Assembly (NCBI GenBank): GCA_017617035.1
Contig: JAFZWV010000017.1
Location: forward strand, 1 to 64,000
Direction: 5' to 3'
Length of the DNA stretch: 64,000 nt
From: Bacteroidales bacterium
GTDB taxonomy: Bacteria > Bacteroidota > Bacteroidia > Bacteroidales > UBA932
The notes under the pieces are model-generated. The model had not been told where the DNA came from. It made no database searches and saw nothing but the letters and a program-made list of their open reading frames with translations. Positions 1 through 64,000 of the stretch are shown here, piece after piece. Numbering within the stretch: position 1 is the first letter of the stretch; every line of letters begins with the position of its first letter. Made by a program: the position numbers and the translations under genes.

Positions 1-92
1 ACGGTTTCTCCACCGAACTTCTTGAGACCAAGTCGCTTGCTCTGCGATTCACGACCGTTCTTCGAACTAGATTGTCCTTTCTTGTGTGCCAT
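1..92 (-). CDS. rpmA: 50S ribosomal protein L27, N-terminal part (cut by window edge)
   Basis: The first 30 codons of L27 are read on the minus strand from the ATG at 92-90: [20 protein letters not shown] and onward to LGLKKFGGE. The Lys/Arg/Ser-rich N-terminus and the KRLG-KFGG stretch are typical of L27, which sits near the peptidyl-transferase centre of the large subunit. It lies 13 nt downstream of rplU, the standard rplU-rpmA operon order. The C-terminal part lies outside the window. There is no N-terminal extension of the kind Firmicutes cleave off. Confidence 0.97.
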
Positions 93-105
93 AATTCATT
101 CAGTT

Positions 106-426
106 TTAAGCAGCGATTGCGATCTCTGCGATACGGATCTTGGAGAGTTTCTGACGGTGTCCGTTGCATTTCTGGAATCCTTTGCGGCGGATCTTCTTGA
201 ATACGAGGACCTTATCAGCCCTTGCGTCGTCTGCGAGAACGGTTGCCTTAACGGTAACGCCCTTCACATAGGGAGCGCCGACCTTCACCTTACCTTCGTT
301 GTCGAGGAGGAGAACCTTGTCGAACTCCACATCAGCACCTTTTGCTTCCGGGAGACGGTTGCAGAAGATTTCATTGCCAGCTTCTACTTTAAACTGCTGA
401 CCTGCAATATCTACGATTGCGTACAT
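106..426 (-). CDS. rplU: 50S ribosomal protein L21
   Basis: This 106-residue protein has the usual length and motifs of bacterial L21: MYAIVDIAGQQFKVEAGN at the start, a central VLLLDNEGKVKVGAPYV segment and the basic KKIRRKGFQKCNGHRQK segment near the C-terminus. L21 binds 23S rRNA in the large ribosomal subunit. It is the first gene of an rplU-rpmA operon read leftward out of the window. A Bacteroidota-type promoter lies upstream, leaving a leader of about 85 nt. Confidence 0.98.
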   Translation of the reverse strand: MYAIVDIAGQQFKVEAGNEIFCNRLPEAKGADVEFDKVLLLDNEGKVKVGAPYVKGVTVKATVLADDARADKVLVFKKIRRKGFQKCNGHRQKLSKIRIAEIAIAA

Positions 427-517
427 GTGTAAAACTTTATTTAAAAGTTTCGGCCGTAAGCGTCAGCCCTCACGGCTGCTCTTTACCTGCTCATCGGTCA
501 TCTATAAAAACGGGCGA

Positions 518-549
518 CAAAAGTAGGTATTATTTCTTTCTTATGCAAA
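518..549 (-). promoter_or_regulatory. Promoter of rplU-rpmA
   Basis: On the minus strand TACTTTTG (518-525) matches the Bacteroidota -7 element TAnnTTTG, and a TTTTG-like -33 element lies 20 nt upstream (546-550 on the plus strand as CAAAA). The resulting leader of about 85 nt contains a short GCCGT/ACGGC stem and could carry autoregulation, but nothing definite is visible. Confidence 0.7.
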
Positions 550-558
550 ATTATTTGC

Positions 559-566
559 TAATTTTG
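559..566 (+). promoter_or_regulatory. -7 element of the AAA ATPase gene
   Basis: TAATTTTG fits TAnnTTTG and ends 19 nt before the ATG at 586. No clear -33 TTTG is present. It is back to back with the rplU promoter. Confidence 0.5.
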
Positions 567-585
567 TGATTGGGCTGTTTTTGGG

Positions 586-1710
586 ATGGATACCGTCTTC
601 ACATACGACCGTTACGTCACCGGCAAGAGCTTTGTCGGAAGACGTTCCGAGCAGGATTTATTAGGGTCTTTGCTGGGTTCCGGATCGAATGTGGTCATCT
701 ATGAACCGCCTAAGACGGGTAAGACTTCCCTGCTCCGCGAGACCTTTATCGGGATGCGCTCCAGTGGTATGGCGTTCCGCGCCGTGGACCTGTCTTTGAT
801 GAGCGTACGCAGCGTTCGCGATTTAGTTTCTAGACTCGCCTCAACCGTTATCGGTCTGTATGGTTCTACTCCTGATGAGATAGCCGCTCTCTGCGAGCGT
901 TATGGTTTCCGTTTCGACGCCGCCTCGTATGCCAAGGGCGGCGGATTCCTGTCTCTTGAAGGCTCTGATGCCGATTTAAGGGCGGCGCTGAATCTGCCTT
1001 ATCGCGTGGCGGCCGATTTTAACGAGCGGTTGTTCGTCTGCGTGTTCGAGTTCCAGAACATTTTGCTGGTCGACGACCCTGACCATGTCCTCCAGATTTT
1101 CGAGGAAGTCGTACGTAAGGCTCCGAAGGGTTCCTGCAGCTGGGTCTGGATAGGCAGCATGGTCAACGCCATGAAAGATATCTTCGAGCAGAGGCGCTAC
1201 TTCTACAAGATGGTCTCGCGCATCAAGCTCGAGCCGATCAGCGTGAAGGAGATCGAGAACCACGTCACCCGTGGTTTCCTCGTGAGCGGAAAAGTCATTG
1301 AGAAGGATCTGATACGCGAAGTCTGCGCGAAACTGCGCTGCAACATCTATTATATGAACCACTTCGCCGCCATCTGCGACGGCCTGAGTCGTGGTTACAT
1401 CACTCAGCCGGTAGTTGAGGAGAGTATGCTCTCGCTGATCGCGATGCACGAGCCCCGTTTCATGGCCGTAATGAACGGTTTGACCAATTTCCAGGTCTGG
1501 CTGCTCCGGGCTATCCTTGACGGAGAGACGAAGTTCAGTTCGTCCGATGTCATCGCCCGCTACGGCCTCAATTCTTCGGCCAATGTCGGCCGCCTGAAAG
1601 ACGCCTTGGCGAAGAAGGAGATTGTCTCCTTCCTCCCCGACGGCGGCGCGGCCATCCTGGACCCCCTCTTCGAGTACTGGGTCCGCAAGTATTTCTTCGG
1701 AATAGAATAA
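586..1710 (+). CDS. AAA-family ATPase with C-terminal winged-helix region
   Basis: This 374-residue protein has a P-loop at about residues 40-49 (EPPKTGKTSL) and a Walker-B-like hydrophobic stretch ending VDD near 158-162. The C-terminal 70 residues (SSSDVIARYGL to LDPLFEYWVRKYFF) look like the winged helix seen in the archaeal-type ATPase family (PF01637/DUF234-like). Such proteins are common in Bacteroidales but have no established role. It has no signal peptide, so it is cytoplasmic. It is read away from rplU and converges on the next gene with stop codons one base apart. The substrate or partner is unknown. Confidence 0.8.
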   Translation: MDTVFTYDRYVTGKSFVGRRSEQDLLGSLLGSGSNVVIYEPPKTGKTSLLRETFIGMRSSGMAFRAVDLSLMSVRSVRDLVSRLASTVIGLYGSTPDEIAALCERYGFRFDAASYAKGGGFLSLEGSDADLRAALNLPYRVAADFNERLFVCVFEFQNILLVDDPDHVLQIFEEVVRKAPKGSCSWVWIGSMVNAMKDIFEQRRYFYKMVSRIKLEPISVKEIENHVTRGFLVSGKVIEKDLIREVCAKLRCNIYYMNHFAAICDGLSRGYITQPVVEESMLSLIAMHEPRFMAVMNGLTNFQVWLLRAILDGETKFSSSDVIARYGLNSSANVGRLKDALAKKEIVSFLPDGGAAILDPLFEYWVRKYFFGIE

Positions 1711-1711
1711 C

Positions 1712-2731
1712 TTAATAAATCATCTCCCTCTGGAGGGTCTCCAACTTTATTTTGGAGTCCTCCCCGGAAATGGTGACGAGAGCTCTGATATGACCAAAAT
1801 AGAGGGGCCAGCCTGATTCCAGGTCGAAAACGTAGTACATGCGATCGGTCAGCTCCATCGTTAATGAATCCATGGCTTCGTCTATTGCGCCGAGGGTCTC
1901 GTCTACAACTGTATCAACACTGTCTGCCGGAGCTTCAGGCGCTTCACTGGCTATGAGCTTGGTACCCAGCGATCCAATGAATTCGCGCACCAACTTTTTC
2001 AAACTGGCCTCATCGGCTTTTTGATATAGCCCAATGGCTAGAATATCCTCGTCTTCCTCTTCATCAACATCAACACAGAATATGCCGTCCATGGTAAGAG
2101 TGGGAACCAGAGTGGGATACGGCGAGGCGGCCTCAATCTGATACTCGTAATCACGGCCTATATCGTACTGATGTCCGTAGAACTGGAATTGGGTGACCAA
2201 TTCAGCGGCAGCCGAGGCCATGAGTGATTGAGGATCAAGCATGGTCCTGACCAGATCTTCAACAAACGCGGGAGCAAAATCCTGAAGAGTATCGAGTTTT
2301 TCGCGTACGGCTTTGATTGTCTCCTGAACCAATTCCTCATGGGAATCGCCCCAATCGACAGGTAGTACGCGCTGAAGGATTCCGACCTCGTCAGTTTCAA
2401 ATTCAATGGGTCGGTTGCCAAATTTAGCGGCAAGGGTCTCCATGAGTTTATTCAGTACCGGATCGCTGTGGTGGTAATCCGAAGTTGTCATGCGGAAACG
2501 ATACATGTCATCTTCTTCCGCAATAACTTCGAGCGTCCTAATGAAGGTTATCCTTTCCGTGACGGTAGTGTCTGTTCCGACTATTTCGAGTTTTACCTTC
2601 TCTTCGTTGAATTGGTACTTCTCTCCTTCTTCCCAGTAAGCGCATAACTGTACCGAGTCGTCAGACAGAAGTTGGGCAGAAGCCGTGAAGGCAACTGCCA
2701 GAAAAGCGGATACTATAATAAACTTTTTCAT
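1712..2731 (-). CDS. Secreted protein of unknown function, downstream partner of the phosphatase
   Basis: This is 339 residues with a clear signal peptide (MKKFIIVSAFLAVAFTASAQ, cleavage after AQ), so periplasmic or outer-membrane associated. I do not recognise the family. The body is acidic and rich in beta-strand-like segments with no Cys pairs or catalytic motif that I can name. Its start codon overlaps the stop of the upstream histidine phosphatase (4-nt overlap), so the two are translationally coupled and probably act in the same process. Confidence 0.7.
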   Translation of the reverse strand: MKKFIIVSAFLAVAFTASAQLLSDDSVQLCAYWEEGEKYQFNEEKVKLEIVGTDTTVTERITFIRTLEVIAEEDDMYRFRMTTSDYHHSDPVLNKLMETLAAKFGNRPIEFETDEVGILQRVLPVDWGDSHEELVQETIKAVREKLDTLQDFAPAFVEDLVRTMLDPQSLMASAAAELVTQFQFYGHQYDIGRDYEYQIEAASPYPTLVPTLTMDGIFCVDVDEEEDEDILAIGLYQKADEASLKKLVREFIGSLGTKLIASEAPEAPADSVDTVVDETLGAIDEAMDSLTMELTDRMYYVFDLESGWPLYFGHIRALVTISGEDSKIKLETLQREMIY

Positions 2732-3996
2732 TTCAGCTTATTAATAACGGTCTCGGTAAGCCATGCTTTGTAGTCTGACCATTTATAATAGTGGCCGGAG
2801 ACGGGCTCGACAGGGAGGGTCCCCTCTCTACCGTCGAGAACGACTTTAACCAGCACATCAGGCGATTTCTTTGATTTGTAGAATATGAACTGGACGTTGG
2901 CGCCCATGGGGATGTCGCGCACGGGATAATAGACGTACGCATCTTCGATGGAGGGCAGTTCTTTTCCGAAATTGTTGACTCCGGTGAGAACCAGATACTC
3001 ATCCAGGACATAGTCGTGGCCGAAGCGGAGTTTTACGCTAGGGCGGTCCTTGGCAAGGGCCTGGTCAGCCGAACCGATCAGAGTCTTTACCAGAGCGGCA
3101 TAGTTCAGGGCATGTCTTGTCTCATGATAGAAATAGACGCAGTCGCTCTTGTAGAAGCCCAGCAACTCGTCGTAGGAAAACAACTCGGGGAGGTTGGCGT
3201 CGAAATCGAGACTGTTGACTCCGATATACGCGGTATATAGTTCATATAACCATGAGCCTTTCTTGTCTCCCAGCTGAGCATCAGGGTCCTTGAACACGCG
3301 GCGCAGCAGGGCGTCGGTGTCTACAAGGTCGGAAGTATAGGCATCTATCTGATCCACACGAGCCCTGGGGAGATTGTCCTGAGGACCTATCTTATTGGGG
3401 TTCTGACCCGACTCGGGGATGCAGTCGTCGAAGTAGATGGTCGACATTTGGGCATAGAGATCGAGCTTTGGGTCGCACTCCTTTAGCCCCGTGCAGAAAG
3501 CCTGCATGCTCATCATCGCACGATACGATGAACTCGAAGCGGCGAAGATCGACGGATTGCGCTTGAAGATCTTCGGATAGCTCTTGTACATATGCTTAGC
3601 GATGGCTCTGTGTTGATCCCAACCCTTACGGGTAAGGTCTCCGGTCTGAGGAATACAAGTCGCCGCAAAAGGCTCATACGCCTCCTGGAGCTTAAGACCG
3701 AACTCCGTAAGATTATCCTTCTGCTTGGCGTCCTTCAGGACTTCATCGATCCAAGTGTACGTTCTCTTATTCCAGGCGAAACGTGAACCATGGCGTCCGT
3801 AATGCGCGATATAGAAAGGCTCATAACCCTTTGGGGCTGCACTCGGAGCCTCGAAAAGCTCCGGACGGATGAAGTCGTTGTAACCAAATACGTAGTGGGG
3901 GTTAGCTGCGAGGGCGGCGTCCTCGGCGGCCCTGTCCTGCGCGAAGGCTCCAAGACCCACCAGCAGGACGGCTATCAGAAGGAAAAACTTTTTCAT
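2728..3996 (-). CDS. Secreted histidine-type acid phosphatase (MINPP/phytase-like)
   Basis: The protein has 422 residues with a signal peptide ending AFAQ. HYGRHGSR at residues 65-72 is the phosphate-binding and catalytic-His motif of the histidine acid phosphatase superfamily. GHD near residue 327 is a plausible proton-donor motif, where canonical MINPP-type enzymes have HAE. Bacteroides MINPP enzymes degrade inositol polyphosphates such as phytate, so phytate or another phosphomonoester is the likely substrate. It is probably periplasmic or carried in vesicles. It is the first gene of a two-gene operon. Substrate is inferred from family resemblance only. Confidence 0.8.
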   Translation of the reverse strand: MKKFFLLIAVLLVGLGAFAQDRAAEDAALAANPHYVFGYNDFIRPELFEAPSAAPKGYEPFYIAHYGRHGSRFAWNKRTYTWIDEVLKDAKQKDNLTEFGLKLQEAYEPFAATCIPQTGDLTRKGWDQHRAIAKHMYKSYPKIFKRNPSIFAASSSSYRAMMSMQAFCTGLKECDPKLDLYAQMSTIYFDDCIPESGQNPNKIGPQDNLPRARVDQIDAYTSDLVDTDALLRRVFKDPDAQLGDKKGSWLYELYTAYIGVNSLDFDANLPELFSYDELLGFYKSDCVYFYHETRHALNYAALVKTLIGSADQALAKDRPSVKLRFGHDYVLDEYLVLTGVNNFGKELPSIEDAYVYYPVRDIPMGANVQFIFYKSKKSPDVLVKVVLDGREGTLPVEPVSGHYYKWSDYKAWLTETVINKLK

Positions 3997-4019
3997 AACA
4001 AGTAAAAATAGCGAGAAAT

Positions 4020-4049
4020 TTTGGATTTCCGAAAAAATGTCTACCTTTG
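4020..4049 (+). promoter_or_regulatory. Promoter of rpsU
   Basis: TTTG (4020-4023), 18 nt of spacing, then TACCTTTG (4042-4049) is a near-ideal Bacteroidota sigma-ABfr promoter. It gives a leader of about 45 nt before the ATG at 4101, containing the purine-rich AAAAAGGAGG stretch. Confidence 0.75.
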
Positions 4050-4100
4050 CAGTCCCATTTTTGACAAGAAGCCTAGAAGAAAAAGGAGGTGGTATAAGGA

Positions 4101-4295
4101 ATGATTATCGTACAGGTTAAAGAAGGCGAGAATATCGAGCGCGCTCTGAAGAAATTCAAGAGAAAGTTCGAAAAGACGGGTGCTGTCCGCGAGATGCGTG
4201 CCCGTAAGACTTTCGAGAAGCCCTCTGTCAAGCGCCGTGTCGCGAAGATGAAGGCTATCTACGTACAGCATCTCCGCCTCGAGGAAGACCAGTAA
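4101..4295 (+). CDS. rpsU: 30S ribosomal protein S21
   Basis: This 64-residue basic protein begins MIIVQVKEGENIERALKKFK and continues with the KFEKTGAVREMRARKTFEKPS segment diagnostic of S21, which binds the 3' end of 16S rRNA in the small subunit. An AAAAAGGAGGTGGT stretch precedes the gene, closer to a Shine-Dalgarno than most Bacteroidota leaders. It is monocistronic, with its own promoter and an intrinsic terminator. Confidence 0.98.
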   Translation: MIIVQVKEGENIERALKKFKRKFEKTGAVREMRARKTFEKPSVKRRVAKMKAIYVQHLRLEEDQ

Positions 4296-4320
4296 TCAGT
4301 CTCACCTCTTTCAAAAATGA

Positions 4321-4347
4321 GCTGCCCGCGCAAGGGCGGCTTTTTTT
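4321..4347 (+). terminator. Intrinsic terminator of rpsU
   Basis: A 7-bp stem GCTGCCC/GGGCGGC with a GCGCAA loop is followed directly by seven T residues. Confidence 0.9.
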
Positions 4348-4388
4348 GTGGCATAGCCTTTGATTGAAACGGTCGAAGTACTAAAACC

Positions 4389-6002
4389 ATGATAATGAAA
4401 AAGATATATCTCATACTGCTTGCGGCGGCCTTCGTGGCCTGCCAGTCCCAGCAAATTACCATAACGCCTGAAGTCATCAATCAGCAGGAAGACGACGAAC
4501 CCGACGACGGGCTCGGCCAGTACTCCATCGACTCGGAAGATGCCGACCTCACGGACAACGACAACGTGGGCGCGAGCACCTTCGACCGCTGGATTACCAT
4601 CGAGTTCGGCGACAGCCAGGCCACCGTTTCCGAGCCTGGCGACAGCGTCTCGGTCGGTATCGCTGGCAACCATGTCACCATCAACAACGAGAGCAGCGAC
4701 CGCATCGTCTACGAGCTCAAGGGCTCGGCGACAGACGGCTCGTTCAAGCTCTATAGCGCACGCAAACAAGCCCTCTTCCTGAACGGCGTCTCGCTTACCA
4801 ACCCCGGCGGCGCGGCGATCAACAACCAGAGCCACAAACGCACCTTCGTCGTGGTCACGGGTAGCAACAGCCTGCAGGACGGCAGCGCATACGGTAGCGC
4901 GGCCGATGAGGACGAAAAGGCGGCCTTCTTCTCAGAGGGCCAGCTTGTCTTCTCCGGCGCCGGCACGCTTACGGTCACGGCCGTGGGCAAGGCAGGCATC
5001 ACCTCCGACGACTATGTCCGCTTCATGAGCGCCCCCACGGTCAAGGTCAGCTCTTCGGCCGGCCATGGCGTCAGGGGCAAGGACGGCATCACGCTCTCCA
5101 ACGGCACTCTCACCGTCAGCGTCTCGGCAGCCACCAAAGACGGACTTTCGACCGACGGCGACATCCTCGTCGAGGGAGGCACGACCGTGATCAAGAATAG
5201 CGGCGCTGGCGGCAAGGGCATCAAGGCCGACGGCAAAGGGGTTTTCTCCGGCGGGTCAGTCGAGGTCGAGGTCAGCGGCGCTAACGATACCGCCGAGGAC
5301 TCTTCGGCCAAGGGCACCAAGGTCGACGGGGATATCGAATTCAGCGGGGCCACGGTCGCGGTCAGCTGCACTCATGCCAATGGCCACGAAGCCATCGAGT
5401 CGAAGAGCACAATCACCGTCAGCGCAGGCGACGTCTACGCGTTCTCCCGGAAAGACGACGCCATCAACTCCGCCTCGACCTTCACCATCACCGGGGGCAT
5501 GGTCACGGGTATATCTTTAAACAACGACGGTCTCGATGCGAACGGCAACTTCAATATCAGCGGAGGCGTAGTGTTCGCTTCCGGCGCCAGGTCGCCCGAG
5601 GTCGCAATCGACGCCAACACCGAGCAGCGCTATAAACTGACGCTCACCGGGGGCACGATCTTCGCCATCGGCGGGCTCGAACGCGGCTCCACCCTGTCGC
5701 AGAGCTGCTACCAGGCATCGTCCTGGAGCACTGGGACATGGTACACCATGACAGTCGGTTCTTCGGTGTATTCCTTTAAGACTCCGGAGAGTGGCGGAAG
5801 CGGAATAGTAGTGTCGGGTGCCTCCCAGCCTACGCTTGTTAAAGGTGGAACCGTCAGCGGCGGGACCGCCTGCGCCGCAGGAAACATACTGGTTGGCAGT
5901 ACCGTCAGCGGCGGGTCGTCCGTCAGCCTCTCCGACTACACCAGCTCGAGCGGCGGCGGCCCTGGCGGCGGTCCCGGCGGCGGTGGCGGCAGGCCTTGGT
6001 AG
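4389..6002 (+). CDS. Surface lipoprotein with Cthe_2159-type carbohydrate-binding beta-helix
   Basis: The protein has 537 residues with a lipobox (AAFVACQSQ, Cys near residue 18). A second ATG at 4395 (MKKIYLILLA) is the more natural start. Repeated short beta-strand units such as LFLNGVSLTN, ILVEGGTTVIKNSG and FSGGSVEVEVSG match the Cthe_2159 carbohydrate-binding family (PF14262), a right-handed beta-helix first described as pectin/polygalacturonate binding. The coil repeats are interleaved with conserved KGIKADG/KDGLSTDG turns that could bind calcium. The C-terminus is a Gly/Pro run (SSSGGGPGGGPGGGGGRPW). It stands alone between rpsU and a transposon. Confidence 0.8.
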   Translation: MIMKKIYLILLAAAFVACQSQQITITPEVINQQEDDEPDDGLGQYSIDSEDADLTDNDNVGASTFDRWITIEFGDSQATVSEPGDSVSVGIAGNHVTINNESSDRIVYELKGSATDGSFKLYSARKQALFLNGVSLTNPGGAAINNQSHKRTFVVVTGSNSLQDGSAYGSAADEDEKAAFFSEGQLVFSGAGTLTVTAVGKAGITSDDYVRFMSAPTVKVSSSAGHGVRGKDGITLSNGTLTVSVSAATKDGLSTDGDILVEGGTTVIKNSGAGGKGIKADGKGVFSGGSVEVEVSGANDTAEDSSAKGTKVDGDIEFSGATVAVSCTHANGHEAIESKSTITVSAGDVYAFSRKDDAINSASTFTITGGMVTGISLNNDGLDANGNFNISGGVVFASGARSPEVAIDANTEQRYKLTLTGGTIFAIGGLERGSTLSQSCYQASSWSTGTWYTMTVGSSVYSFKTPESGGSGIVVSGASQPTLVKGGTVSGGTACAAGNILVGSTVSGGSSVSLSDYTSSSGGGPGGGPGGGGGRPW

Positions 6003-6011
6003 GAGGACCTA

Positions 6012-6040
6012 TTATCCTCCACTTTATGCGTGGAGGATAA
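6012..6040. terminator. Perfect 11-bp inverted repeat after the beta-helix gene
   Basis: TTATCCTCCAC (6012-6022) and GTGGAGGATAA (6030-6040) form a perfect stem around a 7-nt loop, ten bases after the stop codon. The same words form the outer arms of the RAYT-associated repeats, so this is repeat DNA that may also terminate transcription. There is no T-run. Confidence 0.6.
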
Positions 6041-6138
6041 CTGGTTGATACATAAGTAATTAAATAAATTAGGTGTGTCATTTTTGACGCACCTAATTTA
6101 ATGAAATGGCTGACTATCAGGAGGTTGGCCTCCACGGG
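6030..6138. repeat. RAYT-associated structured repeat, family 1, copy A
   Basis: Outer arms GTGGAGG (6030-6036) and CCTCCAC (6129-6135) enclose a 15-bp stem with one G-T mismatch (6065-6079 with 6086-6100, TAAATTAGGTG...) and the element CTGACTATCAG (6110-6120). The layout is the same as copy B at 7211-7322. The 3' end of the transposase gene is read out of this repeat. Confidence 0.8.
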
Positions 6139-7051
6139 CTAGTTTTTCATATTCTATTCGGACGCGGAAAAAAGCGCATATTTGCTTAAGTGGCGCCCCT
6201 GTTTGCATCTGAACCTTGAGCGCCAAACGAAGACGGCTATCTTCTGAAAGGAGTAATAGTCCTTTTAACGAAGACACCTTGCCGGAAGAAAGAACTATTT
6301 TGGAAAACGATTGATAAAAACGGTCATCAGATTTGCGGTCATCTTCCCCCTCTGGAATCTTATAATCGTGGTGCGTATTGGCATTGAAGGAATAAATCAT
6401 CTCTTCGTAGGAAGAATAAAGACTTTCCAACGCCTTATAATCGATGATATTATACTTGCCTATGATGTAATCAACAATCTGTTCTTTTTCTTCTTTGTTC
6501 AGACCTTTAAAGATTCTTTTTAGAGAAGCATAGTTCAGATAATCACCTCGGGAATGCGCTGCGTTAACATTTTTTATGGCTCTTCTAAGGCAAATACGAG
6601 CTTTCCTCAAAATGATAGGCGCTGAAAAAGGGTGTTCACTATGTGCGAATGCAAGAAAATTCCATCTAATATTTTGAGTTTCAGTACACAACCTATTGTT
6701 CGTGTGATTGTTGTACAAATAGCCGGCTGTCGTTCGTATCTCTTTTTCTCCGTATTTGACCGACGACCCGAATGAATGCTGAAAGACCTCTCCGGACAAG
6801 CCGCTATCTTCATTGTACTGTCTGGCGAACACAGAGGTTACAACTGTCATAAACCTCCTCACCTTTTTACGATCACCACCGACTATAAGGATATGTAGAT
6901 GGTTATACATTATCGCCAAGCCCAATACCTGCAACCCATGCTTTTGAGCGTATACCGAAAATATCGTATAATAAACCAGGTAGTCTTGTAGGGTGTAGAA
7001 GATAACCACACCTCCTACACTTCTCTGGAAAATATGAATTGCACTTTTCAT
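6098..7051 (-). CDS. REP-associated tyrosine transposase (RAYT, Y1/HUH family)
   Basis: This 317-residue protein has the Y1 transposase core. The hydrophobic-His-x-His motif is in IMYNHLHILIVGG (about residues 48-60), preceded by YTLQDYLVYYTIFSVYA, and a candidate catalytic Tyr lies in the TAGYLYNNHTNNR segment. Proteins of this family are single-copy relatives of the IS200/IS605 transposase that act on neighbouring REP palindromes rather than mobilising themselves as a classical IS. The C-terminal part is long, with a helix-rich segment near 205-300 that may bind DNA. The last 13 codons and the stop lie inside repeat copy A; copy B lies upstream. No frameshift is seen. Confidence 0.85.
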   Translation of the reverse strand: MKSAIHIFQRSVGGVVIFYTLQDYLVYYTIFSVYAQKHGLQVLGLAIMYNHLHILIVGGDRKKVRRFMTVVTSVFARQYNEDSGLSGEVFQHSFGSSVKYGEKEIRTTAGYLYNNHTNNRLCTETQNIRWNFLAFAHSEHPFSAPIILRKARICLRRAIKNVNAAHSRGDYLNYASLKRIFKGLNKEEKEQIVDYIIGKYNIIDYKALESLYSSYEEMIYSFNANTHHDYKIPEGEDDRKSDDRFYQSFSKIVLSSGKVSSLKGLLLLSEDSRLRLALKVQMQTGAPLKQICAFFRVRIEYEKLARGGQPPDSQPFH

Positions 7052-7210
7052 GTCATTCGCACCTCTAAGATATGGATGAAGATTGTTTCTACAAGAGCTT
7101 TTCAGTAGAAATCAGCGAATAATCATCAAAAGTCAACCTCTTGTTTACCAGGGACTTACGCAATTTTAACTATGTGTTAACCATATCTTTGCTGGCATAC
7201 TTCGGATTGG

Positions 7211-7322
7211 CCCGTGGAGGATAACACCCTTACACTCAGCGGATTAGCCAAATTAGGTCTGCCTTTTTGGGCAGACCTAATGTGACGAAATTACTGATTA
7301 TCAGCTAGTTATCCTCCACGGG
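7211..7322. repeat. RAYT-associated structured repeat, family 1, copy B
   Basis: Perfect 15-bp outer arms CCCGTGGAGGATAAC (7211-7225) and GTTATCCTCCACGGG (7308-7322) enclose a perfect 12-bp hairpin ATTAGGTCTGCC (7252-7263)/GGCAGACCTAAT (7270-7281) with a T-rich loop, and the 11-nt palindrome CTGATTATCAG (7294-7304). It has the same orientation as copy A, so the pair brackets the transposase as direct repeats. The rest of 7052-7350 holds no recognisable gene. Confidence 0.85.
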
Positions 7323-7350
7323 GCGGACGCAGGAGGATGAAGCGGAGGAG

Positions 7351-8058
7351 CTACAGCTCCAGAGTATCGATGAACTGGCGCATGCCGGCGGTGGCGACCG
7401 CGCGGATGTGGCGGAGGCGCGGGTCGCGCACCGTCAACTCGCCAGGGTCGATGATGTAGACCGGGGCGTCGGGGTTCGAATAGCGATACAGGCCGGCGGC
7501 GGGGTACACCTGGAGCGAAGTGCCGACAATCAGGATGAGGTCGGCCTGAGCGACCAGGTCGATCGCCGCCTCCATCTTAGGGACAGCTTCGCCGAAAAAT
7601 ACGATGTGGGGTCTGTACTGCGCGCCGTTGGGGGCGAGGTCGCCGAGCGCGACGCGCTCATAGCCGCAGTCCACCACATAGCGTTCACTGAATCCGTCGA
7701 ACTCGTTGCAAGTATTCTCTGGCCTTATCTTAGTGACTTCTCCATGAAGATGAATAACGTGTGAGCTGCCAGCGCGTTCGTGGAGATTGTCGACATTCTG
7801 GGTGATGACATCGACCGTGTATTTAGACTCCAGTTCCGCAATAAGGCGGTGAGCGTCATTGGGTTTTATATCGCGGAGATGTTCCCGCTGCATATTGTAA
7901 AACTCCAGCACCAGACCTGGATTGCGGGCCCAGCCCTCAGCTGAAGCTACTTCCATCGGATCGTAATTATCCCAAAGACCGCCGTTGTCGCGGTAAGTTG
8001 AAAGGCCGCTCTCGGCGCTGACGCCGGCCCCGGTCAGAACTGCTATTCTTTTCTTCAT
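7351..8058 (-). CDS. cobB: NAD-dependent protein deacylase (sirtuin, CobB-type)
   Basis: This 235-residue Sir2 enzyme carries the NAD-binding GAGVSAESGL (10-19), TQNVDNLHERAGS (86-98), catalytic His105 in HLHG and the GTSLQVYPA segment. It removes acyl groups from protein lysines with NAD consumption in the cytoplasm. The four-Cys zinc site of classical sirtuins is absent, with only two Cys in the small domain. In the class III signature Y-x-x-R, which selects succinyl/malonyl groups, the sequence reads YNMQR: Tyr54 is present but Gln57 stands where Arg is expected, with Arg one position later. It is divergently transcribed from the GSCFA gene across 30 bp. Confidence 0.9.
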   Translation of the reverse strand: MKKRIAVLTGAGVSAESGLSTYRDNGGLWDNYDPMEVASAEGWARNPGLVLEFYNMQREHLRDIKPNDAHRLIAELESKYTVDVITQNVDNLHERAGSSHVIHLHGEVTKIRPENTCNEFDGFSERYVVDCGYERVALGDLAPNGAQYRPHIVFFGEAVPKMEAAIDLVAQADLILIVGTSLQVYPAAGLYRYSNPDAPVYIIDPGELTVRDPRLRHIRAVATAGMRQFIDTLEL

Positions 8059-8063
8059 ATCTA

Positions 8064-8081
8064 CAAATATAATTATCTTTG
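8064..8081. promoter_or_regulatory. Overlapping divergent promoters of cobB and the GSCFA gene
   Basis: Plus-strand TATCTTTG (8074-8081) serves the GSCFA gene whose ATG is at 8089; minus-strand TATATTTG (8064-8071 complement) serves cobB, ATG at 8058. Both -7 elements end about 5-8 nt from the start codons, implying leaderless or nearly leaderless mRNAs, and the two polymerases would exclude each other. Confidence 0.65.
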
Positions 8082-8088
8082 CGTAGAT

Positions 8089-8934
8089 ATGGTCAAACTG
8101 ACGACTCCCGTAACAGCGCAGCGCCTGCCTTTCAGCATCAGCCTGAAAGACAAGGTCGTCGTGCTCGGCAGTTGTCTGTCAGACGACCTGGGCGACAAGT
8201 TCCGTAAAGCGGGATTCGGCACCATGGTCAATCCCTTCGGAACGCTCTACAATCCGCTGTCGATTGAAAACGCGATTAACCGCATGGATAGCGGGGATCC
8301 GTATACGGAAAAGGACTGTGTAGAGATGGGCGCCGGGGCCGGACTCGTCTGCTCCTGGGAGCACTATACAAAGTTCGCCAGACCTACAGCTGAAGAGTTC
8401 CTGCAAAACGCCAACGCAAAACTCGCAGAGGCTGCCGCGTTCTGGCAGCACGCCAACGCCGTCATTATCCCCCTGTACACCGCATGGGTCTGGGAGTACC
8501 AGGGTCGCCCGGTCGCGAATTGCCTCAAGCGCCCGCAGACGCAGTTCGACCGCCTTTTGCTGAGCGTGAGCGAAGCGTCAGAATCAATCCGCCGCATGAT
8601 CGCAGGCCATCCGGAAAAGCGGTTCGTCTTCATGGTCTGCCCGATCCGGCAGCCCGGTCAGCCGCGCGAGAACACGCTCGGGAAGGCAACCCTCCAGCTG
8701 GCCATCGAGGCCGCCGGAGCCCCGTACTTCCCCGCTTTCGAGATTGTCCATGACGAGCTGCGCGACTACCGCTTCTATGCCGACGACCTCGTGCACCCGA
8801 GTCAGCAAGCCGTCCGGATCCTGTGGGAACGCCTGGCCGAAGCGGCGTTTGACCCCGCCGAGCTGCCGGCAATCGCAGCTAACGAAAAAGAATCCAGGGC
8901 CACGGCCCATCGCAATATATGTCAGAAGAACTGA
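8089..8934 (+). CDS. GSCFA domain protein (SGNH-hydrolase-like)
   Basis: This 281-residue protein has the family-defining segment VVVLGSCLSDDLGDKF at residues 23-38 (GSC in place of the GDS of SGNH esterases), followed by GTMVNPFGTLYNPLSIENAI. The segment DDLVHPSQQAVRILWE near 245-260 supplies the Asp/His pair expected of an SGNH catalytic triad. GSCFA proteins are thought to be acyl-esterase or acyltransferase-like, with no defined substrate. No signal peptide is seen. The 3' end overlaps the next gene by 16 nt, so the pair is co-translated. Confidence 0.85.
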   Translation: MVKLTTPVTAQRLPFSISLKDKVVVLGSCLSDDLGDKFRKAGFGTMVNPFGTLYNPLSIENAINRMDSGDPYTEKDCVEMGAGAGLVCSWEHYTKFARPTAEEFLQNANAKLAEAAAFWQHANAVIIPLYTAWVWEYQGRPVANCLKRPQTQFDRLLLSVSEASESIRRMIAGHPEKRFVFMVCPIRQPGQPRENTLGKATLQLAIEAAGAPYFPAFEIVHDELRDYRFYADDLVHPSQQAVRILWERLAEAAFDPAELPAIAANEKESRATAHRNICQKN

Positions 8935-11162
8935 ACCTGGTGCGTGACCTTGCCGTCATCCTCGTGTCGGCGGGCGTTTTCGCCATCATCTCCAAGGCTC
9001 TCAAGCAGCCCCTCATCCTTGGCTACATCATAGCCGGGTTCCTTGTCGGGCCCAACATCGACTTCTTCCCCGGCATCTCGAGCCAGGAAGCGGTGAACCA
9101 GTGGTCGGAAATCGGCGTTATCTTCCTGATGTTCGCCCTGGGTCTGGAGTTCAGCTTCAAGAAGCTCCTGAAAGTGGGCAGCTCGGCGCTCGTGACGGCC
9201 GGGACCAAGTTCCTCGGAGTCTTCATACTCGGTTTCATAGTCGGCCAGGCCCTGTCGTGGACGACCATGGAAAGCGTGTTCCTCGCAGGACTTCTGTCCA
9301 TGTCGTCGACCACCGTGGTCCTGAAGTCCTTCGATGAGATGGGCCTGAAAACTAAGCCGTACGCCGGCATGGTGTTCGGCACGCTCGTGGTCGAAGACCT
9401 AATCGCCATCCTTCTCATGGTGCTCCTCTCGACCCTCGCCGTTTCCAACAAGTTCGAGGGCGGGGAGATGCTGTTCAACTTAGGGAAACTGGCGTTCTTC
9501 CTGATATTGTGGTTCCTTGTAGGAATATATGTTATTCCGACGCTATTGAAAAAGGCTAAGCGCTGGATCAACGACGAGATCCTGCTGATTGTTGCCATCG
9601 GCCTGTGCTTCGGCATGGTCACACTCGCGTCAGCAGTAGGTTTTTCGTCCGCGCTGGGCGCCTTTGTCATGGGCTCGATCCTCGCTGAAACGATCGAGAG
9701 CGAGCATATCATGAAGATAGTCAGCCCGATCAAGGACCTGTTCGGAGCCATCTTCTTCGTGTCGGTCGGTATGATGATATCGCCCTCCGTCATTGGGAAG
9801 TACTGGTACATCATCCTGATACTGGTGATCGTGGTCTATCTGACACACATAGTCTTCTCCGCTGCCGGAATCATCCTCACCCGCAAGGGCATGGAGAACG
9901 GCGTCCACACCGGTTTCAGCCTGGCCCAGCTCGGCGAGTTCGGCTTTATCATCGCTTCGGTCGGCGTGTCGCTAGGCGTGATGCGCGATTTCATCTATCC
10001 GATTATCATCGCCGTATCTGTGATCACGACCTTCACGACCCCGTACATGATCAAGCTTGCCGACCCGGCCTACAAGCTGCTGTGCCGAAAGCTTCCCGCC
10101 CGCTGGCTCAAAGCCTTCGAGCCCACGGAAGAAAAGACTACCGTGGCAGAGCAGAGCGAGTGGAAAAAGCTCATCAAGGCCTACATCCTGCGCATCGTGT
10201 TGTACGGCGTCATCCTGTTTGCGATCGCCATCCTTTCGCGCACGCTGCTCGAACCGGCGCTCTCTAAGTTCTTTACGCTCTGGACCGACTCGACCCACAA
10301 CATAGTCACGGTCGTCGTGACCCTCCTGGCCATGGCGCCGTTCCTCTATGGACTCGGGGTCAATACCGGTTCGATCAGCTACTCGGCCGGCAAGCTGCTG
10401 CGCGAGAAGGACAGCAACAAGTGGCCCATCCTGGGCCTGATCCTGCTGCGCGCTTTCCTCGCCGTGGGCGTGATCGCCGCCGTCATCTCCTCGCACTTCG
10501 AGCTTGCCGGCTGGAATATTATCCTGCTTCTGGTGGCCGGAGTCCTATTCTTCGTGATAGCCCGCTATTTCGTCAGGCACACGTCCTACCTCGAGAGCCG
10601 CTTCCTCGCGAACCTCAACGAGAAGGAAGAGGCCGAAGACCGCAAGAAGCCGGTTTCGGCGTCGGTGCGCAAGAAGATGGGGGCATACAATGTCAAGATC
10701 GAGTCCATGGTCGTTTCTCCCGATAGCGCCTTCGCAGGCCAGAAAATGGGAGACATCCACTTCCGCGTGACCACCGGGGCCAACGTCATCAAGATAGTGC
10801 GCGGCACCCGAAGCATCACGATCCCCGGCGGCGAGGTCACGATTTTCCCCGGCGACGAACTCATAGTAGTCGGCACTGATCCGCAGCTCGAGGCCATGCG
10901 CCGCATGCTGGCCGATGCCGAGACGCCCGGAACCGCCAATCCCGACGACGACTTCACCGTGATGCCAATAGTATTAAGGAAGAACTCATATCTTACCGGG
11001 AAGACGCTGCGCGGCTGCAACCTTCGCGAGTACCGCTGCCTGGTAATCAGCGTCCTACATGGTTCCGAGTTCACGACCAACCCCATGCCCGACTACGTCT
11101 TCGAGGAGGGCGATACCGTCTGGCTCGCCGGTGAGAAGAGTTCTTGCGAGTGGCTCCGCTAG
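8919..11162 (+). CDS. CPA2-family monovalent cation:proton antiporter with two TrkA-C domains
   Basis: This 747-residue inner-membrane protein has an N-terminal 12-13-helix Na+/H+ exchanger domain (residues 1-380; GYIIAGFLVGPN, FALGLEFSFKKL, and VEDLIAILLMVLL carrying the ion-binding Asp). Three to four further helices follow at about 425-555. Two cytoplasmic RCK/TrkA-C domains lie near 585-665 (SMVVSPDSAFAGQKMGDI...) and 680-747 (NSYLTGKTLRGCNLREY...). The Rossmann TrkA-N domain of KefB/KefC is missing, so NAD or glutathione gating is unlikely and a small-ligand-sensing TrkA-C is expected. It probably exchanges K+ or Na+ for H+. Confidence 0.88.
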   Translation: MSEELNLVRDLAVILVSAGVFAIISKALKQPLILGYIIAGFLVGPNIDFFPGISSQEAVNQWSEIGVIFLMFALGLEFSFKKLLKVGSSALVTAGTKFLGVFILGFIVGQALSWTTMESVFLAGLLSMSSTTVVLKSFDEMGLKTKPYAGMVFGTLVVEDLIAILLMVLLSTLAVSNKFEGGEMLFNLGKLAFFLILWFLVGIYVIPTLLKKAKRWINDEILLIVAIGLCFGMVTLASAVGFSSALGAFVMGSILAETIESEHIMKIVSPIKDLFGAIFFVSVGMMISPSVIGKYWYIILILVIVVYLTHIVFSAAGIILTRKGMENGVHTGFSLAQLGEFGFIIASVGVSLGVMRDFIYPIIIAVSVITTFTTPYMIKLADPAYKLLCRKLPARWLKAFEPTEEKTTVAEQSEWKKLIKAYILRIVLYGVILFAIAILSRTLLEPALSKFFTLWTDSTHNIVTVVVTLLAMAPFLYGLGVNTGSISYSAGKLLREKDSNKWPILGLILLRAFLAVGVIAAVISSHFELAGWNIILLLVAGVLFFVIARYFVRHTSYLESRFLANLNEKEEAEDRKKPVSASVRKKMGAYNVKIESMVVSPDSAFAGQKMGDIHFRVTTGANVIKIVRGTRSITIPGGEVTIFPGDELIVVGTDPQLEAMRRMLADAETPGTANPDDDFTVMPIVLRKNSYLTGKTLRGCNLREYRCLVISVLHGSEFTTNPMPDYVFEEGDTVWLAGEKSSCEWLR

Positions 11163-11185
11163 TCGCTGATTTTCAGGATTTTTTC

Positions 11186-11193
11186 TATATTTG
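11186..11193 (+). promoter_or_regulatory. -7 element of tRNA-Leu
   Basis: TATATTTG fits TAnnTTTG exactly and ends 10 nt before the mature 5' end of the tRNA. Confidence 0.65.
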
Positions 11194-11203
11194 CAGTCCC
11201 AAT

Positions 11204-11284
11204 GCGGGTGTGTTGAAATTGGTAGACAAGCCAGACTTAGGATCTGGTGCCTACGGCGTATGGGTTCGAGTCCCTTCACCCGCA
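11204..11284 (+). tRNA. tRNA-Leu (anticodon UAG)
   Basis: The acceptor stem GCGGGTG/CACCCGC closes with discriminator A at 11284. The anticodon stem CCAGA/TCTGG holds the loop CTTAGGA with anticodon TAG at 11238-11240. A long variable arm (TGCCTACGGCGTA) marks a class II tRNA, and GGTTCGAGTCC is the T-arm. The CCA end is not encoded. It reads CUA and, by wobble, other CUN leucine codons. Confidence 0.96.
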
Positions 11285-11294
11285 CTATCTTTAC

Positions 11295-11392
11295 GGGGGA
11301 TGACGCATCCCCCAAACCCCCTGCGGCCTTTACTCCTTTCCGTATTTGCCTCTCGGCAAATACCCGGACCGGCCGGTCGGCTGATGCCGACC
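11295..11392. other. Cluster of perfect hairpins downstream of tRNA-Leu
   Basis: Three perfect stems follow one another: GGGGGAT/ATCCCCC (11295-11313), GTATTTGCC/GGCAAATAC (11342-11363, loop TCTC) and GGTCGGC/GCCGACC (11375-11392), with the palindrome ACCGGCCGGT between the last two. There is no coding potential I would trust and no T-run terminator. It could be repeat DNA or a structured RNA read through from the tRNA promoter. Confidence 0.5.
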
Positions 11393-11486
11393 ATTACTTC
11401 TCTTCGATTCAGCGTTCTACATGCGGGTGAATGGACTCGTGTAAAAATCACCAGAAATGGGTATTTCGTGGGTGAGGGGGATGAGA

Positions 11487-11494
11487 TACCTTTG
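11487..11494 (+). promoter_or_regulatory. -7 element of the MptD-like gene
   Basis: TACCTTTG fits TAnnTTTG and lies 26 nt before the ATG at 11521. Confidence 0.6.
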
Positions 11495-11519
11495 CCTAAG
11501 TGATTAAAACTCTCTGTCT

Positions 11520-12086
11520 ATGAAAACATTTTGGAAAATTCTTTTGATGGCGGTTGCGTTTCTTGCGACCTTTGTACTGGGATCTACAACAGGATTGATT
11601 CATCCGGCTTGTTATGCTTACGTAGGTGCACTCCTGCCCCTTATTTTTGCGTTTATTTATCTGTACACATGCGCGAATGTGCGCGGATTTGGAGCAGCAA
11701 CGATTCTAAACGGCACAGCCCTCGTAATAGGTCTGATTGCCGGCGAAGCGGACACAACTTACATCATCGGCATTACCGTCTTAACGGCTCTTGCTGAAAT
11801 CCTCAGAAAAGTCGGTGGATATGAGACCCTGAAGGGTCTGCGCTGGAGTTTCCTGCCGTTCGCCTTCTCATTCTTTGCATACACCGCACACTGGTGGACC
11901 GACACTGAGAGTGCGTTGGCTGCGGCAGTAGAAGAGATGCCCGCAGGGTATGACCAGATGATGATTCCGGTCATCAACAATATCCCCATGCTAGTAATTG
12001 CTCTTGTTGTAACGATCCCTGTAGCAATTCTCGCTATCAGACTTGCGGAGCGCACGCTCAAGAAAGCGGCCGCGACTTTCAAATAG
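11520..12086 (+). CDS. MptD/Trep_Strep-type membrane protein, putative ECF transporter S component
   Basis: This 188-residue integral membrane protein has five to six hydrophobic segments (ILLMAVAFLATFVLG, ALLPLIFAFIYLYTC, TALVIGLIAGE, FLPFAFSFFAYTAHWW, MLVIALVVTIPVAILAI). The order and the motifs AEILRKVGGYE and a basic RLAERTLKKAA end recall the MptD family of putative substrate-binding (S) components of ECF vitamin/metabolite transporters. No ECF A, A' or T genes lie nearby, so it would have to share an energising module encoded elsewhere. The substrate is unknown. Confidence 0.6.
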   Translation: MKTFWKILLMAVAFLATFVLGSTTGLIHPACYAYVGALLPLIFAFIYLYTCANVRGFGAATILNGTALVIGLIAGEADTTYIIGITVLTALAEILRKVGGYETLKGLRWSFLPFAFSFFAYTAHWWTDTESALAAAVEEMPAGYDQMMIPVINNIPMLVIALVVTIPVAILAIRLAERTLKKAAATFK

Positions 12087-12095
12087 CATTTAATC

Positions 12096-12126
12096 TTTGC
12101 GAAACGACTCATAATCTTTAACTTTG
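12096..12126 (+). promoter_or_regulatory. Promoter of the EamA transporter
   Basis: TTTG (12096-12099), 19 nt, TAACTTTG (12119-12126): a textbook Bacteroidota promoter, ending 8 nt before the ATG at 12135. Confidence 0.8.
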
Positions 12127-12134
12127 TAAGTATT

Positions 12135-13028
12135 ATGGGTCGTTTTGCAAAAAGCAACTTCTGGTACCACCTTATGGCGGCCGCTGTCGGCGTCGTCTGG
12201 GGTGTTACGTTTGTCTCGTCGAAGGTGCTTATCAATGCTGGGATGCAGCCTGCGGAGATCATGACCTTAAGATTCATTCTAGCCTACCTGTGTCTGTTGC
12301 CGTTCTCGCTTGCCCAAAAAGACAGATTACTCGCGACCTCTCTAAAAGACGAACTTCTCCTCATCCTTCTGGGCATCAGCGGCGGCAGCCTTTACTTCCT
12401 GTTTGAGAACTCCGCGCTGGTCTACACTCAGGCGTCGAATGTTTCAATATTGATAGCCACCACTCCCCTGTGGACCATGCTGGCATCAACCATTTTCACC
12501 AAAGACCTCAAAGTAAAGCCACAAGCAGCCGTCTTCTCGCTGATCTCCCTCGCAGGTGTAGTGATAGTCGTTCTTAACGGCCAGACCCAACTGCATCTCC
12601 ACCCTCTGGGCGATCTACTCACCCTCGGAGCTGCGTTCACTTGGGTTCTCTACAGTTTGATACTCAAAGTCCTTGATACCAAATATTCGGTATCCTTCAT
12701 TACCCGAAAGGTTTTCTTCTACGGCATCATTACGATGCTGCCCTACTTCCTGATAAAGCCGTGGGGCACCACCTGGGCCATGCTCGGCCAGACACCCGTA
12801 CTGCTCAACCTCGTCTTCCTGGGCATCGTCGCCTCCTTCCTAGGCTATATAGGCTGGAACGCGGCGCAGGCAAAGCTCGGCCCGGTGAAGATGAACCTAT
12901 ATTTGTATATAAACCCCATCGCCACGGCTATTGTCGCCGTCCCAGTGCTGGGAGAACATTTCACATGGATCACCGCCCTCGGAACCATACTGATCCTCGG
13001 GGGTATGTACTTCGCAATGAAAGAATAA
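12135..13028 (+). CDS. EamA/DMT-family transporter
   Basis: This 297-residue inner-membrane protein has ten predicted helices in two EamA halves (about 10-145 and 155-297). Typical motifs are GVTFVSSKVLINAGMQPAEIMTLRFILAYL in the first half and LGIVASFLGYIGWNAAQAKLGPVKMNLYLYINP in the second. DMT transporters export or import small metabolites such as amino acids and nucleosides; specificity cannot be read here. The following esterase gene starts one base after its stop, so they form an operon. Confidence 0.88.
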   Translation: MGRFAKSNFWYHLMAAAVGVVWGVTFVSSKVLINAGMQPAEIMTLRFILAYLCLLPFSLAQKDRLLATSLKDELLLILLGISGGSLYFLFENSALVYTQASNVSILIATTPLWTMLASTIFTKDLKVKPQAAVFSLISLAGVVIVVLNGQTQLHLHPLGDLLTLGAAFTWVLYSLILKVLDTKYSVSFITRKVFFYGIITMLPYFLIKPWGTTWAMLGQTPVLLNLVFLGIVASFLGYIGWNAAQAKLGPVKMNLYLYINPIATAIVAVPVLGEHFTWITALGTILILGGMYFAMKE

Positions 13029-13029
13029 T

Positions 13030-14406
13030 ATGAAAAGAACTTTTCTGCTAATCTGGGCGGTAGCCGCTGCGTTAACCATTACAGTTACAAACTGCACCCC
13101 AGACAACAATGACCCGAAGAAGGAAGAGCGTCCGGAAAACCTCAAGCCCGTCACCATCGATATAGATATCCTCAACGACTGGGTCTTCGAGGCAAGACCC
13201 GTCTTCCCTCTCCATATCAAGAACCCCAACAAGGTAAAGTTCAACGACGTCCTTAAGGTCAAGTACTTTACAGACAAGAACAAAACGCTAATCCCCGCCC
13301 TGTCGGAGGAAATCGATCTCGAAATCCCCGCAAAAGGCCTTGATATGGAAGTCACGACCCAGCAGGATCTCGACCCGGGATTCTACAAAGTAGCCATATA
13401 CATCGGCAGCGTCTGCCGCACATTCACCTTCGGCATCAACCCGACCAAGATAGTCTCAGCCCCTGACAAGCAGTCTGATTTCAATAAGTTCTGGAACGAC
13501 GCAAAGGCCCAGCTCGACGGTATCAACATGGACGCCCAGCTTACCGAAATCACAACGAGAAGTTCAGCGACCAGAAAAATCTACCTCGTAGAGCTCAAGT
13601 CTATCCCAGACGGCCTGGAAGGCGAGCCTGTCACCGTACGCGGTTACTATGCCCAGCCGCAGGACGGCGAAAAACATCCGGTCTTGATGCACTTCTACGG
13701 CTACGACGACCAGAACCCGACTTCCAAAGCCGACTGCCCTTACGGCGGAAACTCCAACTATGCGGAGTTCTACTTCTCTATTCGCGGCCAGATGCTCAAC
13801 AACCGCAAGGCCGAAAAGAGAGAGCCCGACGGCAAAGGCGACTTCGTGAACACTTACGGCGACTGGTTCGCCTTCAACTTCGGCCAGAGAGATGCCTACT
13901 ACTACCGCGGCGCCTTCATCGACTGCGTACAGGCTATCCGATTCATGGCAGCCCAGCCTACCAGCGACATGAACAACCTCTTCGCGGAAGGTTCCAGCCA
14001 GGGCGGCGCGCTCTCATATGCAGCGGCCGCGCTGAGCGACTACCCGTTCACCGCCATCGCCCCTTGCGTGGCATTCCTGGGCGACTTCCCCGACTATTTC
14101 CAGATCGTAGGCTGGCCGGCCAACACGGCCAAGGCAAACCAGGGCAGCATGACCGATGACGAAATGTACGCCTTCTTGTCGTACTTCGACACAAAGAACC
14201 TCGTGACCAGGTTCAGCCCCAATACAGCGGTCATTGCGTGTATAGGCCTCCAGGACGGCACTTGCCCGCCGCACACCAACATCGCCCCGTACAACAACCT
14301 TCCAGGCACCGACAAGGAAATCTACTACTACCCGGAGATGGGGCACCAGATCCCCAGCGACTGGCCGCAGAAATACGGCAACTTCTTCAAAGCCCGCATG
14401 AAATAA
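13030..14406 (+). CDS. Lipoprotein CE7-type acetyl (xylan) esterase
   Basis: The protein has 458 residues: a lipobox-like TVTNC signal, an N-terminal beta-rich domain to about 145, then an AXE1/CE7 alpha/beta hydrolase. The family-specific RGQ motif is at 252-254 and the nucleophile elbow GSSQG is at 321-325 with Ser323. Asp409 (LQDGTCPP) and His439 (MGHQIP) complete the triad. CE7 enzymes deacetylate oligosaccharides or small acetyl esters, and here it may trim O-acetylated glycans feeding the neighbouring GalNAc locus. It sits in the periplasm or on the surface. It is twinned with the EamA gene and faces the GH109 operon tail to tail. Confidence 0.82.
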   Translation: MKRTFLLIWAVAAALTITVTNCTPDNNDPKKEERPENLKPVTIDIDILNDWVFEARPVFPLHIKNPNKVKFNDVLKVKYFTDKNKTLIPALSEEIDLEIPAKGLDMEVTTQQDLDPGFYKVAIYIGSVCRTFTFGINPTKIVSAPDKQSDFNKFWNDAKAQLDGINMDAQLTEITTRSSATRKIYLVELKSIPDGLEGEPVTVRGYYAQPQDGEKHPVLMHFYGYDDQNPTSKADCPYGGNSNYAEFYFSIRGQMLNNRKAEKREPDGKGDFVNTYGDWFAFNFGQRDAYYYRGAFIDCVQAIRFMAAQPTSDMNNLFAEGSSQGGALSYAAAALSDYPFTAIAPCVAFLGDFPDYFQIVGWPANTAKANQGSMTDDEMYAFLSYFDTKNLVTRFSPNTAVIACIGLQDGTCPPHTNIAPYNNLPGTDKEIYYYPEMGHQIPSDWPQKYGNFFKARMK

Positions 14407-14413
14407 TAAAAAC

Positions 14414-14444
14414 AGAGCCACCCGAAAGGATGGCTCTTATTTTC
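14414..14444. terminator. Bidirectional terminator between the esterase and the GH109 gene
   Basis: The stem AGAGCCA (14414-14420)/TGGCTCT (14431-14437), extended by CC/GG pairs, is followed by TATTTT on the plus strand and preceded by an A-rich stretch that acts as T-run on the minus strand. It separates the convergent genes ending at 14406 and 14459. Confidence 0.8.
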
Positions 14445-14458
14445 AATCGAACGCAGAA

Positions 14459-15865
14459 CTACTCCGCCATGGCGAAGCTGATTCCGTCGACCTTGTCCCA
14501 CTCGCCACGGGTGAAGTCGGGCATCACGACGGGCATGGAGCCATGGTTGATGGAGACTTCGGTAAGTTCGACGAGCGAACTCCACTCGGCGGCGTCGTAG
14601 ACATCCTGATCGAGCGGCAGGCCGTGGTGCAGGCAGTAGATCAGACGGTAGTCCATGATGAAGTCCATACCGCCATGGCCACCGACCTTGCGGGCCAGAT
14701 CTTCGATTTCCTCGACGAAGGGATATTTGTAAGCCTGCATGAGGGCGTCACGCTCGGCATCGCTCATGAACTCCTCGGCATCGAGGTTGTCGTAAGCGAC
14801 GTCTTTAAGCTCAGCGCCGCCGAGGGCCAGACCCTCGTTCGGGTATTTGTTGGCATAGCCCTTCGTACCCTGAATCTGATACATGCGGCTATAAGGCTGA
14901 GGGGTCACGACGCGGTGCTCGATGAGGATGGTCTTACCCTTGCGGGTGCGGATGAGGGTCGAAGTGTTGTCGCCGTTGGCGTACTTCTTCACTACACCCT
15001 TGCCGTAGCGCTCGTCGGCTTTGTCCTGGCCTGCGAAGGCGTCGGTGTCCATGGACACGAGGACGTCCATCTTGTCGCCACGGTGGATGTTGAGATCCTG
15101 GCAGACAGGGCCGATGCCATGGGTCGGATAGACGTCGCCATGGTGATCCTTATTGTAGGTCATACGCCAGTCGCCCTGATAGTTATCCCAATAGGGCTCG
15201 AGGTTGTGGCAGTAAGAGCCTTCGACATGGACGATCTCGCCAAAGAGGCCCTGCTGGGCCATATTGAGGCAGGTCAGCTCGAAGAAGTCGTAGCAGCAGT
15301 TCTCAAGCATCATGCAGTGCTTGCGAGTACGCTCGGAGGTGTTCACGAGGTCCCAGCACTCCTTGATGGATGTTGCGGCGGGAACTTCGATGGCTACGTG
15401 CTTGCCATGCTCCATCGCGTAGACGGCGATAGGGGTATGCAGCTGCCATGGAACCGCGAGGTAGACAAGGTCGAGGTCTTCGAGCTCGCAGAGCTGCTTG
15501 TAGCCCTCCGGGCCGCTGAACTCATACTGGGCACGGGGGGCGCCATGGGACTCGAGGGTCTTCTGAGCAGCCTCGACCCTCTCGGGATAGAGGTCGCAAA
15601 GGGCCACGAGCGAGGCGTCCTTAAGGTAAGGGAAACGGTGAACGGCTCCGCCGCCACGGTCGCCAAGGCCTACGAGACCCACGCGGACGTGCTCAATAGG
15701 CTCAGCTGCGAAGCCGAGCATGGACTGCTGGCCGGCAGGGCGGGCGGGAGTGTTGTAAACGATCTGGTTGCCCTTGATTTTGTAGCCATAATCGCCGGCG
15801 CAATTACACGAAACGGCCAGTGCTGCGACTGCAACTGCAGCCAGTATTCCTAAAATCCTTTTCAT
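14459..15865 (-). CDS. GH109 alpha-N-acetylgalactosaminidase lipoprotein (Gfo/Idh/MocA fold)
   Basis: The protein has 468 residues with lipobox AALAVSC (Cys20). The NAD-binding GLVGLGDRGGG lies at 63-73, followed by an EVPAATS segment near 155-162 and YPTHGIGPVCQDLNIHRGDK near 245-265, the region that carries the GH109 active-site Tyr/His. GH109 enzymes remove terminal alpha-GalNAc by an NAD+-dependent oxidation-elimination mechanism and are typical of gut Bacteroidota acting on mucin O-glycans or blood-group A antigen. It is the last gene of the leftward operon that starts with the PfkB kinase, 4 bases after the phosphatase gene. Confidence 0.88.
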   Translation of the reverse strand: MKRILGILAAVAVAALAVSCNCAGDYGYKIKGNQIVYNTPARPAGQQSMLGFAAEPIEHVRVGLVGLGDRGGGAVHRFPYLKDASLVALCDLYPERVEAAQKTLESHGAPRAQYEFSGPEGYKQLCELEDLDLVYLAVPWQLHTPIAVYAMEHGKHVAIEVPAATSIKECWDLVNTSERTRKHCMMLENCCYDFFELTCLNMAQQGLFGEIVHVEGSYCHNLEPYWDNYQGDWRMTYNKDHHGDVYPTHGIGPVCQDLNIHRGDKMDVLVSMDTDAFAGQDKADERYGKGVVKKYANGDNTSTLIRTRKGKTILIEHRVVTPQPYSRMYQIQGTKGYANKYPNEGLALGGAELKDVAYDNLDAEEFMSDAERDALMQAYKYPFVEEIEDLARKVGGHGGMDFIMDYRLIYCLHHGLPLDQDVYDAAEWSSLVELTEVSINHGSMPVVMPDFTRGEWDKVDGISFAMAE

Positions 15866-15869
15866 AATA

Positions 15870-17381
15870 TTATTCGAGCATCAGTGAACGGAAATCGTCG
15901 ATATCCTTCTGGGATACGCCAGCGACCTCGAGGAGATACTTCTCGACACCGTCTGCGAAGGTCTTGCCTTCGGTTTGGTCTGCGAGCTCCCAGAAATAAG
16001 GAACGACATCGCTGTAGACCCATGCGCAACGGGTGTTCTTGAAGATAGGTTTCGGGTTGCTGTCCTTCTCGGAAGAAGAAACACTGTATCCTACAGGCGC
16101 GAAATAAGTAACCTCATAGGCCTTGCTGATATCGCCTTCGCGAACACCGAGAAGACCGAGGAGGAGAATGTCGAGAGTACCGGTACGGTCGCGGCCGAGC
16201 GAGCAGTGGAAGTACACGCCCCTTCCAGCGCGGACGTTATTGACCACAAACTCGAAGCACTGCTTTGTCTTAGCAGCATCTTTTTTAAGCATCGCGCCGC
16301 CACCCTCTTCGATAACGGGAGCGCAGAACTCGAATCCGCTGATAGCGGGTTCGCTAAGGACATCGGATGTTCCGCGAAGGTCGAGCTGTGCACCGATGCC
16401 TTCCATCTTAACCTCTTCCTGTCCGGGGAGAGTAAGAGTCTCGCTCTGCATACGGCCGCCGCGATATACCTTGCGGTACTTGACGTGCTTGCCGTCGAGA
16501 GTCGGCCAACCGCCGAGGTCGCGTCCGTTGCGGCAGGCTTTCTTGAAGAATACCTGATGGAGGTGACCGGTGGTATTGAAGGTACCCTGGGCGAGGATCT
16601 TGCCGTCGCCGTCGATAGTTACCTTATAGGTATAGGTGTCGTTCGGGACCAGGTTGGAGATGTTTGTGTAATAAGATCCTGCAGGGATTGCTACGCTGGC
16701 GCTCCATCCAAGTTTATCCTGGAGAAGGAGTGTCATATCCTTTCCTGCAATGATATCTTCCGGATTCCAGCGGATGCTATAGGTCATAGGCTGGTCGGAA
16801 GTAGGCTGATTACCCCAGCTGAGGATAGTTCCGTTGGGATCCTCCTCGCCATTCTCGTTGTAGGCCTTGCCGTTGAAGCCGCCGTAGTAATCGAGGATCT
16901 GGGTTGTCTTCCATCCGTCACGGTCATCGTAGTGGGCGTTGGTGAGGTACCTCTCAACATTAGGATTGGTAGCCAGAACGGTGGAGCCACTCTGAATCTC
17001 CTCGGCAGCGCCGAACATCGGGTTGCCAGCCTGAGAGATATTAATAGTGGCATTCAGGTCACCTACGAAGATGTAGACGGGCCCCTTCCTATCGTTGAGG
17101 GACTCGTTCTCAGCACAAGCGAGAGTAACGCTGACAGGCGAATCAGAACCGGTTCCCTGGGCGGAAGTAACGGTAATCCAAAGTTCGTTGGTGGCGACCC
17201 TCCAATCTGTGTTGCAGGTGAACGTAACGGTCACGTTCGCCGCATGATAATCAAGATTGAATGCGGTCTCGCTGGTAACGGAGAGCTCGGGATCAACTTT
17301 CGGCTTGGGCTCCGCGGGTTCTTCCTTACAGAAAGCAAACATCGGAAGGGCAAGGATCAATGCCCAGAAAAACTTTTTCAT
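15870..17381 (-). CDS. Secreted tyrosine-phosphatase-fold enzyme with BACON domain
   Basis: This is 503 residues with a signal peptide (FWALILALPMFAFC, probable lipobox Cys18). A BACON-like beta domain spans about 34-118, then a beta-rich region, then a tyrosine/inositol-phosphatase-type domain. The latter starts NGRDLGGWPTLDGKHV and has the Cys-x5-Arg loop HCSLGRDRTG near residue 392. Extracytoplasmic members of this family can act on phosphotyrosine, phosphoinositides or phytate. In a GalNAc operon, removal of phosphate from a phosphorylated glycan is a reasonable guess. It is located between the GH36-like and GH109 genes, with spacings of 11 and 4 bases. Confidence 0.8.
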   Translation of the reverse strand: MKKFFWALILALPMFAFCKEEPAEPKPKVDPELSVTSETAFNLDYHAANVTVTFTCNTDWRVATNELWITVTSAQGTGSDSPVSVTLACAENESLNDRKGPVYIFVGDLNATINISQAGNPMFGAAEEIQSGSTVLATNPNVERYLTNAHYDDRDGWKTTQILDYYGGFNGKAYNENGEEDPNGTILSWGNQPTSDQPMTYSIRWNPEDIIAGKDMTLLLQDKLGWSASVAIPAGSYYTNISNLVPNDTYTYKVTIDGDGKILAQGTFNTTGHLHQVFFKKACRNGRDLGGWPTLDGKHVKYRKVYRGGRMQSETLTLPGQEEVKMEGIGAQLDLRGTSDVLSEPAISGFEFCAPVIEEGGGAMLKKDAAKTKQCFEFVVNNVRAGRGVYFHCSLGRDRTGTLDILLLGLLGVREGDISKAYEVTYFAPVGYSVSSSEKDSNPKPIFKNTRCAWVYSDVVPYFWELADQTEGKTFADGVEKYLLEVAGVSQKDIDDFRSLMLE

Positions 17382-17392
17382 GGTGTTCAGTA

Positions 17393-19219
17393 TTATTTAA
17401 CTTCGATTAGATAATTATTCGTGAAAACAGGATTGATGAAAGGATGCGAGCCATCGATCTCGTAAGAGCGGGGCTCGTCGGCCGTATATTCTGTAACGGT
17501 GTACTTCCTACCGGGCTCCAGGCCGCGGAGTTCTATGGAGCCCCCCTTCCAGGAAGGAGCATAGAACGCGTAGTACATAGCTCCGTCTTTCTCTATGACA
17601 TGGCCCTCCGGAATATCGAAGCCGTAAGAATACAACCCCAGATACTTACCCTTTGAGAGCATCTTGTCTGTATAGATAGGAACCCACTTGCGCAACAGGG
17701 CCTCCTTTTCGGGGGTCAGGATGCTGCCGCCGTTCTGCTCGGCGTACGGATTGGGCTCGGGCCATGTGAACTTGGTTCCGATGATGCCGCCGACTCCGAT
17801 CTGCGAAGGGAAGTCGAGGCCACCGTCGCTAAGTTCGACATGGTCGGCATAATATGCAAGGTCGGGGCAAAGGGCCGCGTAGACCTTGCGCTTCATACGA
17901 ATCTGGAAGCTGGATGTCGGATCGGAGGCCACCGCCTGGTTCATCCATGGCAGGTAGAAGAAGTTGATGGCGCATCCGCACGGGCATATCTGAAGCACGC
18001 AGCCGGGCTTGATCTCGTTTGCGCGCTCGTAAATCTTCTGGAAATACTCCGGATGGCGCTCCTGAGCCTCCTCGGGGTATGTCAGGCCGCTTGCCGGGTT
18101 GTAATCGGCGGCGGAAAGGTTGAGTTGCTGGCCGTCCATTTTGAACCCGTCGAAGCCCCAATCCTTGAGGAACAGGTCCACGATACCCTCGGTGAACTTC
18201 CACGATGCGGGGTTCACGGGCGAGAGGTACCAGCTGTCCCACCAGCTCACGAATTCGTGGGCCCCGTCTTTCTGGATGAGCATCATCTCGGGATGCTCGG
18301 CGACAGCGCGGCTGGTAGAATCTGCGAGCAGCGGAGCCCACCAGAGCTTTGCCTTAAGGCCGGCGGCATGGATCGCGTCGGTCATACGGCGCATGCCGTC
18401 CTTACCTATGCGGTCGTTGGCTTGCCAGTCGCCTTCGCAGATCTGGAAACCGTCGTCGACATCGACCCACTTGAAGCCAAGCTCGACAACCTTCGGAAGG
18501 GTTCCGATGACTTCGTCGACCGTAAACTGACGCTCGTAGCCCCATGCACACCAAACGGGCTCATAGGCATCGTCCGGCGAGACGGGAGCCTCGAAACCGT
18601 AGGCCTTCTGCATGAACTCGGAGAAAGCGCGAAGGGGTTTGAAGAAGTCTCCGTCGCTTTCCATTATGAAGTCAGAGTAACCCACAATCATCTCTCCTGG
18701 GCCTAGCTCGAACGGCTCGTCATAATCCTTGCGGATGACGGCCGTAGTGACATTGCCCCTACGGGTAACGGGGATGGAAACCATCCTGAGGCAAGGCTCC
18801 ACGAGGCCGAGGGTCAGGTTGCGATCCTCGTTCCAGAGGGAGACTACCGGAGTTCCTCCGCCATAGTCGGAGGCGCTCATTCCGAGGTAATTGTCCTGAT
18901 GGAAGCCGGGCTCGACGGGCTTTACCCAGTCGCGGCGGTCTTCGTAGGTCATGGGCTGGAGGCTCCAGAGTTTCCTGCTCTTGAAGCTGATGCGTGAAGT
19001 CTCCATCGCGTAGACCTGGACGGGCTCGGAGCCAGTGTTCTCGAATATCACCTGACGTATGGTCATCCCGGGAAAAGCCGGCGGGGTTGTAACAATAGAG
19101 GAAACCTCGATGTTCTTAAGGGGTTTGTCGCCCACACCGAGCAGCCTGTCCTGGGGAAGATTCCCGAGGCAGGATGCGAAGGCCAGGGCGGCTAATACTA
19201 TTGCAACTATACGCTTCAT
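17393..19219 (-). CDS. GH36-like alpha-galactosidase / alpha-N-acetylgalactosaminidase lipoprotein
   Basis: I take the ATG at 19219 (MKRIVAIVLAALAFASC) rather than an upstream in-frame ATG, because it gives a lipobox signal. The 608-residue protein has an N-terminal beta-sandwich and a clan GH-D TIM barrel. CAWGYERQFTVDEV opens the barrel, VDVDDGFQ follows, GFDGFKMDG near residue 358 carries the nucleophile Asp, and ASDPTSS near 432 the acid/base Asp. GH36 includes both alpha-galactosidases and alpha-GalNAcases, and the GH109 and AgaS neighbours favour GalNAc. It starts 4 bases after the PfkB gene ends. Confidence 0.8.
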   Translation of the reverse strand: MKRIVAIVLAALAFASCLGNLPQDRLLGVGDKPLKNIEVSSIVTTPPAFPGMTIRQVIFENTGSEPVQVYAMETSRISFKSRKLWSLQPMTYEDRRDWVKPVEPGFHQDNYLGMSASDYGGGTPVVSLWNEDRNLTLGLVEPCLRMVSIPVTRRGNVTTAVIRKDYDEPFELGPGEMIVGYSDFIMESDGDFFKPLRAFSEFMQKAYGFEAPVSPDDAYEPVWCAWGYERQFTVDEVIGTLPKVVELGFKWVDVDDGFQICEGDWQANDRIGKDGMRRMTDAIHAAGLKAKLWWAPLLADSTSRAVAEHPEMMLIQKDGAHEFVSWWDSWYLSPVNPASWKFTEGIVDLFLKDWGFDGFKMDGQQLNLSAADYNPASGLTYPEEAQERHPEYFQKIYERANEIKPGCVLQICPCGCAINFFYLPWMNQAVASDPTSSFQIRMKRKVYAALCPDLAYYADHVELSDGGLDFPSQIGVGGIIGTKFTWPEPNPYAEQNGGSILTPEKEALLRKWVPIYTDKMLSKGKYLGLYSYGFDIPEGHVIEKDGAMYYAFYAPSWKGGSIELRGLEPGRKYTVTEYTADEPRSYEIDGSHPFINPVFTNNYLIEVK

Positions 19220-19223
19220 GGGC

Positions 19224-20177
19224 CTACAGTTTGAATTCCTGACCAAACTTAGAACGGCAGATTTCGCGAACTGCCTCCAGCGAGGTGAAAGCACCCGTTC
19301 CGCCTGCTGCGGTAGTATTCACGGCGCCTGTAAGATTACCAGTAATCTGGCAGTCTTCAAGGGACAATCCCTTTACGAAAGCGCTTACGAAGCCGGAATT
19401 GAAGCTGTCTCCTGCGCCGATGGCGTCCACCACATTCTTATTAAGGAAGGCGGGGAGTTCAACTCTCTTGCCGTCTTTGTACACCAGAATCGAACCCTTC
19501 GAGCCGCACTTGACAAGCATAGCACAACCCAGATAAGGCAGGACCTCGGCTATTGCGCTTTCGAGGTCAGCCTTGCCGGTCAGGGCCTGAAGTTCTTTCT
19601 CGTTGGGCATGAAGATGGTGACCTTGGGAAGAACGGTCTTATAGTCAAGTTTCCATGTCTCTGCGGGGTCCCACTGGGTATCCAGCGAAACGGTAATACC
19701 CTTCTCGACAGCCTTGTCAAGCACTTTGTGGACATCCCTCAGAAGGGCGGACTGCATAAACAGCGAAGAGAGATGGATGTGTTGGCAGGAATCGAACACT
19801 GAAGGATCGATATCGTCGTAGCCCATAACATCCATTGAGCCTTGGTATGTCAGATTAGCTCTGTCCTCGCCATAACTCATGCAAATAGTTGCTCCGGTAG
19901 GAGTCTCTCCTTCAAGGACGAAACGAGTATCAACGCCCTTAGCCTCAAGGGATTTCTTTACGAGATCTCCGAAGGAATCCCTTCCAACGAGGCCCACGAA
20001 GCAGACCTTACTTCCGAGAGCGGCTGCGTTCGCCGCAAAGATTGCGGTTGAACTGCCGAGGGTTACGGTCATGTCCTTTGCGAATTTTTCCTTTCCGATT
20101 TCGGGCTCGCCGTCTATCCTGTTAAGGATAATATCGACATTAAGCTCTCCGATGGCTGCTATCTGGTATTGGCTCAT
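19224..20177 (-). CDS. PfkB-family sugar kinase, probable tagatose-6-phosphate kinase of the GalNAc locus
   Basis: This 317-residue cytoplasmic kinase of the ribokinase/PfkB fold has an N-terminal GELNVDIIL, a central TLGSSTAIFAANAAALG and the catalytic anion-hole motif DAIGAGDSFNSGF near residues 243-255. It heads the leftward operon and lies across the regulator spacer from agaS and the aldolase, so phosphorylation of tagatose-6-P to the 1,6-bisphosphate is the best contextual role. GalNAc kinase is the alternative. No PTS genes are present, so uptake must be by a permease with separate phosphorylation. Confidence 0.8.
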   Translation of the reverse strand: MSQYQIAAIGELNVDIILNRIDGEPEIGKEKFAKDMTVTLGSSTAIFAANAAALGSKVCFVGLVGRDSFGDLVKKSLEAKGVDTRFVLEGETPTGATICMSYGEDRANLTYQGSMDVMGYDDIDPSVFDSCQHIHLSSLFMQSALLRDVHKVLDKAVEKGITVSLDTQWDPAETWKLDYKTVLPKVTIFMPNEKELQALTGKADLESAIAEVLPYLGCAMLVKCGSKGSILVYKDGKRVELPAFLNKNVVDAIGAGDSFNSGFVSAFVKGLSLEDCQITGNLTGAVNTTAAGGTGAFTSLEAVREICRSKFGQEFKL

Positions 20178-20246
20178 AATTAAAAGGTGTTACGCTGGTT
20201 TAGCATACGAATATGCAAAATTTTGCGCTTAAATCTTTCATTTGAG

Positions 20247-20288
20247 TTTCGTTTTTGTTTAAAAATGTATTTCGTTTTGTTTCGCTTG
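20247..20288. promoter_or_regulatory. AgaR-like operator sites between the kinase and deoR
   Basis: TTTCGTTTTGTTTCGCTTG (20270-20288) fits the core TTTCRTTTYRTTTYNYTTKK, as I remember it for enterobacterial AgaR operators, at every position. A second imperfect copy, TTTCGTTTTTGTTT, lies at 20247-20260. They occupy the spacer between divergent genes and overlap the -33 region of the deoR promoter, as expected for a DeoR-family repressor controlling itself and the kinase operon. Confidence 0.6.
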
Positions 20289-20307
20289 TAAAAAATCGTT
20301 ATCTTCG
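20276..20307 (+). promoter_or_regulatory. Promoter of the DeoR regulator
   Basis: TTTG (20276-20279), 20 nt, TATCTTCG (20300-20307, one mismatch to TAnnTTTG), 26 nt before the ATG at 20334. Confidence 0.65.
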
Positions 20308-20333
20308 CATCGTAACTGAAACTAACCACAAAA

Positions 20334-21125
20334 ATGGACATCTATGATTCCGCGCAGGGACGCCGTTCCGCTATTCTCCAAAAGCTCAGGGAAGACTCGA
20401 CAGTAAACGTCACCCAACTCAGCGAAATGTTCGGCGTATCCGAAGTCACCATCCGCAAAGACCTTCGTATTCTTCAAGAAAGGAAACTCCTCATCAGGGT
20501 CCATGGCGGAGCAATCATGGTCACGAGCAACGCTGAAACTGATCCGGAAGAACGCAACTTCAAGTTCAAACAGCTCGTCAACGTAAAGGAGAAGAAGGCC
20601 ATCGGCCGCGCCGCCGCAGCCCATATCCGCAACGGAGACACGATAATGGTCGACTCCGGAACCACCGCCCTCGAGATAGTAAAGAATCTCGATTCCTTCA
20701 CCGACCTTACTATAATCACAAACTCGGTCCACGCGATGCTTGAGGCCATAAAATACAAGCGCTTCAAGGTCATACTTCTCGGAGGCAACGTCCGCGAGAC
20801 CTCCCTGTCAACCGTGGGCGCACTTACGGAATCCAACCTCAAGCTCTTCTACTGCGACAAACTCTTCCTGGGAGTCGACAGTATCTCCGTAGATGCAGGT
20901 CTTTCCACCCCGAGCATCGAGGAGGCGAGCACCAATCAAGTAATGATATCGCGTGCGCGAGAAGTCTATGCTGTTTTCGACTCCTCAAAATTCAACAAGA
21001 GAGCCCTCGCGTTTATCGCCATGCCGGAGAAAATTCATACCGTTATCACCGACTACCACATCTCCGCCGGAATACGAAATCAGCTTAAAGCGCTTAACAT
21101 TAACGTGGAGACTGTAACAGTTTAA
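20334..21125 (+). CDS. DeoR-family repressor (AgaR-like) of the GalNAc locus
   Basis: This 263-residue regulator has an N-terminal DeoR helix-turn-helix (about 8-62; VNVTQLSEMFGVSEVTIRKDL) and a C-terminal DeoRC effector domain of the phosphosugar-binding isomerase fold (DTIMVDSGTTALEIVKNL near 105-122; LFLGVDSISVDAGLS near 180). It probably senses a sugar phosphate such as GalN-6-P or tagatose-6-P. It lies between the divergent kinase operon and agaS, and T-rich candidate operators occur on both sides. A PUL run by a DeoR repressor instead of a hybrid two-component system, SusR or ECF sigma/anti-sigma pair is less common in Bacteroidales. Confidence 0.88.
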   Translation: MDIYDSAQGRRSAILQKLREDSTVNVTQLSEMFGVSEVTIRKDLRILQERKLLIRVHGGAIMVTSNAETDPEERNFKFKQLVNVKEKKAIGRAAAAHIRNGDTIMVDSGTTALEIVKNLDSFTDLTIITNSVHAMLEAIKYKRFKVILLGGNVRETSLSTVGALTESNLKLFYCDKLFLGVDSISVDAGLSTPSIEEASTNQVMISRAREVYAVFDSSKFNKRALAFIAMPEKIHTVITDYHISAGIRNQLKALNINVETVTV

Positions 21126-21184
21126 CCCAAAACCGAAAGGGTGTGAAACGATTTTAGGAAATACATTAAATGATTGATAATCAA

Positions 21185-21218
21185 CCCCATAAACGCAAAA
21201 ACCAAGGCGTTTATGGGG
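21185..21218 (+). terminator. Hairpin terminator after deoR
   Basis: CCCCATAAACGC (21185-21196) and GCGTTTATGGGG (21207-21218) form a perfect 12-bp stem, followed by a weak T stretch (TTTCGCTTT). It isolates deoR from agaS. Confidence 0.6.
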
Positions 21219-21235
21219 TTTCGCTTTGAAATATC

Positions 21236-21278
21236 GAAGCAAAAACGAAACGAAAAATGTCAATAGTTGCTAGATTTG
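21236..21278 (+). promoter_or_regulatory. Promoter and AgaR-like operator of agaS
   Basis: TAGATTTG (21271-21278) is the -7 element, 22 nt before the ATG at 21301. Immediately upstream, the minus-strand word TTTTCGTTTCGTTTTTGCTTC (21236-21256, written here as its core TTTCGTTTCGTTT) repeats the operator-like sequence found upstream of deoR and covers the -33 position. Confidence 0.6.
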
Positions 21279-21300
21279 CGGAGATTGTTTTTAACGACAA

Positions 21301-22419
21301 ATGACACTTAACTACCACACCTACAAAGAAATCAAGCAGCAGCCGCGAGTCTGGAAACAGGCCTATGATATCGTGTGCAAGCGTAAGGCTGAAATTTCCT
21401 CTTTCATCCACAAGTATACTGAACTTGGATATTCTATTGTTCTAACCGGAGCAGGAACATCAGCATACATAGGCGATGCTCTGGAGTGCGCCCTGCGCGA
21501 CACCATCCTCAAGGGTGCGAGCTCGATAGCTACGACGGATATAATCACCGCCCCCGAGCTCTATTTCGGAGCGGACAGCAAAGTGCTGCTCGTCTCGTTT
21601 GCCCGCAGCGGCAACAGCCCCGAAAGCCTTGGAGCCATCAGGGCCCTGGAGCAGACAGCCGGCAGCGTGGCCCACATCTTCATCACCTGCAACGCCGAAG
21701 GCGAGCTCGCGAAGAAGAAGGGCGACAACGTCCTCTGCCTCCTCCTCCCGCCAGAGACCAACGACCTCTCGCTCGCTATGACCAGCAGCTACTCGACCAT
21801 GTTCCTGGTGTGCGCAATGATTGCGAACATCGACAAGATCGAGGGCGACAAAGCCCATATCGAGGCCCTCGCAGACGCGGTCGAAAAGGCCATGGCCAAG
21901 TACGAAGACGATATCAACGCCATCGCGCAGCGTCCCTTCCAGAGGGCAGTATTCCTCGGTTCGGGCGCCCTTAAGGGTGTGGCGGAAGAATCCCGCCTCA
22001 AGCTTCAGGAACTCACCGACGGCGCCATCATGTGTGCATTCGACTCGTTCCTGGGCTTCCGCCATGGACCGAAGGCTGTAGTCCACGACGACTGCCTGCT
22101 GGTCTACTACATCTCCCCGGACCCGAAGGTGCGCCGCTATGAGCTCGACCTCATCGGCCAGATTGCCGCCAACAACAAGGTGGTCGCGACGGTCGCCGTG
22201 TGCCAGAAAGACCATGCCCTCAAGACCGATTACATCGACCTGCTGATTGAGCTCGGCATCCCCGAGGACATGCCCGCACGCTACTCGAGCGTGGGCAACA
22301 TCTTCGTAGCCCAGATGCTCGGCTGTTTCAAGTCGCTGAACGTAGGCCTCTGCCCGGACACCCCTTCGGTCTCCGGCAATATCTCCCGCGTAGTTGAAGG
22401 TGTAATTCTTTATATATAG
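21301..22419 (+). CDS. agaS: SIS-domain galactosamine-6-phosphate deaminase/isomerase (AgaS-type)
   Basis: This 372-residue protein has two SIS (sugar isomerase) domains. The first contains IVLTGAGTSAYIGDAL (about 42-57) and VLLVSFARSGNSPESLGA (about 95-112); the second contains AVFLGSGALKGVAEESRLKLQELT (about 218-242) and the FDSFLGFRHGPKAV motif typical of AgaS. AgaS converts GalN-6-P to tagatose-6-P plus ammonia in the cytoplasm. It is followed after 3 bases by the aldolase subunit gene, the usual pairing in aga loci. A GalNAc-6-P deacetylase and a GalNAc kinase are not in the window and must be elsewhere. Confidence 0.88.
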   Translation: MTLNYHTYKEIKQQPRVWKQAYDIVCKRKAEISSFIHKYTELGYSIVLTGAGTSAYIGDALECALRDTILKGASSIATTDIITAPELYFGADSKVLLVSFARSGNSPESLGAIRALEQTAGSVAHIFITCNAEGELAKKKGDNVLCLLLPPETNDLSLAMTSSYSTMFLVCAMIANIDKIEGDKAHIEALADAVEKAMAKYEDDINAIAQRPFQRAVFLGSGALKGVAEESRLKLQELTDGAIMCAFDSFLGFRHGPKAVVHDDCLLVYYISPDPKVRRYELDLIGQIAANNKVVATVAVCQKDHALKTDYIDLLIELGIPEDMPARYSSVGNIFVAQMLGCFKSLNVGLCPDTPSVSGNISRVVEGVILYI

Positions 22420-22422
22420 GAT

Positions 22423-23649
22423 ATGAAAAAGACCGAGCAGCTCCTCCATCGTATTGACGAGCTTCATAAAGAGACCGGCATTCCCCGCACCATCTTCGCG
22501 GCATGCCCCAACTCCCCTACCGTAATCCGTGCCTCCATCCAGGCCGCAAAGCGCAACAACGCCCCCATCTACTTCGCGGCGACCCTCAACCAGATCGACT
22601 GCGACGGCGGTTATACCGGAATGACCCAGGAAGACTTCGTGCGCACCGTGCGTTTCGAGGCCGAGAGGGTGAACTTCACCGGCCCGTGCATTATTGCAAT
22701 CGACCATGGCGGCCCCTGGCTCAAGGACAAGCAGAGAGTTGAAAAATGGTCTGTCGAAGACGCTATGAACGGCGTCAAGAAGTCTTTCGAGGCTGCAGTC
22801 CTCGCAGGCTACGACCTTATCCATGTAGACCCTACCGTCGATATCAACGTCCCCAAGGGCGAGATCATCGACATCCATGTAGTGGCGGCCCGTACTGTTG
22901 AGCTCATCGCCCACACCGAAGCCTTCCGCAAGGCCCACGGCATCGCCCCTATCTCATACGAAGTTGGAACCGAGGAAGTCCACGGCGGACTTGCAGACGA
23001 GACCACCTTCGACACATTTATTTCAGACCTGAAAAAGGGATTAATGGTTGCCGGACTCGAGGACGTCTGGCCCTGCTTCATCGTAGGAAAGGTGGGTACC
23101 GACCTGGATACCACCATTTTCGACGGTGAGGTCGCCAGACGTCTGACGTCCAAGGTTCGTCCTCTGGGAAGCTACATCAAAGGTCACTATACCGACGATG
23201 TCGCGAACCCCGAAGAGTATCCGCTCTGCGGAATGGGCGCAGCCAACGTAGGTCCCGAATTCACCATAAGCGAATATCGCGCACTGTGCGAGCTCGAGGA
23301 AGTGGAAAAGAAATTCCACGCCGAGGGCAAGGTTGGAGTCCTTTCCCACATGAAGGAAACCCTGCTCGAGGAGGTTCACGATTCCCACCGCTGGGAGAAG
23401 TGGCTCCACGAAGACGAAAAGGGCAAGGACCTCCACGAACTGACCCCCGAGAGGCAGGATTGGATAGTCGCTACCTGCTGCCGCTATATCTGGCAGCAGC
23501 CCCGTTCACTGGCCGCAAGAGGTTTCCTGTATGCAAACCTTGAGCGTCTCGGCATGGCTCCCGAGCAGATTGTCCTTGGTAGAATTGAGCGCGACATGGA
23601 TAAATACTTCCGCGCATTCAACCTTATCGGACTTAACGACCTCCTGTAA
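22423..23649 (+). CDS. kbaZ: Tagatose-1,6-bisphosphate aldolase, KbaZ/GatZ/AgaZ-type subunit
   Basis: This 408-residue protein matches the KbaZ/GatZ family over its length: FAACPNSPTVIRASIQAA near 26-43, AATLNQIDCDGGYTGMTQEDF near 51-71, AIDHGGPWLKDKQ near 91-103, and HVDPTVDINVPKGEI near 130-145. In E. coli this subunit is described as needed for full activity of the catalytic KbaY/GatY partner, yet no KbaY homologue is found in the window. The product step is cleavage of tagatose-1,6-bisphosphate to glyceraldehyde-3-P and DHAP. It is co-transcribed with agaS. Confidence 0.87.
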   Translation: MKKTEQLLHRIDELHKETGIPRTIFAACPNSPTVIRASIQAAKRNNAPIYFAATLNQIDCDGGYTGMTQEDFVRTVRFEAERVNFTGPCIIAIDHGGPWLKDKQRVEKWSVEDAMNGVKKSFEAAVLAGYDLIHVDPTVDINVPKGEIIDIHVVAARTVELIAHTEAFRKAHGIAPISYEVGTEEVHGGLADETTFDTFISDLKKGLMVAGLEDVWPCFIVGKVGTDLDTTIFDGEVARRLTSKVRPLGSYIKGHYTDDVANPEEYPLCGMGAANVGPEFTISEYRALCELEEVEKKFHAEGKVGVLSHMKETLLEEVHDSHRWEKWLHEDEKGKDLHELTPERQDWIVATCCRYIWQQPRSLAARGFLYANLERLGMAPEQIVLGRIERDMDKYFRAFNLIGLNDLL

Positions 23650-23689
23650 ATAAAACCGCTTCAGGAGTACCATAATTGCATAATTTTTT

Positions 23690-23697
23690 TATATTTG
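23690..23697 (+). promoter_or_regulatory. -7 element ahead of susC
   Basis: TATATTTG fits TAnnTTTG exactly and lies 38 nt before the susC ATG at 23736, preceded by a T7 run; no good -33 is visible. Confidence 0.55.
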
Positions 23698-23735
23698 TCC
23701 CAATAACACACAACCAAAACCAAAAGTTCAGGCTT

Positions 23736-26714
23736 ATGAATTTTAAAACTGTTCTCAAGGCCGCCTCGGTTTCGTTGCTTCTTGTGCTTGCCGCATTTAC
23801 TGCCGGTGCCCAGAATATCACTATTACTGGTACCGTCATCGATGCAGAAGACGGATCGCCGATTATCGGCGTGGCTGTCGCCAGTTCCAACGGCGGCGGC
23901 GTCATAACGGACCTCGACGGAAAGTACACCATTCAGACCGCCTCAGACGCCACCCTCACCTTCAGCTGTCTCAGCTATAAGGATGTAGTGGAGAAAGTCC
24001 AGGGACGTTCGGTTATCAATGTGGTGATGCAGCCCGACTCCCAGCTTCTTGAAGAAGTTGTCGTTCTCGGTTACACAACCCAGAAGAAAAACGAACTCTC
24101 CAGCTCGGTCGTCACTATGAGCGGCGATGAGCTCACCAACATCACTACCCCCGACGTAGGTAACATGCTTCAGGGTAAGGCTGCCGGTGTTCTCGTCCTC
24201 AACGCATCAGGTCAGCCTGGTGACGCAGCCCAGATCCGTATCCGCGGAACGGGTTCCATCACCGCAAGCGCAGACCCTCTCTACGTTGTCGACGGTGTGG
24301 CCGGCGGTTCGTTCAACCCCAACGATGTAGAAACCATCACCATCCTTAAGGATGCTTCCGCAACAGCTCTCTACGGTGCTTCTGCAGCAGGCGGCGTTAT
24401 CGTCGTTACTACGAAGGGCGCTACCGAGAGCTCGGAAGTGAACTTCAAGGTCAGCGGCGGTATCAAGAAAGCCCTTTCCGGCCGCTTCCGTCCTATGAAT
24501 TCCAGCGAGTTCTACAGCGTCCTCAAACAGGCTTACTCACCTACCGTTTTCGCAGCCCTCTATCCTAAGGAGCTCAAGAAACAGAGCTTCGACTGGATGA
24601 ACGAGTCGTTCCGCACCGGTATCGTCCAGGACTACTATGCATCCGTAGCCGGAAAGGCCGGTAAGACATCTTACTTCGTAAGTATGGACTACTACGACGA
24701 GCAGGGTTCCCTCATCAATACGAACTTCAACAGGGGTTCTGCACGTATCAACCTCTCGACTCCGCTCAGCGACAAGATTACGGTCAACTTCCGCGCGGCT
24801 TATAACCGCACTAAAGAGCAGGGTACTTCTTCGTACGTCACCCTCGAGAGTGCATACTACATGCTTCCTTTCGATAACCCGTACGACGTAAATACCGGAG
24901 AGCCTCTCCTCGTAGATTCGCAGACCCGTTCGGATAACGGAAAGCCCTGGTACTCAGGAAACTCCTACAACATTTTCCACAACGAGCTCTACAACTACGC
25001 AATCGGCCACGGCGAGAGCATCACCGCAGACTTCCAGCTCAACTGGAACATCACCGACTGGCTCATCTTTACCTCTACGACCCGCTACGATTCTTCGAAC
25101 AGCTTCTGGGAGGAATACTACGATCCCCGTACCAACGTCCCCAGCTACTACGGAAAGGGTAGGCTCTACAACTCCAATTCCAGCTGGAGCGGATTCGGTA
25201 CCACCAACCTCCTCAAGTACATCAACACCTTCGGAGATCACAACATCAGCGCTATCGTAGGTCTCGAGTACGGCGGCGGCTTCACCCGCGCCAACACCGT
25301 TACCGGTCAGGGTATGCCTGCAGGCCAGGCTTCAATCAGCGCTTGCCCCACCATCACCAACAACACCGGCTACGATTATCAGAGCCGCTCATGGGCCTGG
25401 CTCGCACAGGCTCAGTGGTCATACCTCGGAAAGTATGTCGTAACAGCATCTATCCGTTACGATGAAACCTCACGCTTCGCCCCCAAGGCCCGCGGCGGTT
25501 ACTTCCCCGGTATCTCCGGTGCATGGATTATCTCCCAGGAAGACTTCATGAACGATGTCGAGGCTCTCAGCTTCCTCAAGCTCCGCGCAGGTTACGGTAA
25601 GACCGGTAACAACAACATCGAAGAATTCCTCTATCAGGACGCATACGAACTTTCCAAGACCTATGGCGGAAACGTCGCGGCCGTGATGGTTCGCCAGTCG
25701 AACCCGAACCTCGGTTGGGAGGAGGCCTACATGACCAGTATCGGTCTTGAGGCCACCACCAAACACGACATCAACATCGGTCTCGACCTCTACCGCACCA
25801 TCAACACCAACCTTCTCCTTGCTGTTCCGGTTCCTCCGAGCACTGGCTTTACAGACTACACCCAGAACATAGGTACCATCAGCAATATGGGTGTTGAGTT
25901 CGTGATCGACGCCCCCATCATCAAGGCCAAGGACCTCAAATGGAACGCTGGTTTCAACGTAGGTATGAACAAGAACGAAGTCCTCTACCTACCCAACGGC
26001 GAATTCCTCCAGAAGGTTGCTTCAGGAGAGTGCCAGCAGGTCAAGGTCGGACAGGACCTCTACACCTGGTACATGAAGAAATGGGCCGGTGTTGATCCTG
26101 CCAACGGCGATCCCCTCTGGGAAGTCGTAGGCGACGACGGTAAGATTACCAAGACGAATGTCTATGCAAATGCTACCATGCAGGCCTGTGGATCCGCTTC
26201 TCCTCTTATGAGCGGCGGCCTCAATACCTCCCTCACCTGGAAGAACTTCTTCTTCAGCGCCAACGGTAGCTTCATCTACGGCAACAAGATCTTCAACAGC
26301 ACCCGTACCTCGATGGATAACGACGGTAGCGATGCTACCCACAACCTTATGTCTATCGACAACGGTCTTGGTTGGAAGCGCTGGAAGAAAGCCGGCGATA
26401 TCGCAACTCACCCGAGAATCGACCTCGGTGGCTCGGGCGGTAAGATTTCTTCCCGCTACCTTGAGGATGGCAGCTTCTTCCGTCTGAGGAATATCACCGT
26501 CGGTTACAATCTCCCCAAGAGCCTTACCGACAAACTCATGATGAAGAATGCGAAGGTTTACCTCTCCGCAGACAACATCTTCACTCTCACCAAGTTCTCA
26601 GGCATGGACCCTGAGGTCCAACTCGAAGGATCCGACTGGCAGCTCGCCGGAACTTACTCGATGAACTATCCTGTTCCGTTCTCGGTTGTTGCAGGTATCG
26701 ACATTAAATTCTAA
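23736..26714 (+). CDS. SusC/RagA-family TonB-dependent outer-membrane transporter
   Basis: I choose the ATG at 23736 (MNFKTVLKAASVSLLLVLAAFTAGAQ), since the upstream in-frame extension hides the signal peptide. The 992-residue protein has an N-terminal carboxypeptidase-like regulatory domain (ITGTVIDAEDGSPIIGVAVA), a TonB box-like LEEVVVLGY, the plug (QIRIRGTGSITASADPLYVVDG) and a C-terminal barrel ending in Phe (VAGIDIKF). It imports oligosaccharides captured with SusD. It has no FecR-type STN domain, so there is no sigma/anti-sigma signalling, consistent with DeoR control. Confidence 0.95.
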   Translation: MNFKTVLKAASVSLLLVLAAFTAGAQNITITGTVIDAEDGSPIIGVAVASSNGGGVITDLDGKYTIQTASDATLTFSCLSYKDVVEKVQGRSVINVVMQPDSQLLEEVVVLGYTTQKKNELSSSVVTMSGDELTNITTPDVGNMLQGKAAGVLVLNASGQPGDAAQIRIRGTGSITASADPLYVVDGVAGGSFNPNDVETITILKDASATALYGASAAGGVIVVTTKGATESSEVNFKVSGGIKKALSGRFRPMNSSEFYSVLKQAYSPTVFAALYPKELKKQSFDWMNESFRTGIVQDYYASVAGKAGKTSYFVSMDYYDEQGSLINTNFNRGSARINLSTPLSDKITVNFRAAYNRTKEQGTSSYVTLESAYYMLPFDNPYDVNTGEPLLVDSQTRSDNGKPWYSGNSYNIFHNELYNYAIGHGESITADFQLNWNITDWLIFTSTTRYDSSNSFWEEYYDPRTNVPSYYGKGRLYNSNSSWSGFGTTNLLKYINTFGDHNISAIVGLEYGGGFTRANTVTGQGMPAGQASISACPTITNNTGYDYQSRSWAWLAQAQWSYLGKYVVTASIRYDETSRFAPKARGGYFPGISGAWIISQEDFMNDVEALSFLKLRAGYGKTGNNNIEEFLYQDAYELSKTYGGNVAAVMVRQSNPNLGWEEAYMTSIGLEATTKHDINIGLDLYRTINTNLLLAVPVPPSTGFTDYTQNIGTISNMGVEFVIDAPIIKAKDLKWNAGFNVGMNKNEVLYLPNGEFLQKVASGECQQVKVGQDLYTWYMKKWAGVDPANGDPLWEVVGDDGKITKTNVYANATMQACGSASPLMSGGLNTSLTWKNFFFSANGSFIYGNKIFNSTRTSMDNDGSDATHNLMSIDNGLGWKRWKKAGDIATHPRIDLGGSGGKISSRYLEDGSFFRLRNITVGYNLPKSLTDKLMMKNAKVYLSADNIFTLTKFSGMDPEVQLEGSDWQLAGTYSMNYPVPFSVVAGIDIKF

Positions 26715-26729
26715 AAGACCGTTAGCATT

Positions 26730-28517
26730 ATGAAAAAAGTATTTTACATAGCAATAGCAACTCTTCTCGTTGCAGCGTGCAATATGGATTTCTATCGCTC
26801 GGACACCATGACATCAACCATGCTCAAGAGCGATCCGGGTGCAGCAGTCTACACCACCGACGGTCTGTATTCGATGTTCAAGGACGTGATCCTCTTCGAA
26901 GGCAGCGAGTACTCGAACAACACCTGGGTGAAGCACTACTTCCAGCTCACTGAGTTCCGCGGAGACAACGTCGCCCAGGGTCGTGCTTCCGAAGACCCGT
27001 TCACAAATATTATGAATTACACAGAGGACCAGGGTCAAGAGTGCTATAACATCGGTTATTTCTGGTATGTCTCCTATAAGATACTCTTCGGAGCCAACTC
27101 CAATATCGAGGCTATCCAGGAAGGTGCAACCGCAGAAGGAGATCTCCTCCTCGGCGAGAACTACTTCATCCGTGCATTCGTCCACTTCGCTCTGGCAAAC
27201 ATTTATGCCCGCCCGTACTATGTAGAAGGCAGAGGCACTAATGCAAACGAGCCTTGTGTTATACTTCGAACCTCTACCGACTGCTCGAAGACCGAAAAGG
27301 CTACCATTGAGCAGGTTTACAAGTCGGTTGAAGACGACTGCAATAAAGCCTACCAGCTCCTTCAGGGCAAGAAGCGCAGGGGTGACAAGGGATTCGTAGG
27401 CGAAGAGGCTCCTCTCGCCCTCCTTTCCCGCCTCTACCTCTACAAAGGCGACTGGGATAAGTGCATCGAGGTTTCCGAGCAGCTTCTCGGAGCCGATCCT
27501 GCAAGCAAGCTCGATCCCAACCTTGACAATCTCTTTGTCAACGCCCCGAATTCCGTTGAGACCATCTGGTGCATCGACCGCGCAATCACTGACTACCAGT
27601 ATTCGCAGCACGCCCAGCTCGGTTCAATGTACTACTCCTCGACAGGCGTAGGCGGTGTGGGCTGGTGCGAGATCTACTCTTCGGAGCAGCTCGTTGACCT
27701 TCTCTACCGCTGGGAGGATGAAGGACGCCGCAAGGCCTACTTCGCCTATGCAGCCCCTATCGAAGGACAGCTGATGGTTAGCTGGCCTGAGAAGCAGGGT
27801 GCAGGACTAACCTATCGTCTCGATGTGATGATTACTTCGTCAAAGAACCCCGACGGTTCTTACACCCCCAATGTGACTGACAACGGCGACGGTACCCTTA
27901 CCGCCAAGTCTGGCGACAACACTTACATCATTAAGAAGAAGACAGTCAACAAGGATGTCAAGTACTACATCGAGGGTTACGAAACCGACGCAGAAGATCA
28001 GGACGATATCGAAGGAGGAACCCGCGTATTCGTACGCACCGCCCAGGATGCTTCGAAGGGCACCCGTCTTACCATGCCCGCTTACATGAACAAGAAGTTC
28101 ACGGGCCAGGGTGGCGAAGAGCTCCTCAGCTCCAACATCTTCTTCCGCTATGGAGAGACCATCCTCAACGCGGCAGAAGCTTATGCCCACAAAAATGACG
28201 CAGTCAATGCTGTCAAGTACATGAACTACGTCAGGGCAAGGGCCGGCCTCACCGGAGACGCTCTCTATACTACAACTAACCTGGCAGCTAGCGGCTATGA
28301 CAATATCCTCGACGCGGTTCTCGACGAAAGGCGACTCGAGCTCTTCTATGAGGGCTTCCGTGGTTACGATCTCTACCGCAACGGCAAGGATATTTTCCGT
28401 AAGTATGCGGGTGTCCACGACTGGGAGATTATTCCGAACGCGGATCTCGATAACAAGTTCCCTTGCTACATCCCTTACGCAGAAACTGTAGTAAGTGGCG
28501 TTACCAGCAACAAATAA
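26730..28517 (+). CDS. SusD/RagB-family surface glycan-binding lipoprotein
   Basis: The protein has 595 residues with lipobox TLLVAACNMD (Cys16). SusD hallmarks include the TPR-like segment LLGENYFIRAFVHFALANIYARPY near 135-158, the late segment RYGETILNAAEAYAHKNDAVNAVKYMNYVRARAGL and the C-terminal DERRLELFYEGFRGYDLYRNG. It forms the lid on the SusC barrel encoded 15 nt upstream and gives first contact with the glycan at the cell surface. Confidence 0.95.
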   Translation: MKKVFYIAIATLLVAACNMDFYRSDTMTSTMLKSDPGAAVYTTDGLYSMFKDVILFEGSEYSNNTWVKHYFQLTEFRGDNVAQGRASEDPFTNIMNYTEDQGQECYNIGYFWYVSYKILFGANSNIEAIQEGATAEGDLLLGENYFIRAFVHFALANIYARPYYVEGRGTNANEPCVILRTSTDCSKTEKATIEQVYKSVEDDCNKAYQLLQGKKRRGDKGFVGEEAPLALLSRLYLYKGDWDKCIEVSEQLLGADPASKLDPNLDNLFVNAPNSVETIWCIDRAITDYQYSQHAQLGSMYYSSTGVGGVGWCEIYSSEQLVDLLYRWEDEGRRKAYFAYAAPIEGQLMVSWPEKQGAGLTYRLDVMITSSKNPDGSYTPNVTDNGDGTLTAKSGDNTYIIKKKTVNKDVKYYIEGYETDAEDQDDIEGGTRVFVRTAQDASKGTRLTMPAYMNKKFTGQGGEELLSSNIFFRYGETILNAAEAYAHKNDAVNAVKYMNYVRARAGLTGDALYTTTNLAASGYDNILDAVLDERRLELFYEGFRGYDLYRNGKDIFRKYAGVHDWEIIPNADLDNKFPCYIPYAETVVSGVTSNK

Positions 28518-28568
28518 AACCAAAACCTAATATCAACATTTTTTATTAACCCAAAATCATTAATCATT

Positions 28569-29321
28569 ATGAAGAAATTCTTCTTTTACGCTGCAATGTT
28601 CGCAGCACTGAGCCTTGGCTTCAACTCATGCAAGGACAACAACGCCATCGACGATGACGAAGACGGCGAGGAGTTCGTTTCCAAGATTAAGGTCGACGGC
28701 GATTTCGCGGACTGGGCAACTCTCGACGCCAGCAAGGTTGCTGTCGCTCAGAACGCCAACGCAGACAAGAACGCCCTCAAGGTCCTCAAGGCTTATGCCG
28801 ACAAGGTCTACCTCAACATCTACTTTGAGTTCGACGGCGATCAGGTCGTTGATAGGGAGTGGCCCGCAGTACACGTCTACCTCAACAGCGATGGTGACAA
28901 GACCACCGGTGGCTATGGTGACGAGTTCGCAGACGCTTGCGTAGACTGCATGATGGAGACTGCTATCTTCTCCGGCGGCGAGTGGAACGACTGGAACCCT
29001 TCATTCTGGAAGTGGTGGGGCGAAGCCAACGGAACCGGTTGGGAGTGGGTTGAGCCCGGCAGGCCTGGCGACGAAGCCGACATGTGGGGTGCTATCCTTC
29101 CTGAGGGATCCGGCATCGCTCACGGTATGGGAAGCGGCAACGCTTACGAGATCCAGATCATCCGCGAGATGCTCCCTGGTATCGCTTTCGCAGACACCTT
29201 CGGAGTTGGTATCGACATCCAGCAGAACTGGAGCTCGATCGCATGGCTTCCTAACGCAGCCAGCAGCGACGACAACGCCAACGGTCTTGCCGCTATGCTC
29301 GACGTTACCATCGACAAATAA
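28569..29321 (+). CDS. Surface lipoprotein with CBM9-like domain (SusE/F position), paralogue 1
   Basis: The protein has 250 residues with lipobox FNSC (Cys21) followed by an acidic stretch (KDNNAIDDDEDGEE), a typical Bacteroidota surface-export signal. KVDGDFADWATL at about 41-52 is the opening motif of CBM9-like/DUF1083 sugar-binding beta-sandwiches, and the body is Trp-rich (WNDWNPSFWKWWGE, GWEWVEPG), as expected of a glycan-binding cleft. It sits in the SusE/SusF position after susD and ends at a strong terminator. A paralogue is encoded at 32175. Confidence 0.72.
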   Translation: MKKFFFYAAMFAALSLGFNSCKDNNAIDDDEDGEEFVSKIKVDGDFADWATLDASKVAVAQNANADKNALKVLKAYADKVYLNIYFEFDGDQVVDREWPAVHVYLNSDGDKTTGGYGDEFADACVDCMMETAIFSGGEWNDWNPSFWKWWGEANGTGWEWVEPGRPGDEADMWGAILPEGSGIAHGMGSGNAYEIQIIREMLPGIAFADTFGVGIDIQQNWSSIAWLPNAASSDDNANGLAAMLDVTIDK

Positions 29322-29341
29322 TCGATCGGCATGATTTATCC

Positions 29342-29378
29342 GGCCATAGCCGCCACACCCGGTGGCTATGGCCTTTTT
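29342..29378 (+). terminator. Intrinsic terminator after the first CBM9-like gene
   Basis: GGCCATAGCC (29342-29351) pairs with GGCTATGGCC (29364-29373), extended by GCC/GGT pairs, then TTTTT. It may dampen expression of the downstream DUF4874/DUF4832 genes relative to susCD. Confidence 0.85.
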
Positions 29379-29419
29379 AATTAAGAATACAAGCCCACAC
29401 CTTAATAACACAACCATCC

Positions 29420-30823
29420 ATGAAGACGAAAGCATTGTTAGTAGTTTTAGGTTTGTCCATGCTGGCATCATGGTGCATCTCCTGCGATAAGCCTAATAAA
29501 GGTCCCGTAGACCCCGATGCGGACTTTGTATCCTTGAGAAGGGTGGATTTTGATGTAGACGACAAGGAGTTTGCTAATCCCGAACGCGGCTGGTTCACGC
29601 ATCGTGAATTCAAGGCCTCTTCAGGCATGTCGGTTATTTCCGACGAATTACTTGAAGCCCAGCGCGCGCTCAACAGAACTCTAATTTATACTATTTACTA
29701 TCTCGACTCATTCTTTGAGTCACCTATCTCGCAGGAATATCTCAATTATCTGGACGCCAATATGGACGCCCTCCGCAGAAACGGATTCAAATGCGTGCTC
29801 CGTTTTGCCTACAAGAGATCCTACAGCGAGAACGCACATCCCTGGGATCCTACTCAGGAAGTAATCAACGGCCACGTTGAACAACTCAAACCGTTCTTCC
29901 AGAAAAACGCCGATGTTATCTTCGTCCTTGAGGCAGGCTTTATCGGCACCTTCGGAGAGTGGTACTACACAGACAATTACAACTTCGACCCCAAGACAGT
30001 CGAAGACTATATACCCCGCCGCGGTCTTCTTGACAGGCTCCTGGCGGCCGTTCCCGACAAGCGACAGATTGCAATTCGTTACCCGGGAGCCATCATAAGC
30101 ATGCTCGACATCACCGCAGCCGATACCCTTACGAGAAAAACAGCCCACAACGGATCCATCCTTTCGCGCCTGGCAAACCACAACGACTGCTTCGTCTCGT
30201 CAAACAATGATGTGGGAACATATCAGAGCCTCGTTCAGAGAGACTTTGTCTATGCCAATTCCAAGTACACCATCTGGGGCGGCGAGACCTGCAACTTAGC
30301 CCTTGCCGGCCATTGCGAGAATTCCCTTCTGATGTCGAAAAAGCACCATATGACCTATCTCAACGACGACTACCACAAATCGGTACTCAACCGTTGGAAG
30401 GAAGAGGGCTGCTTCGACGAGATTTCGTTCCACATCGGCTACCGCCTCTTTATCGACCGTGCGTTCATTACCCCCGAACCCGCCAAGGGCCAGGAACTTC
30501 ATGTTGGACTTCAGATCCACAATGAAGGATATTCCGCGCCCCAGAACCCGAGGAAAGTTGAACTCGTGCTGGTCGGTCCAGAGACCCGTGTTTTCGATAT
30601 CGACGCCGATCCGCGCTTCTGGTTCGAGGACGAGGAGTCTACACTCAATATTAAAGTTACCCTCCCTGAGAACATGGCTTCCGGCAAGTACAAGGTTTGC
30701 CTTAACCTGCCCGATCCGGAGCCTACCCTCCACGACAATCCCCGCTACTCCATCCGCCTTGCCAATAAGGGCACCTGGGATGAAGAAACTGGATATAACA
30801 CAATTACTGAAATTACACTTTAA
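29420..30823 (+). CDS. DUF4874/DUF4832 lipoprotein, paralogue 1
   Basis: The protein has 467 residues with a lipobox (SWCISCDKP). It has an N-terminal DUF4874 block (FANPERGWF near 50-58; FVLEAGFIGTFGEWYYTDNY near 170-190) and a C-terminal DUF4832 block. Conserved NHNDCFVSS, YTIWGGETCN, HMTYLNDDYH and NLPDPEPTLHDNPRYSIRLAN segments recur in the two paralogues downstream. The pattern suggests a TIM-barrel-like hydrolase with a C-terminal beta domain. Conserved Glu in FGEW and in GGET are candidate catalytic acids by inference only. No biochemical function is known to me. It is the most divergent of the three copies. Confidence 0.78.
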   Translation: MKTKALLVVLGLSMLASWCISCDKPNKGPVDPDADFVSLRRVDFDVDDKEFANPERGWFTHREFKASSGMSVISDELLEAQRALNRTLIYTIYYLDSFFESPISQEYLNYLDANMDALRRNGFKCVLRFAYKRSYSENAHPWDPTQEVINGHVEQLKPFFQKNADVIFVLEAGFIGTFGEWYYTDNYNFDPKTVEDYIPRRGLLDRLLAAVPDKRQIAIRYPGAIISMLDITAADTLTRKTAHNGSILSRLANHNDCFVSSNNDVGTYQSLVQRDFVYANSKYTIWGGETCNLALAGHCENSLLMSKKHHMTYLNDDYHKSVLNRWKEEGCFDEISFHIGYRLFIDRAFITPEPAKGQELHVGLQIHNEGYSAPQNPRKVELVLVGPETRVFDIDADPRFWFEDEESTLNIKVTLPENMASGKYKVCLNLPDPEPTLHDNPRYSIRLANKGTWDEETGYNTITEITL

Positions 30824-30826
30824 AGC

Positions 30827-32170
30827 ATGAAAAGAGCATTCCCTGTTCTTCTTGTCTTAGCGGCTCTGCTGGTTGGGTGCAAGCCCGACCAGCCGGATCC
30901 GTACAAGGATCTCAAAAAGTTGGAATTCAAAGCCACTGACGAGAATTTCGCCAACCCCGAAAGAGGTTTCTACAGACCTGTCGAAATCCATTCAGTAGAA
31001 GGACAGGCTATCAAGGCGACCACCGTCACCAGCCTGCGCAAATTCGGATTCTCGCTTATATTGCTTGAATTCTATCTGACAGAGTATATGGAGTCTGACA
31101 TAGAGCAGGCTTATCTCGACAAGATCCAGGATGCTTTCAACAATCTTCGCGAAGGTGGCGGAAAAGCTATAGTGCGTTTCGCATACAAAAACAACGAGAA
31201 CGATCGGCCATGGGACGCAACAGAACAGTGGGTGCTGCGCCACATTCAGCAGGTGAAACCCATCCTGCAGGCTAACGAAGATGTACTCTTTGTTCTTCAG
31301 GCCGGTTTCGTAGGAGTGTGGGGCGAATGGTATTACACCACCAACTTCAATATGAACCCTTCGTCGGAGGCCTCTTACGAGCCCAGAAAGCATGTCCTCA
31401 ACGCCCTGCTTGATGCGGTTCCGAAGAGCAGGCAGGTCCAGCTCCGCACCCCCGAGTTCAAGATGAAACTGATGAATGTCAGCCTCGCTGATACGATTAC
31501 CCGCGCTACTGCCCACACCGAGACAGATATAGCCCGAGTCGGAGGCCACAACGACTGCTTCCTGGCATCCATCAACGACACTGGCACCTTCCACGGCGAT
31601 ACCGACCGCAGTCTTTGGAAATCCGACACCCGCTACACTATCATGGGCGGAGAATCGTGTAATCCTTCGCAGTACTGCGCTTGCGACAACGCCCTCAAGG
31701 ATCTCACAGACTATCACTGGACTTACCTGAATAGTGCATACCACACCTCTGTGCTCGGCCGCTGGCGCACTGAAAACTGTTACGAAGAAGTGGAACTTAG
31801 GCTTGGTTACAGGCTTGCCATCGAAAAGGGATACATTTCCGATTCCCGCCTGGTTCTCAAAATCAAGAACGAGGGCTTTGCAGCCCCTCAGAACCCCCGC
31901 GGCGCAGAACTTATCATCATCGATGCAGCAGGCAAGAAGACTGTCACCAAACTTGATGTTGACCCCAGGACATGGTTCGCAGGTGTAACCAGTACGGTAG
32001 ATATCACCCTCCCTACACTTTCGGCTGGCGAGTACACACTTTATCTCAACCTGCCCGACCCTCAGCCCACGCTGCACGACAACCCGTTCTACTCAATCAG
32101 GCTTGCCAACGCAGATGTCTGGGACGAGACTACAGGATACAATAAGATTGCAACAATAAACATACAATAG
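30827..32170 (+). CDS. DUF4874/DUF4832 lipoprotein, paralogue 2
   Basis: The protein has 447 residues with lipobox ALLVGCKPD. Conserved blocks in order: NFANPERGFYRP, VLQAGFVGVWGEWYYTTNF, QLRTPEFKMKLM, GGHNDCFLAS, RYTIMGGESCN, YHWTYLNSAYHTSVLGRW, RLGYRLAIEKG, and LNLPDPQPTLHDNPFYSI. It is three bases downstream of paralogue 1 and four bases upstream of the second CBM9-like gene. Clearly closer to paralogue 3 than to paralogue 1, it has probably arisen by tandem duplication followed by insertion of the intervening genes. Proposed to act on the glycan at the surface; the bond cleaved or bound is unknown. Confidence 0.78.
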   Translation: MKRAFPVLLVLAALLVGCKPDQPDPYKDLKKLEFKATDENFANPERGFYRPVEIHSVEGQAIKATTVTSLRKFGFSLILLEFYLTEYMESDIEQAYLDKIQDAFNNLREGGGKAIVRFAYKNNENDRPWDATEQWVLRHIQQVKPILQANEDVLFVLQAGFVGVWGEWYYTTNFNMNPSSEASYEPRKHVLNALLDAVPKSRQVQLRTPEFKMKLMNVSLADTITRATAHTETDIARVGGHNDCFLASINDTGTFHGDTDRSLWKSDTRYTIMGGESCNPSQYCACDNALKDLTDYHWTYLNSAYHTSVLGRWRTENCYEEVELRLGYRLAIEKGYISDSRLVLKIKNEGFAAPQNPRGAELIIIDAAGKKTVTKLDVDPRTWFAGVTSTVDITLPTLSAGEYTLYLNLPDPQPTLHDNPFYSIRLANADVWDETTGYNKIATINIQ

Positions 32171-32174
32171 ACTT

Positions 32175-32909
32175 ATGAAATTCAGATTTGTTCTTGCCGC
32201 AGCAGCGGCCGCAGCAGCACTGCTTTTCGTTTCATGTAACAACACTCCCGTAGACGAGGAGGAAGAAGACGATGATGAGCCGGGACTGGTTGATACCAGC
32301 GCTATCCAGATCGACGGAGATTTCGCCGACTGGGAGGGCCTCGAAGGAGTAGCGGAAGCCACCCTTCCGAAGGGTGATGTAGCATTCGAAGCCATGAGAG
32401 TTTTCAAGGCTTATGCAGATCCCGACTATATCTTCCTTTACTTCGAGATGGACAAGTCGGATCTTGCTACCATGGACCTTTTCATCGACACCGACAACAG
32501 CAAGGCCACTGGCCAGACCGCTAACTGGCCCGAGATGGGCGCGGAGGTTCTTCTACAGGCATCTTTCAACCCGTCACAATCCATCGGAGCCTCTACCTAT
32601 AATCCCATCGTTCGCCTTTACGGCGGCGAAGAGGGCGGCACCGACTGGGCATGGGTCGATGAGGCAGGTATGAACTTCACCACTTCCAGCGCAGCTGTCG
32701 ACAAGGGCGGCAACGTAATCGCCGTCGAGCTTAAGATGATACGCGAACTGATGGTTCCGGTTGTCTTCGGCGACTCCTTCACTATCGGTGCTATTATCGA
32801 GAACACTGGTTGGAGCATTGTAGGTAAGCTTCCCGCTATTACAGAAGACGAGAAAGCCGAAGGAACCCAGGAAGCCGGTCTTGTTGTAAGGGTATCGCCT
32901 AAAGCATAA
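32175..32909 (+). CDS. Surface lipoprotein with CBM9-like domain, paralogue 2
   Basis: The protein has 244 residues with lipobox LLFVSCNN and a strongly acidic export stretch (DEEEEDDDEPG). IQIDGDFADWEGLEG mirrors the IKVDGDFADWATL of the protein at 28569, and both share VFKAYAD, an FEMD/FEFD strand, DTDNSKATG-like Ca-binding loop residues and a TDWAWV/GWEWVE segment. A glycan-binding surface protein is the likely role. It is embedded between DUF4874/DUF4832 paralogue 2 and the GH31 gene with spacings of 4 and 3 bases, which ties the binding protein to those enzymes. Confidence 0.75.
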   Translation: MKFRFVLAAAAAAAALLFVSCNNTPVDEEEEDDDEPGLVDTSAIQIDGDFADWEGLEGVAEATLPKGDVAFEAMRVFKAYADPDYIFLYFEMDKSDLATMDLFIDTDNSKATGQTANWPEMGAEVLLQASFNPSQSIGASTYNPIVRLYGGEEGGTDWAWVDEAGMNFTTSSAAVDKGGNVIAVELKMIRELMVPVVFGDSFTIGAIIENTGWSIVGKLPAITEDEKAEGTQEAGLVVRVSPKA

Positions 32910-32912
32910 TAC

Positions 32913-34502
32913 ATGACCTGCAGACTACGCTCCATTACTCTATTGGCGCTTCTTCTGCCGCTGCTTTTCGGCTGCTGCAGAAGAGCCCTTACTATTCCCC
33001 TTGAAGACGGAGAGGCCGTCTGGGGAGGCCATATCAAGGACGGCTCACTGATGCCGTTCGCTCCCGGCTTCGAAACCTCGCTGGAGTACAATCTCTCCAA
33101 TCAGGTTAATCCTCTGCTTCTCACTTCAGGAGGAAAGTATGTCTGGAGCGAGTCCCCATTCTCTTTTAGAATCGAGGCTGGTGAGATAGTTATTACATCC
33201 CACCATTCCGATATAGTCTGGGAGAAAGCCGGAGAGACTCTGTCCGACGCATTCAAAACCGCGTCATCTAAGTTCTTCCCCGCCGACGGCAAGCTGCCCC
33301 CGAAGGAGTTCTTCGAGATGCCTCAGTACAACACCTGGATCGAACTGATGTACAATCAGAACCAAGCCGGAGTACTGGCATACGCAAAGGGTATCCTGGA
33401 CAACGGGCTTCCTCCCGGAATTATAATGATCGACGATACCTGGCAGGAAGACTACGGAAAATGGGTCTTCCACCCGGGCCGTTTCCCGAACCCCAAGGCT
33501 ATGTGTGACCAGCTCCACACAATGGGGTTCAAGCTGATGCTGTGGATATGCCCGTTCGTGAGCATGGACCAGTATCAGATCTGCCGCGAGATCATGGACG
33601 GCAAGGGCTTCCTGCTCACCGGCGCCCAGACTTGGGAAGAGGCTAATGACCCGTATCCCGTGCGATGGTGGAACGGGACCTCGGCCGTGCTCGATTTCTC
33701 CAACCCGGCGGCGGTAGAGTGGTTCGACCGGCAGCTTAAGCGCCTGACCGACGACTATGGGGTCGACGGCTTCAAGTTCGACGCGGGCGACTTCGACTTC
33801 TACCCGGCCGACGCTCTCGCGAAGGGCGGAAATGTCCCCGCGTGGGAGCAGTGCTCAATGTTCGTGGACCATGCCACCAACTATCCGTACAACGAGCTGC
33901 GTGCCGGATGGCGCAACGCCGGAAGGCCGGTGGTCAACCGTCTCCATGACAAGGGCCACAGCTGGGAAGACCTGCGCAAGCTCATCCCCGAAATGATGGC
34001 CGAGAGCCTGATGGGCTTCAGTTTCTGCTGCCCGGACATGGTCGGCGGCGGCAGCTTCGAAACCTTCCTGAGCGGGCAGACCGACCCCGAGCTCATCGTC
34101 CGCTCGGCCCAGGTCCATGCACTTATGCCCATGATGCAGTTCTCGCTGGCGCCATGGCGAGTGCTCGATAAAGCGCACTACGCTGCGGTCTTGAAGGCCG
34201 TCGAGATCAGGCAGGCCAGGCTCCCGCTTATCGAAAGCCTGTTCGAGCGCGCAGCCAAGACTGGCGAGCCTATAGTAGCGCCGCTCGAGTACGTCTTCCC
34301 CGGCGAGGGACTTGCCCGCGTGGTCGACGAATTCATGCTGGGCGACAGGGTGCTTGTAGCGCCCATGCAGGAGAGCGGCACCTCGCGTACCGTCATCCTC
34401 CCGGCAGGCCAGTGGAAGGCCGACGACGGCCAGGTTTATGAAGGCGGGCAGCACGTCATCGACGTCCCGCTCGACCGTTTACCAGTATTTGAAAGATTGT
34501 AA
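32913..34502 (+). CDS. GH31-family glycosidase lipoprotein (NET37/MYORG-like)
   Basis: The protein has 529 residues with lipobox LLFGCC. A short N-terminal beta domain precedes a GH31 TIM barrel. GIIMIDDTWQEDYGKW opens the barrel, FKLMLWICPFVSMD follows, and GVDGFKFDAGD carries the nucleophile Asp290. RPVVNRLHDKGHSWEDL lies where the acid/base loop is expected. The layout resembles the NET37/MYORG branch of GH31, which includes alpha-galactosidases; GH31 also contains alpha-N-acetylgalactosaminidases. It lacks the large insertions of alpha-glucosidases. Exo-acting release of alpha-Gal or alpha-GalNAc fits the locus. Confidence 0.8.
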   Translation: MTCRLRSITLLALLLPLLFGCCRRALTIPLEDGEAVWGGHIKDGSLMPFAPGFETSLEYNLSNQVNPLLLTSGGKYVWSESPFSFRIEAGEIVITSHHSDIVWEKAGETLSDAFKTASSKFFPADGKLPPKEFFEMPQYNTWIELMYNQNQAGVLAYAKGILDNGLPPGIIMIDDTWQEDYGKWVFHPGRFPNPKAMCDQLHTMGFKLMLWICPFVSMDQYQICREIMDGKGFLLTGAQTWEEANDPYPVRWWNGTSAVLDFSNPAAVEWFDRQLKRLTDDYGVDGFKFDAGDFDFYPADALAKGGNVPAWEQCSMFVDHATNYPYNELRAGWRNAGRPVVNRLHDKGHSWEDLRKLIPEMMAESLMGFSFCCPDMVGGGSFETFLSGQTDPELIVRSAQVHALMPMMQFSLAPWRVLDKAHYAAVLKAVEIRQARLPLIESLFERAAKTGEPIVAPLEYVFPGEGLARVVDEFMLGDRVLVAPMQESGTSRTVILPAGQWKADDGQVYEGGQHVIDVPLDRLPVFERL

Positions 34503-34506
34503 AGAT

Positions 34507-35952
34507 ATGAAACGCTTACTCACGTTCTTTGCAGCCGCGGCGCTGCTGTGTTCCTGCGATGATTTCCAGTTGCCCGACTTCGGCTTCAAGCCGAGCGGCG
34601 GCGACAAAACTGAAAAGCCCGACGAGAAGCCCGACGAGCCGCTGCCCGACAACACCGGTTCCGACGCCCCGGGCGGCTACGACTGGACCGGAGTGAAATA
34701 CAATTTCGAGGAGTCTACCGATGTCATCGCCAACCCCGAGAGGGGCTTTATGAAGTATCAGGACTTCAAGAGCAAGACTTCGGCGCTCAAAGCTTCGGCC
34801 GTCAAGGCCCAGAGAGCGGAAGGCCGTACGCTTTACTACACAGGCTACTACCTTACCGACTTCATGAACGGCGACATCTCCGAGGCCTTCCTTCAGAAGA
34901 TTCAGGACACGATGGACGCCCTGCGCGAAGGCGGCGCGAAATGCGTTCTTCGCTTCGCCTACAAGGAGAGCGAAAGCGACAAACCGTGGGATCCGACCGA
35001 AGAAATAGTGATGCGCCATATCGCTCAGCTCAAGCCCATCCTGCAGAGGAACGAGGACGTGATTTTCGTGCTTCAGGCAGGATTTGTAGGCGTCTGGGGT
35101 GAGTGGTACTACACCACCAATTTCAAGTACCAGCCGTCTACCAACGACGATTACCTGCCGCGCAAGAGAGTCGCCGAGGCTCTTCTCGACGCGCTCCCCG
35201 CTTCTCGCCAGGTCGAGCTCCGTACCCCTCAGTTCAAGATGAGGATGTACGGCCTTTCGCTTAAGGATACCCTTACCGCAAAGACTGCCCACAAAGGCCA
35301 GACCCTCGACCGCCTCGCCGGCCATAACGATTGCTTCGGCGCAGCCTACGACGACTGGGGAACCTTCGACAACGAGAGCAACGACCGCGCATTCTGGAAG
35401 GCCGAGACCCGCTACACCATCATGGGCGGCGAGACCTGCAACGTTTCCGATTACTGCACCTGCCAGGCATCGACTAAGGACATGGTCGATTATCACTGGA
35501 CTTATCTCAACATAGATTATCACACCAGTGTCATCAACGGCTGGAAAAACAACAACTGCTACAATGAGATCGTGAACAGGCTGGGCTACAGGCTCGTCCT
35601 GCAGAACGTGGAGCGCAAGGAAGATCTGAAGGCAGGAGAAGATCTCGAGATCGCTATCAACTTCCGCAACGACGGCTATGCCGCCCCGATGAATCCGCGC
35701 CGCGTTGAGCTCGTCTTTGTAGACGCCAGCGGTAAGGAAACCAAGTTCCAGGTCGCATCCGACCCGAGGAAGTGGCAGCCCGGCGCCCACACCGTTCTTA
35801 CCAAGTTCAAGCTCCCCGCAGAAAAGGGAACCCTGTATCTGAACCTCAGCGATCCCCTGCTGCCGAACAATCCGCTCTACAGCATCGCATTCGCAAACAA
35901 GAACGTATTCGATTCGAAGACAGGTTACAACAAACTGTTCGAGCTTAAATGA
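34507..35952 (+). CDS. DUF4874/DUF4832 lipoprotein, paralogue 3
   Basis: The ATG at 34507 (MKRLLTFFAAAALLCSCDDFQ) is chosen over an upstream in-frame ATG inside the GH31 gene because it restores the lipobox. A linker rich in Lys, Pro and Asp (about 30-55) separates the signal from the domain. The conserved blocks are those of paralogue 2 with high identity (VLQAGFVGVWGEWYYTTNF, ELRTPQFKMRMYG, RYTIMGGETCN, YHWTYLNIDYHTSVI), and the C-terminal block is NLSDPLLPNNPLYSI. It is followed by a gene overlapping it by 4 nt. Function unknown; see the findings for a testable proposal. Confidence 0.78.
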   Translation: MKRLLTFFAAAALLCSCDDFQLPDFGFKPSGGDKTEKPDEKPDEPLPDNTGSDAPGGYDWTGVKYNFEESTDVIANPERGFMKYQDFKSKTSALKASAVKAQRAEGRTLYYTGYYLTDFMNGDISEAFLQKIQDTMDALREGGAKCVLRFAYKESESDKPWDPTEEIVMRHIAQLKPILQRNEDVIFVLQAGFVGVWGEWYYTTNFKYQPSTNDDYLPRKRVAEALLDALPASRQVELRTPQFKMRMYGLSLKDTLTAKTAHKGQTLDRLAGHNDCFGAAYDDWGTFDNESNDRAFWKAETRYTIMGGETCNVSDYCTCQASTKDMVDYHWTYLNIDYHTSVINGWKNNNCYNEIVNRLGYRLVLQNVERKEDLKAGEDLEIAINFRNDGYAAPMNPRRVELVFVDASGKETKFQVASDPRKWQPGAHTVLTKFKLPAEKGTLYLNLSDPLLPNNPLYSIAFANKNVFDSKTGYNKLFELK

Positions 35953-36674
35953 GAATCTACGGCGCCATAGCTGCAGCGCTGCTTGCAGTGCTGGCAGTAT
36001 CGTGTAAGACCGAATCAATCAAGGGCTACTGGGACCGGCATGCCCCTGACATCAGTGATATCCGCACTGCGGAAGACGAGTTCTCGAAATTTGCAGAACT
36101 GGCTGTAGCAGCGCCGGAAGAAGACGCCCAGGCCGAAATAGACCATCTGTTCGACTTGCTTAAGAAAGACGAAGTCGCATTCTACGTCTACACGGAGTGG
36201 ACGGTATCGGCGTTCTACTCAGCCGCTTCGCCTTGCAGGAACTGCCCTCTGTTCGTCTATTCGATGAACAGGATACTCTCAGACGGAATAATCGACGGTT
36301 ACGACGCGGAGATGTACACCCGCTTTGTAACTGCGTGCTCGACCAACCTGGTCGGTGACAAGGTTACTCTCCCACCGCTTCGCGACGAGCGTGGTTCTGA
36401 AATCACCTTGGAGCATGGCCAAACCACCCTGTACATGGTCGTCAACCTTACCTGTCCGAGTTGCCTGAAGGCTCTCGACAAGTATGCGGATTTCAGGCCT
36501 GATGCCGTCCATATCGCCCTATGCAGCGGCCCCGGCAGGCTTCCCTCTGCAGCAGGTTGGGAATACATCAGGGCGGTTAATACCGACGAAATATACGATG
36601 TTGACGCAGCCCCGTTCTACTTCGTAGAGAACGCCGACGGAACAATCGAAACAACCTACACAAGAGCTTTATGA
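35949..36674 (+). CDS. Thioredoxin-like lipoprotein (DUF5106-type)
   Basis: The protein has 241 residues with lipobox LAVSCKTES. The N-terminal helical part (residues 20-120) contains CRNCPLF, and the C-terminal part has a thioredoxin-like fold with NLTCPSCLKAL (CxxC near residues 162-165), then the PFYFVEN cis-Pro-like segment. It resembles the DUF5106/AhpC-TSA lipoproteins of Bacteroidales, which are expected to handle disulphides in the envelope. It overlaps the genes on both sides by 4 nt, so it is translated as part of the PUL operon, perhaps helping fold the Cys-containing surface enzymes. Confidence 0.65.
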   Translation: MRIYGAIAAALLAVLAVSCKTESIKGYWDRHAPDISDIRTAEDEFSKFAELAVAAPEEDAQAEIDHLFDLLKKDEVAFYVYTEWTVSAFYSAASPCRNCPLFVYSMNRILSDGIIDGYDAEMYTRFVTACSTNLVGDKVTLPPLRDERGSEITLEHGQTTLYMVVNLTCPSCLKALDKYADFRPDAVHIALCSGPGRLPSAAGWEYIRAVNTDEIYDVDAAPFYFVENADGTIETTYTRAL

Positions 36675-38242
36675 GAATGAAGAGAATGATGATTCCGGCG
36701 CTGGTTTTGGCCGGAGCGATGCTTTTCGCCTGCAACACGGATAATCCCGGCAAAGACGAAGGCAAGAAAGAGGAAGAAAAACCCGTTGTGGACTACACGC
36801 CCCAGCCCGGCACCTACACTTTCGTGATGCCCGACTATAAGGTCAAGGGCGGCACTTCTTACGGCAAGACTACCTGGGAAGCCGGCGACCAGATTTATGT
36901 CCACGGCAACTATGATCCGTATTCAATCATCGTAACCCTGAAGGCAGAAGATATCTCCGCAGACGGAAAAACCGCTACGGTCGACCTTACCGAGGTTCCT
37001 AAGACAGGCGCCGCGCCCGATAAACTCTACGCGGCCTTCCCTGCCGACCATGTAGCCATCGAATCCTCCTTCTGCGACGCCACCAACCGCTATATCCCCA
37101 ACGGAGACATGCTGATGACAGCTTATCTGACCGAAGGCAATAAATTCGAATTCATCCATGTCACCGGCGCCATGGCATTCACTACTACCGAGCCATGCGA
37201 CAGTTTCGTCGTCGTAGGAAACGCCAGCGAGGAGCTCGTATTCGATTGCCTCGGAGTGCAGGTTACCAGCGAGGTGGAACTCTACCGCCTCGAAGTCGGC
37301 GAGGGCCATCGCTTCTACCGCCAGGCGATGAACGATGGTTGCGGAATAGCCTATATCCCCGTCAGGACCATCTTCAGCGAGAAGGGCTTCAACATCTACC
37401 TTAAGAAGGGCGACAAGTATCCGAAGGTATACCGCCATATAGAATCAGTTACAGTGGCCCATGGCACCGTAATTGACCTGGGCGACATCACCGCACAGCT
37501 CGAAGATTACGAAGGTCCCGACCCCGTAGATCCTATTATGCCTGAGATTGGCACCTACGAAAGGATCATGGTCGACGTCGAAGAATTGTCCGGCATATGC
37601 CTCACGGCCGAGAAGGATGCATTCTGGGCTGTCGGAGATCAGGGCCAGCTCGCAAAGGTCTCGTTCGACGGCGAAGTCACAAAGATCAAGAACTTCAACA
37701 ACGACCTCGAGGCCATAACTCTCCACACCCCGTCCGGAGATCTCTGGATAGCGGCCGAGGGTTCTCAGAAGGTCTACAAGTGCGAAGCCCCATACACCTC
37801 CTACACGTCTATGTTCACGGTCGACGATGCCAAGAACTACGGCAACAGCGGCCTCGAAGGAATTGCATACTACAAAGACAGCCTAATCTATGTAGGCGCC
37901 CAGACCGGAGCCAATCTCTGGACTTACACTCTCGATGGCGAAAAGCTCGACATGGTCAGCCTCAAGAAGCTTTCGAGCAAGGTTATCGAGATCGGAGGAC
38001 TATGCTATGACGCTGTCAACGACTGGCTGTGGGTAACTGATTCGGAAAGCCATCGTGTCCACGTCTTCTCCGGAGATGCCACCACCTTCCTTAAGAGTTA
38101 CCGTGTCCCCTATTGCGGCAACAATGAGTCTATCTGCGTCGACCACGAACGCGGCTATGTTTATGTCGGCGACGATGATGACAGCAATCCTTCCATCTAC
38201 AAGATACATTTTACCGGACTTAAACCCGAAGATCGCAAATAA
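36671..38242 (+). CDS. Lipoprotein with fimbrillin-like N-domain and SdiA-regulated-type beta-propeller
   Basis: The protein has 523 residues with lipobox MLFACNTD and an acidic/Lys linker. Residues 40-290 resemble fimbrillin-type beta-sandwiches (DYTPQPGTYTFVMPDY, KFEFIHVTGAMAF). Residues 300-515 form a propeller with repeated strands (LSGICLTAEKDAFWAVGD, LEAITLHTPSGDLWIAAEG, LEGIAYYKDSLIYVGAQTG, IGGLCYDAVNDWLWVTDSE) typical of the SdiA-regulated family, which includes calcium-dependent esterase/lactonase-like and phytase-like propellers. The domain combination is unusual. It overlaps the flanking genes by 4 and 1 nt. Confidence 0.7.
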   Translation: MRMKRMMIPALVLAGAMLFACNTDNPGKDEGKKEEEKPVVDYTPQPGTYTFVMPDYKVKGGTSYGKTTWEAGDQIYVHGNYDPYSIIVTLKAEDISADGKTATVDLTEVPKTGAAPDKLYAAFPADHVAIESSFCDATNRYIPNGDMLMTAYLTEGNKFEFIHVTGAMAFTTTEPCDSFVVVGNASEELVFDCLGVQVTSEVELYRLEVGEGHRFYRQAMNDGCGIAYIPVRTIFSEKGFNIYLKKGDKYPKVYRHIESVTVAHGTVIDLGDITAQLEDYEGPDPVDPIMPEIGTYERIMVDVEELSGICLTAEKDAFWAVGDQGQLAKVSFDGEVTKIKNFNNDLEAITLHTPSGDLWIAAEGSQKVYKCEAPYTSYTSMFTVDDAKNYGNSGLEGIAYYKDSLIYVGAQTGANLWTYTLDGEKLDMVSLKKLSSKVIEIGGLCYDAVNDWLWVTDSESHRVHVFSGDATTFLKSYRVPYCGNNESICVDHERGYVYVGDDDDSNPSIYKIHFTGLKPEDRK

Positions 38243-39363
38243 TGAAAAAGACACTCGTTTTTGCCGCTTTGATTGCGGTATTGGCTGTCTCCTGCAAGGA
38301 GAAAAGCGGCCTGCAGTACTACCAGACCGACCGCACCTACGATATTGTTTCAGTTAAAGAACCCGCGCAGGACGCCGAAGTTCGCAACGTCATCATCATG
38401 ATTGGCGACGGTATGGGCCTCGAGCAGGTCAGCTGCGGATGGGTTGTCAATAAAGGTAAACTCAACCTTGACAACTTCACTGCCACCGGTCTCTCGCGCA
38501 CATGGTGTACGGACAAGCTGATTACCGATTCGGGCGCGGGCGGAACCGCCATTGCGGCCGGTGCAAAGACGGCCTACTGCCATGTGGGCACGGCCCCCGA
38601 CAACTCCGACCTGCCTAGCGTGCTGGTTAAGGCGCAAAAACTCGGAAAGAAGACCGGAACCGTCGTAACCTGCCATTTTGCAGACGCTACGCCGTGCGAT
38701 TTCTGCTGCCACAACGAGCACCGATACAACCAGGAAGACCTCATCGCCGACTACATCGAGAGCGGTGTTGATTACCTCGCCGGCGGCGGACTGGACTGGT
38801 TCACGACTAAGCGCACCGACGGACGCGACATCACCGAAGAAATGTCCGCCGCTGGCTACAACGTCGCCCTCGACGAAGCCGCTCTGATGAGCGCCGAACT
38901 GCCCGTTATCGGCATCCTTTCGCCCGACAATCTGCCCGTGGCGAAGGAGAGGGGCGACCTCTTCCGCAGGATGGTCAAGCGCGGTCTCGATCAGCTTTCT
39001 GCCGAGCCCAAGGGCTTCGTGATGATGATCGAAGGCTCATGCATCGACGACTGGCTCCATGGCAACGACATCGGCAAGGCCATGGAGGAGCTGCTCGACT
39101 TCGACCGCACTATCGGCGACGTTCTCGAATGGGCGGCCAATGACGGCCACACCCTGGTAGTCGTCACCGCCGACCATAACACCGGCAGCCTGACCCTGCA
39201 GGACGGCAATCTCGAAGAGGGCGTCATCGGCGTCCATTTCGCCAGCGAGGGCCACAACGGCATCGCGGTCCCGATTTACGCCTGGGGCCCCGGTTCGAAG
39301 GCGTTTACAGGCATTTGTGAAAACGAAGACTGGGGTAAATTGATCGCAACGTTCGTTAAATAG
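38242..39363 (+). CDS. Alkaline phosphatase lipoprotein
   Basis: The protein has 373 residues with lipobox LAVSCKEKS. Metal and catalytic motifs are MIGDGMGLEQ (Asp56), TDSGAGGTAIAAG with nucleophile Ser97, and TADHNTGS (Asp311, His312), matching the alkaline phosphatase superfamily (PhoA-type). It hydrolyses phosphomonoesters in the periplasm or on the surface. Its start codon shares a base with the stop of the propeller gene (TAATG). It is the last gene of the PUL operon and the second extracytoplasmic phosphatase of the locus. Confidence 0.88.
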   Translation: MKKTLVFAALIAVLAVSCKEKSGLQYYQTDRTYDIVSVKEPAQDAEVRNVIIMIGDGMGLEQVSCGWVVNKGKLNLDNFTATGLSRTWCTDKLITDSGAGGTAIAAGAKTAYCHVGTAPDNSDLPSVLVKAQKLGKKTGTVVTCHFADATPCDFCCHNEHRYNQEDLIADYIESGVDYLAGGGLDWFTTKRTDGRDITEEMSAAGYNVALDEAALMSAELPVIGILSPDNLPVAKERGDLFRRMVKRGLDQLSAEPKGFVMMIEGSCIDDWLHGNDIGKAMEELLDFDRTIGDVLEWAANDGHTLVVVTADHNTGSLTLQDGNLEEGVIGVHFASEGHNGIAVPIYAWGPGSKAFTGICENEDWGKLIATFVK

Positions 39364-39452
39364 ATTCCTTCGCTTCGCTCGGAATGACACTGTCATCCTG
39401 AGGGGCCCCCTCATTATTGTCATCCCGAGGAGCGTAAGCGACGAAGGGATCT
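39363..39452. repeat. Bacteroidota REP-like inverted repeat pair
   Basis: GATTCCTTCGCTTCGCTCGGAATGACA-type arm (39363-39390) and its degenerate inverse TGTCATCCCGAGG...GAAGGGATC (39418-39452) enclose the palindrome GAGGGGCCCCCTC (39400-39412). These are the dispersed 'SFRAKRRNL' type repeats found in many Bacteroidota intergenic regions. It may terminate the PUL operon. Confidence 0.7.
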
Positions 39453-39460
39453 TTGATATT

Positions 39461-40387
39461 ATGACAAAAATGAAAGAGAAAAAGCATAATTGGCTATTGT
39501 ATGCCCTGGTGACGATGTGCACCTGGGGCGTGTGGATGACGTTCTCGGACCCGACTCTCGGCAATATTTATCTCGGCATACCCGAGGCATTCCCTTCGGA
39601 AATGGTCTATGTCGTGTGGGCCCTGTCGATGATACCCTGCGCGCTTCTGGCGCTTCATAACATCAAGTGGAAGCTCGACGTGCGCCCGAAATCGATGGCG
39701 CTAAGTATGGGCGTCGGCCTGCTCGGAGCGGGCGGACAGCTGGTGCTGTTCCTGGCGCTGAAGTATGCCCCGTCGTATCTCGTAATGCCCATGATTTCCG
39801 TGGCGCCTATCGTGACCGTTCTGCTGTCGGCGACCTTCCTTAAGGAGAAGGTCTCGAAGCTCGGCATACTCGGTATCGTGCTGGCATTTGTCGCCATCAT
39901 CTGCTTCGCCATGCCCAGCGATACCGGCGGCGAGGGAGGAGCCCAGGGCTGGCTGTGGATACTTCTGGCCGCGGTCGTGTTTATCTGCTGGGGCACCCAG
40001 GCCTTCGTCATGAAACTGGCGAACAACAGCACCCCCGACGCGGAGAGCGTGTTCGTATACATGGCCATAGCCGCTGTCGTGCTGATTCCGGTCGCGTTCC
40101 TGCTTAAGGCGCCCGCGGAGCTGACTGCCTACGGCTGGGCCGCTCCCACCAAGGTCTTCTTCGTTCAGATTCTGAACGCCATCGGCGCGTTTACGCTCGT
40201 CTACGCGAACCGCTACGGCAAGGCAATGGTCATCGCCCCACTCGCAGACGCCTGCTCGCCGGTCATCTGCTGCTTGCTGTCGATCATCCTGCTTGCCATC
40301 GCAGGCCTCGACGCCATGCCGACTTTCTGGCAGATTGGCGGTATGGTCGCCGCCATCAGCTGCGTTTTGATATTCAGCAGGGAGTAA
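39461..40387 (+). CDS. EamA/DMT-family transporter
   Basis: This 308-residue membrane protein has ten hydrophobic segments in two halves. The N-terminus (LLYALVTMCTWGVWMTFSDP) and the segments LVMPMISVAPIVTVLLSATFLKEKVS and APLADACSPVICCLLSIILLAIAG are typical of the EamA fold. A second ATG at 39470 is an equally good start. The gene follows the REP-like repeat and precedes a convergent AraC regulator; the substrate is not readable. It may serve the neighbouring PUL, but the repeat in between argues for separate transcription. Confidence 0.82.
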   Translation: MTKMKEKKHNWLLYALVTMCTWGVWMTFSDPTLGNIYLGIPEAFPSEMVYVVWALSMIPCALLALHNIKWKLDVRPKSMALSMGVGLLGAGGQLVLFLALKYAPSYLVMPMISVAPIVTVLLSATFLKEKVSKLGILGIVLAFVAIICFAMPSDTGGEGGAQGWLWILLAAVVFICWGTQAFVMKLANNSTPDAESVFVYMAIAAVVLIPVAFLLKAPAELTAYGWAAPTKVFFVQILNAIGAFTLVYANRYGKAMVIAPLADACSPVICCLLSIILLAIAGLDAMPTFWQIGGMVAAISCVLIFSRE

Positions 40388-40390
40388 TTC

Positions 40391-41260
40391 TTAGTTGGAA
40401 GAGTTTCGATACTGCATGGCAGTGATGCCGGTCGCGTGCTTGAAATAACGATAGAATGATGACGGCTCGGAGAAACCGAGCATGTAGGATATCTCGCTGA
40501 GGGTACAGTCTGGCCTTGTATCTATCAGTCGCTTTGCGTGGGCGATTACAAAGCTCTCTATGCTGTCGGCAGGAGACAAGCCTCCTGTCTCGCGTGTTAT
40601 CACTTTCGAGAAATATTTAGGCGTGAGGTTAAGTAGTTTTGCATAGTACTTGACCTCACGCGATTCCTGGTAGTGCTCAGCTATAAGGTTGCAGAAATCG
40701 TTGTAAAGCCGGGATGAATGGGACAATGCAAGCCCTTTGTCGAGTTCACGGCGATAATAATTCACAAATTCATAGCCTACCGTCAACTGACCGATTAACA
40801 AATGTCGGCGCAGCTGAAGGTCTTTCTTATCGTGGTCTGCTATAATGCCCAGCAAGTCTATTACCTTAAGCAGGCGCTCGACCTGAGTATCAGTCAGATT
40901 ACAAAACGGACTTAGGTAAAACTTTTCATAGCCATGGCTGAACAGCTGAGCCTTCATCTCCGGGTAAATATCGTGGGAGATATACAAACGGGTAATCACA
41001 AAGTCAGGAGAGCACTCCAATTGCCTGAGTATATGGCCAGGCATTATAATCGACAAATCGTTCTTATGGTATTCGTACTCCTGAAAGTCGCACAGAACCT
41101 TTGCGTTGCCCTGAAGACATATAGAGACCACGACATCCGGAGAAGCAATGTCTTCATTCACCAATTTAAAGCCGCTTCTGCGTCGAACGATATAAACGTC
41201 ATTCTGTCTGATGAGGTTACTTATTCGCTCCAACTCATGGGCCAAACTTACATGATCCAT
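40391..41260 (-). CDS. AraC-family transcriptional regulator
   Basis: The protein has 289 residues: an N-terminal cupin-like sensing domain (about 25-150; VVSICLQGNAKVLCDFQEYEY, ILRQLECSPDFVITRLY) and a C-terminal double helix-turn-helix (about 190-289; YYAKLLNLTPKYFSKVI and LSEISYMLGFSEPSSFYRYFKHATGITAMQYR). It is read toward the EamA gene (tail to tail, 3 bases apart) and away from the fimbrial operon, sharing a 238-nt spacer with the latter, so it is a candidate regulator of fimbriae. Confidence 0.9.
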   Translation of the reverse strand: MDHVSLAHELERISNLIRQNDVYIVRRRSGFKLVNEDIASPDVVVSICLQGNAKVLCDFQEYEYHKNDLSIIMPGHILRQLECSPDFVITRLYISHDIYPEMKAQLFSHGYEKFYLSPFCNLTDTQVERLLKVIDLLGIIADHDKKDLQLRRHLLIGQLTVGYEFVNYYRRELDKGLALSHSSRLYNDFCNLIAEHYQESREVKYYAKLLNLTPKYFSKVITRETGGLSPADSIESFVIAHAKRLIDTRPDCTLSEISYMLGFSEPSSFYRYFKHATGITAMQYRNSSN

Positions 41261-41343
41261 AATGATTACCTTTTGTCAGCAATTATAGCAACTATGATCA
41301 ATTTATACAAATAGTCAGGCGACTTTTTGTCATAAATTAAGAG

Positions 41344-41423
41344 TTTCTCGCCACCCTTTTTCCCGGTAAATAGCGGTAACTTTGCGCAATTTGAATTTAG
41401 AATGGACTCTTGGTGGCGCGAAA
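41344..41423. repeat. Inverted repeat bracketing the fimbrial promoter
   Basis: TTTCTCGCCACC (41344-41355) and GGTGGCGCGAAA (41412-41423) are inverted copies differing at one of 12 positions and enclose the only good promoter of the fimbrial operon (TAACTTTG, 41377-41384). This is the geometry of a small invertible promoter, although 80 bp is short. Confidence 0.5.
41377..41384 (+). promoter_or_regulatory. -7 element of the fimbrial operon
   Basis: TAACTTTG matches TAnnTTTG exactly; a T-run (CCCTTTTTCCC) sits near the -33 position. It gives a leader of about 105 nt. Confidence 0.65.
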
Positions 41424-41440
41424 GGCCGTGGCGGAACACT

Positions 41441-41460
41441 TTATGAAATTAATTTCATAA
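41441..41460. promoter_or_regulatory. 20-bp perfect palindrome in the fimbrial leader
   Basis: TTATGAAATTAATTTCATAA is a perfect palindrome within the 5' leader, downstream of the -7 element. It could be an operator for a dimeric regulator acting as a roadblock, or an RNA hairpin. Confidence 0.55.
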
Positions 41461-41498
41461 CTTAGTAGGTTGAGGGAGAAGCCACCCGGAAAGTGACA

Positions 41499-43211
41499 AT
41501 GATTTTGGAAGCTGTCATATCATTCCTTTTGGCAACCGGTAACCCCGTAAATGGGGTTGTCGCGGTACCTGTGAGTGTGCAGTACACACCCACTTATGCC
41601 CCTGCCGACTCTACAGCCGCGCAGGAGGAAATTGATATGCAGCTGGGAGGAGAATGGACTTCTACTACTGCCGAGCCGGCAGCAAAGCCGCGCAAGGGTA
41701 CCGTCCACTTCCGTTGGAATAAATACCGCTACGAGTCCACCTACCTCGATAATGCCCGTGCTGCCGAGAACCTGCGCCAGATGCTCGAAGAGATAGGGCT
41801 GGAACACGTAGATTCTGTGGTCGTGACCGCGCATGCTTCTCCTGAAGGTGTTTACGAGCACAATATGTGGCTCTGCCGCAAGCGTGCACACGAGTTCGAC
41901 GAGGTCGTTCGCCGTGAGATCGGGCTTGACCGCGACGGAATACAGATTACCGTGCGGCCAGGTGGCGAAGCATGGGCTTTACTGCGCGCGCGCGTGGCAG
42001 ACGATCCGAACCTGTCGGAGATCGGCCGTGAGCGTATCCTCAAGCTGCTCGATGACCCGAAGGTCGGCTGGGATACGAAGAAATGGCGCATGGAGAACGG
42101 CAAGCTGGGCTCGACGAAGAAGGAAGGCGAGCTTTATCGCTGGCTGCTCGTGAACCACTACCGCTATCTCCGCTCGCTCGCAGTCGAGATTTATGTGCGC
42201 GATGTGGTTGTCGCAATCGACGGGCCAGTGGTAGATGTTATCCCCGAAGAGCCCACACTCGAACCCGCAGAGCCCGTGGCGGAGCCCGCAGACACCGCCG
42301 TGGCCGTGTTTGAGCCGGAGCCTGTCCTTACCGACGAGGTGCCCGAACCCGAGGTGATCGTGAGCGTGGAGCCGGAACCGGAGCCCGAGCCGAAGCGCCA
42401 GTACAAGGCTATCGAGAGGCTCGACAGTCTGATCCGCCTGCCCGCCGAGCTTGAGTATGAGCACAGGTGCAAGCTGTACCGTGGGTATGAGCAGGAGTCC
42501 AGTCAGGAGGAGGCCCGTCAGGCTGCTCAGCGCGCCGCCGAACTCGCTGAGACAGCCGATTCCGCCGAGACTACCCAGGCCCCCGATTCCACAAATGTCA
42601 TTTCGAGCGAAGTCGAGAAATCCGCTCCATTCTGGCCGGTTTTAGGACTCAGCACGAACCTCCTATACGACGCGACCTATGTCCCCGGCTACGGTCTCAC
42701 CTCCGTTCCTTCGGTGAGCCTCGAGTATTACCCGGAGGACGGCCATTATACCATCGGCGCCGATCTTGAGTGGCCCAACTGGAGACATCCCGACGAGCAT
42801 CGCTATCTCCAGGTCCACAACGTCGGCATCTGGGGGCGCTACTATTTCAAGCCCGAAGAGTATCGCTTCAACGGACTCTATGTCTCTGGTACTCTGAACC
42901 TTGCGCAGTACGGACTGGGCTGGGACAAGAAGGGCTGGGAAGGCGAAGCCGTAGGAATTTCGGCAGGGATTGGCCACAAATGGACCTTCGGACGCATCTT
43001 TATAGATGCGGGGCTCGCACTGGGCTTTATTTACGGCCGCTATGACCCCTATGTTTGGGGCGATGACATCACAGGTTGGTATTACTACGACTATACAGGA
43101 GATCCAAACGAATTCACGAAACGCAGAATGGCCTTATACTGGTTAGGACCGACCAGGCTGTACGTCTCGATAGGCATAGACCTTTTCAATCGTAACCGCA
43201 AAAGGAAGTAG
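41499..43211 (+). CDS. DUF3575 outer-membrane protein with OmpA-like region, first gene of the fimbrial operon
   Basis: The ATG at 41499 is preferred over an in-frame GTG at 41493. The 570-residue protein has a hydrophobic N-terminus, then an OmpA-like segment (about 65-185; VDSVVVTAHASPEGVYEHNMWLCRKRAHEFDEV). A Pro/Glu-rich linker follows at about 245-305 (repeated EPEP), then a C-terminal DUF3575 beta-barrel (LGLSTNLLYDATYVPGYG to the end). DUF3575 proteins head many Bacteroidales fimbrial loci. A REP-like repeat is read in frame between the linker and barrel. The next gene starts directly after its stop. Confidence 0.8.
   Translation: MILEAVISFLLATGNPVNGVVAVPVSVQYTPTYAPADSTAAQEEIDMQLGGEWTSTTAEPAAKPRKGTVHFRWNKYRYESTYLDNARAAENLRQMLEEIGLEHVDSVVVTAHASPEGVYEHNMWLCRKRAHEFDEVVRREIGLDRDGIQITVRPGGEAWALLRARVADDPNLSEIGRERILKLLDDPKVGWDTKKWRMENGKLGSTKKEGELYRWLLVNHYRYLRSLAVEIYVRDVVVAIDGPVVDVIPEEPTLEPAEPVAEPADTAVAVFEPEPVLTDEVPEPEVIVSVEPEPEPEPKRQYKAIERLDSLIRLPAELEYEHRCKLYRGYEQESSQEEARQAAQRAAELAETADSAETTQAPDSTNVISSEVEKSAPFWPVLGLSTNLLYDATYVPGYGLTSVPSVSLEYYPEDGHYTIGADLEWPNWRHPDEHRYLQVHNVGIWGRYYFKPEEYRFNGLYVSGTLNLAQYGLGWDKKGWEGEAVGISAGIGHKWTFGRIFIDAGLALGFIYGRYDPYVWGDDITGWYYYDYTGDPNEFTKRRMALYWLGPTRLYVSIGIDLFNRNRKRK
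42594..42626 (+). repeat. REP-like repeat inside the DUF3575 gene
   Basis: The word TGTCATTTCGAGCGAAGTCG and its continuation GAGAAATCC are one arm of the dispersed Bacteroidota repeat also seen at 39363-39452. It is translated in frame as NVISSEVEKSA at the junction between linker and barrel. Confidence 0.7.
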
Positions 43212-44267
43212 ATGAAAGGAAAGAGATACATATGGGCATTCATCGCCGCCGCAATCCTTGCGGTGGGTTGCACCATCGAGCCTCTCCTCCACGTAAGGCA
43301 TGCGATTAGGGTCCTCGTGAATGTGCTCTGGAAGGCCGAGGTGTATCCGGAGGGCATCAAGCCTACCGGAGTTTCGCTGTATATCTTCCGCGACAACAAC
43401 TTCTACAGAAGACACACTACCGCCAGCGTAGACTCCTGCACCATGAAACTGGATCCGGGCGAATACAAGCTCTATATGATCACCCAGAGTCCGGAGGAAT
43501 TCGGTCAGATGGAGTTCCTCAACATGGAGAGCTTCGACAGCGCATGCGTCCGCCTGGTCGAGACCAAGAGCAAGTGGTACACCAGAGCCGACGGCGGCGC
43601 AGTTGTCGGAAACCCCGAGGAGATGACAGTCGGCATGTCCGACAACTTCGAAATCTCCGGCGAGATGATTGAAGAGTACATGAAATCGCTCGTCGAGGCC
43701 GGCCCTGCGGGAGAAGATTCTACAACCCGCTACTACACCATCAAGGTTCCGGTGAATCCTAAGAGCATCATCTCCCAGTACTGGATATCCATCTACTCCG
43801 ACAATGCAGACCTGCTCAGGGGCGTTCGCGCCAGTACCACCGGCATGGCCCGCAGCTACAACCTCACAAAAGATATTACCGGAGACGAAGAATGCGTCCA
43901 GATTATTTCTGACTGGAAGTTGGTCATTGATGATCCTATCAGCCGCGTCGGCCACCTCGACGGTATAGTTACTACCTTCGGCTTCCCTCGCGGAGAACTG
44001 CCCAGCCCTGACCGCAACCCCGAACTCAATGTTGCCACATTGCTGGCAGACAACATAACTACAGAAAATTACGTTTTCTTCGTCGGAAAAGACATAACCC
44101 TCGAAGAACCCAACGAAGGCTATCGCCATCTATACAGACTTATTTTGGGCAGCGTGGAGGCGCCCGTCATGCATCCTCCGGATGTCAGGCCGATAGACGA
44201 CTCCAGCGGATTCGATGCATCTGTTGATGACTGGCAACCTGGTGAAGATGTCATTGTCGATATGTAA
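43212..44267 (+). CDS. DUF5119 lipoprotein of the fimbrial operon
   Basis: The protein has 351 residues with lipobox ILAVGCTIEP. The segments VRVLVNVLWKAEVYPEGIKPTGVSLYIF (approximate) and LDPGEYKLYMITQSPEEF match DUF5119, a Mfa2/FimB-like family of beta-sandwich proteins adjacent to fimbrillins. It probably anchors or assembles the fimbria at the outer membrane. It starts one base after the DUF3575 stop and is 57 nt upstream of the first fimbrillin. Confidence 0.75.
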   Translation: MKGKRYIWAFIAAAILAVGCTIEPLLHVRHAIRVLVNVLWKAEVYPEGIKPTGVSLYIFRDNNFYRRHTTASVDSCTMKLDPGEYKLYMITQSPEEFGQMEFLNMESFDSACVRLVETKSKWYTRADGGAVVGNPEEMTVGMSDNFEISGEMIEEYMKSLVEAGPAGEDSTTRYYTIKVPVNPKSIISQYWISIYSDNADLLRGVRASTTGMARSYNLTKDITGDEECVQIISDWKLVIDDPISRVGHLDGIVTTFGFPRGELPSPDRNPELNVATLLADNITTENYVFFVGKDITLEEPNEGYRHLYRLILGSVEAPVMHPPDVRPIDDSSGFDASVDDWQPGEDVIVDM

Positions 44268-44324
44268 AAATCATTAAATACAATATATAACTCACTAATT
44301 ATTAACTTTTTAACATTTTTCATT

Positions 44325-45554
44325 ATGAAAAAGATTTTAGTTCTCGCTGCAGTTGCAGCAACCGTCCTGGCCTCATGCGCCAAGACGGAAGATCTCCAGA
44401 AAAACACCGGACAGGGCGATGCTGTCAACTTCGGTGTTTATGTTCCCTTCACCAAAGCTGGTGCTGCCGGTCAGACAACTACGACCAGCATTCAGCGTTC
44501 TGAGGCTAATGGCGGTGGATTCGGTGTATTCGCTTATTATACCGATAACGCCACCTATTCTGGCGCAGGCACTCCTAACTTCATGTACAACCAGGGTGTG
44601 TTCTATAACACAGATCATTGGGAGTACAGCCCTGTTAAGTACTGGCCGAACGAATATGGCACTGGCGCCAACAGTACTGGTACAGACCGTATCAGCTTCT
44701 TCGCTTACGCTCCTTACGTCTCTGCCGCTTCCGGTTCATACGGCATTACTGCTATGAGTGCCAATACTGCGACAGGTGATCCTACCATTACTTACGTAGT
44801 TGATCCCACTCCTTCTTCTGCAGTTGACCTCTGCTGGGCAGTTAATAGTGCCGATGGCTTTGCTTGGAAAGACCAGACCAAGCAAACAACTACAGGAACC
44901 GTTGCTTTCTTATTCAAACATGCTCTCGCTCGTTTCAATGTTAACGTTCGCGGTTTCTTTGATGCTGTACGCCCTTCAGACGGCGCAATCAGCAGTGAAG
45001 ACATTGACGCCAACACCAAGATCACCATTGAGACTATCGCCATCAAGGGCACCTTTGCTCCTTCCGGTGTTCTGAATCTCAACAACACAACTGCTAACGT
45101 TCCCCTCTGGACTCCGGCAGCCGCTGCTGAGACCACTCTCACTATTCCCAATGCAGACATTGCAGCCAGCCTGAAGGCCACCGTTAACGGAGAGACTTCT
45201 TTCCCGTCCATCGCTGGTGTAACCAAGACCAACGTAAACGTATTCACCGGTGCTGCTCCGGCCAAGGCTGATGCCACTTATTACACTTTTATCCCGACTA
45301 CGACTTCAACTACTCTCAATGTCGAGATTACCTACTATGTGACTACTCAGGATTCTAAGCTTAACGGAGGAATCAGCTGCGTGAAGAATGTCATCAACAA
45401 AGATATCACCTTCGCATCCGGCTTTACTGGTGGCCTTAACTACAACCTGAACATCGTTCTGGGTATGACCACCGTCAAGCTCGAAGCCACAGTGTCCGAG
45501 TGGGCAGATCCTACCAATGTTGATATTGATCTTCCTGTAAACACTGCAGCCTAA
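44325..45554 (+). CDS. Fimbrillin family protein, probable major subunit
   Basis: The protein has 409 residues with lipobox ATVLASCAKT (Cys18). FGVFAYYTDNATYSGAGTPNFMYNQGVFY and the WEYSPVKYWPNEYG-like block at about 63-110 are hallmarks of FimA/Mfa1-type fimbrillins, and the FLFKHALARFNVNVRG segment near 205-220 is the fimbrillin core strand. These proteins polymerise by donor-strand exchange after lipoprotein sorting and Arg/Lys-specific cleavage. Codons are more T-rich than the neighbours and there is a hairpin just downstream, both consistent with high expression as the main shaft subunit. Confidence 0.82.
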   Translation: MKKILVLAAVAATVLASCAKTEDLQKNTGQGDAVNFGVYVPFTKAGAAGQTTTTSIQRSEANGGGFGVFAYYTDNATYSGAGTPNFMYNQGVFYNTDHWEYSPVKYWPNEYGTGANSTGTDRISFFAYAPYVSAASGSYGITAMSANTATGDPTITYVVDPTPSSAVDLCWAVNSADGFAWKDQTKQTTTGTVAFLFKHALARFNVNVRGFFDAVRPSDGAISSEDIDANTKITIETIAIKGTFAPSGVLNLNNTTANVPLWTPAAAAETTLTIPNADIAASLKATVNGETSFPSIAGVTKTNVNVFTGAAPAKADATYYTFIPTTTSTTLNVEITYYVTTQDSKLNGGISCVKNVINKDITFASGFTGGLNYNLNIVLGMTTVKLEATVSEWADPTNVDIDLPVNTAA

Positions 45555-45569
45555 TGCTCTATTTGCCTG

Positions 45570-45589
45570 AGCGGGTTTGACCGCCCGCT
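45570..45589 (+). terminator. Hairpin between first and second fimbrillin genes (attenuator-like)
   Basis: AGCGGG (45570-45575) pairs with CCCGCT (45584-45589), with extra GC in the loop and no T-run. It may stabilise the upstream mRNA or partly stop polymerase, raising the ratio of major to minor subunits. Confidence 0.45.
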
Positions 45590-45603
45590 TGGGTCCCAAG
45601 ACA

Positions 45604-46653
45604 ATGAAAGTAAGACGCAACATATGGATTTTGATGGCAGCGGCCCTCGCAGCCGTCCTTGCCGGTTCCTGCCTGAAAGTGCAGAATCCCGACGAGGAGG
45701 GTGATGAGTGGACCATCCTGGACAGCGACATGCCTGTCATCTTCAGGTCCAATATAGTAGAACCGACGACTAAGGGATCCTTCCCCGCCGGTTCCACCTT
45801 CGGCGTCTTCGCATACTATACCGGAACCAGTAACTGGAGTTCGTCGGCGAAGCCCAACTTCATGTACAACCAGGAAGTGGACTTCGACGGTACTGATTAC
45901 ACCTATTCTCCTATCAAGTACTGGCCCAACAACACCGGCTCCAAGATTACTTTCTGGGCATACAGTCCCTATTCAGCTGATGCCGTGCTCTTGAAACGTG
46001 GGACCACCACTGCGTATACCAACACAACTGCCAACATTCCCGATATCAAGTTTACTGTTACCGACGGAAACACCGACTTCATGCTCTCGACTGTTGCCAG
46101 CAACAAGACGAAACCGGCCGTGAACACTCCCGTGAACCTCACATTCAACCACGCCCTTTCGAAGATTTCCTTCTACGTAAAGAAGGTGGATGCCGCGGTT
46201 CCCGAGAAATACACGGTCAAACTTAAGACTGTTCGTTTCGACGGCATCTATATGACAGCGACTCACAGGAATTCCGGTTGGGCAGAGTGGGCAGCTCCCC
46301 GCAACTCGGTTACATCCTTTGCTCCGGCAGATGCTTCCGAGTATATCACGCTTTCCACCAGCTATCCGGCAGCAGGATCGCCTCAGGCCGTCTCCATTCT
46401 GATGCCTCAGTCGCTTGCTTACGAATATGCTCTCCTCCATATCGAGTACACCATCGATTTTGAGGGACTGCTCCACACCAGGACTATGATCAGCAATATT
46501 CCTCTGAGCACAGTATTCTCAAACGCCTCGGGAGTTTGGAGCGAAGGAACAGAGTACAATGTTTATGTCAGCATCACCCCTGACGATCCTATCGAGTTCT
46601 CGGTAACATGGTCCAACTGGGGCGAGGTCCACAACAACCATATAACAAGTTAG
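45604..46653 (+). CDS. Fimbrillin family protein, minor subunit 1
   Basis: I start at the ATG 45604 (MKVRRNIWILMAAALAAVLAGSC), which gives a lipobox. The 349-residue protein repeats the fimbrillin blocks FGVFAYYTGTSNWSSSAKPNFMYNQEV and YSPIKYWPNNTGSKITFWAYSPYS, and the core strand LTFNHALSKISFYVKK. It is clearly related to the preceding fimbrillin but shorter, so likely a minor shaft or adaptor subunit. Confidence 0.82.
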   Translation: MKVRRNIWILMAAALAAVLAGSCLKVQNPDEEGDEWTILDSDMPVIFRSNIVEPTTKGSFPAGSTFGVFAYYTGTSNWSSSAKPNFMYNQEVDFDGTDYTYSPIKYWPNNTGSKITFWAYSPYSADAVLLKRGTTTAYTNTTANIPDIKFTVTDGNTDFMLSTVASNKTKPAVNTPVNLTFNHALSKISFYVKKVDAAVPEKYTVKLKTVRFDGIYMTATHRNSGWAEWAAPRNSVTSFAPADASEYITLSTSYPAAGSPQAVSILMPQSLAYEYALLHIEYTIDFEGLLHTRTMISNIPLSTVFSNASGVWSEGTEYNVYVSITPDDPIEFSVTWSNWGEVHNNHITS

Positions 46654-46654
46654 G

Positions 46655-47791
46655 ATGAAACAGCGTTTGTTCATATTCTTCGTGTTGGCCGTCACAATCC
46701 TTACGGGATGCGTGAAGGACAAGCCGTCGACCATGGACGAGGGTAAGCATCCTATTCTCTTCTCCGCCGCATCCGGTGTCACGACCAAGACATATGATCC
46801 TTACGATAAGATGAGGCCCAATGATCCGTCTACCCTGATCAAGGTCGGCAACGAGATCAGCGTCTTCGGAGTCTGGCTGCCCGACAAGGACGAGGACGCC
46901 GACTATGAGACAGTATTCTACAACCGCAGGCTTCGTTGCGACCACGTCTACCTGTCGGATCCCCTTGATCCTACTTCTTTCGACCCCGAAGACCAGAACA
47001 GCAGCACCTGGAACTACGACCCTCTCGAGTATTGGAAGAATACCGGAGCATACAAGTTTACGGCAGTCTCCCCTTACACCGCCAGCGATGCGACTATCAA
47101 CAGTACCTACGACCTGAAGATATCATACAGGGTCGGAAGCAACCAGGACCTGATGGTGGCACGTTCGTTCCGTGTCGAGCCCGATAACGGAAAAGACAGG
47201 GTTGAGTTGGACTTCAAGCATGTCACTTCAGCCGTACGCTTCCTGTTTGGGACCGCATCGGACGAGGGCGACAAATTCAAGCTGACCGCCTTCCACCTGG
47301 AGAACCTGTCGCCGAGAGGAACTCTGACAATTGACAGCCGACTGACCTCTCCGATCAATTTCGATCCTTCAGACGGAGTCAATCCCGCCGGGCCTGATTA
47401 TCCTCTTAACTGGACTGCCGGTGCGATCGGCGTGCTTGGCAGCCTGTTTAGCTGGTCGGCCGATACCTCTGACCCCGAGAAGACCATTACCTATCCTACG
47501 GATCCCGACGATCCCGACGGTTACGCCCAGATGGGCTGGTACTATATGGTTCCCCATACGCTAAATTCCGGAGCCGCAGTAGTGTTCTCAGTATCCTACG
47601 ACGGACAGCCGGCAGTGGAAACCACTATCAACATCTCCGACTGCGAGCTCCCTGCCGGGGCCGACGTCTGGAGCCCGAACCACGTTTACAATTACTTCGT
47701 CACCGTCGAGCAAAGCGGAGCCGACATCCACGTAGTGGCTACAGAATGGGAGGAAGTATCAATAACTACTGATCCGTTCCTGTTTGAATAA
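46655..47791 (+). CDS. Fimbrillin family protein, minor subunit 2
   Basis: The protein has 378 residues with lipobox TILTGCVKD. The segment ISVFGVWLPDKDEDADYETVFYNRRL and the block WNYDPLEYWKNTGAYKFTAVSPYTA parallel the fimbrillin pattern, with VELDFKHVTSAVRFLFGTAS as the core strand. It is one base downstream of minor subunit 1 and directly abuts the next gene (stop TAA then ATG). Position in the operon suggests a minor or tip-proximal component. Confidence 0.78.
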   Translation: MKQRLFIFFVLAVTILTGCVKDKPSTMDEGKHPILFSAASGVTTKTYDPYDKMRPNDPSTLIKVGNEISVFGVWLPDKDEDADYETVFYNRRLRCDHVYLSDPLDPTSFDPEDQNSSTWNYDPLEYWKNTGAYKFTAVSPYTASDATINSTYDLKISYRVGSNQDLMVARSFRVEPDNGKDRVELDFKHVTSAVRFLFGTASDEGDKFKLTAFHLENLSPRGTLTIDSRLTSPINFDPSDGVNPAGPDYPLNWTAGAIGVLGSLFSWSADTSDPEKTITYPTDPDDPDGYAQMGWYYMVPHTLNSGAAVVFSVSYDGQPAVETTINISDCELPAGADVWSPNHVYNYFVTVEQSGADIHVVATEWEEVSITTDPFLFE

Positions 47792-49591
47792 ATGAGAAAG
47801 GTAAGATACATACTGGCGCTGACGGCAATCATCCTTGCGGGATGGTCTTGCCTCAAGGAACCCGAAGCCGAGCTTAAGGCCAAAGGAGAGGGCGCCGTCG
47901 TGTTCAAACTTACCAGCAACGACGCACTCAGGCTCCAGACCAAAGCCGATTCCGACGACCTCCTGGACGGACTGCGCTTCGAAAACGTTCTAGTAATCCT
48001 GGTGGACAATGAGAACAATGTCGTCGGCAACGTCTACAAGCAGTATCCATATAATCCGGCCGCAAGCGGGAACGATCCCGACCAGGAAGAGGTGACCGGC
48101 TCGTCCATGACCGAGGATGTGATTCACTTCGAACATCTGAATCCCGGCAACTATACCGTCTACGCATATGCGAATATAGATGCCGAGGCCTGGCAGAAGA
48201 GCGGAGAAGAGATTTCCGCGACAGGACAGGAAAAATCAAAGACATCCGGAGACTTCACCTCATTTATCTCCCGCGAACTGGCATCAGTATCACCTGCCCC
48301 AGTCACCCCAACTACTGCAGGCGAGAGCGCGATGCTTCTGACGGGCAAGGCCGAGGTTCCAGTAGGCCTTTCTGTCGAAACACATATAATCTATCTTCAG
48401 CGCCCGGTGGTTCGCTTCAGGGTGTATATAAACAACAACACCCCCTTCCCCGTCAGGGTAGACGAGCTGCGTTTCAGCCACTTCAACCCCGACAAGGCCT
48501 ATCTGATCGACCATCGCGACGAGTCCGGCGTTCCCGTTCTGCCCGGCGATGTTACCTACGGAGCGCTCCCCGACTATCCCATCCTTCACTCGCCTTCTCT
48601 TGAAGTCGCGCCCGGAATGGATGATCCCGCGTTTGAGGAAGAGTACCTGGTTTACGAAACCCTTCTTTATGAGAATGTTTCGACCAATGCTTATAAAGTA
48701 TTCTCGACCCTTACCCTGGACCCGTCAAATCTCAACAAACAGTTGTCGCTGGGACAGAGATCGTTCGGTTACCTTGACTATGAGACCCTTATCGGAATGG
48801 ATGAGGGAGAGGAAGTTAAGGTTATGGTAGTCAATCCTCAGAAGAGCGTCCGCTCAGGCCGCATCTTCTCTTATATCAGCGCCGACAACCGTATTGCATG
48901 GGAAAGCGCCGGCTATAGCCAGTATATTGACTTTTTCAACAGGGCACAGGCCATCTACAATGAGACATCCTATAATTACTCCTCATACTCATACTCCAAC
49001 GCAAACGGCTACTCCGGATGGGATGGTTTGACCGCCCACGATCCCAAAACCGACGCCAGTTTTACTTACACAGGTGCAAAAAACACATATTTCCACACGC
49101 TCAAGAAAGAAGGCGGGCTGTATTCGATTGAAGGATTGGCTATAAATCCCAGCGCTACAGGGGCATGTAGCGGGTCTTCCATTACCGGGATGCGACTGGA
49201 AGAGGGAAAGGTAAACGATAAGAATAAAATTCCTGAGGATATGGGCGGAAAGCTGGTTCGCTTCATCAGGAATTCTGACGGCAAATACATTCAGGCCAAC
49301 GCCAACTGGAGCGCGAACACCCCAGCAAAGGAGTCCAATTTAATGTGGGTCAACGACGGCAAGAACCAGGACCGTCAATTCGTACTGTTCGGCCAATACT
49401 GCGCAGGAGGAGCAATGAAACGTATTCTCAAAGACAGCCACAAAGAGGTGCCTCTGACATATATGTCCAGAAACGAAGACATAAAGCTGGTTATCAGCGT
49501 TTACTATGCAGAGCAGGAGGGAGTGCTGGACTTCGATGTTGACAACAGTGACTGGACGACCCCGACGGAGTCATCCCACTCATTCAATTGA
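47792..49591 (+). CDS. Fimbrial accessory lipoprotein, Mfa2/FimB-like with lectin-like C-terminus
   Basis: The protein has 599 residues with lipobox ILAGWSCLKE. The N-terminal half has Mfa2/FimB-type features: FENVLVILVDNENNVVGNVY, FEHLNPGNYTVYAYANID, and IIYLQRPVVRFRVYINN. The C-terminal part (about 480-580; GKLVRFIRNSDGKYIQANAN and NQDRQFVLFGQYCAGGAMKRIL) resembles beta-trefoil/lectin-type repeats that bind glycans, which I infer only from the pattern. It could be an anchor or an adhesive minor subunit. It is followed after 9 bases by the DUF4906 gene. Confidence 0.6.
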   Translation: MRKVRYILALTAIILAGWSCLKEPEAELKAKGEGAVVFKLTSNDALRLQTKADSDDLLDGLRFENVLVILVDNENNVVGNVYKQYPYNPAASGNDPDQEEVTGSSMTEDVIHFEHLNPGNYTVYAYANIDAEAWQKSGEEISATGQEKSKTSGDFTSFISRELASVSPAPVTPTTAGESAMLLTGKAEVPVGLSVETHIIYLQRPVVRFRVYINNNTPFPVRVDELRFSHFNPDKAYLIDHRDESGVPVLPGDVTYGALPDYPILHSPSLEVAPGMDDPAFEEEYLVYETLLYENVSTNAYKVFSTLTLDPSNLNKQLSLGQRSFGYLDYETLIGMDEGEEVKVMVVNPQKSVRSGRIFSYISADNRIAWESAGYSQYIDFFNRAQAIYNETSYNYSSYSYSNANGYSGWDGLTAHDPKTDASFTYTGAKNTYFHTLKKEGGLYSIEGLAINPSATGACSGSSITGMRLEEGKVNDKNKIPEDMGGKLVRFIRNSDGKYIQANANWSANTPAKESNLMWVNDGKNQDRQFVLFGQYCAGGAMKRILKDSHKEVPLTYMSRNEDIKLVISVYYAEQEGVLDFDVDNSDWTTPTESSHSFN

Positions 49592-49600
49592 TTTTTGAAT

Positions 49601-52600
49601 ATGAAACGTGTTATTCTGAATATTTTCTGTTTTATCGCAGCGACCGTTCTTTTCGACGGCTGCATAAAGGAACTGTTCGAGGGGCCATCATATGGAGAGG
49701 GAGAGATGATAGATCTTGTCATCCCCTTCGGCTCTCCCAAGGGACCCGTGGTCACCGTTTCTACAAAGTCCGCTTTGTCTGAGGCGGATGAAAGCCACGT
49801 TTTCAATCTCTACCTTCTCATTTTCGACGGCTCAAACAGCGACAGCAAAAAAGTATACGGCCACTATTTCGACGGGACCAATCTCGGAAGCGGGACAGAC
49901 CCGAGCAACTGGTGGACCGTCAACAACGGGGCCTCTTCAACGACTGGCAGTCTCCACATAAAAACCGCCAAGAAGGGTGGTTGTACGATAGTTGCCGTAG
50001 CGAATATGAATCCGGATGATCTCGACGTCTCCCCCGGTCTGCTCTCTACCATCAGGACTTATGGAGCCCTTCAGGGCATCATAGCGACTCAGGTCCGCAG
50101 CGAAATCGCCGCCAACTCCGGCTACTTCTTAATGACTGACCAGATTTCCGGTGTGGATATTCTCGGTAATGGTTCGGCAAACGACATCAGCAACAAGACT
50201 CTTCACCTGAAGCGCCTCTACGCGAAGATTTCGTTCGAGGTCCAGGTCGGTAAAGCCGGTGCCGCCGCAGGCATACGCAAATTTGTTCCGGACAGATGGC
50301 AGGTCGTAAATGTACCGACCTGCTCCTACCTCCTGGAAAGAAACCTGGGTGATTCCTGGCCGGTTTATGATGCCGCGCAAGATGCCGATCAGTTCTTCCA
50401 GACCAACGATCAGGGATTCGAAACGGAAAAACTGGCAAAGGATCCGGACAACCCTTCGGAGTATGTGTATTACCACGACGGTGTCACAAAAGCTACATGC
50501 TACGGCTTCTCGTTCTACATGATGGAGAACCGCAAACCTCCTTATGCCCGCACAGGAGACGTACTTCCGTCCCCGTTTACATACGCCGACAGGGAAAGGC
50601 AGATTAAAGACGGTTCAGGCCACAACACCGGGTTACGCTATGCCGATGAACGCGCGACCTACATCATCATGACCGGAAAGATAGTTATGGGAGTGACCTC
50701 CGAGTTCGGCAACGAAAACGCCACCCTGGACGCAAACGTTCAGTACATAATCCATCTGGGCAATTTCGGCAGCAGCAACTCCGATTTCAATATTCTGAGA
50801 AACCATAACTACTTATACAAGATCTACATCAACGGAGCGGAAGACATCAAGACGGAAGTCATAACGGGTGTTGAAAACGAGCCGGGCGCTACAGGAAGGG
50901 TCGTCGTTGCGGAAGAGAAAGTGTTTGACAGCGACTGCCACTATAGTACCCAGGTCATCTCCTTCCACTACAACCTCATCGACCCCAGCCAGATCAGCTG
51001 GTATGTCGAGACTCCTTTCAATCCCGAAGGAGCCGGTCCCGACGAAGGCCTTGAGCTCAGCGACATCGACTACAAGTGGGTGGAGTTCCATGTCAACGAA
51101 ATGCAGAACAACGGACTCTATTCCCAAAACAGGGTCGAATACAAGCCCCATGACTGGCCCAGGTACGATGAGTTGGGTATAGCTCCCGGTACGAAAGGCC
51201 ATACGATGTATGTCAATGAGATAGTCGAATATCTGAAGCATCAGAAGAATCAATACGATCTGTGGCTGGCCGATCACAGCCTGCCCAGAGGCGATTTCGA
51301 CGAAGATGTCGACGAGCACGGCAATCCCGACCCCAAAATATCCGTAACCGCCTTCGTCAACGAGTACTACTACGAAGAGCATCCGACCAAGGGAGGATTC
51401 GACCCCACCCTCTGGAAACTCGTCGTAAATCACCCTATGAGGCGCCTCCACATTCTGGCGTCTTCACGCCGCTCGGCCGACGGGGAAAGTATGAGCATCG
51501 GCTCTTCATTCACTCTTCAGCAGCGCTCCATCCAGAGCATTTATGCCATCCACGAAGTAGATGGCCTGCATTCAGCCTGGGGAATGGAGTTCACCGACGA
51601 CAACAACGAAACCGGACTTACAAAATTCTGCAAACCGGGAACTCCCGCAGAAAACTGCAATAATTTCAGCAGCACTAACGGGCGCTTGAACACCCTTAAA
51701 CTCTGGAATGTGTTAAATCCCGACGGCTCACAAAATCCGGCGGTACGTTACTGGGCTGATTATCTTGACCTCAACGGCACCAACGAGACACCTCAGCTAT
51801 GGGGTGATTACAATTACCTGCGCTACAGTTGCCTGTCCAGAAACAGGGACAATGACGGAGACGGAATAATCGACCCGGAGGAAATACGCTGGTATATGGC
51901 ATCTGACATCCAGCTGATCGGAGTCTTCCTGGGCGCATACAGCATTGAAGGCGATGCTCGCCTTTATCAGAAAGGCGCGGAAGACAGGGAGGCCTCTTAT
52001 TCGGAAAAGGATAAGTGGAGGCAGCACATAGTAGCCAGCAACCAATACATCTATCACAGCGGTATTCCAAACGACTGGCCAAACAGCAACAAATACGCAC
52101 GAGTCATTTGGGCTGAGGAGGGCATCAACGGTAGCCATATGAGTTATTCCAGCGCTACTGAGCAGACGACCTATTTCAGCACAAGGTGTGTGCGCAACCT
52201 GGGTTACTACTACGATGCGGGCTCAAACCAGAATGTAGACATCACCGAGGCGCCGCCGGAAATCGAACCGGATCCCTATGTCACCATGACCAGAAAGAAA
52301 CTGAACGACGACGGAACCGTTTCCGATTATCCCGAGAGCAATCCGGCCAACACTTACAACGACAAGACTTTTTACCAGTTTGACTGTTCCCGCATCAATG
52401 CGACATCACTGCGGGAAGCGGTCGACCACGAACTGGTCTCACACGACGAGAACAGCCCTATGGCATGCCTGTCCCGCGGATTCGAAGCTGCTCCGGTCTC
52501 CACTTCCATCACCATGAAGAGCTATCAGAATTATTCTTTCGGCGGAGAGACCTACAACCTGCAGTACTTCAATCATATGGACAATTATCTGGCCGCTTCG

Positions 52601-52894
52601 TTCGGCGGACTCGATGTCAACCTTAACGTATGTCCTGCTGGATACCGTCTTCCCAACGTACGCGAAATGTCGGTGATATGGAATGTTCTCTCGGCTCTCA
52701 ATACCGGAGACAGCGACTACATCGGAAAGGATCCCGTTCCATCCAGAACGCATTGGTCGCTAGGTTGTCATGGAACAGGAAAAGTCACCAACGCCTGGGG
52801 CTGGGGCATGACAAATCAGAAGAGCCTCATGGCCAATAAAAATGGAACCTCATCGCATCTTATCACAAAGCCCCGCTGCGTCAAAGACCTATAG
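49601..52894 (+). CDS. Large DUF4906-type fimbrial lipoprotein, probable tip protein
   Basis: The ATG at 49601 is preferred over an in-frame TTG two codons upstream. The protein has 1097 residues with lipobox VLFDGCIKE. The N-terminal segment (ESHVFNLYLLIFDGSNSDSKKVYGHYF, GGCTIVAVANMN, LHLKRLYAKISFEVQVG) is fimbrillin/Mfa-like; the long remainder includes DUF4906-type blocks and a C-terminal LNVCPAGYRLPNVREMSVIWNVLS segment like fibrobacter-type domains. Size and last position in the operon suggest the tip adhesin. Its stop overlaps the tail of the convergent radical SAM gene by 6 nt. Confidence 0.72.
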   Translation: MKRVILNIFCFIAATVLFDGCIKELFEGPSYGEGEMIDLVIPFGSPKGPVVTVSTKSALSEADESHVFNLYLLIFDGSNSDSKKVYGHYFDGTNLGSGTDPSNWWTVNNGASSTTGSLHIKTAKKGGCTIVAVANMNPDDLDVSPGLLSTIRTYGALQGIIATQVRSEIAANSGYFLMTDQISGVDILGNGSANDISNKTLHLKRLYAKISFEVQVGKAGAAAGIRKFVPDRWQVVNVPTCSYLLERNLGDSWPVYDAAQDADQFFQTNDQGFETEKLAKDPDNPSEYVYYHDGVTKATCYGFSFYMMENRKPPYARTGDVLPSPFTYADRERQIKDGSGHNTGLRYADERATYIIMTGKIVMGVTSEFGNENATLDANVQYIIHLGNFGSSNSDFNILRNHNYLYKIYINGAEDIKTEVITGVENEPGATGRVVVAEEKVFDSDCHYSTQVISFHYNLIDPSQISWYVETPFNPEGAGPDEGLELSDIDYKWVEFHVNEMQNNGLYSQNRVEYKPHDWPRYDELGIAPGTKGHTMYVNEIVEYLKHQKNQYDLWLADHSLPRGDFDEDVDEHGNPDPKISVTAFVNEYYYEEHPTKGGFDPTLWKLVVNHPMRRLHILASSRRSADGESMSIGSSFTLQQRSIQSIYAIHEVDGLHSAWGMEFTDDNNETGLTKFCKPGTPAENCNNFSSTNGRLNTLKLWNVLNPDGSQNPAVRYWADYLDLNGTNETPQLWGDYNYLRYSCLSRNRDNDGDGIIDPEEIRWYMASDIQLIGVFLGAYSIEGDARLYQKGAEDREASYSEKDKWRQHIVASNQYIYHSGIPNDWPNSNKYARVIWAEEGINGSHMSYSSATEQTTYFSTRCVRNLGYYYDAGSNQNVDITEAPPEIEPDPYVTMTRKKLNDDGTVSDYPESNPANTYNDKTFYQFDCSRINATSLREAVDHELVSHDENSPMACLSRGFEAAPVSTSITMKSYQNYSFGGETYNLQYFNHMDNYLAASFGGLDVNLNVCPAGYRLPNVREMSVIWNVLSALNTGDSDYIGKDPVPSRTHWSLGCHGTGKVTNAWGWGMTNQKSLMANKNGTSSHLITKPRCVKDL

Positions 52895-53926
52895 TTTAGC
52901 GAAGTGACATTCTAGAAGGCGGCCGTCGTGCCAGTTGTGCATGCCGCCGCCCAGGCAGTCGCGCCAGTGCTTGCAGCCAGCGCACTGGCCGTCGCGGCGG
53001 GCCCACTCCCGGTCGCGGAACGGTAGAAAGCGCGTTTGCCAGACTTCCCAGAAATTGTCCGTGTAGATGCTTCCCTGAGAGAAGGCGTCGCGATCGATGT
53101 TGGGGCAGGCGCAGATGCGGCCGTCTATCAGGATTGACGCAATGTTGATGCCGGCATGGCAGAAGAAGCGGTAGTCGCGGACCTTCTCCTCGTAGGGGCC
53201 GACGAACGCTTCGCAGCTGAACGTGACCTTCATCGGGCCTTTTTCGCGGCGCTTCTCGGCGATGAAGTCCATCAGCTTTTTGAGCTCGCCCGACTCCAGG
53301 CGCATGTCGGGGTCCTTCGCGGCGCGGCCGATGGGGATGATCGTGAAGAGGCGCCACTGACGCACGCCCATGGCCTCGAGCATGGCCCAAATCTCGGGCA
53401 GCTCGGCCAGATTCCGCCGGTTAACGCATGTGACCACGTCGGAGGTCAGCCGTGGATCCGCCGACATCACGCTGATCACCCGTAGCGCGCGCTGGAAGCT
53501 GCCGGGCCTTCCGCGCATCCAGTCATGGGACTCCTGAAGGCCGTCGAGGCTCACCGTAAGCGCGCCCAGCCCGGCAGCCATCAACCGACCGTGCATCTGC
53601 TCGTCGTAGAACCATCCGTTCGAGACCATGCCCCATTGAATGCCCCTTTGACGTAGTGCCTGGCCGACCTGCTCGATGTCAGGCCTCAGCAGCGGCTCGC
53701 CTCCCGTCAGGACCACTATCCGCGGCTTTTGCGCCTGCGGGATCGTGTCGACCGCCGCGAGAAAATCCTCCAGCGGCATGTCCTTCTCGCGGCTGACGAC
53801 CGTGCAGTCGCTCCCGCAATGACGGCAGGAAAGATTGCAGCGCGTCGTGCACTCCCAGAAGAGGTAGCTCAGTTCGTGCTTCCTTATTTCGTTGTCCCTA
53901 AGGGCCCTGAACAGAAATCGGTTCAT
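52889..53926 (-). CDS. Radical SAM/SPASM enzyme of the rSAM/lipoprotein system
   Basis: This 345-residue protein has the radical SAM motif CNLSCRHC (Cys30, Cys34, Cys37), the SAM-binding TGGEPLLRPD near 75-85, and a C-terminal SPASM-like Cys cluster (ICACPNIDRDAF, CAGCKHWRDCLGG). The start ELSYLFWECTTRCNLSC and the segment VSLDGLQESHDWMRGRPGSF, with HAGINIASILIDGRICACPN, closely recall the family named for the Bacteroidales rSAM/lipoprotein pair. Its substrate is unknown; the partner lipoprotein is a candidate. A -7 element (TAGCTTTG) lies 11 nt upstream, so it has its own promoter although the lipoprotein is 1 kb away. Confidence 0.85.
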   Translation of the reverse strand: MNRFLFRALRDNEIRKHELSYLFWECTTRCNLSCRHCGSDCTVVSREKDMPLEDFLAAVDTIPQAQKPRIVVLTGGEPLLRPDIEQVGQALRQRGIQWGMVSNGWFYDEQMHGRLMAAGLGALTVSLDGLQESHDWMRGRPGSFQRALRVISVMSADPRLTSDVVTCVNRRNLAELPEIWAMLEAMGVRQWRLFTIIPIGRAAKDPDMRLESGELKKLMDFIAEKRREKGPMKVTFSCEAFVGPYEEKVRDYRFFCHAGINIASILIDGRICACPNIDRDAFSQGSIYTDNFWEVWQTRFLPFRDREWARRDGQCAGCKHWRDCLGGGMHNWHDGRLLECHFAKL

Positions 53927-53936
53927 GTTACTACTG

Positions 53937-53944
53937 CAAAGCTA
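53937..53944 (-). promoter_or_regulatory. -7 element of the radical SAM gene
   Basis: Read on the minus strand TAGCTTTG fits TAnnTTTG and ends 10 nt before the start codon, implying a very short leader. Confidence 0.55.
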
Positions 53945-54001
53945 AGCAATTTTTCGCTCTACGATGTTTTATTCTCCCCTCCATCATACTCAATCTTATT
54001 G

Positions 54002-54078
54002 CGCCGTAAAGTGGAAGCGCCTAATAATCAGGGGATTACACAAAATCGCCTACCCGAAATCCTTTGGGCGATTTTGCG
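54002..54078. repeat. RAYT-associated structured repeat, family 2, copy C (partial)
   Basis: It begins with CGCCGTAAAGTGGAA (54002-54016), identical to copy D. Then comes CTAATAATCAG (54021-54031, a CTGATTATTAG-type element on the other strand) and the perfect stem CAAAATCGCC (54041-54050)/GGCGATTTTG (54067-54076). The second outer arm is missing because the transposase remnant begins here. Confidence 0.75.
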
Positions 54079-54283
54079 TAATCGACAAATGAATGTGGTC
54101 AGGCATGAGTGAAACCATCAGTATGCGTATATGGTATTTATTAGCCAGTACACACATCAGAGTGTAATATACGAGGTAGTCGCTTACGCAGTAGAAGATT
54201 AGTGAGCGGTTAACTGTCCTCTGGTAAACATGATTGAGAACGCCTCGCGAGAAGCGTCGTTGTTGAAGTTTTGAAGTTTTCAT
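54050..54283 (-). pseudogene. Truncated RAYT (Y1 transposase) remnant
   Basis: A 77-codon reading frame starts MKTSKLQQRRFSRGVLNHVYQR and contains the hydrophobic-His-x-His motif in MPDHIHLSI, the same position as NHLHILI in the intact transposase at 6098. The phrase SDYLVYYTLMCVLA also matches QDYLVYYTIFSVYA there. The frame then ends inside the family 2 hairpin, so everything downstream of the HUH motif including the catalytic Tyr is gone. It lies between the barrel gene and the radical SAM gene. Confidence 0.85.
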
Positions 54284-54303
54284 AGTGTATCATAGAATTG
54301 TTA

Positions 54304-54927
54304 TCAGAATTTCCATCCGACTCCGCCATGGAACATGGTAGCGATTGGGGAGAATGTGTTTTCAGCGTAAAGGTAAAAATGTGAGAAGCATATGCGAATA
54401 CCAACAGGTGTAATGCCTGGTAACAGGTAGGTGCGATCTGCATTTCCAAAGATGGCTCCCAGGCCAATTTCACTGTAAGTCTGGATGACGTTTTGGGGAT
54501 TCCAGATGTGTCTGAACATCAATGTGGCAGTCCAGGACCAGCTGGTGCTGATGCGGTCTATTTTTTCTGCCTGGTTATAATCCAGAAGATAACGGGGCTT
54601 ATCGGAGGGGTCAATACCGAAGACCGGGTACTGAATTACATCGCAGTTGAACCACGACACTCCGCATTTTAAGGCGATTGACCATTTTGGCGAGCAGTTG
54701 AAGACACCTGTTATAGAGAGCGCAACTGTGCTCTTATTATCGGTGGTTTGGCCAACGGATGCCAGACTTCTGTCTATAGGGTCCGTATTGGTTAAAAGAT
54801 TATGGATAGGCATGAAACCGGTGCCTGCCTCCAGGGAGAAAGATCTCCTGAAATAATCGTAGTCGGAGTCCTGCGCATATGCAGCCACCCCGACCAGTAG
54901 AAGCACCGTTACAAGCCAGTTACGCAT
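54304..54927 (-). CDS. Small outer-membrane beta-barrel protein of unknown function
   Basis: The protein has 207 residues with a signal peptide (VTVLLLVGVAAYAQ). Alternating hydrophobic strands, an aromatic-rich body and a C-terminal Phe (FHGGVGWKF) indicate an outer-membrane beta-barrel of about eight strands. I do not recognise the family. Its start overlaps the stop of the upstream lipoprotein by one base, so the two are co-translated; RAYT debris begins 20 bases after its own stop. Confidence 0.65.
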   Translation of the reverse strand: MRNWLVTVLLLVGVAAYAQDSDYDYFRRSFSLEAGTGFMPIHNLLTNTDPIDRSLASVGQTTDNKSTVALSITGVFNCSPKWSIALKCGVSWFNCDVIQYPVFGIDPSDKPRYLLDYNQAEKIDRISTSWSWTATLMFRHIWNPQNVIQTYSEIGLGAIFGNADRTYLLPGITPVGIRICFSHFYLYAENTFSPIATMFHGGVGWKF

Positions 54928-55313
54928 TATTTCACCGAATCGAGTTTGACCACAACCTTGCGTTCCCGAAGATCTGCGAGGGTAGTATCCTTAGGTGCGT
55001 AATTGCCTTTAGGGTCTTCGAACTTGATGAACGGACCTTCCTGGTTGCGAAAATACTGGAGAGTAACTTTGCATATGCCGTCCGCACCGGTAGTTCCAAG
55101 ATCAGTTCCTTTTCCTTGATAATCATACACGCTTGAGAAGATATGGACCCCTTGAATAGGATTTCCTGAAGCGCGGTCAAGCAACTGGAAAGTCATAGGC
55201 GCCTCGCCGCCATCTTCGTATAATGGGGGCATAGGAACGCCGTAACAAGCTTCCAATACAAACAGGGCGGTTGTAAGAGATGCGCCCTTAATTATTTTTG
55301 GCAGTATCTTCAT
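54927..55313 (-). CDS. Small lipoprotein, probable partner of the radical SAM enzyme
   Basis: The protein has 128 residues with a Cys23 lipobox-like site (LFVLEACYGVPMPP). The CYGVPMPP start followed by TFQLLDRASGNPIQGVHIFS, a transthyretin-like/CarboxypepD-type strand set, is the pattern of the lipoproteins paired with the radical SAM family encoded at 52889. What the pair makes is unknown. It is the first gene of the barrel-containing operon and has a -7 element (TATCTTTG, 55319-55326) so close that the mRNA would be leaderless. Confidence 0.65.
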   Translation of the reverse strand: MKILPKIIKGASLTTALFVLEACYGVPMPPLYEDGGEAPMTFQLLDRASGNPIQGVHIFSSVYDYQGKGTDLGTTGADGICKVTLQYFRNQEGPFIKFEDPKGNYAPKDTTLADLRERKVVVKLDSVK

Positions 55314-55318
55314 ATGAG

Positions 55319-55326
55319 CAAAGATA
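55319..55326 (-). promoter_or_regulatory. -7 element of the small lipoprotein gene
   Basis: Minus-strand TATCTTTG fits TAnnTTTG exactly and is only 5 nt from the ATG at 55313, implying a leaderless transcript. Confidence 0.55.
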
Positions 55327-55415
55327 ACAATTCATCTAATAATGCACTTAGATAAGATGCATTTATGGCGGCCAGAGTTGCAATTATGGGATTAACAATA
55401 TGGTGCGGTCTTTGT

Positions 55416-55527
55416 CGCCGTAAAGTGGAACTCGCTGACTGTCAGACTATTATCGAAAATCGCCCCAACGTTTTTCAGTAGGCGATTTTGCGGTTTATAC
55501 TGATATTCAAATACTTACACTTTACGG
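55416..55527. repeat. RAYT-associated structured repeat, family 2, copy D (complete)
   Basis: Outer arms CCGTAAAGTG (55418-55427) and CACTTTACGG (55518-55527) are a perfect inverted pair. They enclose CTGACTGTCAG (55435-55445) and the stem AAAATCGCC (55456-55464)/GGCGATTTT (55481-55489). This is the same architecture as the family 1 repeats at 6030 and 7211, with unrelated arm and stem words. It fills much of the gene-free stretch 55314-55665, where no gene is seen. Confidence 0.8.
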
Positions 55528-55593
55528 TCCCAGGGGAAAGGGACGAACGGGCGAAGCTTTACGGCTCAAGTGGGGAGGGACGAACGGGCGAGG
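55520..55593. repeat. Two-copy 37-bp tandem repeat
   Basis: CTTTACGG (55520-55527 and 55557-55564) and GGGACGAACGGGCGA (55540-55554 and 55577-55591) recur at an exact 37-bp offset, with a more variable middle. The first copy starts in the right arm of repeat copy D. Confidence 0.75.
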
Positions 55594-55665
55594 GAAGGTG
55601 CGACGGACGATTGGGGAAAGGGGGACACTCTACTACCCGAAAGGGGACGAGAAAAAGGGGACGGG

Positions 55666-56430
55666 CTAGAGGATCAACGACAGGATACGGCGGGCGGTCT
55701 CGGAAGGGCCACTGCAGACGAGGGTGATGTCGCGGAGGGCGGGGTCGCCGGGGGCGGAGTGCGCGATACTCTTAGAGTCGAGAAGGCGGACGAGTTGGCG
55801 GGCGGCGGCTGGAGCGGGATCGATGAAGCGCACTCCCTCTCCGGCGACCTTCTGGAGGACGGGCAGCAGGAAGGGATAATGCGTACAGCCAAGCACGACG
55901 GTGTCGGCGCCGGCCTTGAGCAGCGGCTCCAAGCTGGCGCGGACAACCTCCTCAGCGCGCGGGCCTTCAAGCTCAAGGCTCTCGACGAGCTCGACGAAGC
56001 CGCGACCGACGCGCTCGACGACCTTGACGTCGCCGGCGTAGGTATCGCGGGTGTCGAGATACTTCGAGGCCTTGAGGGTGCCGGCGGTGGCGAGAACGCC
56101 GATCACGCCGCTGCGCGTCCCGAGGGCGGCAGGCTTCACCGCCGGCTCCATACCGATGAAAGGCACTGAAGGCCATTCGGCACGAAGCGAAGCGATTGCC
56201 GCTGCGGTCGCAGTGTTGCAGGCGATGACGACAGCATCGGCCCCCTCAGACAAAAAACCAGCGACTATCTCGCGGCAGCGACCGAGGATAAACTCGGCGC
56301 TTTTCTCCCCATAAGGACAGTTGGCATTGTCGGAATAATACAGGAATTTATCGCCCGGAAGAAGGCGCAGAATCTCCCTGAGGACTGAAAGTCCTCCGGA
56401 GCCAGAATCCATAATTCCTATCGTTGCCAT
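55666..56430 (-). CDS. murI: Glutamate racemase
   Basis: This 254-residue cytoplasmic enzyme interconverts L- and D-glutamate for peptidoglycan synthesis. It begins IGIMDSGSGGLSVLREI and has the two catalytic Cys in ACNTATA (Cys71) and GCTHYP (near residue 181), with DNANCPYGEKS as the substrate loop. Normal length. It is divergent from prfB across 46 bp and has its own -7 element. Confidence 0.95.
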   Translation of the reverse strand: MATIGIMDSGSGGLSVLREILRLLPGDKFLYYSDNANCPYGEKSAEFILGRCREIVAGFLSEGADAVVIACNTATAAAIASLRAEWPSVPFIGMEPAVKPAALGTRSGVIGVLATAGTLKASKYLDTRDTYAGDVKVVERVGRGFVELVESLELEGPRAEEVVRASLEPLLKAGADTVVLGCTHYPFLLPVLQKVAGEGVRFIDPAPAAARQLVRLLDSKSIAHSAPGDPALRDITLVCSGPSETARRILSLIL

Positions 56431-56438
56431 ACTATCTA

Positions 56439-56468
56439 CAAATATACCGATATTTTTCTTTAAATTTG
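56439..56468. promoter_or_regulatory. Divergent promoters of murI and prfB
   Basis: Minus-strand TATATTTG (56439-56446 complement) serves murI (ATG at 56430); plus-strand TAAATTTG (56461-56468) serves prfB (ATG at 56477). Both end 8 nt from the start codons. Confidence 0.65.
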
Positions 56469-56476
56469 TTCGATAT

Positions 56477-57550
56477 ATGACAACTCAGGAGCAGATAAAG
56501 GATTTGCACGCCAGGATCGACACCCTCAGGCGCTGCCTGGACATCGACGGAAAGCGCAAGGAAGTCTCAGCGAAAGAAGCCGAGAGCCAGGCACCCACTT
56601 TCTGGGACGACCCGAAAGCGGCGGAAGCATTCCTCAAAAAACTCAGCTCTCTGAAAGCCTGGGTTACCCAATTCGACAAAGCAGCCTCCGCGGTCGACGA
56701 CCTAGACGTTCTCGCCGAATTCGCAGAGGGTGAAGAATCTGAAGAACTCGACGAAGGATACAAAACAGCCCTCCAAGCAGTCGAAGACCTCGAACTCAAA
56801 AACATGCTCGGCGGCGAGGGCGACAACCTCGGCGCAGTCCTCACCATCAACTCCGGCGCCGGCGGAACCGAATCCAACGACTGGTCCGCCATGCTCATGC
56901 GCATGTACCTGCGTTGGGGCGAGCGCAATGGCTATAAGATGACCATCACCGAGAATCAGGAAGGCGACGAAGCCGGCATCAAGAGCGCTACGATAGAGTT
57001 CGAAGGCGACTATGCCTACGGCTACCTGAAGGCCGAATCTGGCGTCCACCGCCTGGTCCGCATCTCCCCCTTCAATGCCCAGGGCAAGCGCCAGACTACC
57101 TTCAGCTCGGTCTTCGTCTACCCGCTGGTCGACGACAGCATCAACATCGAAATCAACCCGGCCGACATCGAATGGGACACCTTCCGCAGCGGCGGCCATG
57201 GCGGACAGAACGTCAACAAGGTCGAGACGGGAGTGCGCGTACGCCACATCCCCACCGGCATCATGGTCGAGAACACGGAAACCCGCAGCCAGCAGGACAA
57301 CCGCCAGAACGCCCTCAGGATCCTCAAATCCCGCCTCTACGACATCGAACTGAAGAAGCGCCGCGAGAAGCAGGCCGAACTCGAAGGTCAAAAAAAGAAA
57401 ATCGAATGGGGATCCCAGATACGCTCCTACGTTCTGCATCCATACAAACTGGTGAAGGACGTCCGCACCGGCTACGAAACCGCCGACACCCAGGGCGTCC
57501 TGGATGGCGATCTCAATGCCTTCATGAAAGAATTTCTGATGCAGAACTAA
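56477..57550 (+). CDS. prfB: Peptide chain release factor 2
   Basis: This 357-residue RF2 terminates translation at UAA and UGA. The UGA/UAA-specifying tripeptide SPF is at residues 197-199 and the peptidyl-hydrolysis motif GGQ at 242-244 (SGGHGGQNVNKVETGVR). The reading frame is continuous: the region corresponding to the usual programmed +1 frameshift (around codon 25) reads LRRCLDIDGK without an in-frame stop, so the common autoregulatory frameshift is absent. It is translationally coupled to the LuxR regulator (stop TAA shares its last A with the next ATG). Confidence 0.95.
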   Translation: MTTQEQIKDLHARIDTLRRCLDIDGKRKEVSAKEAESQAPTFWDDPKAAEAFLKKLSSLKAWVTQFDKAASAVDDLDVLAEFAEGEESEELDEGYKTALQAVEDLELKNMLGGEGDNLGAVLTINSGAGGTESNDWSAMLMRMYLRWGERNGYKMTITENQEGDEAGIKSATIEFEGDYAYGYLKAESGVHRLVRISPFNAQGKRQTTFSSVFVYPLVDDSINIEINPADIEWDTFRSGGHGGQNVNKVETGVRVRHIPTGIMVENTETRSQQDNRQNALRILKSRLYDIELKKRREKQAELEGQKKKIEWGSQIRSYVLHPYKLVKDVRTGYETADTQGVLDGDLNAFMKEFLMQN

Positions 57551-58941
57551 TGAGTTTCAGAAAGTTACTGTTCCTTGCTTTCGGAACGCTTATTATGGTG
57601 TCCTCCTGCGGAGGTGGGGCGGAAGAGGATTCATGGCGGAGCCTGCTCGCCGAGAGCGACCGCCTGGCCGCCCTTCAGCAGTGGGAGCCTGCGACCGAAT
57701 GCGCCCTGAACGCGTTGTCTGCAAGCGACTTGACCCAGGGCGGTAAGTCTTTGGCCCTGAGCCGTCTGGCTTCCCTGGACATAATGACCTGGCGCGATGC
57801 GCAGGGGTGGGAGCATGCCCTCGAGGCGGAGCGTATCGCCCGTGAGGTCGGGGCGGACAGTCTGGTCGCCATCGCCCTGCTTCAGAAGGGCCGCCTTCAG
57901 CTTTGCGGCGCAATCACCGAGGGAGAGGCCCAGGATGCCGAGGCCCTGGAAACCCTCCAGGAGTCGCTCTCCCGTGCATCAGGTAGCCCTGATCTCCAGG
58001 CCGACATCCTTCTTCAGATCAGTCAGGCCTACATCGGACTGAACCGTTTCAGCGACCCTATAGATCCTGATATCTATGCCAAGGCGGGCAGCGCCATAGA
58101 CCAGGCGGTCGCAGTCTCGAAAGCCCCGTCTTTCCCCTCCAGGGCCCTGCCTTATTGGATGCGCTGGTACCGCCAGGGCGGCAACTGGGAAGCCGGCATT
58201 GCCTGCTGCCAGAAGGTGCTTGAAGGTCTGAAGGAAGACGATTACCTGATGCAAAGCCAGTGCTGGAACAATCTGGTGATGCTGTATGCCCAGGCCGGCG
58301 ACGTGCAGAATGCCGCGACCGCCCATCAGCAGTATGTCTATGCGATGGAGTATTATATGAGGCAGAAAGCCGATGCGCGCCTGCAGGAGATGGAAACCAG
58401 CTATGAAACTTCCCTCAAGGAGGCAAGGATAGCCAGGATGCGCATCTGGGTCATACTCCTGATAGTCCTTACCGCGGCCCTTGTCGTGATAATTGTGATG
58501 TTCCAGGCCTACACCCGCAGCATAGTGGCATCGGACCGCGGGAAGGAGCAGCTTCTGCGTCTAATTTCCAAGGATCTGACCAGCCCCGGGATTAAAGAGT
58601 CTCTGCAGGAAGCGTCGTCAACACCGGATAAAGCCACAATCCGTGCCCGCTGCCGTGAACTCCTGGGTGAGGATGATCAGAGTATGGCGGACGACATCGC
58701 TTCTTATATCTCCACTCTCGCCGAGGAACGCGACCGCGAAGTGAAGAAGTTGGGCCTGACGGCGCGCGAACTGGAAGTGATCCGTCTGAGTGCCGAGGGC
58801 CTATCGAATTCCGCAATTGCGGACAGGCTCCATGTCAGCGTCTACACCGTCAAGAACCACAAGCAGAACATTTACCTCAAGATGGACGTCCGAAGCAACG
58901 CGGAGATGCTCCGGGCTGCAAATCGGTTGGGAATAGCCTAA
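57550..58941 (+). CDS. Membrane-tethered TPR-LuxR-type transcriptional regulator
   Basis: The ATG at 57550 gives a 463-residue protein with an N-terminal lipobox-like signal (IMVSSCGGG), then a TPR-type helical region (about 30-280). A single transmembrane helix follows at about 298-318 (IWVILLIVLTAALVVIIVMF), then a C-terminal LuxR/FixJ-type helix-turn-helix at about 398-455 (LTARELEVIRLSAEGLSNSAIADRLHVSVYTVKNHKQNIY). The TPR domain would face the periplasm and the DNA-binding domain the cytoplasm. The target is unknown; the nearest candidate is the BIG2 lipoprotein 68 nt downstream. Confidence 0.82.
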   Translation: MSFRKLLFLAFGTLIMVSSCGGGAEEDSWRSLLAESDRLAALQQWEPATECALNALSASDLTQGGKSLALSRLASLDIMTWRDAQGWEHALEAERIAREVGADSLVAIALLQKGRLQLCGAITEGEAQDAEALETLQESLSRASGSPDLQADILLQISQAYIGLNRFSDPIDPDIYAKAGSAIDQAVAVSKAPSFPSRALPYWMRWYRQGGNWEAGIACCQKVLEGLKEDDYLMQSQCWNNLVMLYAQAGDVQNAATAHQQYVYAMEYYMRQKADARLQEMETSYETSLKEARIARMRIWVILLIVLTAALVVIIVMFQAYTRSIVASDRGKEQLLRLISKDLTSPGIKESLQEASSTPDKATIRARCRELLGEDDQSMADDIASYISTLAEERDREVKKLGLTARELEVIRLSAEGLSNSAIADRLHVSVYTVKNHKQNIYLKMDVRSNAEMLRAANRLGIA

Positions 58942-58982
58942 AAATAGTTCTTTCGTGCTATACGACAAAGATGGGCGCTGCC

Positions 58983-58990
58983 TATCTTTG
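58983..58990 (+). promoter_or_regulatory. -7 element of the BIG2 lipoprotein gene
   Basis: TATCTTTG fits TAnnTTTG exactly and ends 19 nt before the ATG at 59010. Confidence 0.6.
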
Positions 58991-59009
58991 CTTACAAATA
59001 ATTGTATAT

Positions 59010-61556
59010 ATGAAACGTATTTTATCTGCCCTTGCGATTCTTGCATCGTCTTTGATGGCATTTAATGCCTGTGACGAATTAGAAATCCCTGCTGCAATCA
59101 CCATCCCGGACGCGGAAAGTCTGGAGCTGTTCGACACCGGAATCACTTTTTCCGCCTCCAAGGAAGGTGGAGTTCAGACAGTACAGCTGTCTTTTGAGAC
59201 CACCTACAAATGGAGCGTTTCCATTGAAGATATGGAGGGTGACTGGCTCACGGTCAGTCCCACATCCGGAGAAGGTGGCCCGGCAACTATTACGGTTACC
59301 GCGACTGACAACACGTCTACTGAGCCTCGTAGCGCACAGGTTACTGTGGCCTGCAGCATCGTGAAAAAGTCTGCGAAGGTGACTCAGCTGGGCGCTGAAC
59401 CTGCGCAACCTGTTCCGGCCGAAGAAATCACTCTCAATATGCAGGCTGCTGAAATGAAGGTGGGGGAGACGCTGCAGCTCATTGCAACCGTTAAGCCTGA
59501 GAATGCCACTGACGAGGTGGTGTGGGAATCCCTTATGGAAGAGAATGCTACCGTGGACCAGACCGGACTTGTGACGGCTTTGAAGGAAGGATACGCTTCC
59601 ATCACAGCCACTGCCGGGAAAGCCAGCGCTACCTGCCGTATAGCCATTAAAGAGGCAGGAGGAGATGTTCAGGTGGAATCCATTAAGCTGGATCAGGAAG
59701 AAATCCATATGATGCCCGGCCAGACATTGCAGTTGAATGCCACAGTCGTTCCTGCAGATGCCAGCGTGAGCTGGAGCAGCAGCCGCACTGGAGTGGCCAC
59801 CGTGGATCAGAAGGGTGAGATAACGGCCGTGGCTCTCGGAGAGACGGTGATCACGGCAAAGGCTGGCGACAAGTCGGCCGAGTGCCTTGTGAAGGTGGAA
59901 CAAGAAGTGGGCATCACCGGCATATCTTTGAATGAAACTGCACTGACGCTGAAAGAAGGGGAGACCTTCCAGTTGGTTGCAACTATTCTGCCGGAGACCG
60001 CCACCCCGCAGACGATAGAGTGGGTATCTTCCATTCCCGCAGTGGCAACCGTGGACCAGACAGGACTTGTGACGGCTGTCCGGAAGGGCGGCCCGGCCAA
60101 GATTTGGGCCGTAATCAAGACTTCTTCCGGTTACGATATTAACGCCTACTGTGAGGTGACCGTCACCAGTGACGCCCCTTCAATCGAGAGCATCACCGTC
60201 AGTCCCGCCACGGTTACCATTAATGCGACGGAGGAGACCATCCTCACCGCAACCATTACTCCCGACGGCACAGGCGCCGTGATTACCTGGACTAGCGATA
60301 ACACGGCCATTGCCACCGTGGAAAAGATCTCCGACACTCAGGCAAAGGTGACTGGAGTTGGAGAAGGCAGGACAAAGGTCATTGCAAGCGTCGGCGACGT
60401 GTTCGACTACTCTGAAGTTGAAGTGAAGGGGAAACCCTCCGGCGGTGGTGTTGAGGAGATAGCGCTGAATCAGACGACACTTCATCTTAGCTTCTATGAA
60501 ACAGCCCAGTTGGTGGCCACTCTCAGACCGGCCGACGCTTCTGCCGAGATCACCTGGACCAGTTCAGACGAAAGTGTCGCTCTTGTCTCCAATGGCAACA
60601 CTCCCGGCGCTGACGGAAGCATCATGCCTGCCGGAACTGTGATTGCCAAGAACAAGGAAGGTCAGGCTGTAATTACTGCCGTCGCAGGAAGTGTCGCCGC
60701 TTATTGCACGGTCACAGTCAGCGCCGGCTCTGACGTCCCCGTGGAGTCCATCTCGCTCAATAAGACGGAATTGACGCTTCAGGTGGGCGAAAGTTACCAG
60801 CTTGTCGCTACCATCCTGCCCGCAAATGCAACGAACAAGACCGTAGCATGGAGTATGTCCGGGGCCCGTTCCTATCAATTGTCCCTTGACACCAACGGAC
60901 TGATTTCCGCTCTGGCCGAATGCGAAGCCACTATCACCGTCAGAAGCGCGTATGATCCCGCCAATTTGTATGCAACCTGCAGAGTCACTGTCGTAGCCGG
61001 ATCGTCCACAGGAGACGAAGCCGTGGACCTCGGTCTGCCCAGCGGATTGAAATGGCGTTCCATGAATGTGGGCGCCTCCAAACCCGAAGACTATGGTAAT
61101 TATTACGCCTGGGGAGAGACTGGCACAAAAACAAGCTACATCTGGTCCAATTATAAGTATTCCTCAAATGACATCTACGGCGACGGTGTGGGTAAGACAG
61201 GCAAGAAAGTGCTGACCGCCGAAGACGACGCAGCCACCGTCAATGTCGGAAGCGATTGGCGCACTCCCACCAACAAGGAGTGGAAAGAACTGAAGGAGAA
61301 TTGTTCCTGGAGGTGGACAACCAGTAACGGCGTGAATGGAATGCTGGTGACTGGTCCGAACGGCAACAGTATCTTCCTTCCTGCCGCCGGTTACTTCAGG
61401 TCCAGCCTTACCAACAGGGGATCTTACGGAAGCTACTGGTCTGCATCTTACGGCTCAGACGAGAATGCACTTGGCTGGGATTTCATTAACTCTGATGTCT
61501 CTTCAGCCTACCTGGACCGCAGCATGGGCTGCTCCGTCCGTCCCGTCAAGGACTAA
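59010..61556 (+). CDS. BACON/BIG2 repeat surface lipoprotein with fibrobacter-type C-terminal domain
   Basis: The ATG at 59010 gives an 848-residue protein with lipobox LMAFNACDE. A BACON-like domain (about 45-130) is followed by six BIG2 Ig-like repeats, each beginning with a variant of ISLNxTxLTLxxGE and containing VDQTGLVTA or a similar turn. A C-terminal fibrobacter succinogenes-type domain follows (about 675-848; EAVDLGLPSGLKWRSMNVG to GCSVRPVKD). It is probably a surface adhesin or glycan-binding stalk. It has its own promoter and terminator; the LuxR regulator upstream may control it. Confidence 0.82.
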   Translation: MKRILSALAILASSLMAFNACDELEIPAAITIPDAESLELFDTGITFSASKEGGVQTVQLSFETTYKWSVSIEDMEGDWLTVSPTSGEGGPATITVTATDNTSTEPRSAQVTVACSIVKKSAKVTQLGAEPAQPVPAEEITLNMQAAEMKVGETLQLIATVKPENATDEVVWESLMEENATVDQTGLVTALKEGYASITATAGKASATCRIAIKEAGGDVQVESIKLDQEEIHMMPGQTLQLNATVVPADASVSWSSSRTGVATVDQKGEITAVALGETVITAKAGDKSAECLVKVEQEVGITGISLNETALTLKEGETFQLVATILPETATPQTIEWVSSIPAVATVDQTGLVTAVRKGGPAKIWAVIKTSSGYDINAYCEVTVTSDAPSIESITVSPATVTINATEETILTATITPDGTGAVITWTSDNTAIATVEKISDTQAKVTGVGEGRTKVIASVGDVFDYSEVEVKGKPSGGGVEEIALNQTTLHLSFYETAQLVATLRPADASAEITWTSSDESVALVSNGNTPGADGSIMPAGTVIAKNKEGQAVITAVAGSVAAYCTVTVSAGSDVPVESISLNKTELTLQVGESYQLVATILPANATNKTVAWSMSGARSYQLSLDTNGLISALAECEATITVRSAYDPANLYATCRVTVVAGSSTGDEAVDLGLPSGLKWRSMNVGASKPEDYGNYYAWGETGTKTSYIWSNYKYSSNDIYGDGVGKTGKKVLTAEDDAATVNVGSDWRTPTNKEWKELKENCSWRWTTSNGVNGMLVTGPNGNSIFLPAAGYFRSSLTNRGSYGSYWSASYGSDENALGWDFINSDVSSAYLDRSMGCSVRPVKD

Positions 61557-61580
61557 GCTAAGACGCATTCACTTTTAGGG

Positions 61581-61621
61581 GTATCTCTGCGGATTGTTCC
61601 GCAGAGATACTCTCTTTTTTT
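61581..61621 (+). terminator. Intrinsic terminator of the BIG2 lipoprotein gene
   Basis: A perfect 12-bp stem GTATCTCTGCGG/CCGCAGAGATAC (61581-61610) is followed by a T-rich tract. Confidence 0.92.
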
Positions 61622-61625
61622 ATCC

Positions 61626-61656
61626 TTGCAAAGCTTGGAGGGATTGGTTAACTTTG
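61626..61656 (+). promoter_or_regulatory. Promoter of the fumarase gene
   Basis: TTG (61626-61628), 20 nt, TAACTTTG (61649-61656), with a leader of about 25 nt. Confidence 0.7.
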
Positions 61657-61686
61657 TGAGAATTGAAACTACAAAACAACACTATA

Positions 61687-63315
61687 ATGGCAGAATTTCG
61701 TTACGCGCCGATGTTCCAGCTCGGCGAAGACAAGACAGAGTATTACAAGATTCCGGGTTCGGAGAAACTCGTAAAGACCTCCACACTGGGAAATAAGACC
61801 ATCCTCGAAGTATCCCCCGAGGCCCTTACGCTGGTAGCCCAGCAGTCCTTCCACGACTGCGAGTTCATGCTGCGCCGCTCCCATAACGAGCAGGTCGCCG
61901 CAATCCTCAAGGACCCCGAGGCCAGCGAGAACGACAAATATGTCGCCCTGCAGTTCCTGCGCAACGCGGAGACTTCAGTCAAGGGCGTCCTCCCGTTCTG
62001 CCAGGACACAGGAACCGCAATTATCCATGGCGAGAAAGGCCAGGCCATCTGGACCGGCTTCGAAGACGAAGAGGCCCTGAGCCGCGGCGTGTTCAACACC
62101 TTCACCCAGGAGAACCTGCGCTACAGCCAGAACGCCCCGCTGGACATGTACAACGAGGTCAATACGAAGTGCAACCTCCCGGCCCAGATCGACATCGAGG
62201 CCACACAGGGCGACGAATACCGCTTCATCATGGTCGCAAAGGGCGGCGGCAGCGCGAATAAAACCTACTTCTACCCCATGACCAAGGCCACGATCCAGAA
62301 CGAAGGCACCCTCCTCCCGTTCCTGATCGAGAAGATGAAGAGCCTCGGAACGGCGGCCTGCCCTCCCTACCACATCGCGTTCGTGATCGGCGGAACCTCG
62401 GCGGAGAAGAACCTCCTCACCGTGAAGCTCGCCAGCATCAAATACTATGACGGCCTGCCGACCACCGGCGACGAGACCGGCCGCGCATTCCGCGACGTCG
62501 ACCTCGAGCAGAAGCTCCTGAAGGAAGCGGCCAAGATCGGCCTTGGAGCCCAGTTCGGCGGCAAGTACCTTGCCCACGACATCCGCGTCATCCGTCTCCC
62601 CCGCCATGGCGCCAGCTGCCCCATCGGCATGGGCGTAAGCTGTTCGGCCGACCGCAACATCAAGTCGAAGATCAACGCCGACGGCGTGTGGATCGAGAAG
62701 ATGGACATGAACCCCTCGGAGCTCATTCCGGAGGAGTACCGCCGTCCGGGCGAAGGCCCTAAGGGCATAATCATAGACCTGGACAAGGGCATCGACGCCG
62801 TGCGCGCAGAGCTAACGAAGTACCCGGTCAGCACCCGCGTAAACCTCAACGGCACGATCATCGTCGCCCGCGACATCGCCCACGCCAAGTTGAAAGCACG
62901 TCTGGATGCCGGCGAAGGCCTGCCGCAGTACTTCAAGGACCACCCGGTTCTGTACGCCGGTCCCGCCAAGACCCCGGAAGGATATCCTTGCGGCTCCATG
63001 GGCCCGACTACCGCAAACCGTATGGACCCGTATGTCGACGAGTTCCAGGCCAACGGCGCCTCGCTGGTGATGATCGCGAAGGGCAACCGCACCCAGCAGG
63101 TTACCGACGCATGTAAGAAACACGGCGGATTCTACCTCGGAACCATCGGTGGAGTCGCCGCTATCCTCGCCCAGAACAACATCAAGTCGATCGAGTGCGT
63201 GGAATATCCCGAACTCGGGATGGAGGCTGTCTGGAAGATTCGCGTAGAAGACTTCCCTGCATTCATCCTCGTCGACGACAAGGGCAACGATTTCTTCAAG
63301 AAACTCGGACTTTAG
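61687..63315 (+). CDS. Class I (iron-sulfur) fumarate hydratase
   Basis: The ATG at 61687 ([20 protein letters not shown]) is chosen over an upstream in-frame ATG. The 542-residue protein has the class I fumarase layout, N-terminal half [17 protein letters not shown] (first cluster Cys near residue 105), [30 protein letters not shown], and C-terminal half [34 protein letters not shown] with the swivelling beta subdomain. It hydrates fumarate to malate in the cytoplasm, using an oxygen-sensitive [4Fe-4S] cluster. Followed 3 bases later by the AsmA-like gene. Confidence 0.93.
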
Positions 63316-63318
63316 GAT

Positions 63319-64000
63319 ATGAAACGCAAAGGCAGGTGGTGGAAGATCATACTGATCGTCCTCGCATCGCTCATTATCCTGGTATTGAGCGCAATCCACA
63401 CTGTACTTTACACCCGTGTAAAGGATAAGTTGATCACCAAGTTCACTGAACCTGTACTCGAGGGTAAAGTAAAGGTTGACAAGATTCGTGTCAAGTTATT
63501 ATCGACACTGCCTGACTTTTCGCTTTACATCTACAACACTTCGCTGACCTGGCCGACAGATGCAGACACCGTTCTGTCAATCAAACGTGTACAGGCTCAG
63601 CTGAATCTCAAGTCACTTATCAAGGACGGATGTCTGGATCTGCATGACGCAGGTATATTCGGGCTTTACGCCAATGTAACACCTGCCGATACAGCCATCC
63701 TCAAGCCGACAGGTCCGAAGGAAGAGAAGGAACCCGAGCCGCTGAACCTGCCCCACTTCAGGGCGGATTTCACACTGGCCGATACCAATCTCAACTTCGC
63801 CGACCTTGTCAGCGACGGCTCGCTGGAGTTCAACCTGAAGGGCGTCAACTCCAAGGAAGGCGTTCTGGACGCCGACCTTACGGGCTTCGGCCTGAAGGCT
63901 CTCGGCGTCACGCTCGATGCGACCGTGCTCGGTCGCGATCTGCTGGGTGAGAACCCGCAGATCGATCTCGACGCCGACGCGCTGGCGCGGCTCCGGGCTC
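63319..64000 (+). CDS. AsmA-family protein, N-terminal part (cut by window edge)
   Basis: A reading frame starts at ATG 63319 and is open to the end of the window (227 codons). It has an N-terminal membrane anchor (WWKIILIVLASLIILVLSAIHTVLY), followed by EPVLEGKVKVDKIRVKLLSTLPDFSLYIYNTSL, an AsmA/TamB-type start with repeated beta strands. AsmA-like proteins are membrane-anchored bridge proteins that move lipids between membranes. It follows fumarase after 3 bases, so co-transcription is likely. C-terminal part lies outside the window. Confidence 0.78.
   Translation, partial: MKRKGRWWKIILIVLASLIILVLSAIHTVLYTRVKDKLITKFTEPVLEGKVKVDKIRVKLLSTLPDFSLYIYNTSLTWPTDADTVLSIKRVQAQLNLKSLIKDGCLDLHDAGIFGLYANVTPADTAILKPTGPKEEKEPEPLNLPHFRADFTLADTNLNFADLVSDGSLEFNLKGVNSKEGVLDADLTGFGLKALGVTLDATVLGRDLLGENPQIDLDADALARLRA

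Follow-up and report, generated by a model that had tools for sequence, protein, structure and literature searches.

Three DUF4874-DUF4832 lipoproteins in a SusC/SusD locus of a Bacteroidales bacterium, candidate hydrolases of galactosamine-rich biofilm polymers

In Pseudomonas, streptococci, Bacillus and Aspergillus, biofilms are held together by Pel and galactosaminogalactan, and we know of few enzymes that cut either polymer; the endo-alpha-1,4-(N-acetyl)galactosaminidases Ega3, Sph3 and PelA represent families GH114, GH135 and GH166. Gram-positive pel clusters contain DUF4832 genes, according to the part of the source at hand (PMC7112168). SIR_1591, a DUF4832 protein of a Streptococcus intermedius pel operon, is presented in the accessible part of its description as an active hydrolase that disrupts Pel aggregates, with a barrel at residues 60-350 followed by DUF4832 at residues 351-454 (PMC12345266). 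Contrary to the original prediction for the locus described here, an activity for such proteins is thus not without precedent.

The locus lies in a stretch of 64,000 nucleotides (the window: positions 1 to 64,000, forward strand, of contig JAFZWV010000017.1, assembly GCA_017617035.1) from a Bacteroidales bacterium of the UBA932 lineage, a gut-type member of the order. It brings together a SusC/SusD pair, lipoproteins, exo-enzymes and a regulator, the make-up of a polysaccharide utilization locus, and its genes are as follows.

14459..15865, minus strand: GH109, predicted alpha-N-acetylgalactosaminidase with, by eye, a lipoprotein-type start (Pfam GH109_C, E 6e-37; best solved relatives 6t2b, a GH109 enzyme, E 2e-85, and 2ixa, an alpha-N-acetylgalactosaminidase, E 6e-61)
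17393..19294, minus strand: GH36-like enzyme (FpGalNase, 9awt, among its closest solved relatives, E 8e-54)
19224..20177, minus strand: PfkB-family sugar kinase (Pfam PfkB, E 7e-45)
20334..21125, plus strand: AgaR-like DeoR regulator (AgaR model, E 5e-65, 219 bits against a cut-off of 260)
21301..22419, plus strand: AgaS-family sugar isomerase/deaminase (TIGR02815, E 5e-103, 345 bits against a cut-off of 529)
22423..23649, plus strand: GatZ/KbaZ-like tagatose-bisphosphate aldolase subunit (Pfam, E 2e-35; NCBIfam below cut-off)
23676..26714, plus strand: SusC-like TonB-dependent transporter (Pfam Plug, CarbopepD_reg_2)
26730..28517, plus strand: SusD-like glycan-binding lipoprotein (Pfam SusD_RagB, E 1e-26)
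28569..29321, plus strand: CBM9-like lipoprotein 1 (no Pfam match; family found fused to DUF4832 enzymes)
29420..30823, plus strand: D1, DUF4874-DUF4832 lipoprotein, predicted endo-glycosidase (Pfam; Glu180, Glu289)
30827..32170, plus strand: D2, DUF4874-DUF4832 lipoprotein, predicted endo-glycosidase (Pfam; Glu167, Glu276)
32175..32909, plus strand: CBM9-like lipoprotein 2 (paralogue of CBM9-like 1, E 8e-23)
32913..34502, plus strand: GH31 enzyme resembling the alpha-galactosidases 8j50/8j53 (Pfam, E 5e-33; E 6e-156 to 8j50)
34507..35952, plus strand: D3, DUF4874-DUF4832 lipoprotein, predicted endo-glycosidase (Pfam; Glu199, Glu309)
35949..36674, plus strand: DUF5106-like protein (27.6 bits, just below the cut-off of 28; in 32 of 44 near loci)
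36671..38242, plus strand: SdiA-regulated/phytase-like propeller protein (in 22 of 44 near loci)
38242..39363, plus strand: alkaline-phosphatase-family protein (Pfam, E 1e-59; in 26 of 44 near loci)
39461..40387, plus strand: EamA-type transporter (Pfam, E 5e-22; in 24 of 44 near loci)

The prediction had described a SusC/SusD locus in which three DUF4874-DUF4832 lipoproteins alternate with a GH31 enzyme and two paralogous CBM9-like proteins, and all of these genes are present. The spacings of 3-4 bases proposed for them are found from D1 to D2 (3), D2 to CBM9-like 2 (4), CBM9-like 2 to GH31 (3) and GH31 to D3 (4), but CBM9-like 1 and D1 are 98 bases apart. D1, D2 and D3 are full-length two-domain paralogues for which chance is no issue: they match DUF4874 (PF16173; E 8e-39, 2e-45 and 3e-43, respectively) and DUF4832 (PF16116; E 2e-55, 8e-55 and 6e-55) far over the curated cut-offs (133-155 bits against 30.1, and 186-189 against 29.2), and share 43-52% pairwise identity. 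The longest reading frame of D3 starts at 34438 and its lipoprotein-type start is at 34507. Among the motifs described as common to the three proteins, NPERG and GEWYY occur exactly in each; AHNDCF occurs in none, its core HNDCF in all; YTIMGGE and HWTYLN are found in D2 and D3 but not in D1, the shorter GGE and TYLN being present in all three; and LHDNP is found in D1 and D2 but not in D3. D1 and D3 are placed in separate supported groups of homologues, and the copies may therefore differ in specificity.

D1-D3 are very probably glycoside hydrolases, as judged from an invariant pair of glutamates, from DUF4832 homologues that match GH42 and from the streptococcal precedent. E167 and E276 of D2, which correspond to Glu180 and Glu289 of D1 and to Glu199 and Glu309 of D3, do not vary in any of the 141 homologue rows; 101 of these rows were found with two motifs, one of which includes E167, and the pair is kept in all 36 rows that lie outside the window and were obtained by means other than the motif search. 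R117, R207, R237 and D243 (D2 numbering) are likewise invariant (141/141), and hhalign pairs E167 and E276 with Glu in remote DUF4832 groups. Three remote DUF4832 relatives (L028, L031, L033) match GH42 (PF02449) over the cut-off along about 100 positions. Paired glutamates of the 4/7 type characterize clan GH-A, and D1-D3 appear to carry such a retaining-type pair, with the glutamates predicted to fall on strands 4 and 7. Membership of D1-D3 in GH42 itself was rejected in view of the lack of a direct match: PF02449 is absent among the families listed at E 10 for 18 members of alignment A1, and the D profile gave no match to three GH42 proteins in hhalign (E 0.27). GH114 was set aside as a homologue, and among solved structures no sequence match was found for D2 or the A1 profile; one query of viral contigs confirmed no relative of the trio. 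Of the proposal that the locus encodes a surface endo-acting enzyme, the glycoside hydrolase part gains indirect support from sequence and analogy, while the endo mode and the surface exposure are predictions.

The trio is interleaved with binding lipoproteins and SusD, and side-by-side proteins of like architecture are usual for binding proteins. That D1-D3 have kept the fold and act as non-catalytic surface glycan-binding proteins is nevertheless highly improbable, since the two glutamates, the three arginines and D243 follow a pattern of catalytic constraint, and since SIR_1591 is, in the available part of its description, an active hydrolase (PMC12345266).

The closest solved relatives of the exo-enzymes suggest a resemblance to an alpha-galactosaminidase (GH36-like), an alpha-GalNAcase (GH109) and an alpha-galactosidase (GH31). 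FpGalNase acts as an alpha-galactosaminidase on de-N-acetylated GalN; of its residues (list from PMC11762096, with chain numbering shifted by what we infer to be 26), W317, D346, D347, W387, K461, D463, C513 and D532 are kept wherever a row has a letter among 15 GH36-like rows, including that of the window. The homology of GH31 to 8j50 is full-length, and the aspartate of KFDAGD, an Ala in entry 8j52, is kept. AgaS, AgaR and KbaZ are the best or near-best models for their genes, with scores below the curated cut-offs. NagA is found over its cut-off neither in the bacterium's own genome (0/1) nor in 12 relatives (0/12, with two weak matches); across the order, no more than 10 of 149 genomes have NagA over the cut-off, and its absence was for this reason dropped as proof of a GalN substrate. 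The two CBM9-like lipoproteins are 30% identical over 206 positions and are homologous to the C-terminal domains of DUF4832 fusion proteins (L006, L140); neither matches any Pfam family, even at E 10, and their assignment to CBM9 was not retained. An acidic stretch behind the lipobox of CBM9-like 1 suggests a surface location.

Relatives of the locus are numerous (at least 571 confirmed stretches in one scan). In an even sample of the phylum, homologues of GH31, the GH36 galactosaminidase-like enzyme, GH109 or AgaS accompany 8 of 17 DUF4874 loci and none of 40 control SusD loci. Within the flank of the 44 near loci, GH31 is found in 4, the GH36-like gene in 6 and GH109 in none. The window's own GH109 gene lies more than 10 kb from the D genes. 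The DUF5106-like gene is a conserved partner. Against a link to GalNAc or GalN count the loci lacking all four partners (9 of the 17 in the phylum sample, 9 of the 33 named loci at a greater distance, and all but 23 of the 44 near loci), as well as DUF4874-DUF4832 on a Ruminococcus cellulosomal dockerin protein (PMC7480376) and DUF4832 within a Klebsiella capsule cluster (PMC6258164). For an actinobacterial copy (L131, Nonomuraea), Pfam scans of three neighbouring proteins gave nothing informative.

The cellulosomal and capsule-cluster occurrences raise the alternative that DUF4832 barrels attack exopolysaccharides at large, D1-D3 being hydrolases of mixed specificity and the locus targeting another alpha-galactoside-rich exopolysaccharide of bacteria or plants. 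Family members adjoin Wzy-type exopolysaccharide genes (L139, and L141 by shared neighbours), D1 and D3 might differ in specificity, and GH31 is an alpha-galactosidase homologue; we regard this as unlikely, however, as the AgaS- and AgaR-like genes, GH109 and the GalNase-like GH36 enzyme indicate amino sugars.

Association with pel genes points in the same direction. In the genus of G405 (probably Flavobacterium; 150 genomes), PelF occurs in 15 genomes, DUF4874 in 19 and both in 14, so that DUF4874 is present in 14 of 15 PelF genomes and in 5 of 135 others (p 9e-15). PelF and DUF4874 share a contig in 8 of the 14, each time with one copy 10.6-11.0 kb from PelF, and the clusters read contain PelF, PelG-like and GH114 genes. 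Moreover, 4 of the 9 partner-less distant loci contain pel-cluster genes. Judging from these neighbours and by analogy with SIR_1591, the probable substrates of the trio are biofilm polymers rich in galactosamine, for example Pel or the fungal equivalent.

We therefore favour, with moderate confidence, a SusC/SusD utilization locus whose target is a polymer of alpha-linked galactosamine similar to Pel or galactosaminogalactan, with D1-D3 as its outer-membrane hydrolases. Each of these lipoproteins would form a TIM barrel from DUF4874 and the first part of DUF4832, followed by a beta-sandwich; the acid/base would be E167, where strand 4 ends, and the nucleophile E276, where strand 7 ends. They would cleave the polymer at the cell surface, aided by the two CBM9-like binding lipoproteins, and SusC/SusD would import the oligosaccharides; GalNAc would be removed by GH109, de-N-acetylated GalN by the GH36-like enzyme and Gal by GH31, and AgaS, PfkB and KbaZ could channel the sugar into the tagatose route.

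Of the two targets originally named, an alpha-GalNAc/GalN polymer is favoured by the pel linkage and the partner genes, and mucin is less likely than Pel or galactosaminogalactan. Host glycans that end in alpha-GalNAc or alpha-Gal (mucin O-glycans, blood-group A/B, Forssman), trimmed or released by the trio in place of polymer cleavage, are an unlikely target in our view. A B. thetaiotaomicron GH109 that belongs to a mucin locus with GalNAc metabolism is active on Tn, blood-group A and Forssman structures, as far as the consulted part of the source goes (PMC11992087), the conversion of blood-group A is the setting in which FpGalNase is known (PMC11762096), and the titles of many near relatives, among the matches listed, name animal digestive tracts; yet 30 scanned window proteins, a subset of the reading frames, include no match to sialidase, fucosidase, GH16 or M60, and the family also occurs in pel biosynthesis loci and, among the matches listed, in Alkaliflexus, Cytophagales and Flavobacterium.

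Searches of the literature on Pel and galactosaminogalactan, in the portions of the papers available, found no utilization locus for either polymer. It is conceivable, if on balance slightly doubtful as a whole, that this is the first recognized utilization locus for a cationic alpha-1,4-galactosaminan of the Pel/galactosaminogalactan type, that DUF4874-DUF4832 is a new glycoside hydrolase family, that gut, mouth and environmental Bacteroidota use it to consume biofilm matrix made by other microbes, and that DUF4874-DUF4832, secreted and bearing a type IX tail, guards Flavobacterium pel loci as a hydrolase. If the galactosaminan reading is right, the locus and its relatives would supply new enzymes for cutting biofilms that can be tested, a function could be named for DUF4874 and DUF4832, and biofilm matrix would be suggested as food for gut bacteria. 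The conserved phosphatase genes find no explanation under the galactosaminan reading; should it be true, they would suggest phosphate on some natural forms of the polymer. Kinase and polyphosphate genes in streptococcal pel operons hint at phosphate on the polymer.

Among known systems, Bacteroides thetaiotaomicron BT4240-50 resembles this locus in its SusC/SusD pair, GH109 and GalNAc catabolism, but also encodes a GalNAc kinase, a GH2 enzyme and an M60-like peptidase, and no DUF4874-DUF4832 protein is among the parts described in the available portion of the source (PMC11992087). GH31 8j50/8j53 and GH36 FpGalNase 9awt are the closest solved relatives of their counterparts here, which keep the catalytic Asp and whose specificity is predicted; Tyr464 of FpGalNase, however, is Gly in the window's GH36-like enzyme, as in all 15 rows. 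The GH42 beta-galactosidases of clan GH-A share paired glutamates of the 4/7 type and are matched by remote DUF4832 relatives, but not by D1-D3. Ega3, Sph3 and PelA probably have substrate and role in common with D1-D3, although the D profile matches none of three Flavobacterium GH114 proteins. SIR_1591, compared with D1-D3 by published domain layout and the shared DUF4832 name, so that specificity could differ, is a single copy in a Gram-positive biosynthesis operon, whereas three lipoprotein copies here belong to a SusC/SusD utilization locus; in the accessible part of its description it is, like them, a protein of about 470 residues with a C-terminal DUF4832 and, as predicted for them, extracellular, with a barrel of about 290 residues and a link to an alpha-1,4-GalNAc polymer (PMC12345266).

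The interleaving of DUF4874-DUF4832 lipoproteins with CBM9-like lipoproteins and a GH31 enzyme, put forward in the original prediction, is real and meaningful. The three two-domain proteins (together D), which are 43-52% identical to one another, are:

D1, 29420-30823: DUF4874 then DUF4832, scores far over the curated cut-offs
D2, 30827-32170: DUF4874 then DUF4832, scores far over the curated cut-offs
D3, 34507-35952: DUF4874 then DUF4832, scores far over the curated cut-offs

Their genes alternate with those of two CBM9-like lipoproteins (at 28569 and 32175; 30% identity to each other) and of the GH31 enzyme (32913). The spacing of 3-4 bases claimed for the whole series holds at four junctions, but CBM9-like 1 and D1 lie 98 bases apart. 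Upstream of this block are SusC, SusD, AgaS-like and KbaZ-like enzymes, an AgaR-like regulator, a PfkB kinase, a GH36-like enzyme and GH109; downstream are a DUF5106-like protein, a phytase-like propeller, an alkaline-phosphatase-family protein and an EamA transporter. Beside the locus, 41493-49591 carries fimbrillin-like (Mfa_like_1) and DUF3575/DUF5119 genes, and an IS200-like transposase gene, with a weak Y1_Tnp match, occupies 6098-7051. Two other loci encode a D protein with a fused domain that resembles the CBM9-like lipoproteins by homology (hhalign E 1.4e-10 in L006 and 3e-10 in L140), and a third fusion domain, in L130, is weaker (E 1.8e-5); among seven fusion controls the best E was 1e-4, with the match confined to the signal peptide region. 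The fusions in L006 and L140 tie the CBM9-like lipoproteins to D as likely binding partners.

The D proteins are very probably hydrolases. After thinning at 80% identity the alignment has 141 rows, D2 among them twice; E167 (GxWGE) and E276 (GGE) of D2 are invariant (141/141), as are R117, R207, R237 and D243. Of these rows, 101 come from loci found by two motifs, one of which includes E167, a source of bias; both glutamates are present in 36/36 rows from non-motif searches outside the window. Single profile comparisons join D to three remote DUF4832 groups (E 3e-20, 6e-17 and 1e-9), in all of which glutamates stand opposite E167 and E276, whereas comparisons with KbaZ, GH31, GH36-like, GH109, AgaS, GH42 and GH114 all gave E 0.046 or worse, and an eighth, with SusD, gave E 0.0014 in the N-terminal region. 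D itself matched neither the GH42 model nor, by sequence, any solved structure; three remote proteins (L028, L031 and L033) clear the GH42 cut-off, with matches spanning about 100 positions in the first half of the model. Taken with the aligned glutamates, these matches are most simply read as a barrel formed by DUF4874 and the first part of DUF4832, which would place the acid/base on strand 4 and the nucleophile on strand 7. PMC12345266 shows SIR_1591, the DUF4832 protein in the pel operon of Streptococcus intermedius, to be active as a hydrolase and to disrupt Pel-dependent aggregates, and finds no phenotype on its deletion in that species. The invariant glutamate pair, the remote profile links and SIR_1591 thus give good support to the kind of activity, glycan cleavage, first guessed for D.

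Streptococcal and clostridial pel clusters include DUF4832, according to PMC7112168. A link independent of that published one is found in Flavobacterium, where, in L120, L121, L122 and L129, a D gene is divergent to genes for DUF2194, a 656-residue protein, GH114, a PelG-like exporter (26 bits, under the cut-off of 29) and PelF; L121 stops short of the last three. L205 and L206, with the same PelF, PelG-like, GH114, 656-residue and DUF2194 genes and a divergent DUF4874-DUF4832 gene, belong with these loci. In the genus of G405, which we take to be Flavobacterium because its member G736 has a PelF with 87-89% identity to two copies from Flavobacterium, PelF occurs in 15 of 150 genomes, DUF4874 in 19 and both in 14 (Fisher p 9e-15, kinship ignored). 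The two share a contig in 8 genomes, with a D copy 10.6-11.0 kb from PelF in 8/8, and lie on different contigs in the remaining 6. The D copy of G736 has a type IX secretion tail at its end. In its account of the fungal deacetylase Agd3, PMC7229062 assigns to Pel/GAG-like biosynthesis (GAG, galactosaminogalactan) bacterial operons that combine a glycosyltransferase with a membrane protein and GH114, a type that the Flavobacterium cluster fits.

The partner enzymes bear on the substrate. The closest solved relatives of the GH31 enzyme are the alpha-galactosidases 8j50 (E 6e-156) and 8j53 (E 1e-143), and the aspartate replaced by alanine in 8j52 is retained. Ikegaya, Miyazaki and others reportedly found that 8j50 and 8j53 favour alpha-1,4-galactobiose. 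The GH36-like enzyme matches FpGalNase (9awt, E 8e-54) and, at the top, 8x1b (E 3e-54), labelled alpha-galactosidase and almost the same as 9awt in the alignments; GH109 matches 6t2b (E 2e-85). FpGalNase removes de-N-acetylated galactosamine, and of the nine active-site residues given for it in PMC11762096, eight are conserved in the GH36-like enzyme, Y464 being replaced by Gly. Together, the three enzymes fit a Gal/GalNAc/GalN polymer. GAG is presented in PMC7229062 as a partially deacetylated polymer of alpha-1,4-linked Gal and GalNAc, and cell-free Pel in PMC12345266 as partially de-N-acetylated alpha-1,4-GalNAc. On balance, we lean towards an alpha-galactosaminan, Pel or GAG, as the substrate of the locus. 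A NagA-type deacetylase over the cut-off was found neither in the window genome nor in 12 relatives, despite their AgaS-like genes, which says little, as few genomes of the order as a whole (10/149) have NagA. Three phosphatase- or phytase-like genes lie in or flank the locus (15870-17381, 36671-38242 and 38242-39363). Streptococcal pel operons include CotH-kinase-like and polyphosphate-polymerase genes, as listed in PMC12345266, a hint that some Pel may bear phosphate.

DUF4874 is rare, being present in 16/395 evenly drawn genomes of the phylum, the window's own counted. At least one homologue of the four partners (GH31, GH36-like, GH109 and AgaS) accompanies 8 of 17 DUF4874 loci from the 15 other genomes (GH31 in 4, GH109 in 4, AgaS in 2 and GH36-like in 1), against 0/40 control SusD loci drawn from five genus members and from 11 of those 15 genomes (p 1.5e-5). 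Homologues distant from the window proteins escape this test, which did detect SusC in 35/40 controls. The more distant named loci number 33, of which 24 have one of the four partners and 4 others have pel cluster genes. Counting against the association, 9/17 phylum loci lack all four partners. Two of the nine, L139 and L141, are alike in their exopolysaccharide-type neighbourhood, which in L139 includes a Wzy-like gene. The wider family may therefore have several substrates.

DUF4832 is matched at E <= 0.001 in 41/200 genomes, the window's own counted, some matches being weak and remote. The layout is conserved: the order SusC, SusD, CBM9-like, D recurs in 10 of 20 stretches from 15 genus members, of which three continue others and several are end-cut. 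In 44 near loci (L054-L097), counted within a 10 kb flank that misses cut genes and falls short of the window's own GH109, we found SusD (36 loci), a CBM9-like gene (34), DUF5106 (32), the phosphatase (26), EamA (24), AgaR (18), AgaS and KbaZ (17 each), but GH36-like in only 6, GH31 in 4 and GH109 in 0; any of the four partners is present in 23. Among cultured relatives, Dysgonomonas hofstadii and Alkaliflexus imshenetskii have a similar locus. A quick tree built from 144 rows places D1 and D3 each in a well supported group together with genes from other genomes, and D2, itself poorly placed, outside both. This grouping indicates old paralogues maintained side by side, as judged from the tree, and not a recent triplication. 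A fourth, very diverged DUF4832 protein is encoded in the same genome (L004, contig C4, 3849-4244 in the contig); its kind numbers 23 thinned sequences, of which one, in L069, shares a locus with D genes, and its coordinates in G015 and G025 lie within a few kb of D genes. A contig labelled Leptolinea (Chloroflexota; L075) has SusC/SusD-like genes and a D gene and is perhaps a misbinned Bacteroidota contig. A second locus type is seen in Capnocytophaga, Bacteroides congonensis and Dysgonomonas (L098, L103, L104 and L109), where GH31 adjoins a D gene and a SusC-like gene, with a protein of about 1375 residues in between; the one in L098 is a hybrid two-component regulator.

The view of the activity as unprecedented does not stand, as the hydrolase activity of a DUF4832 relative, SIR_1591, is already published (PMC12345266). 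New, relative to the open-access literature searched, are the placing of such enzymes in a utilization locus, their glutamate pair, the pel linkage in Flavobacterium and the set of galactosaminidase partners.
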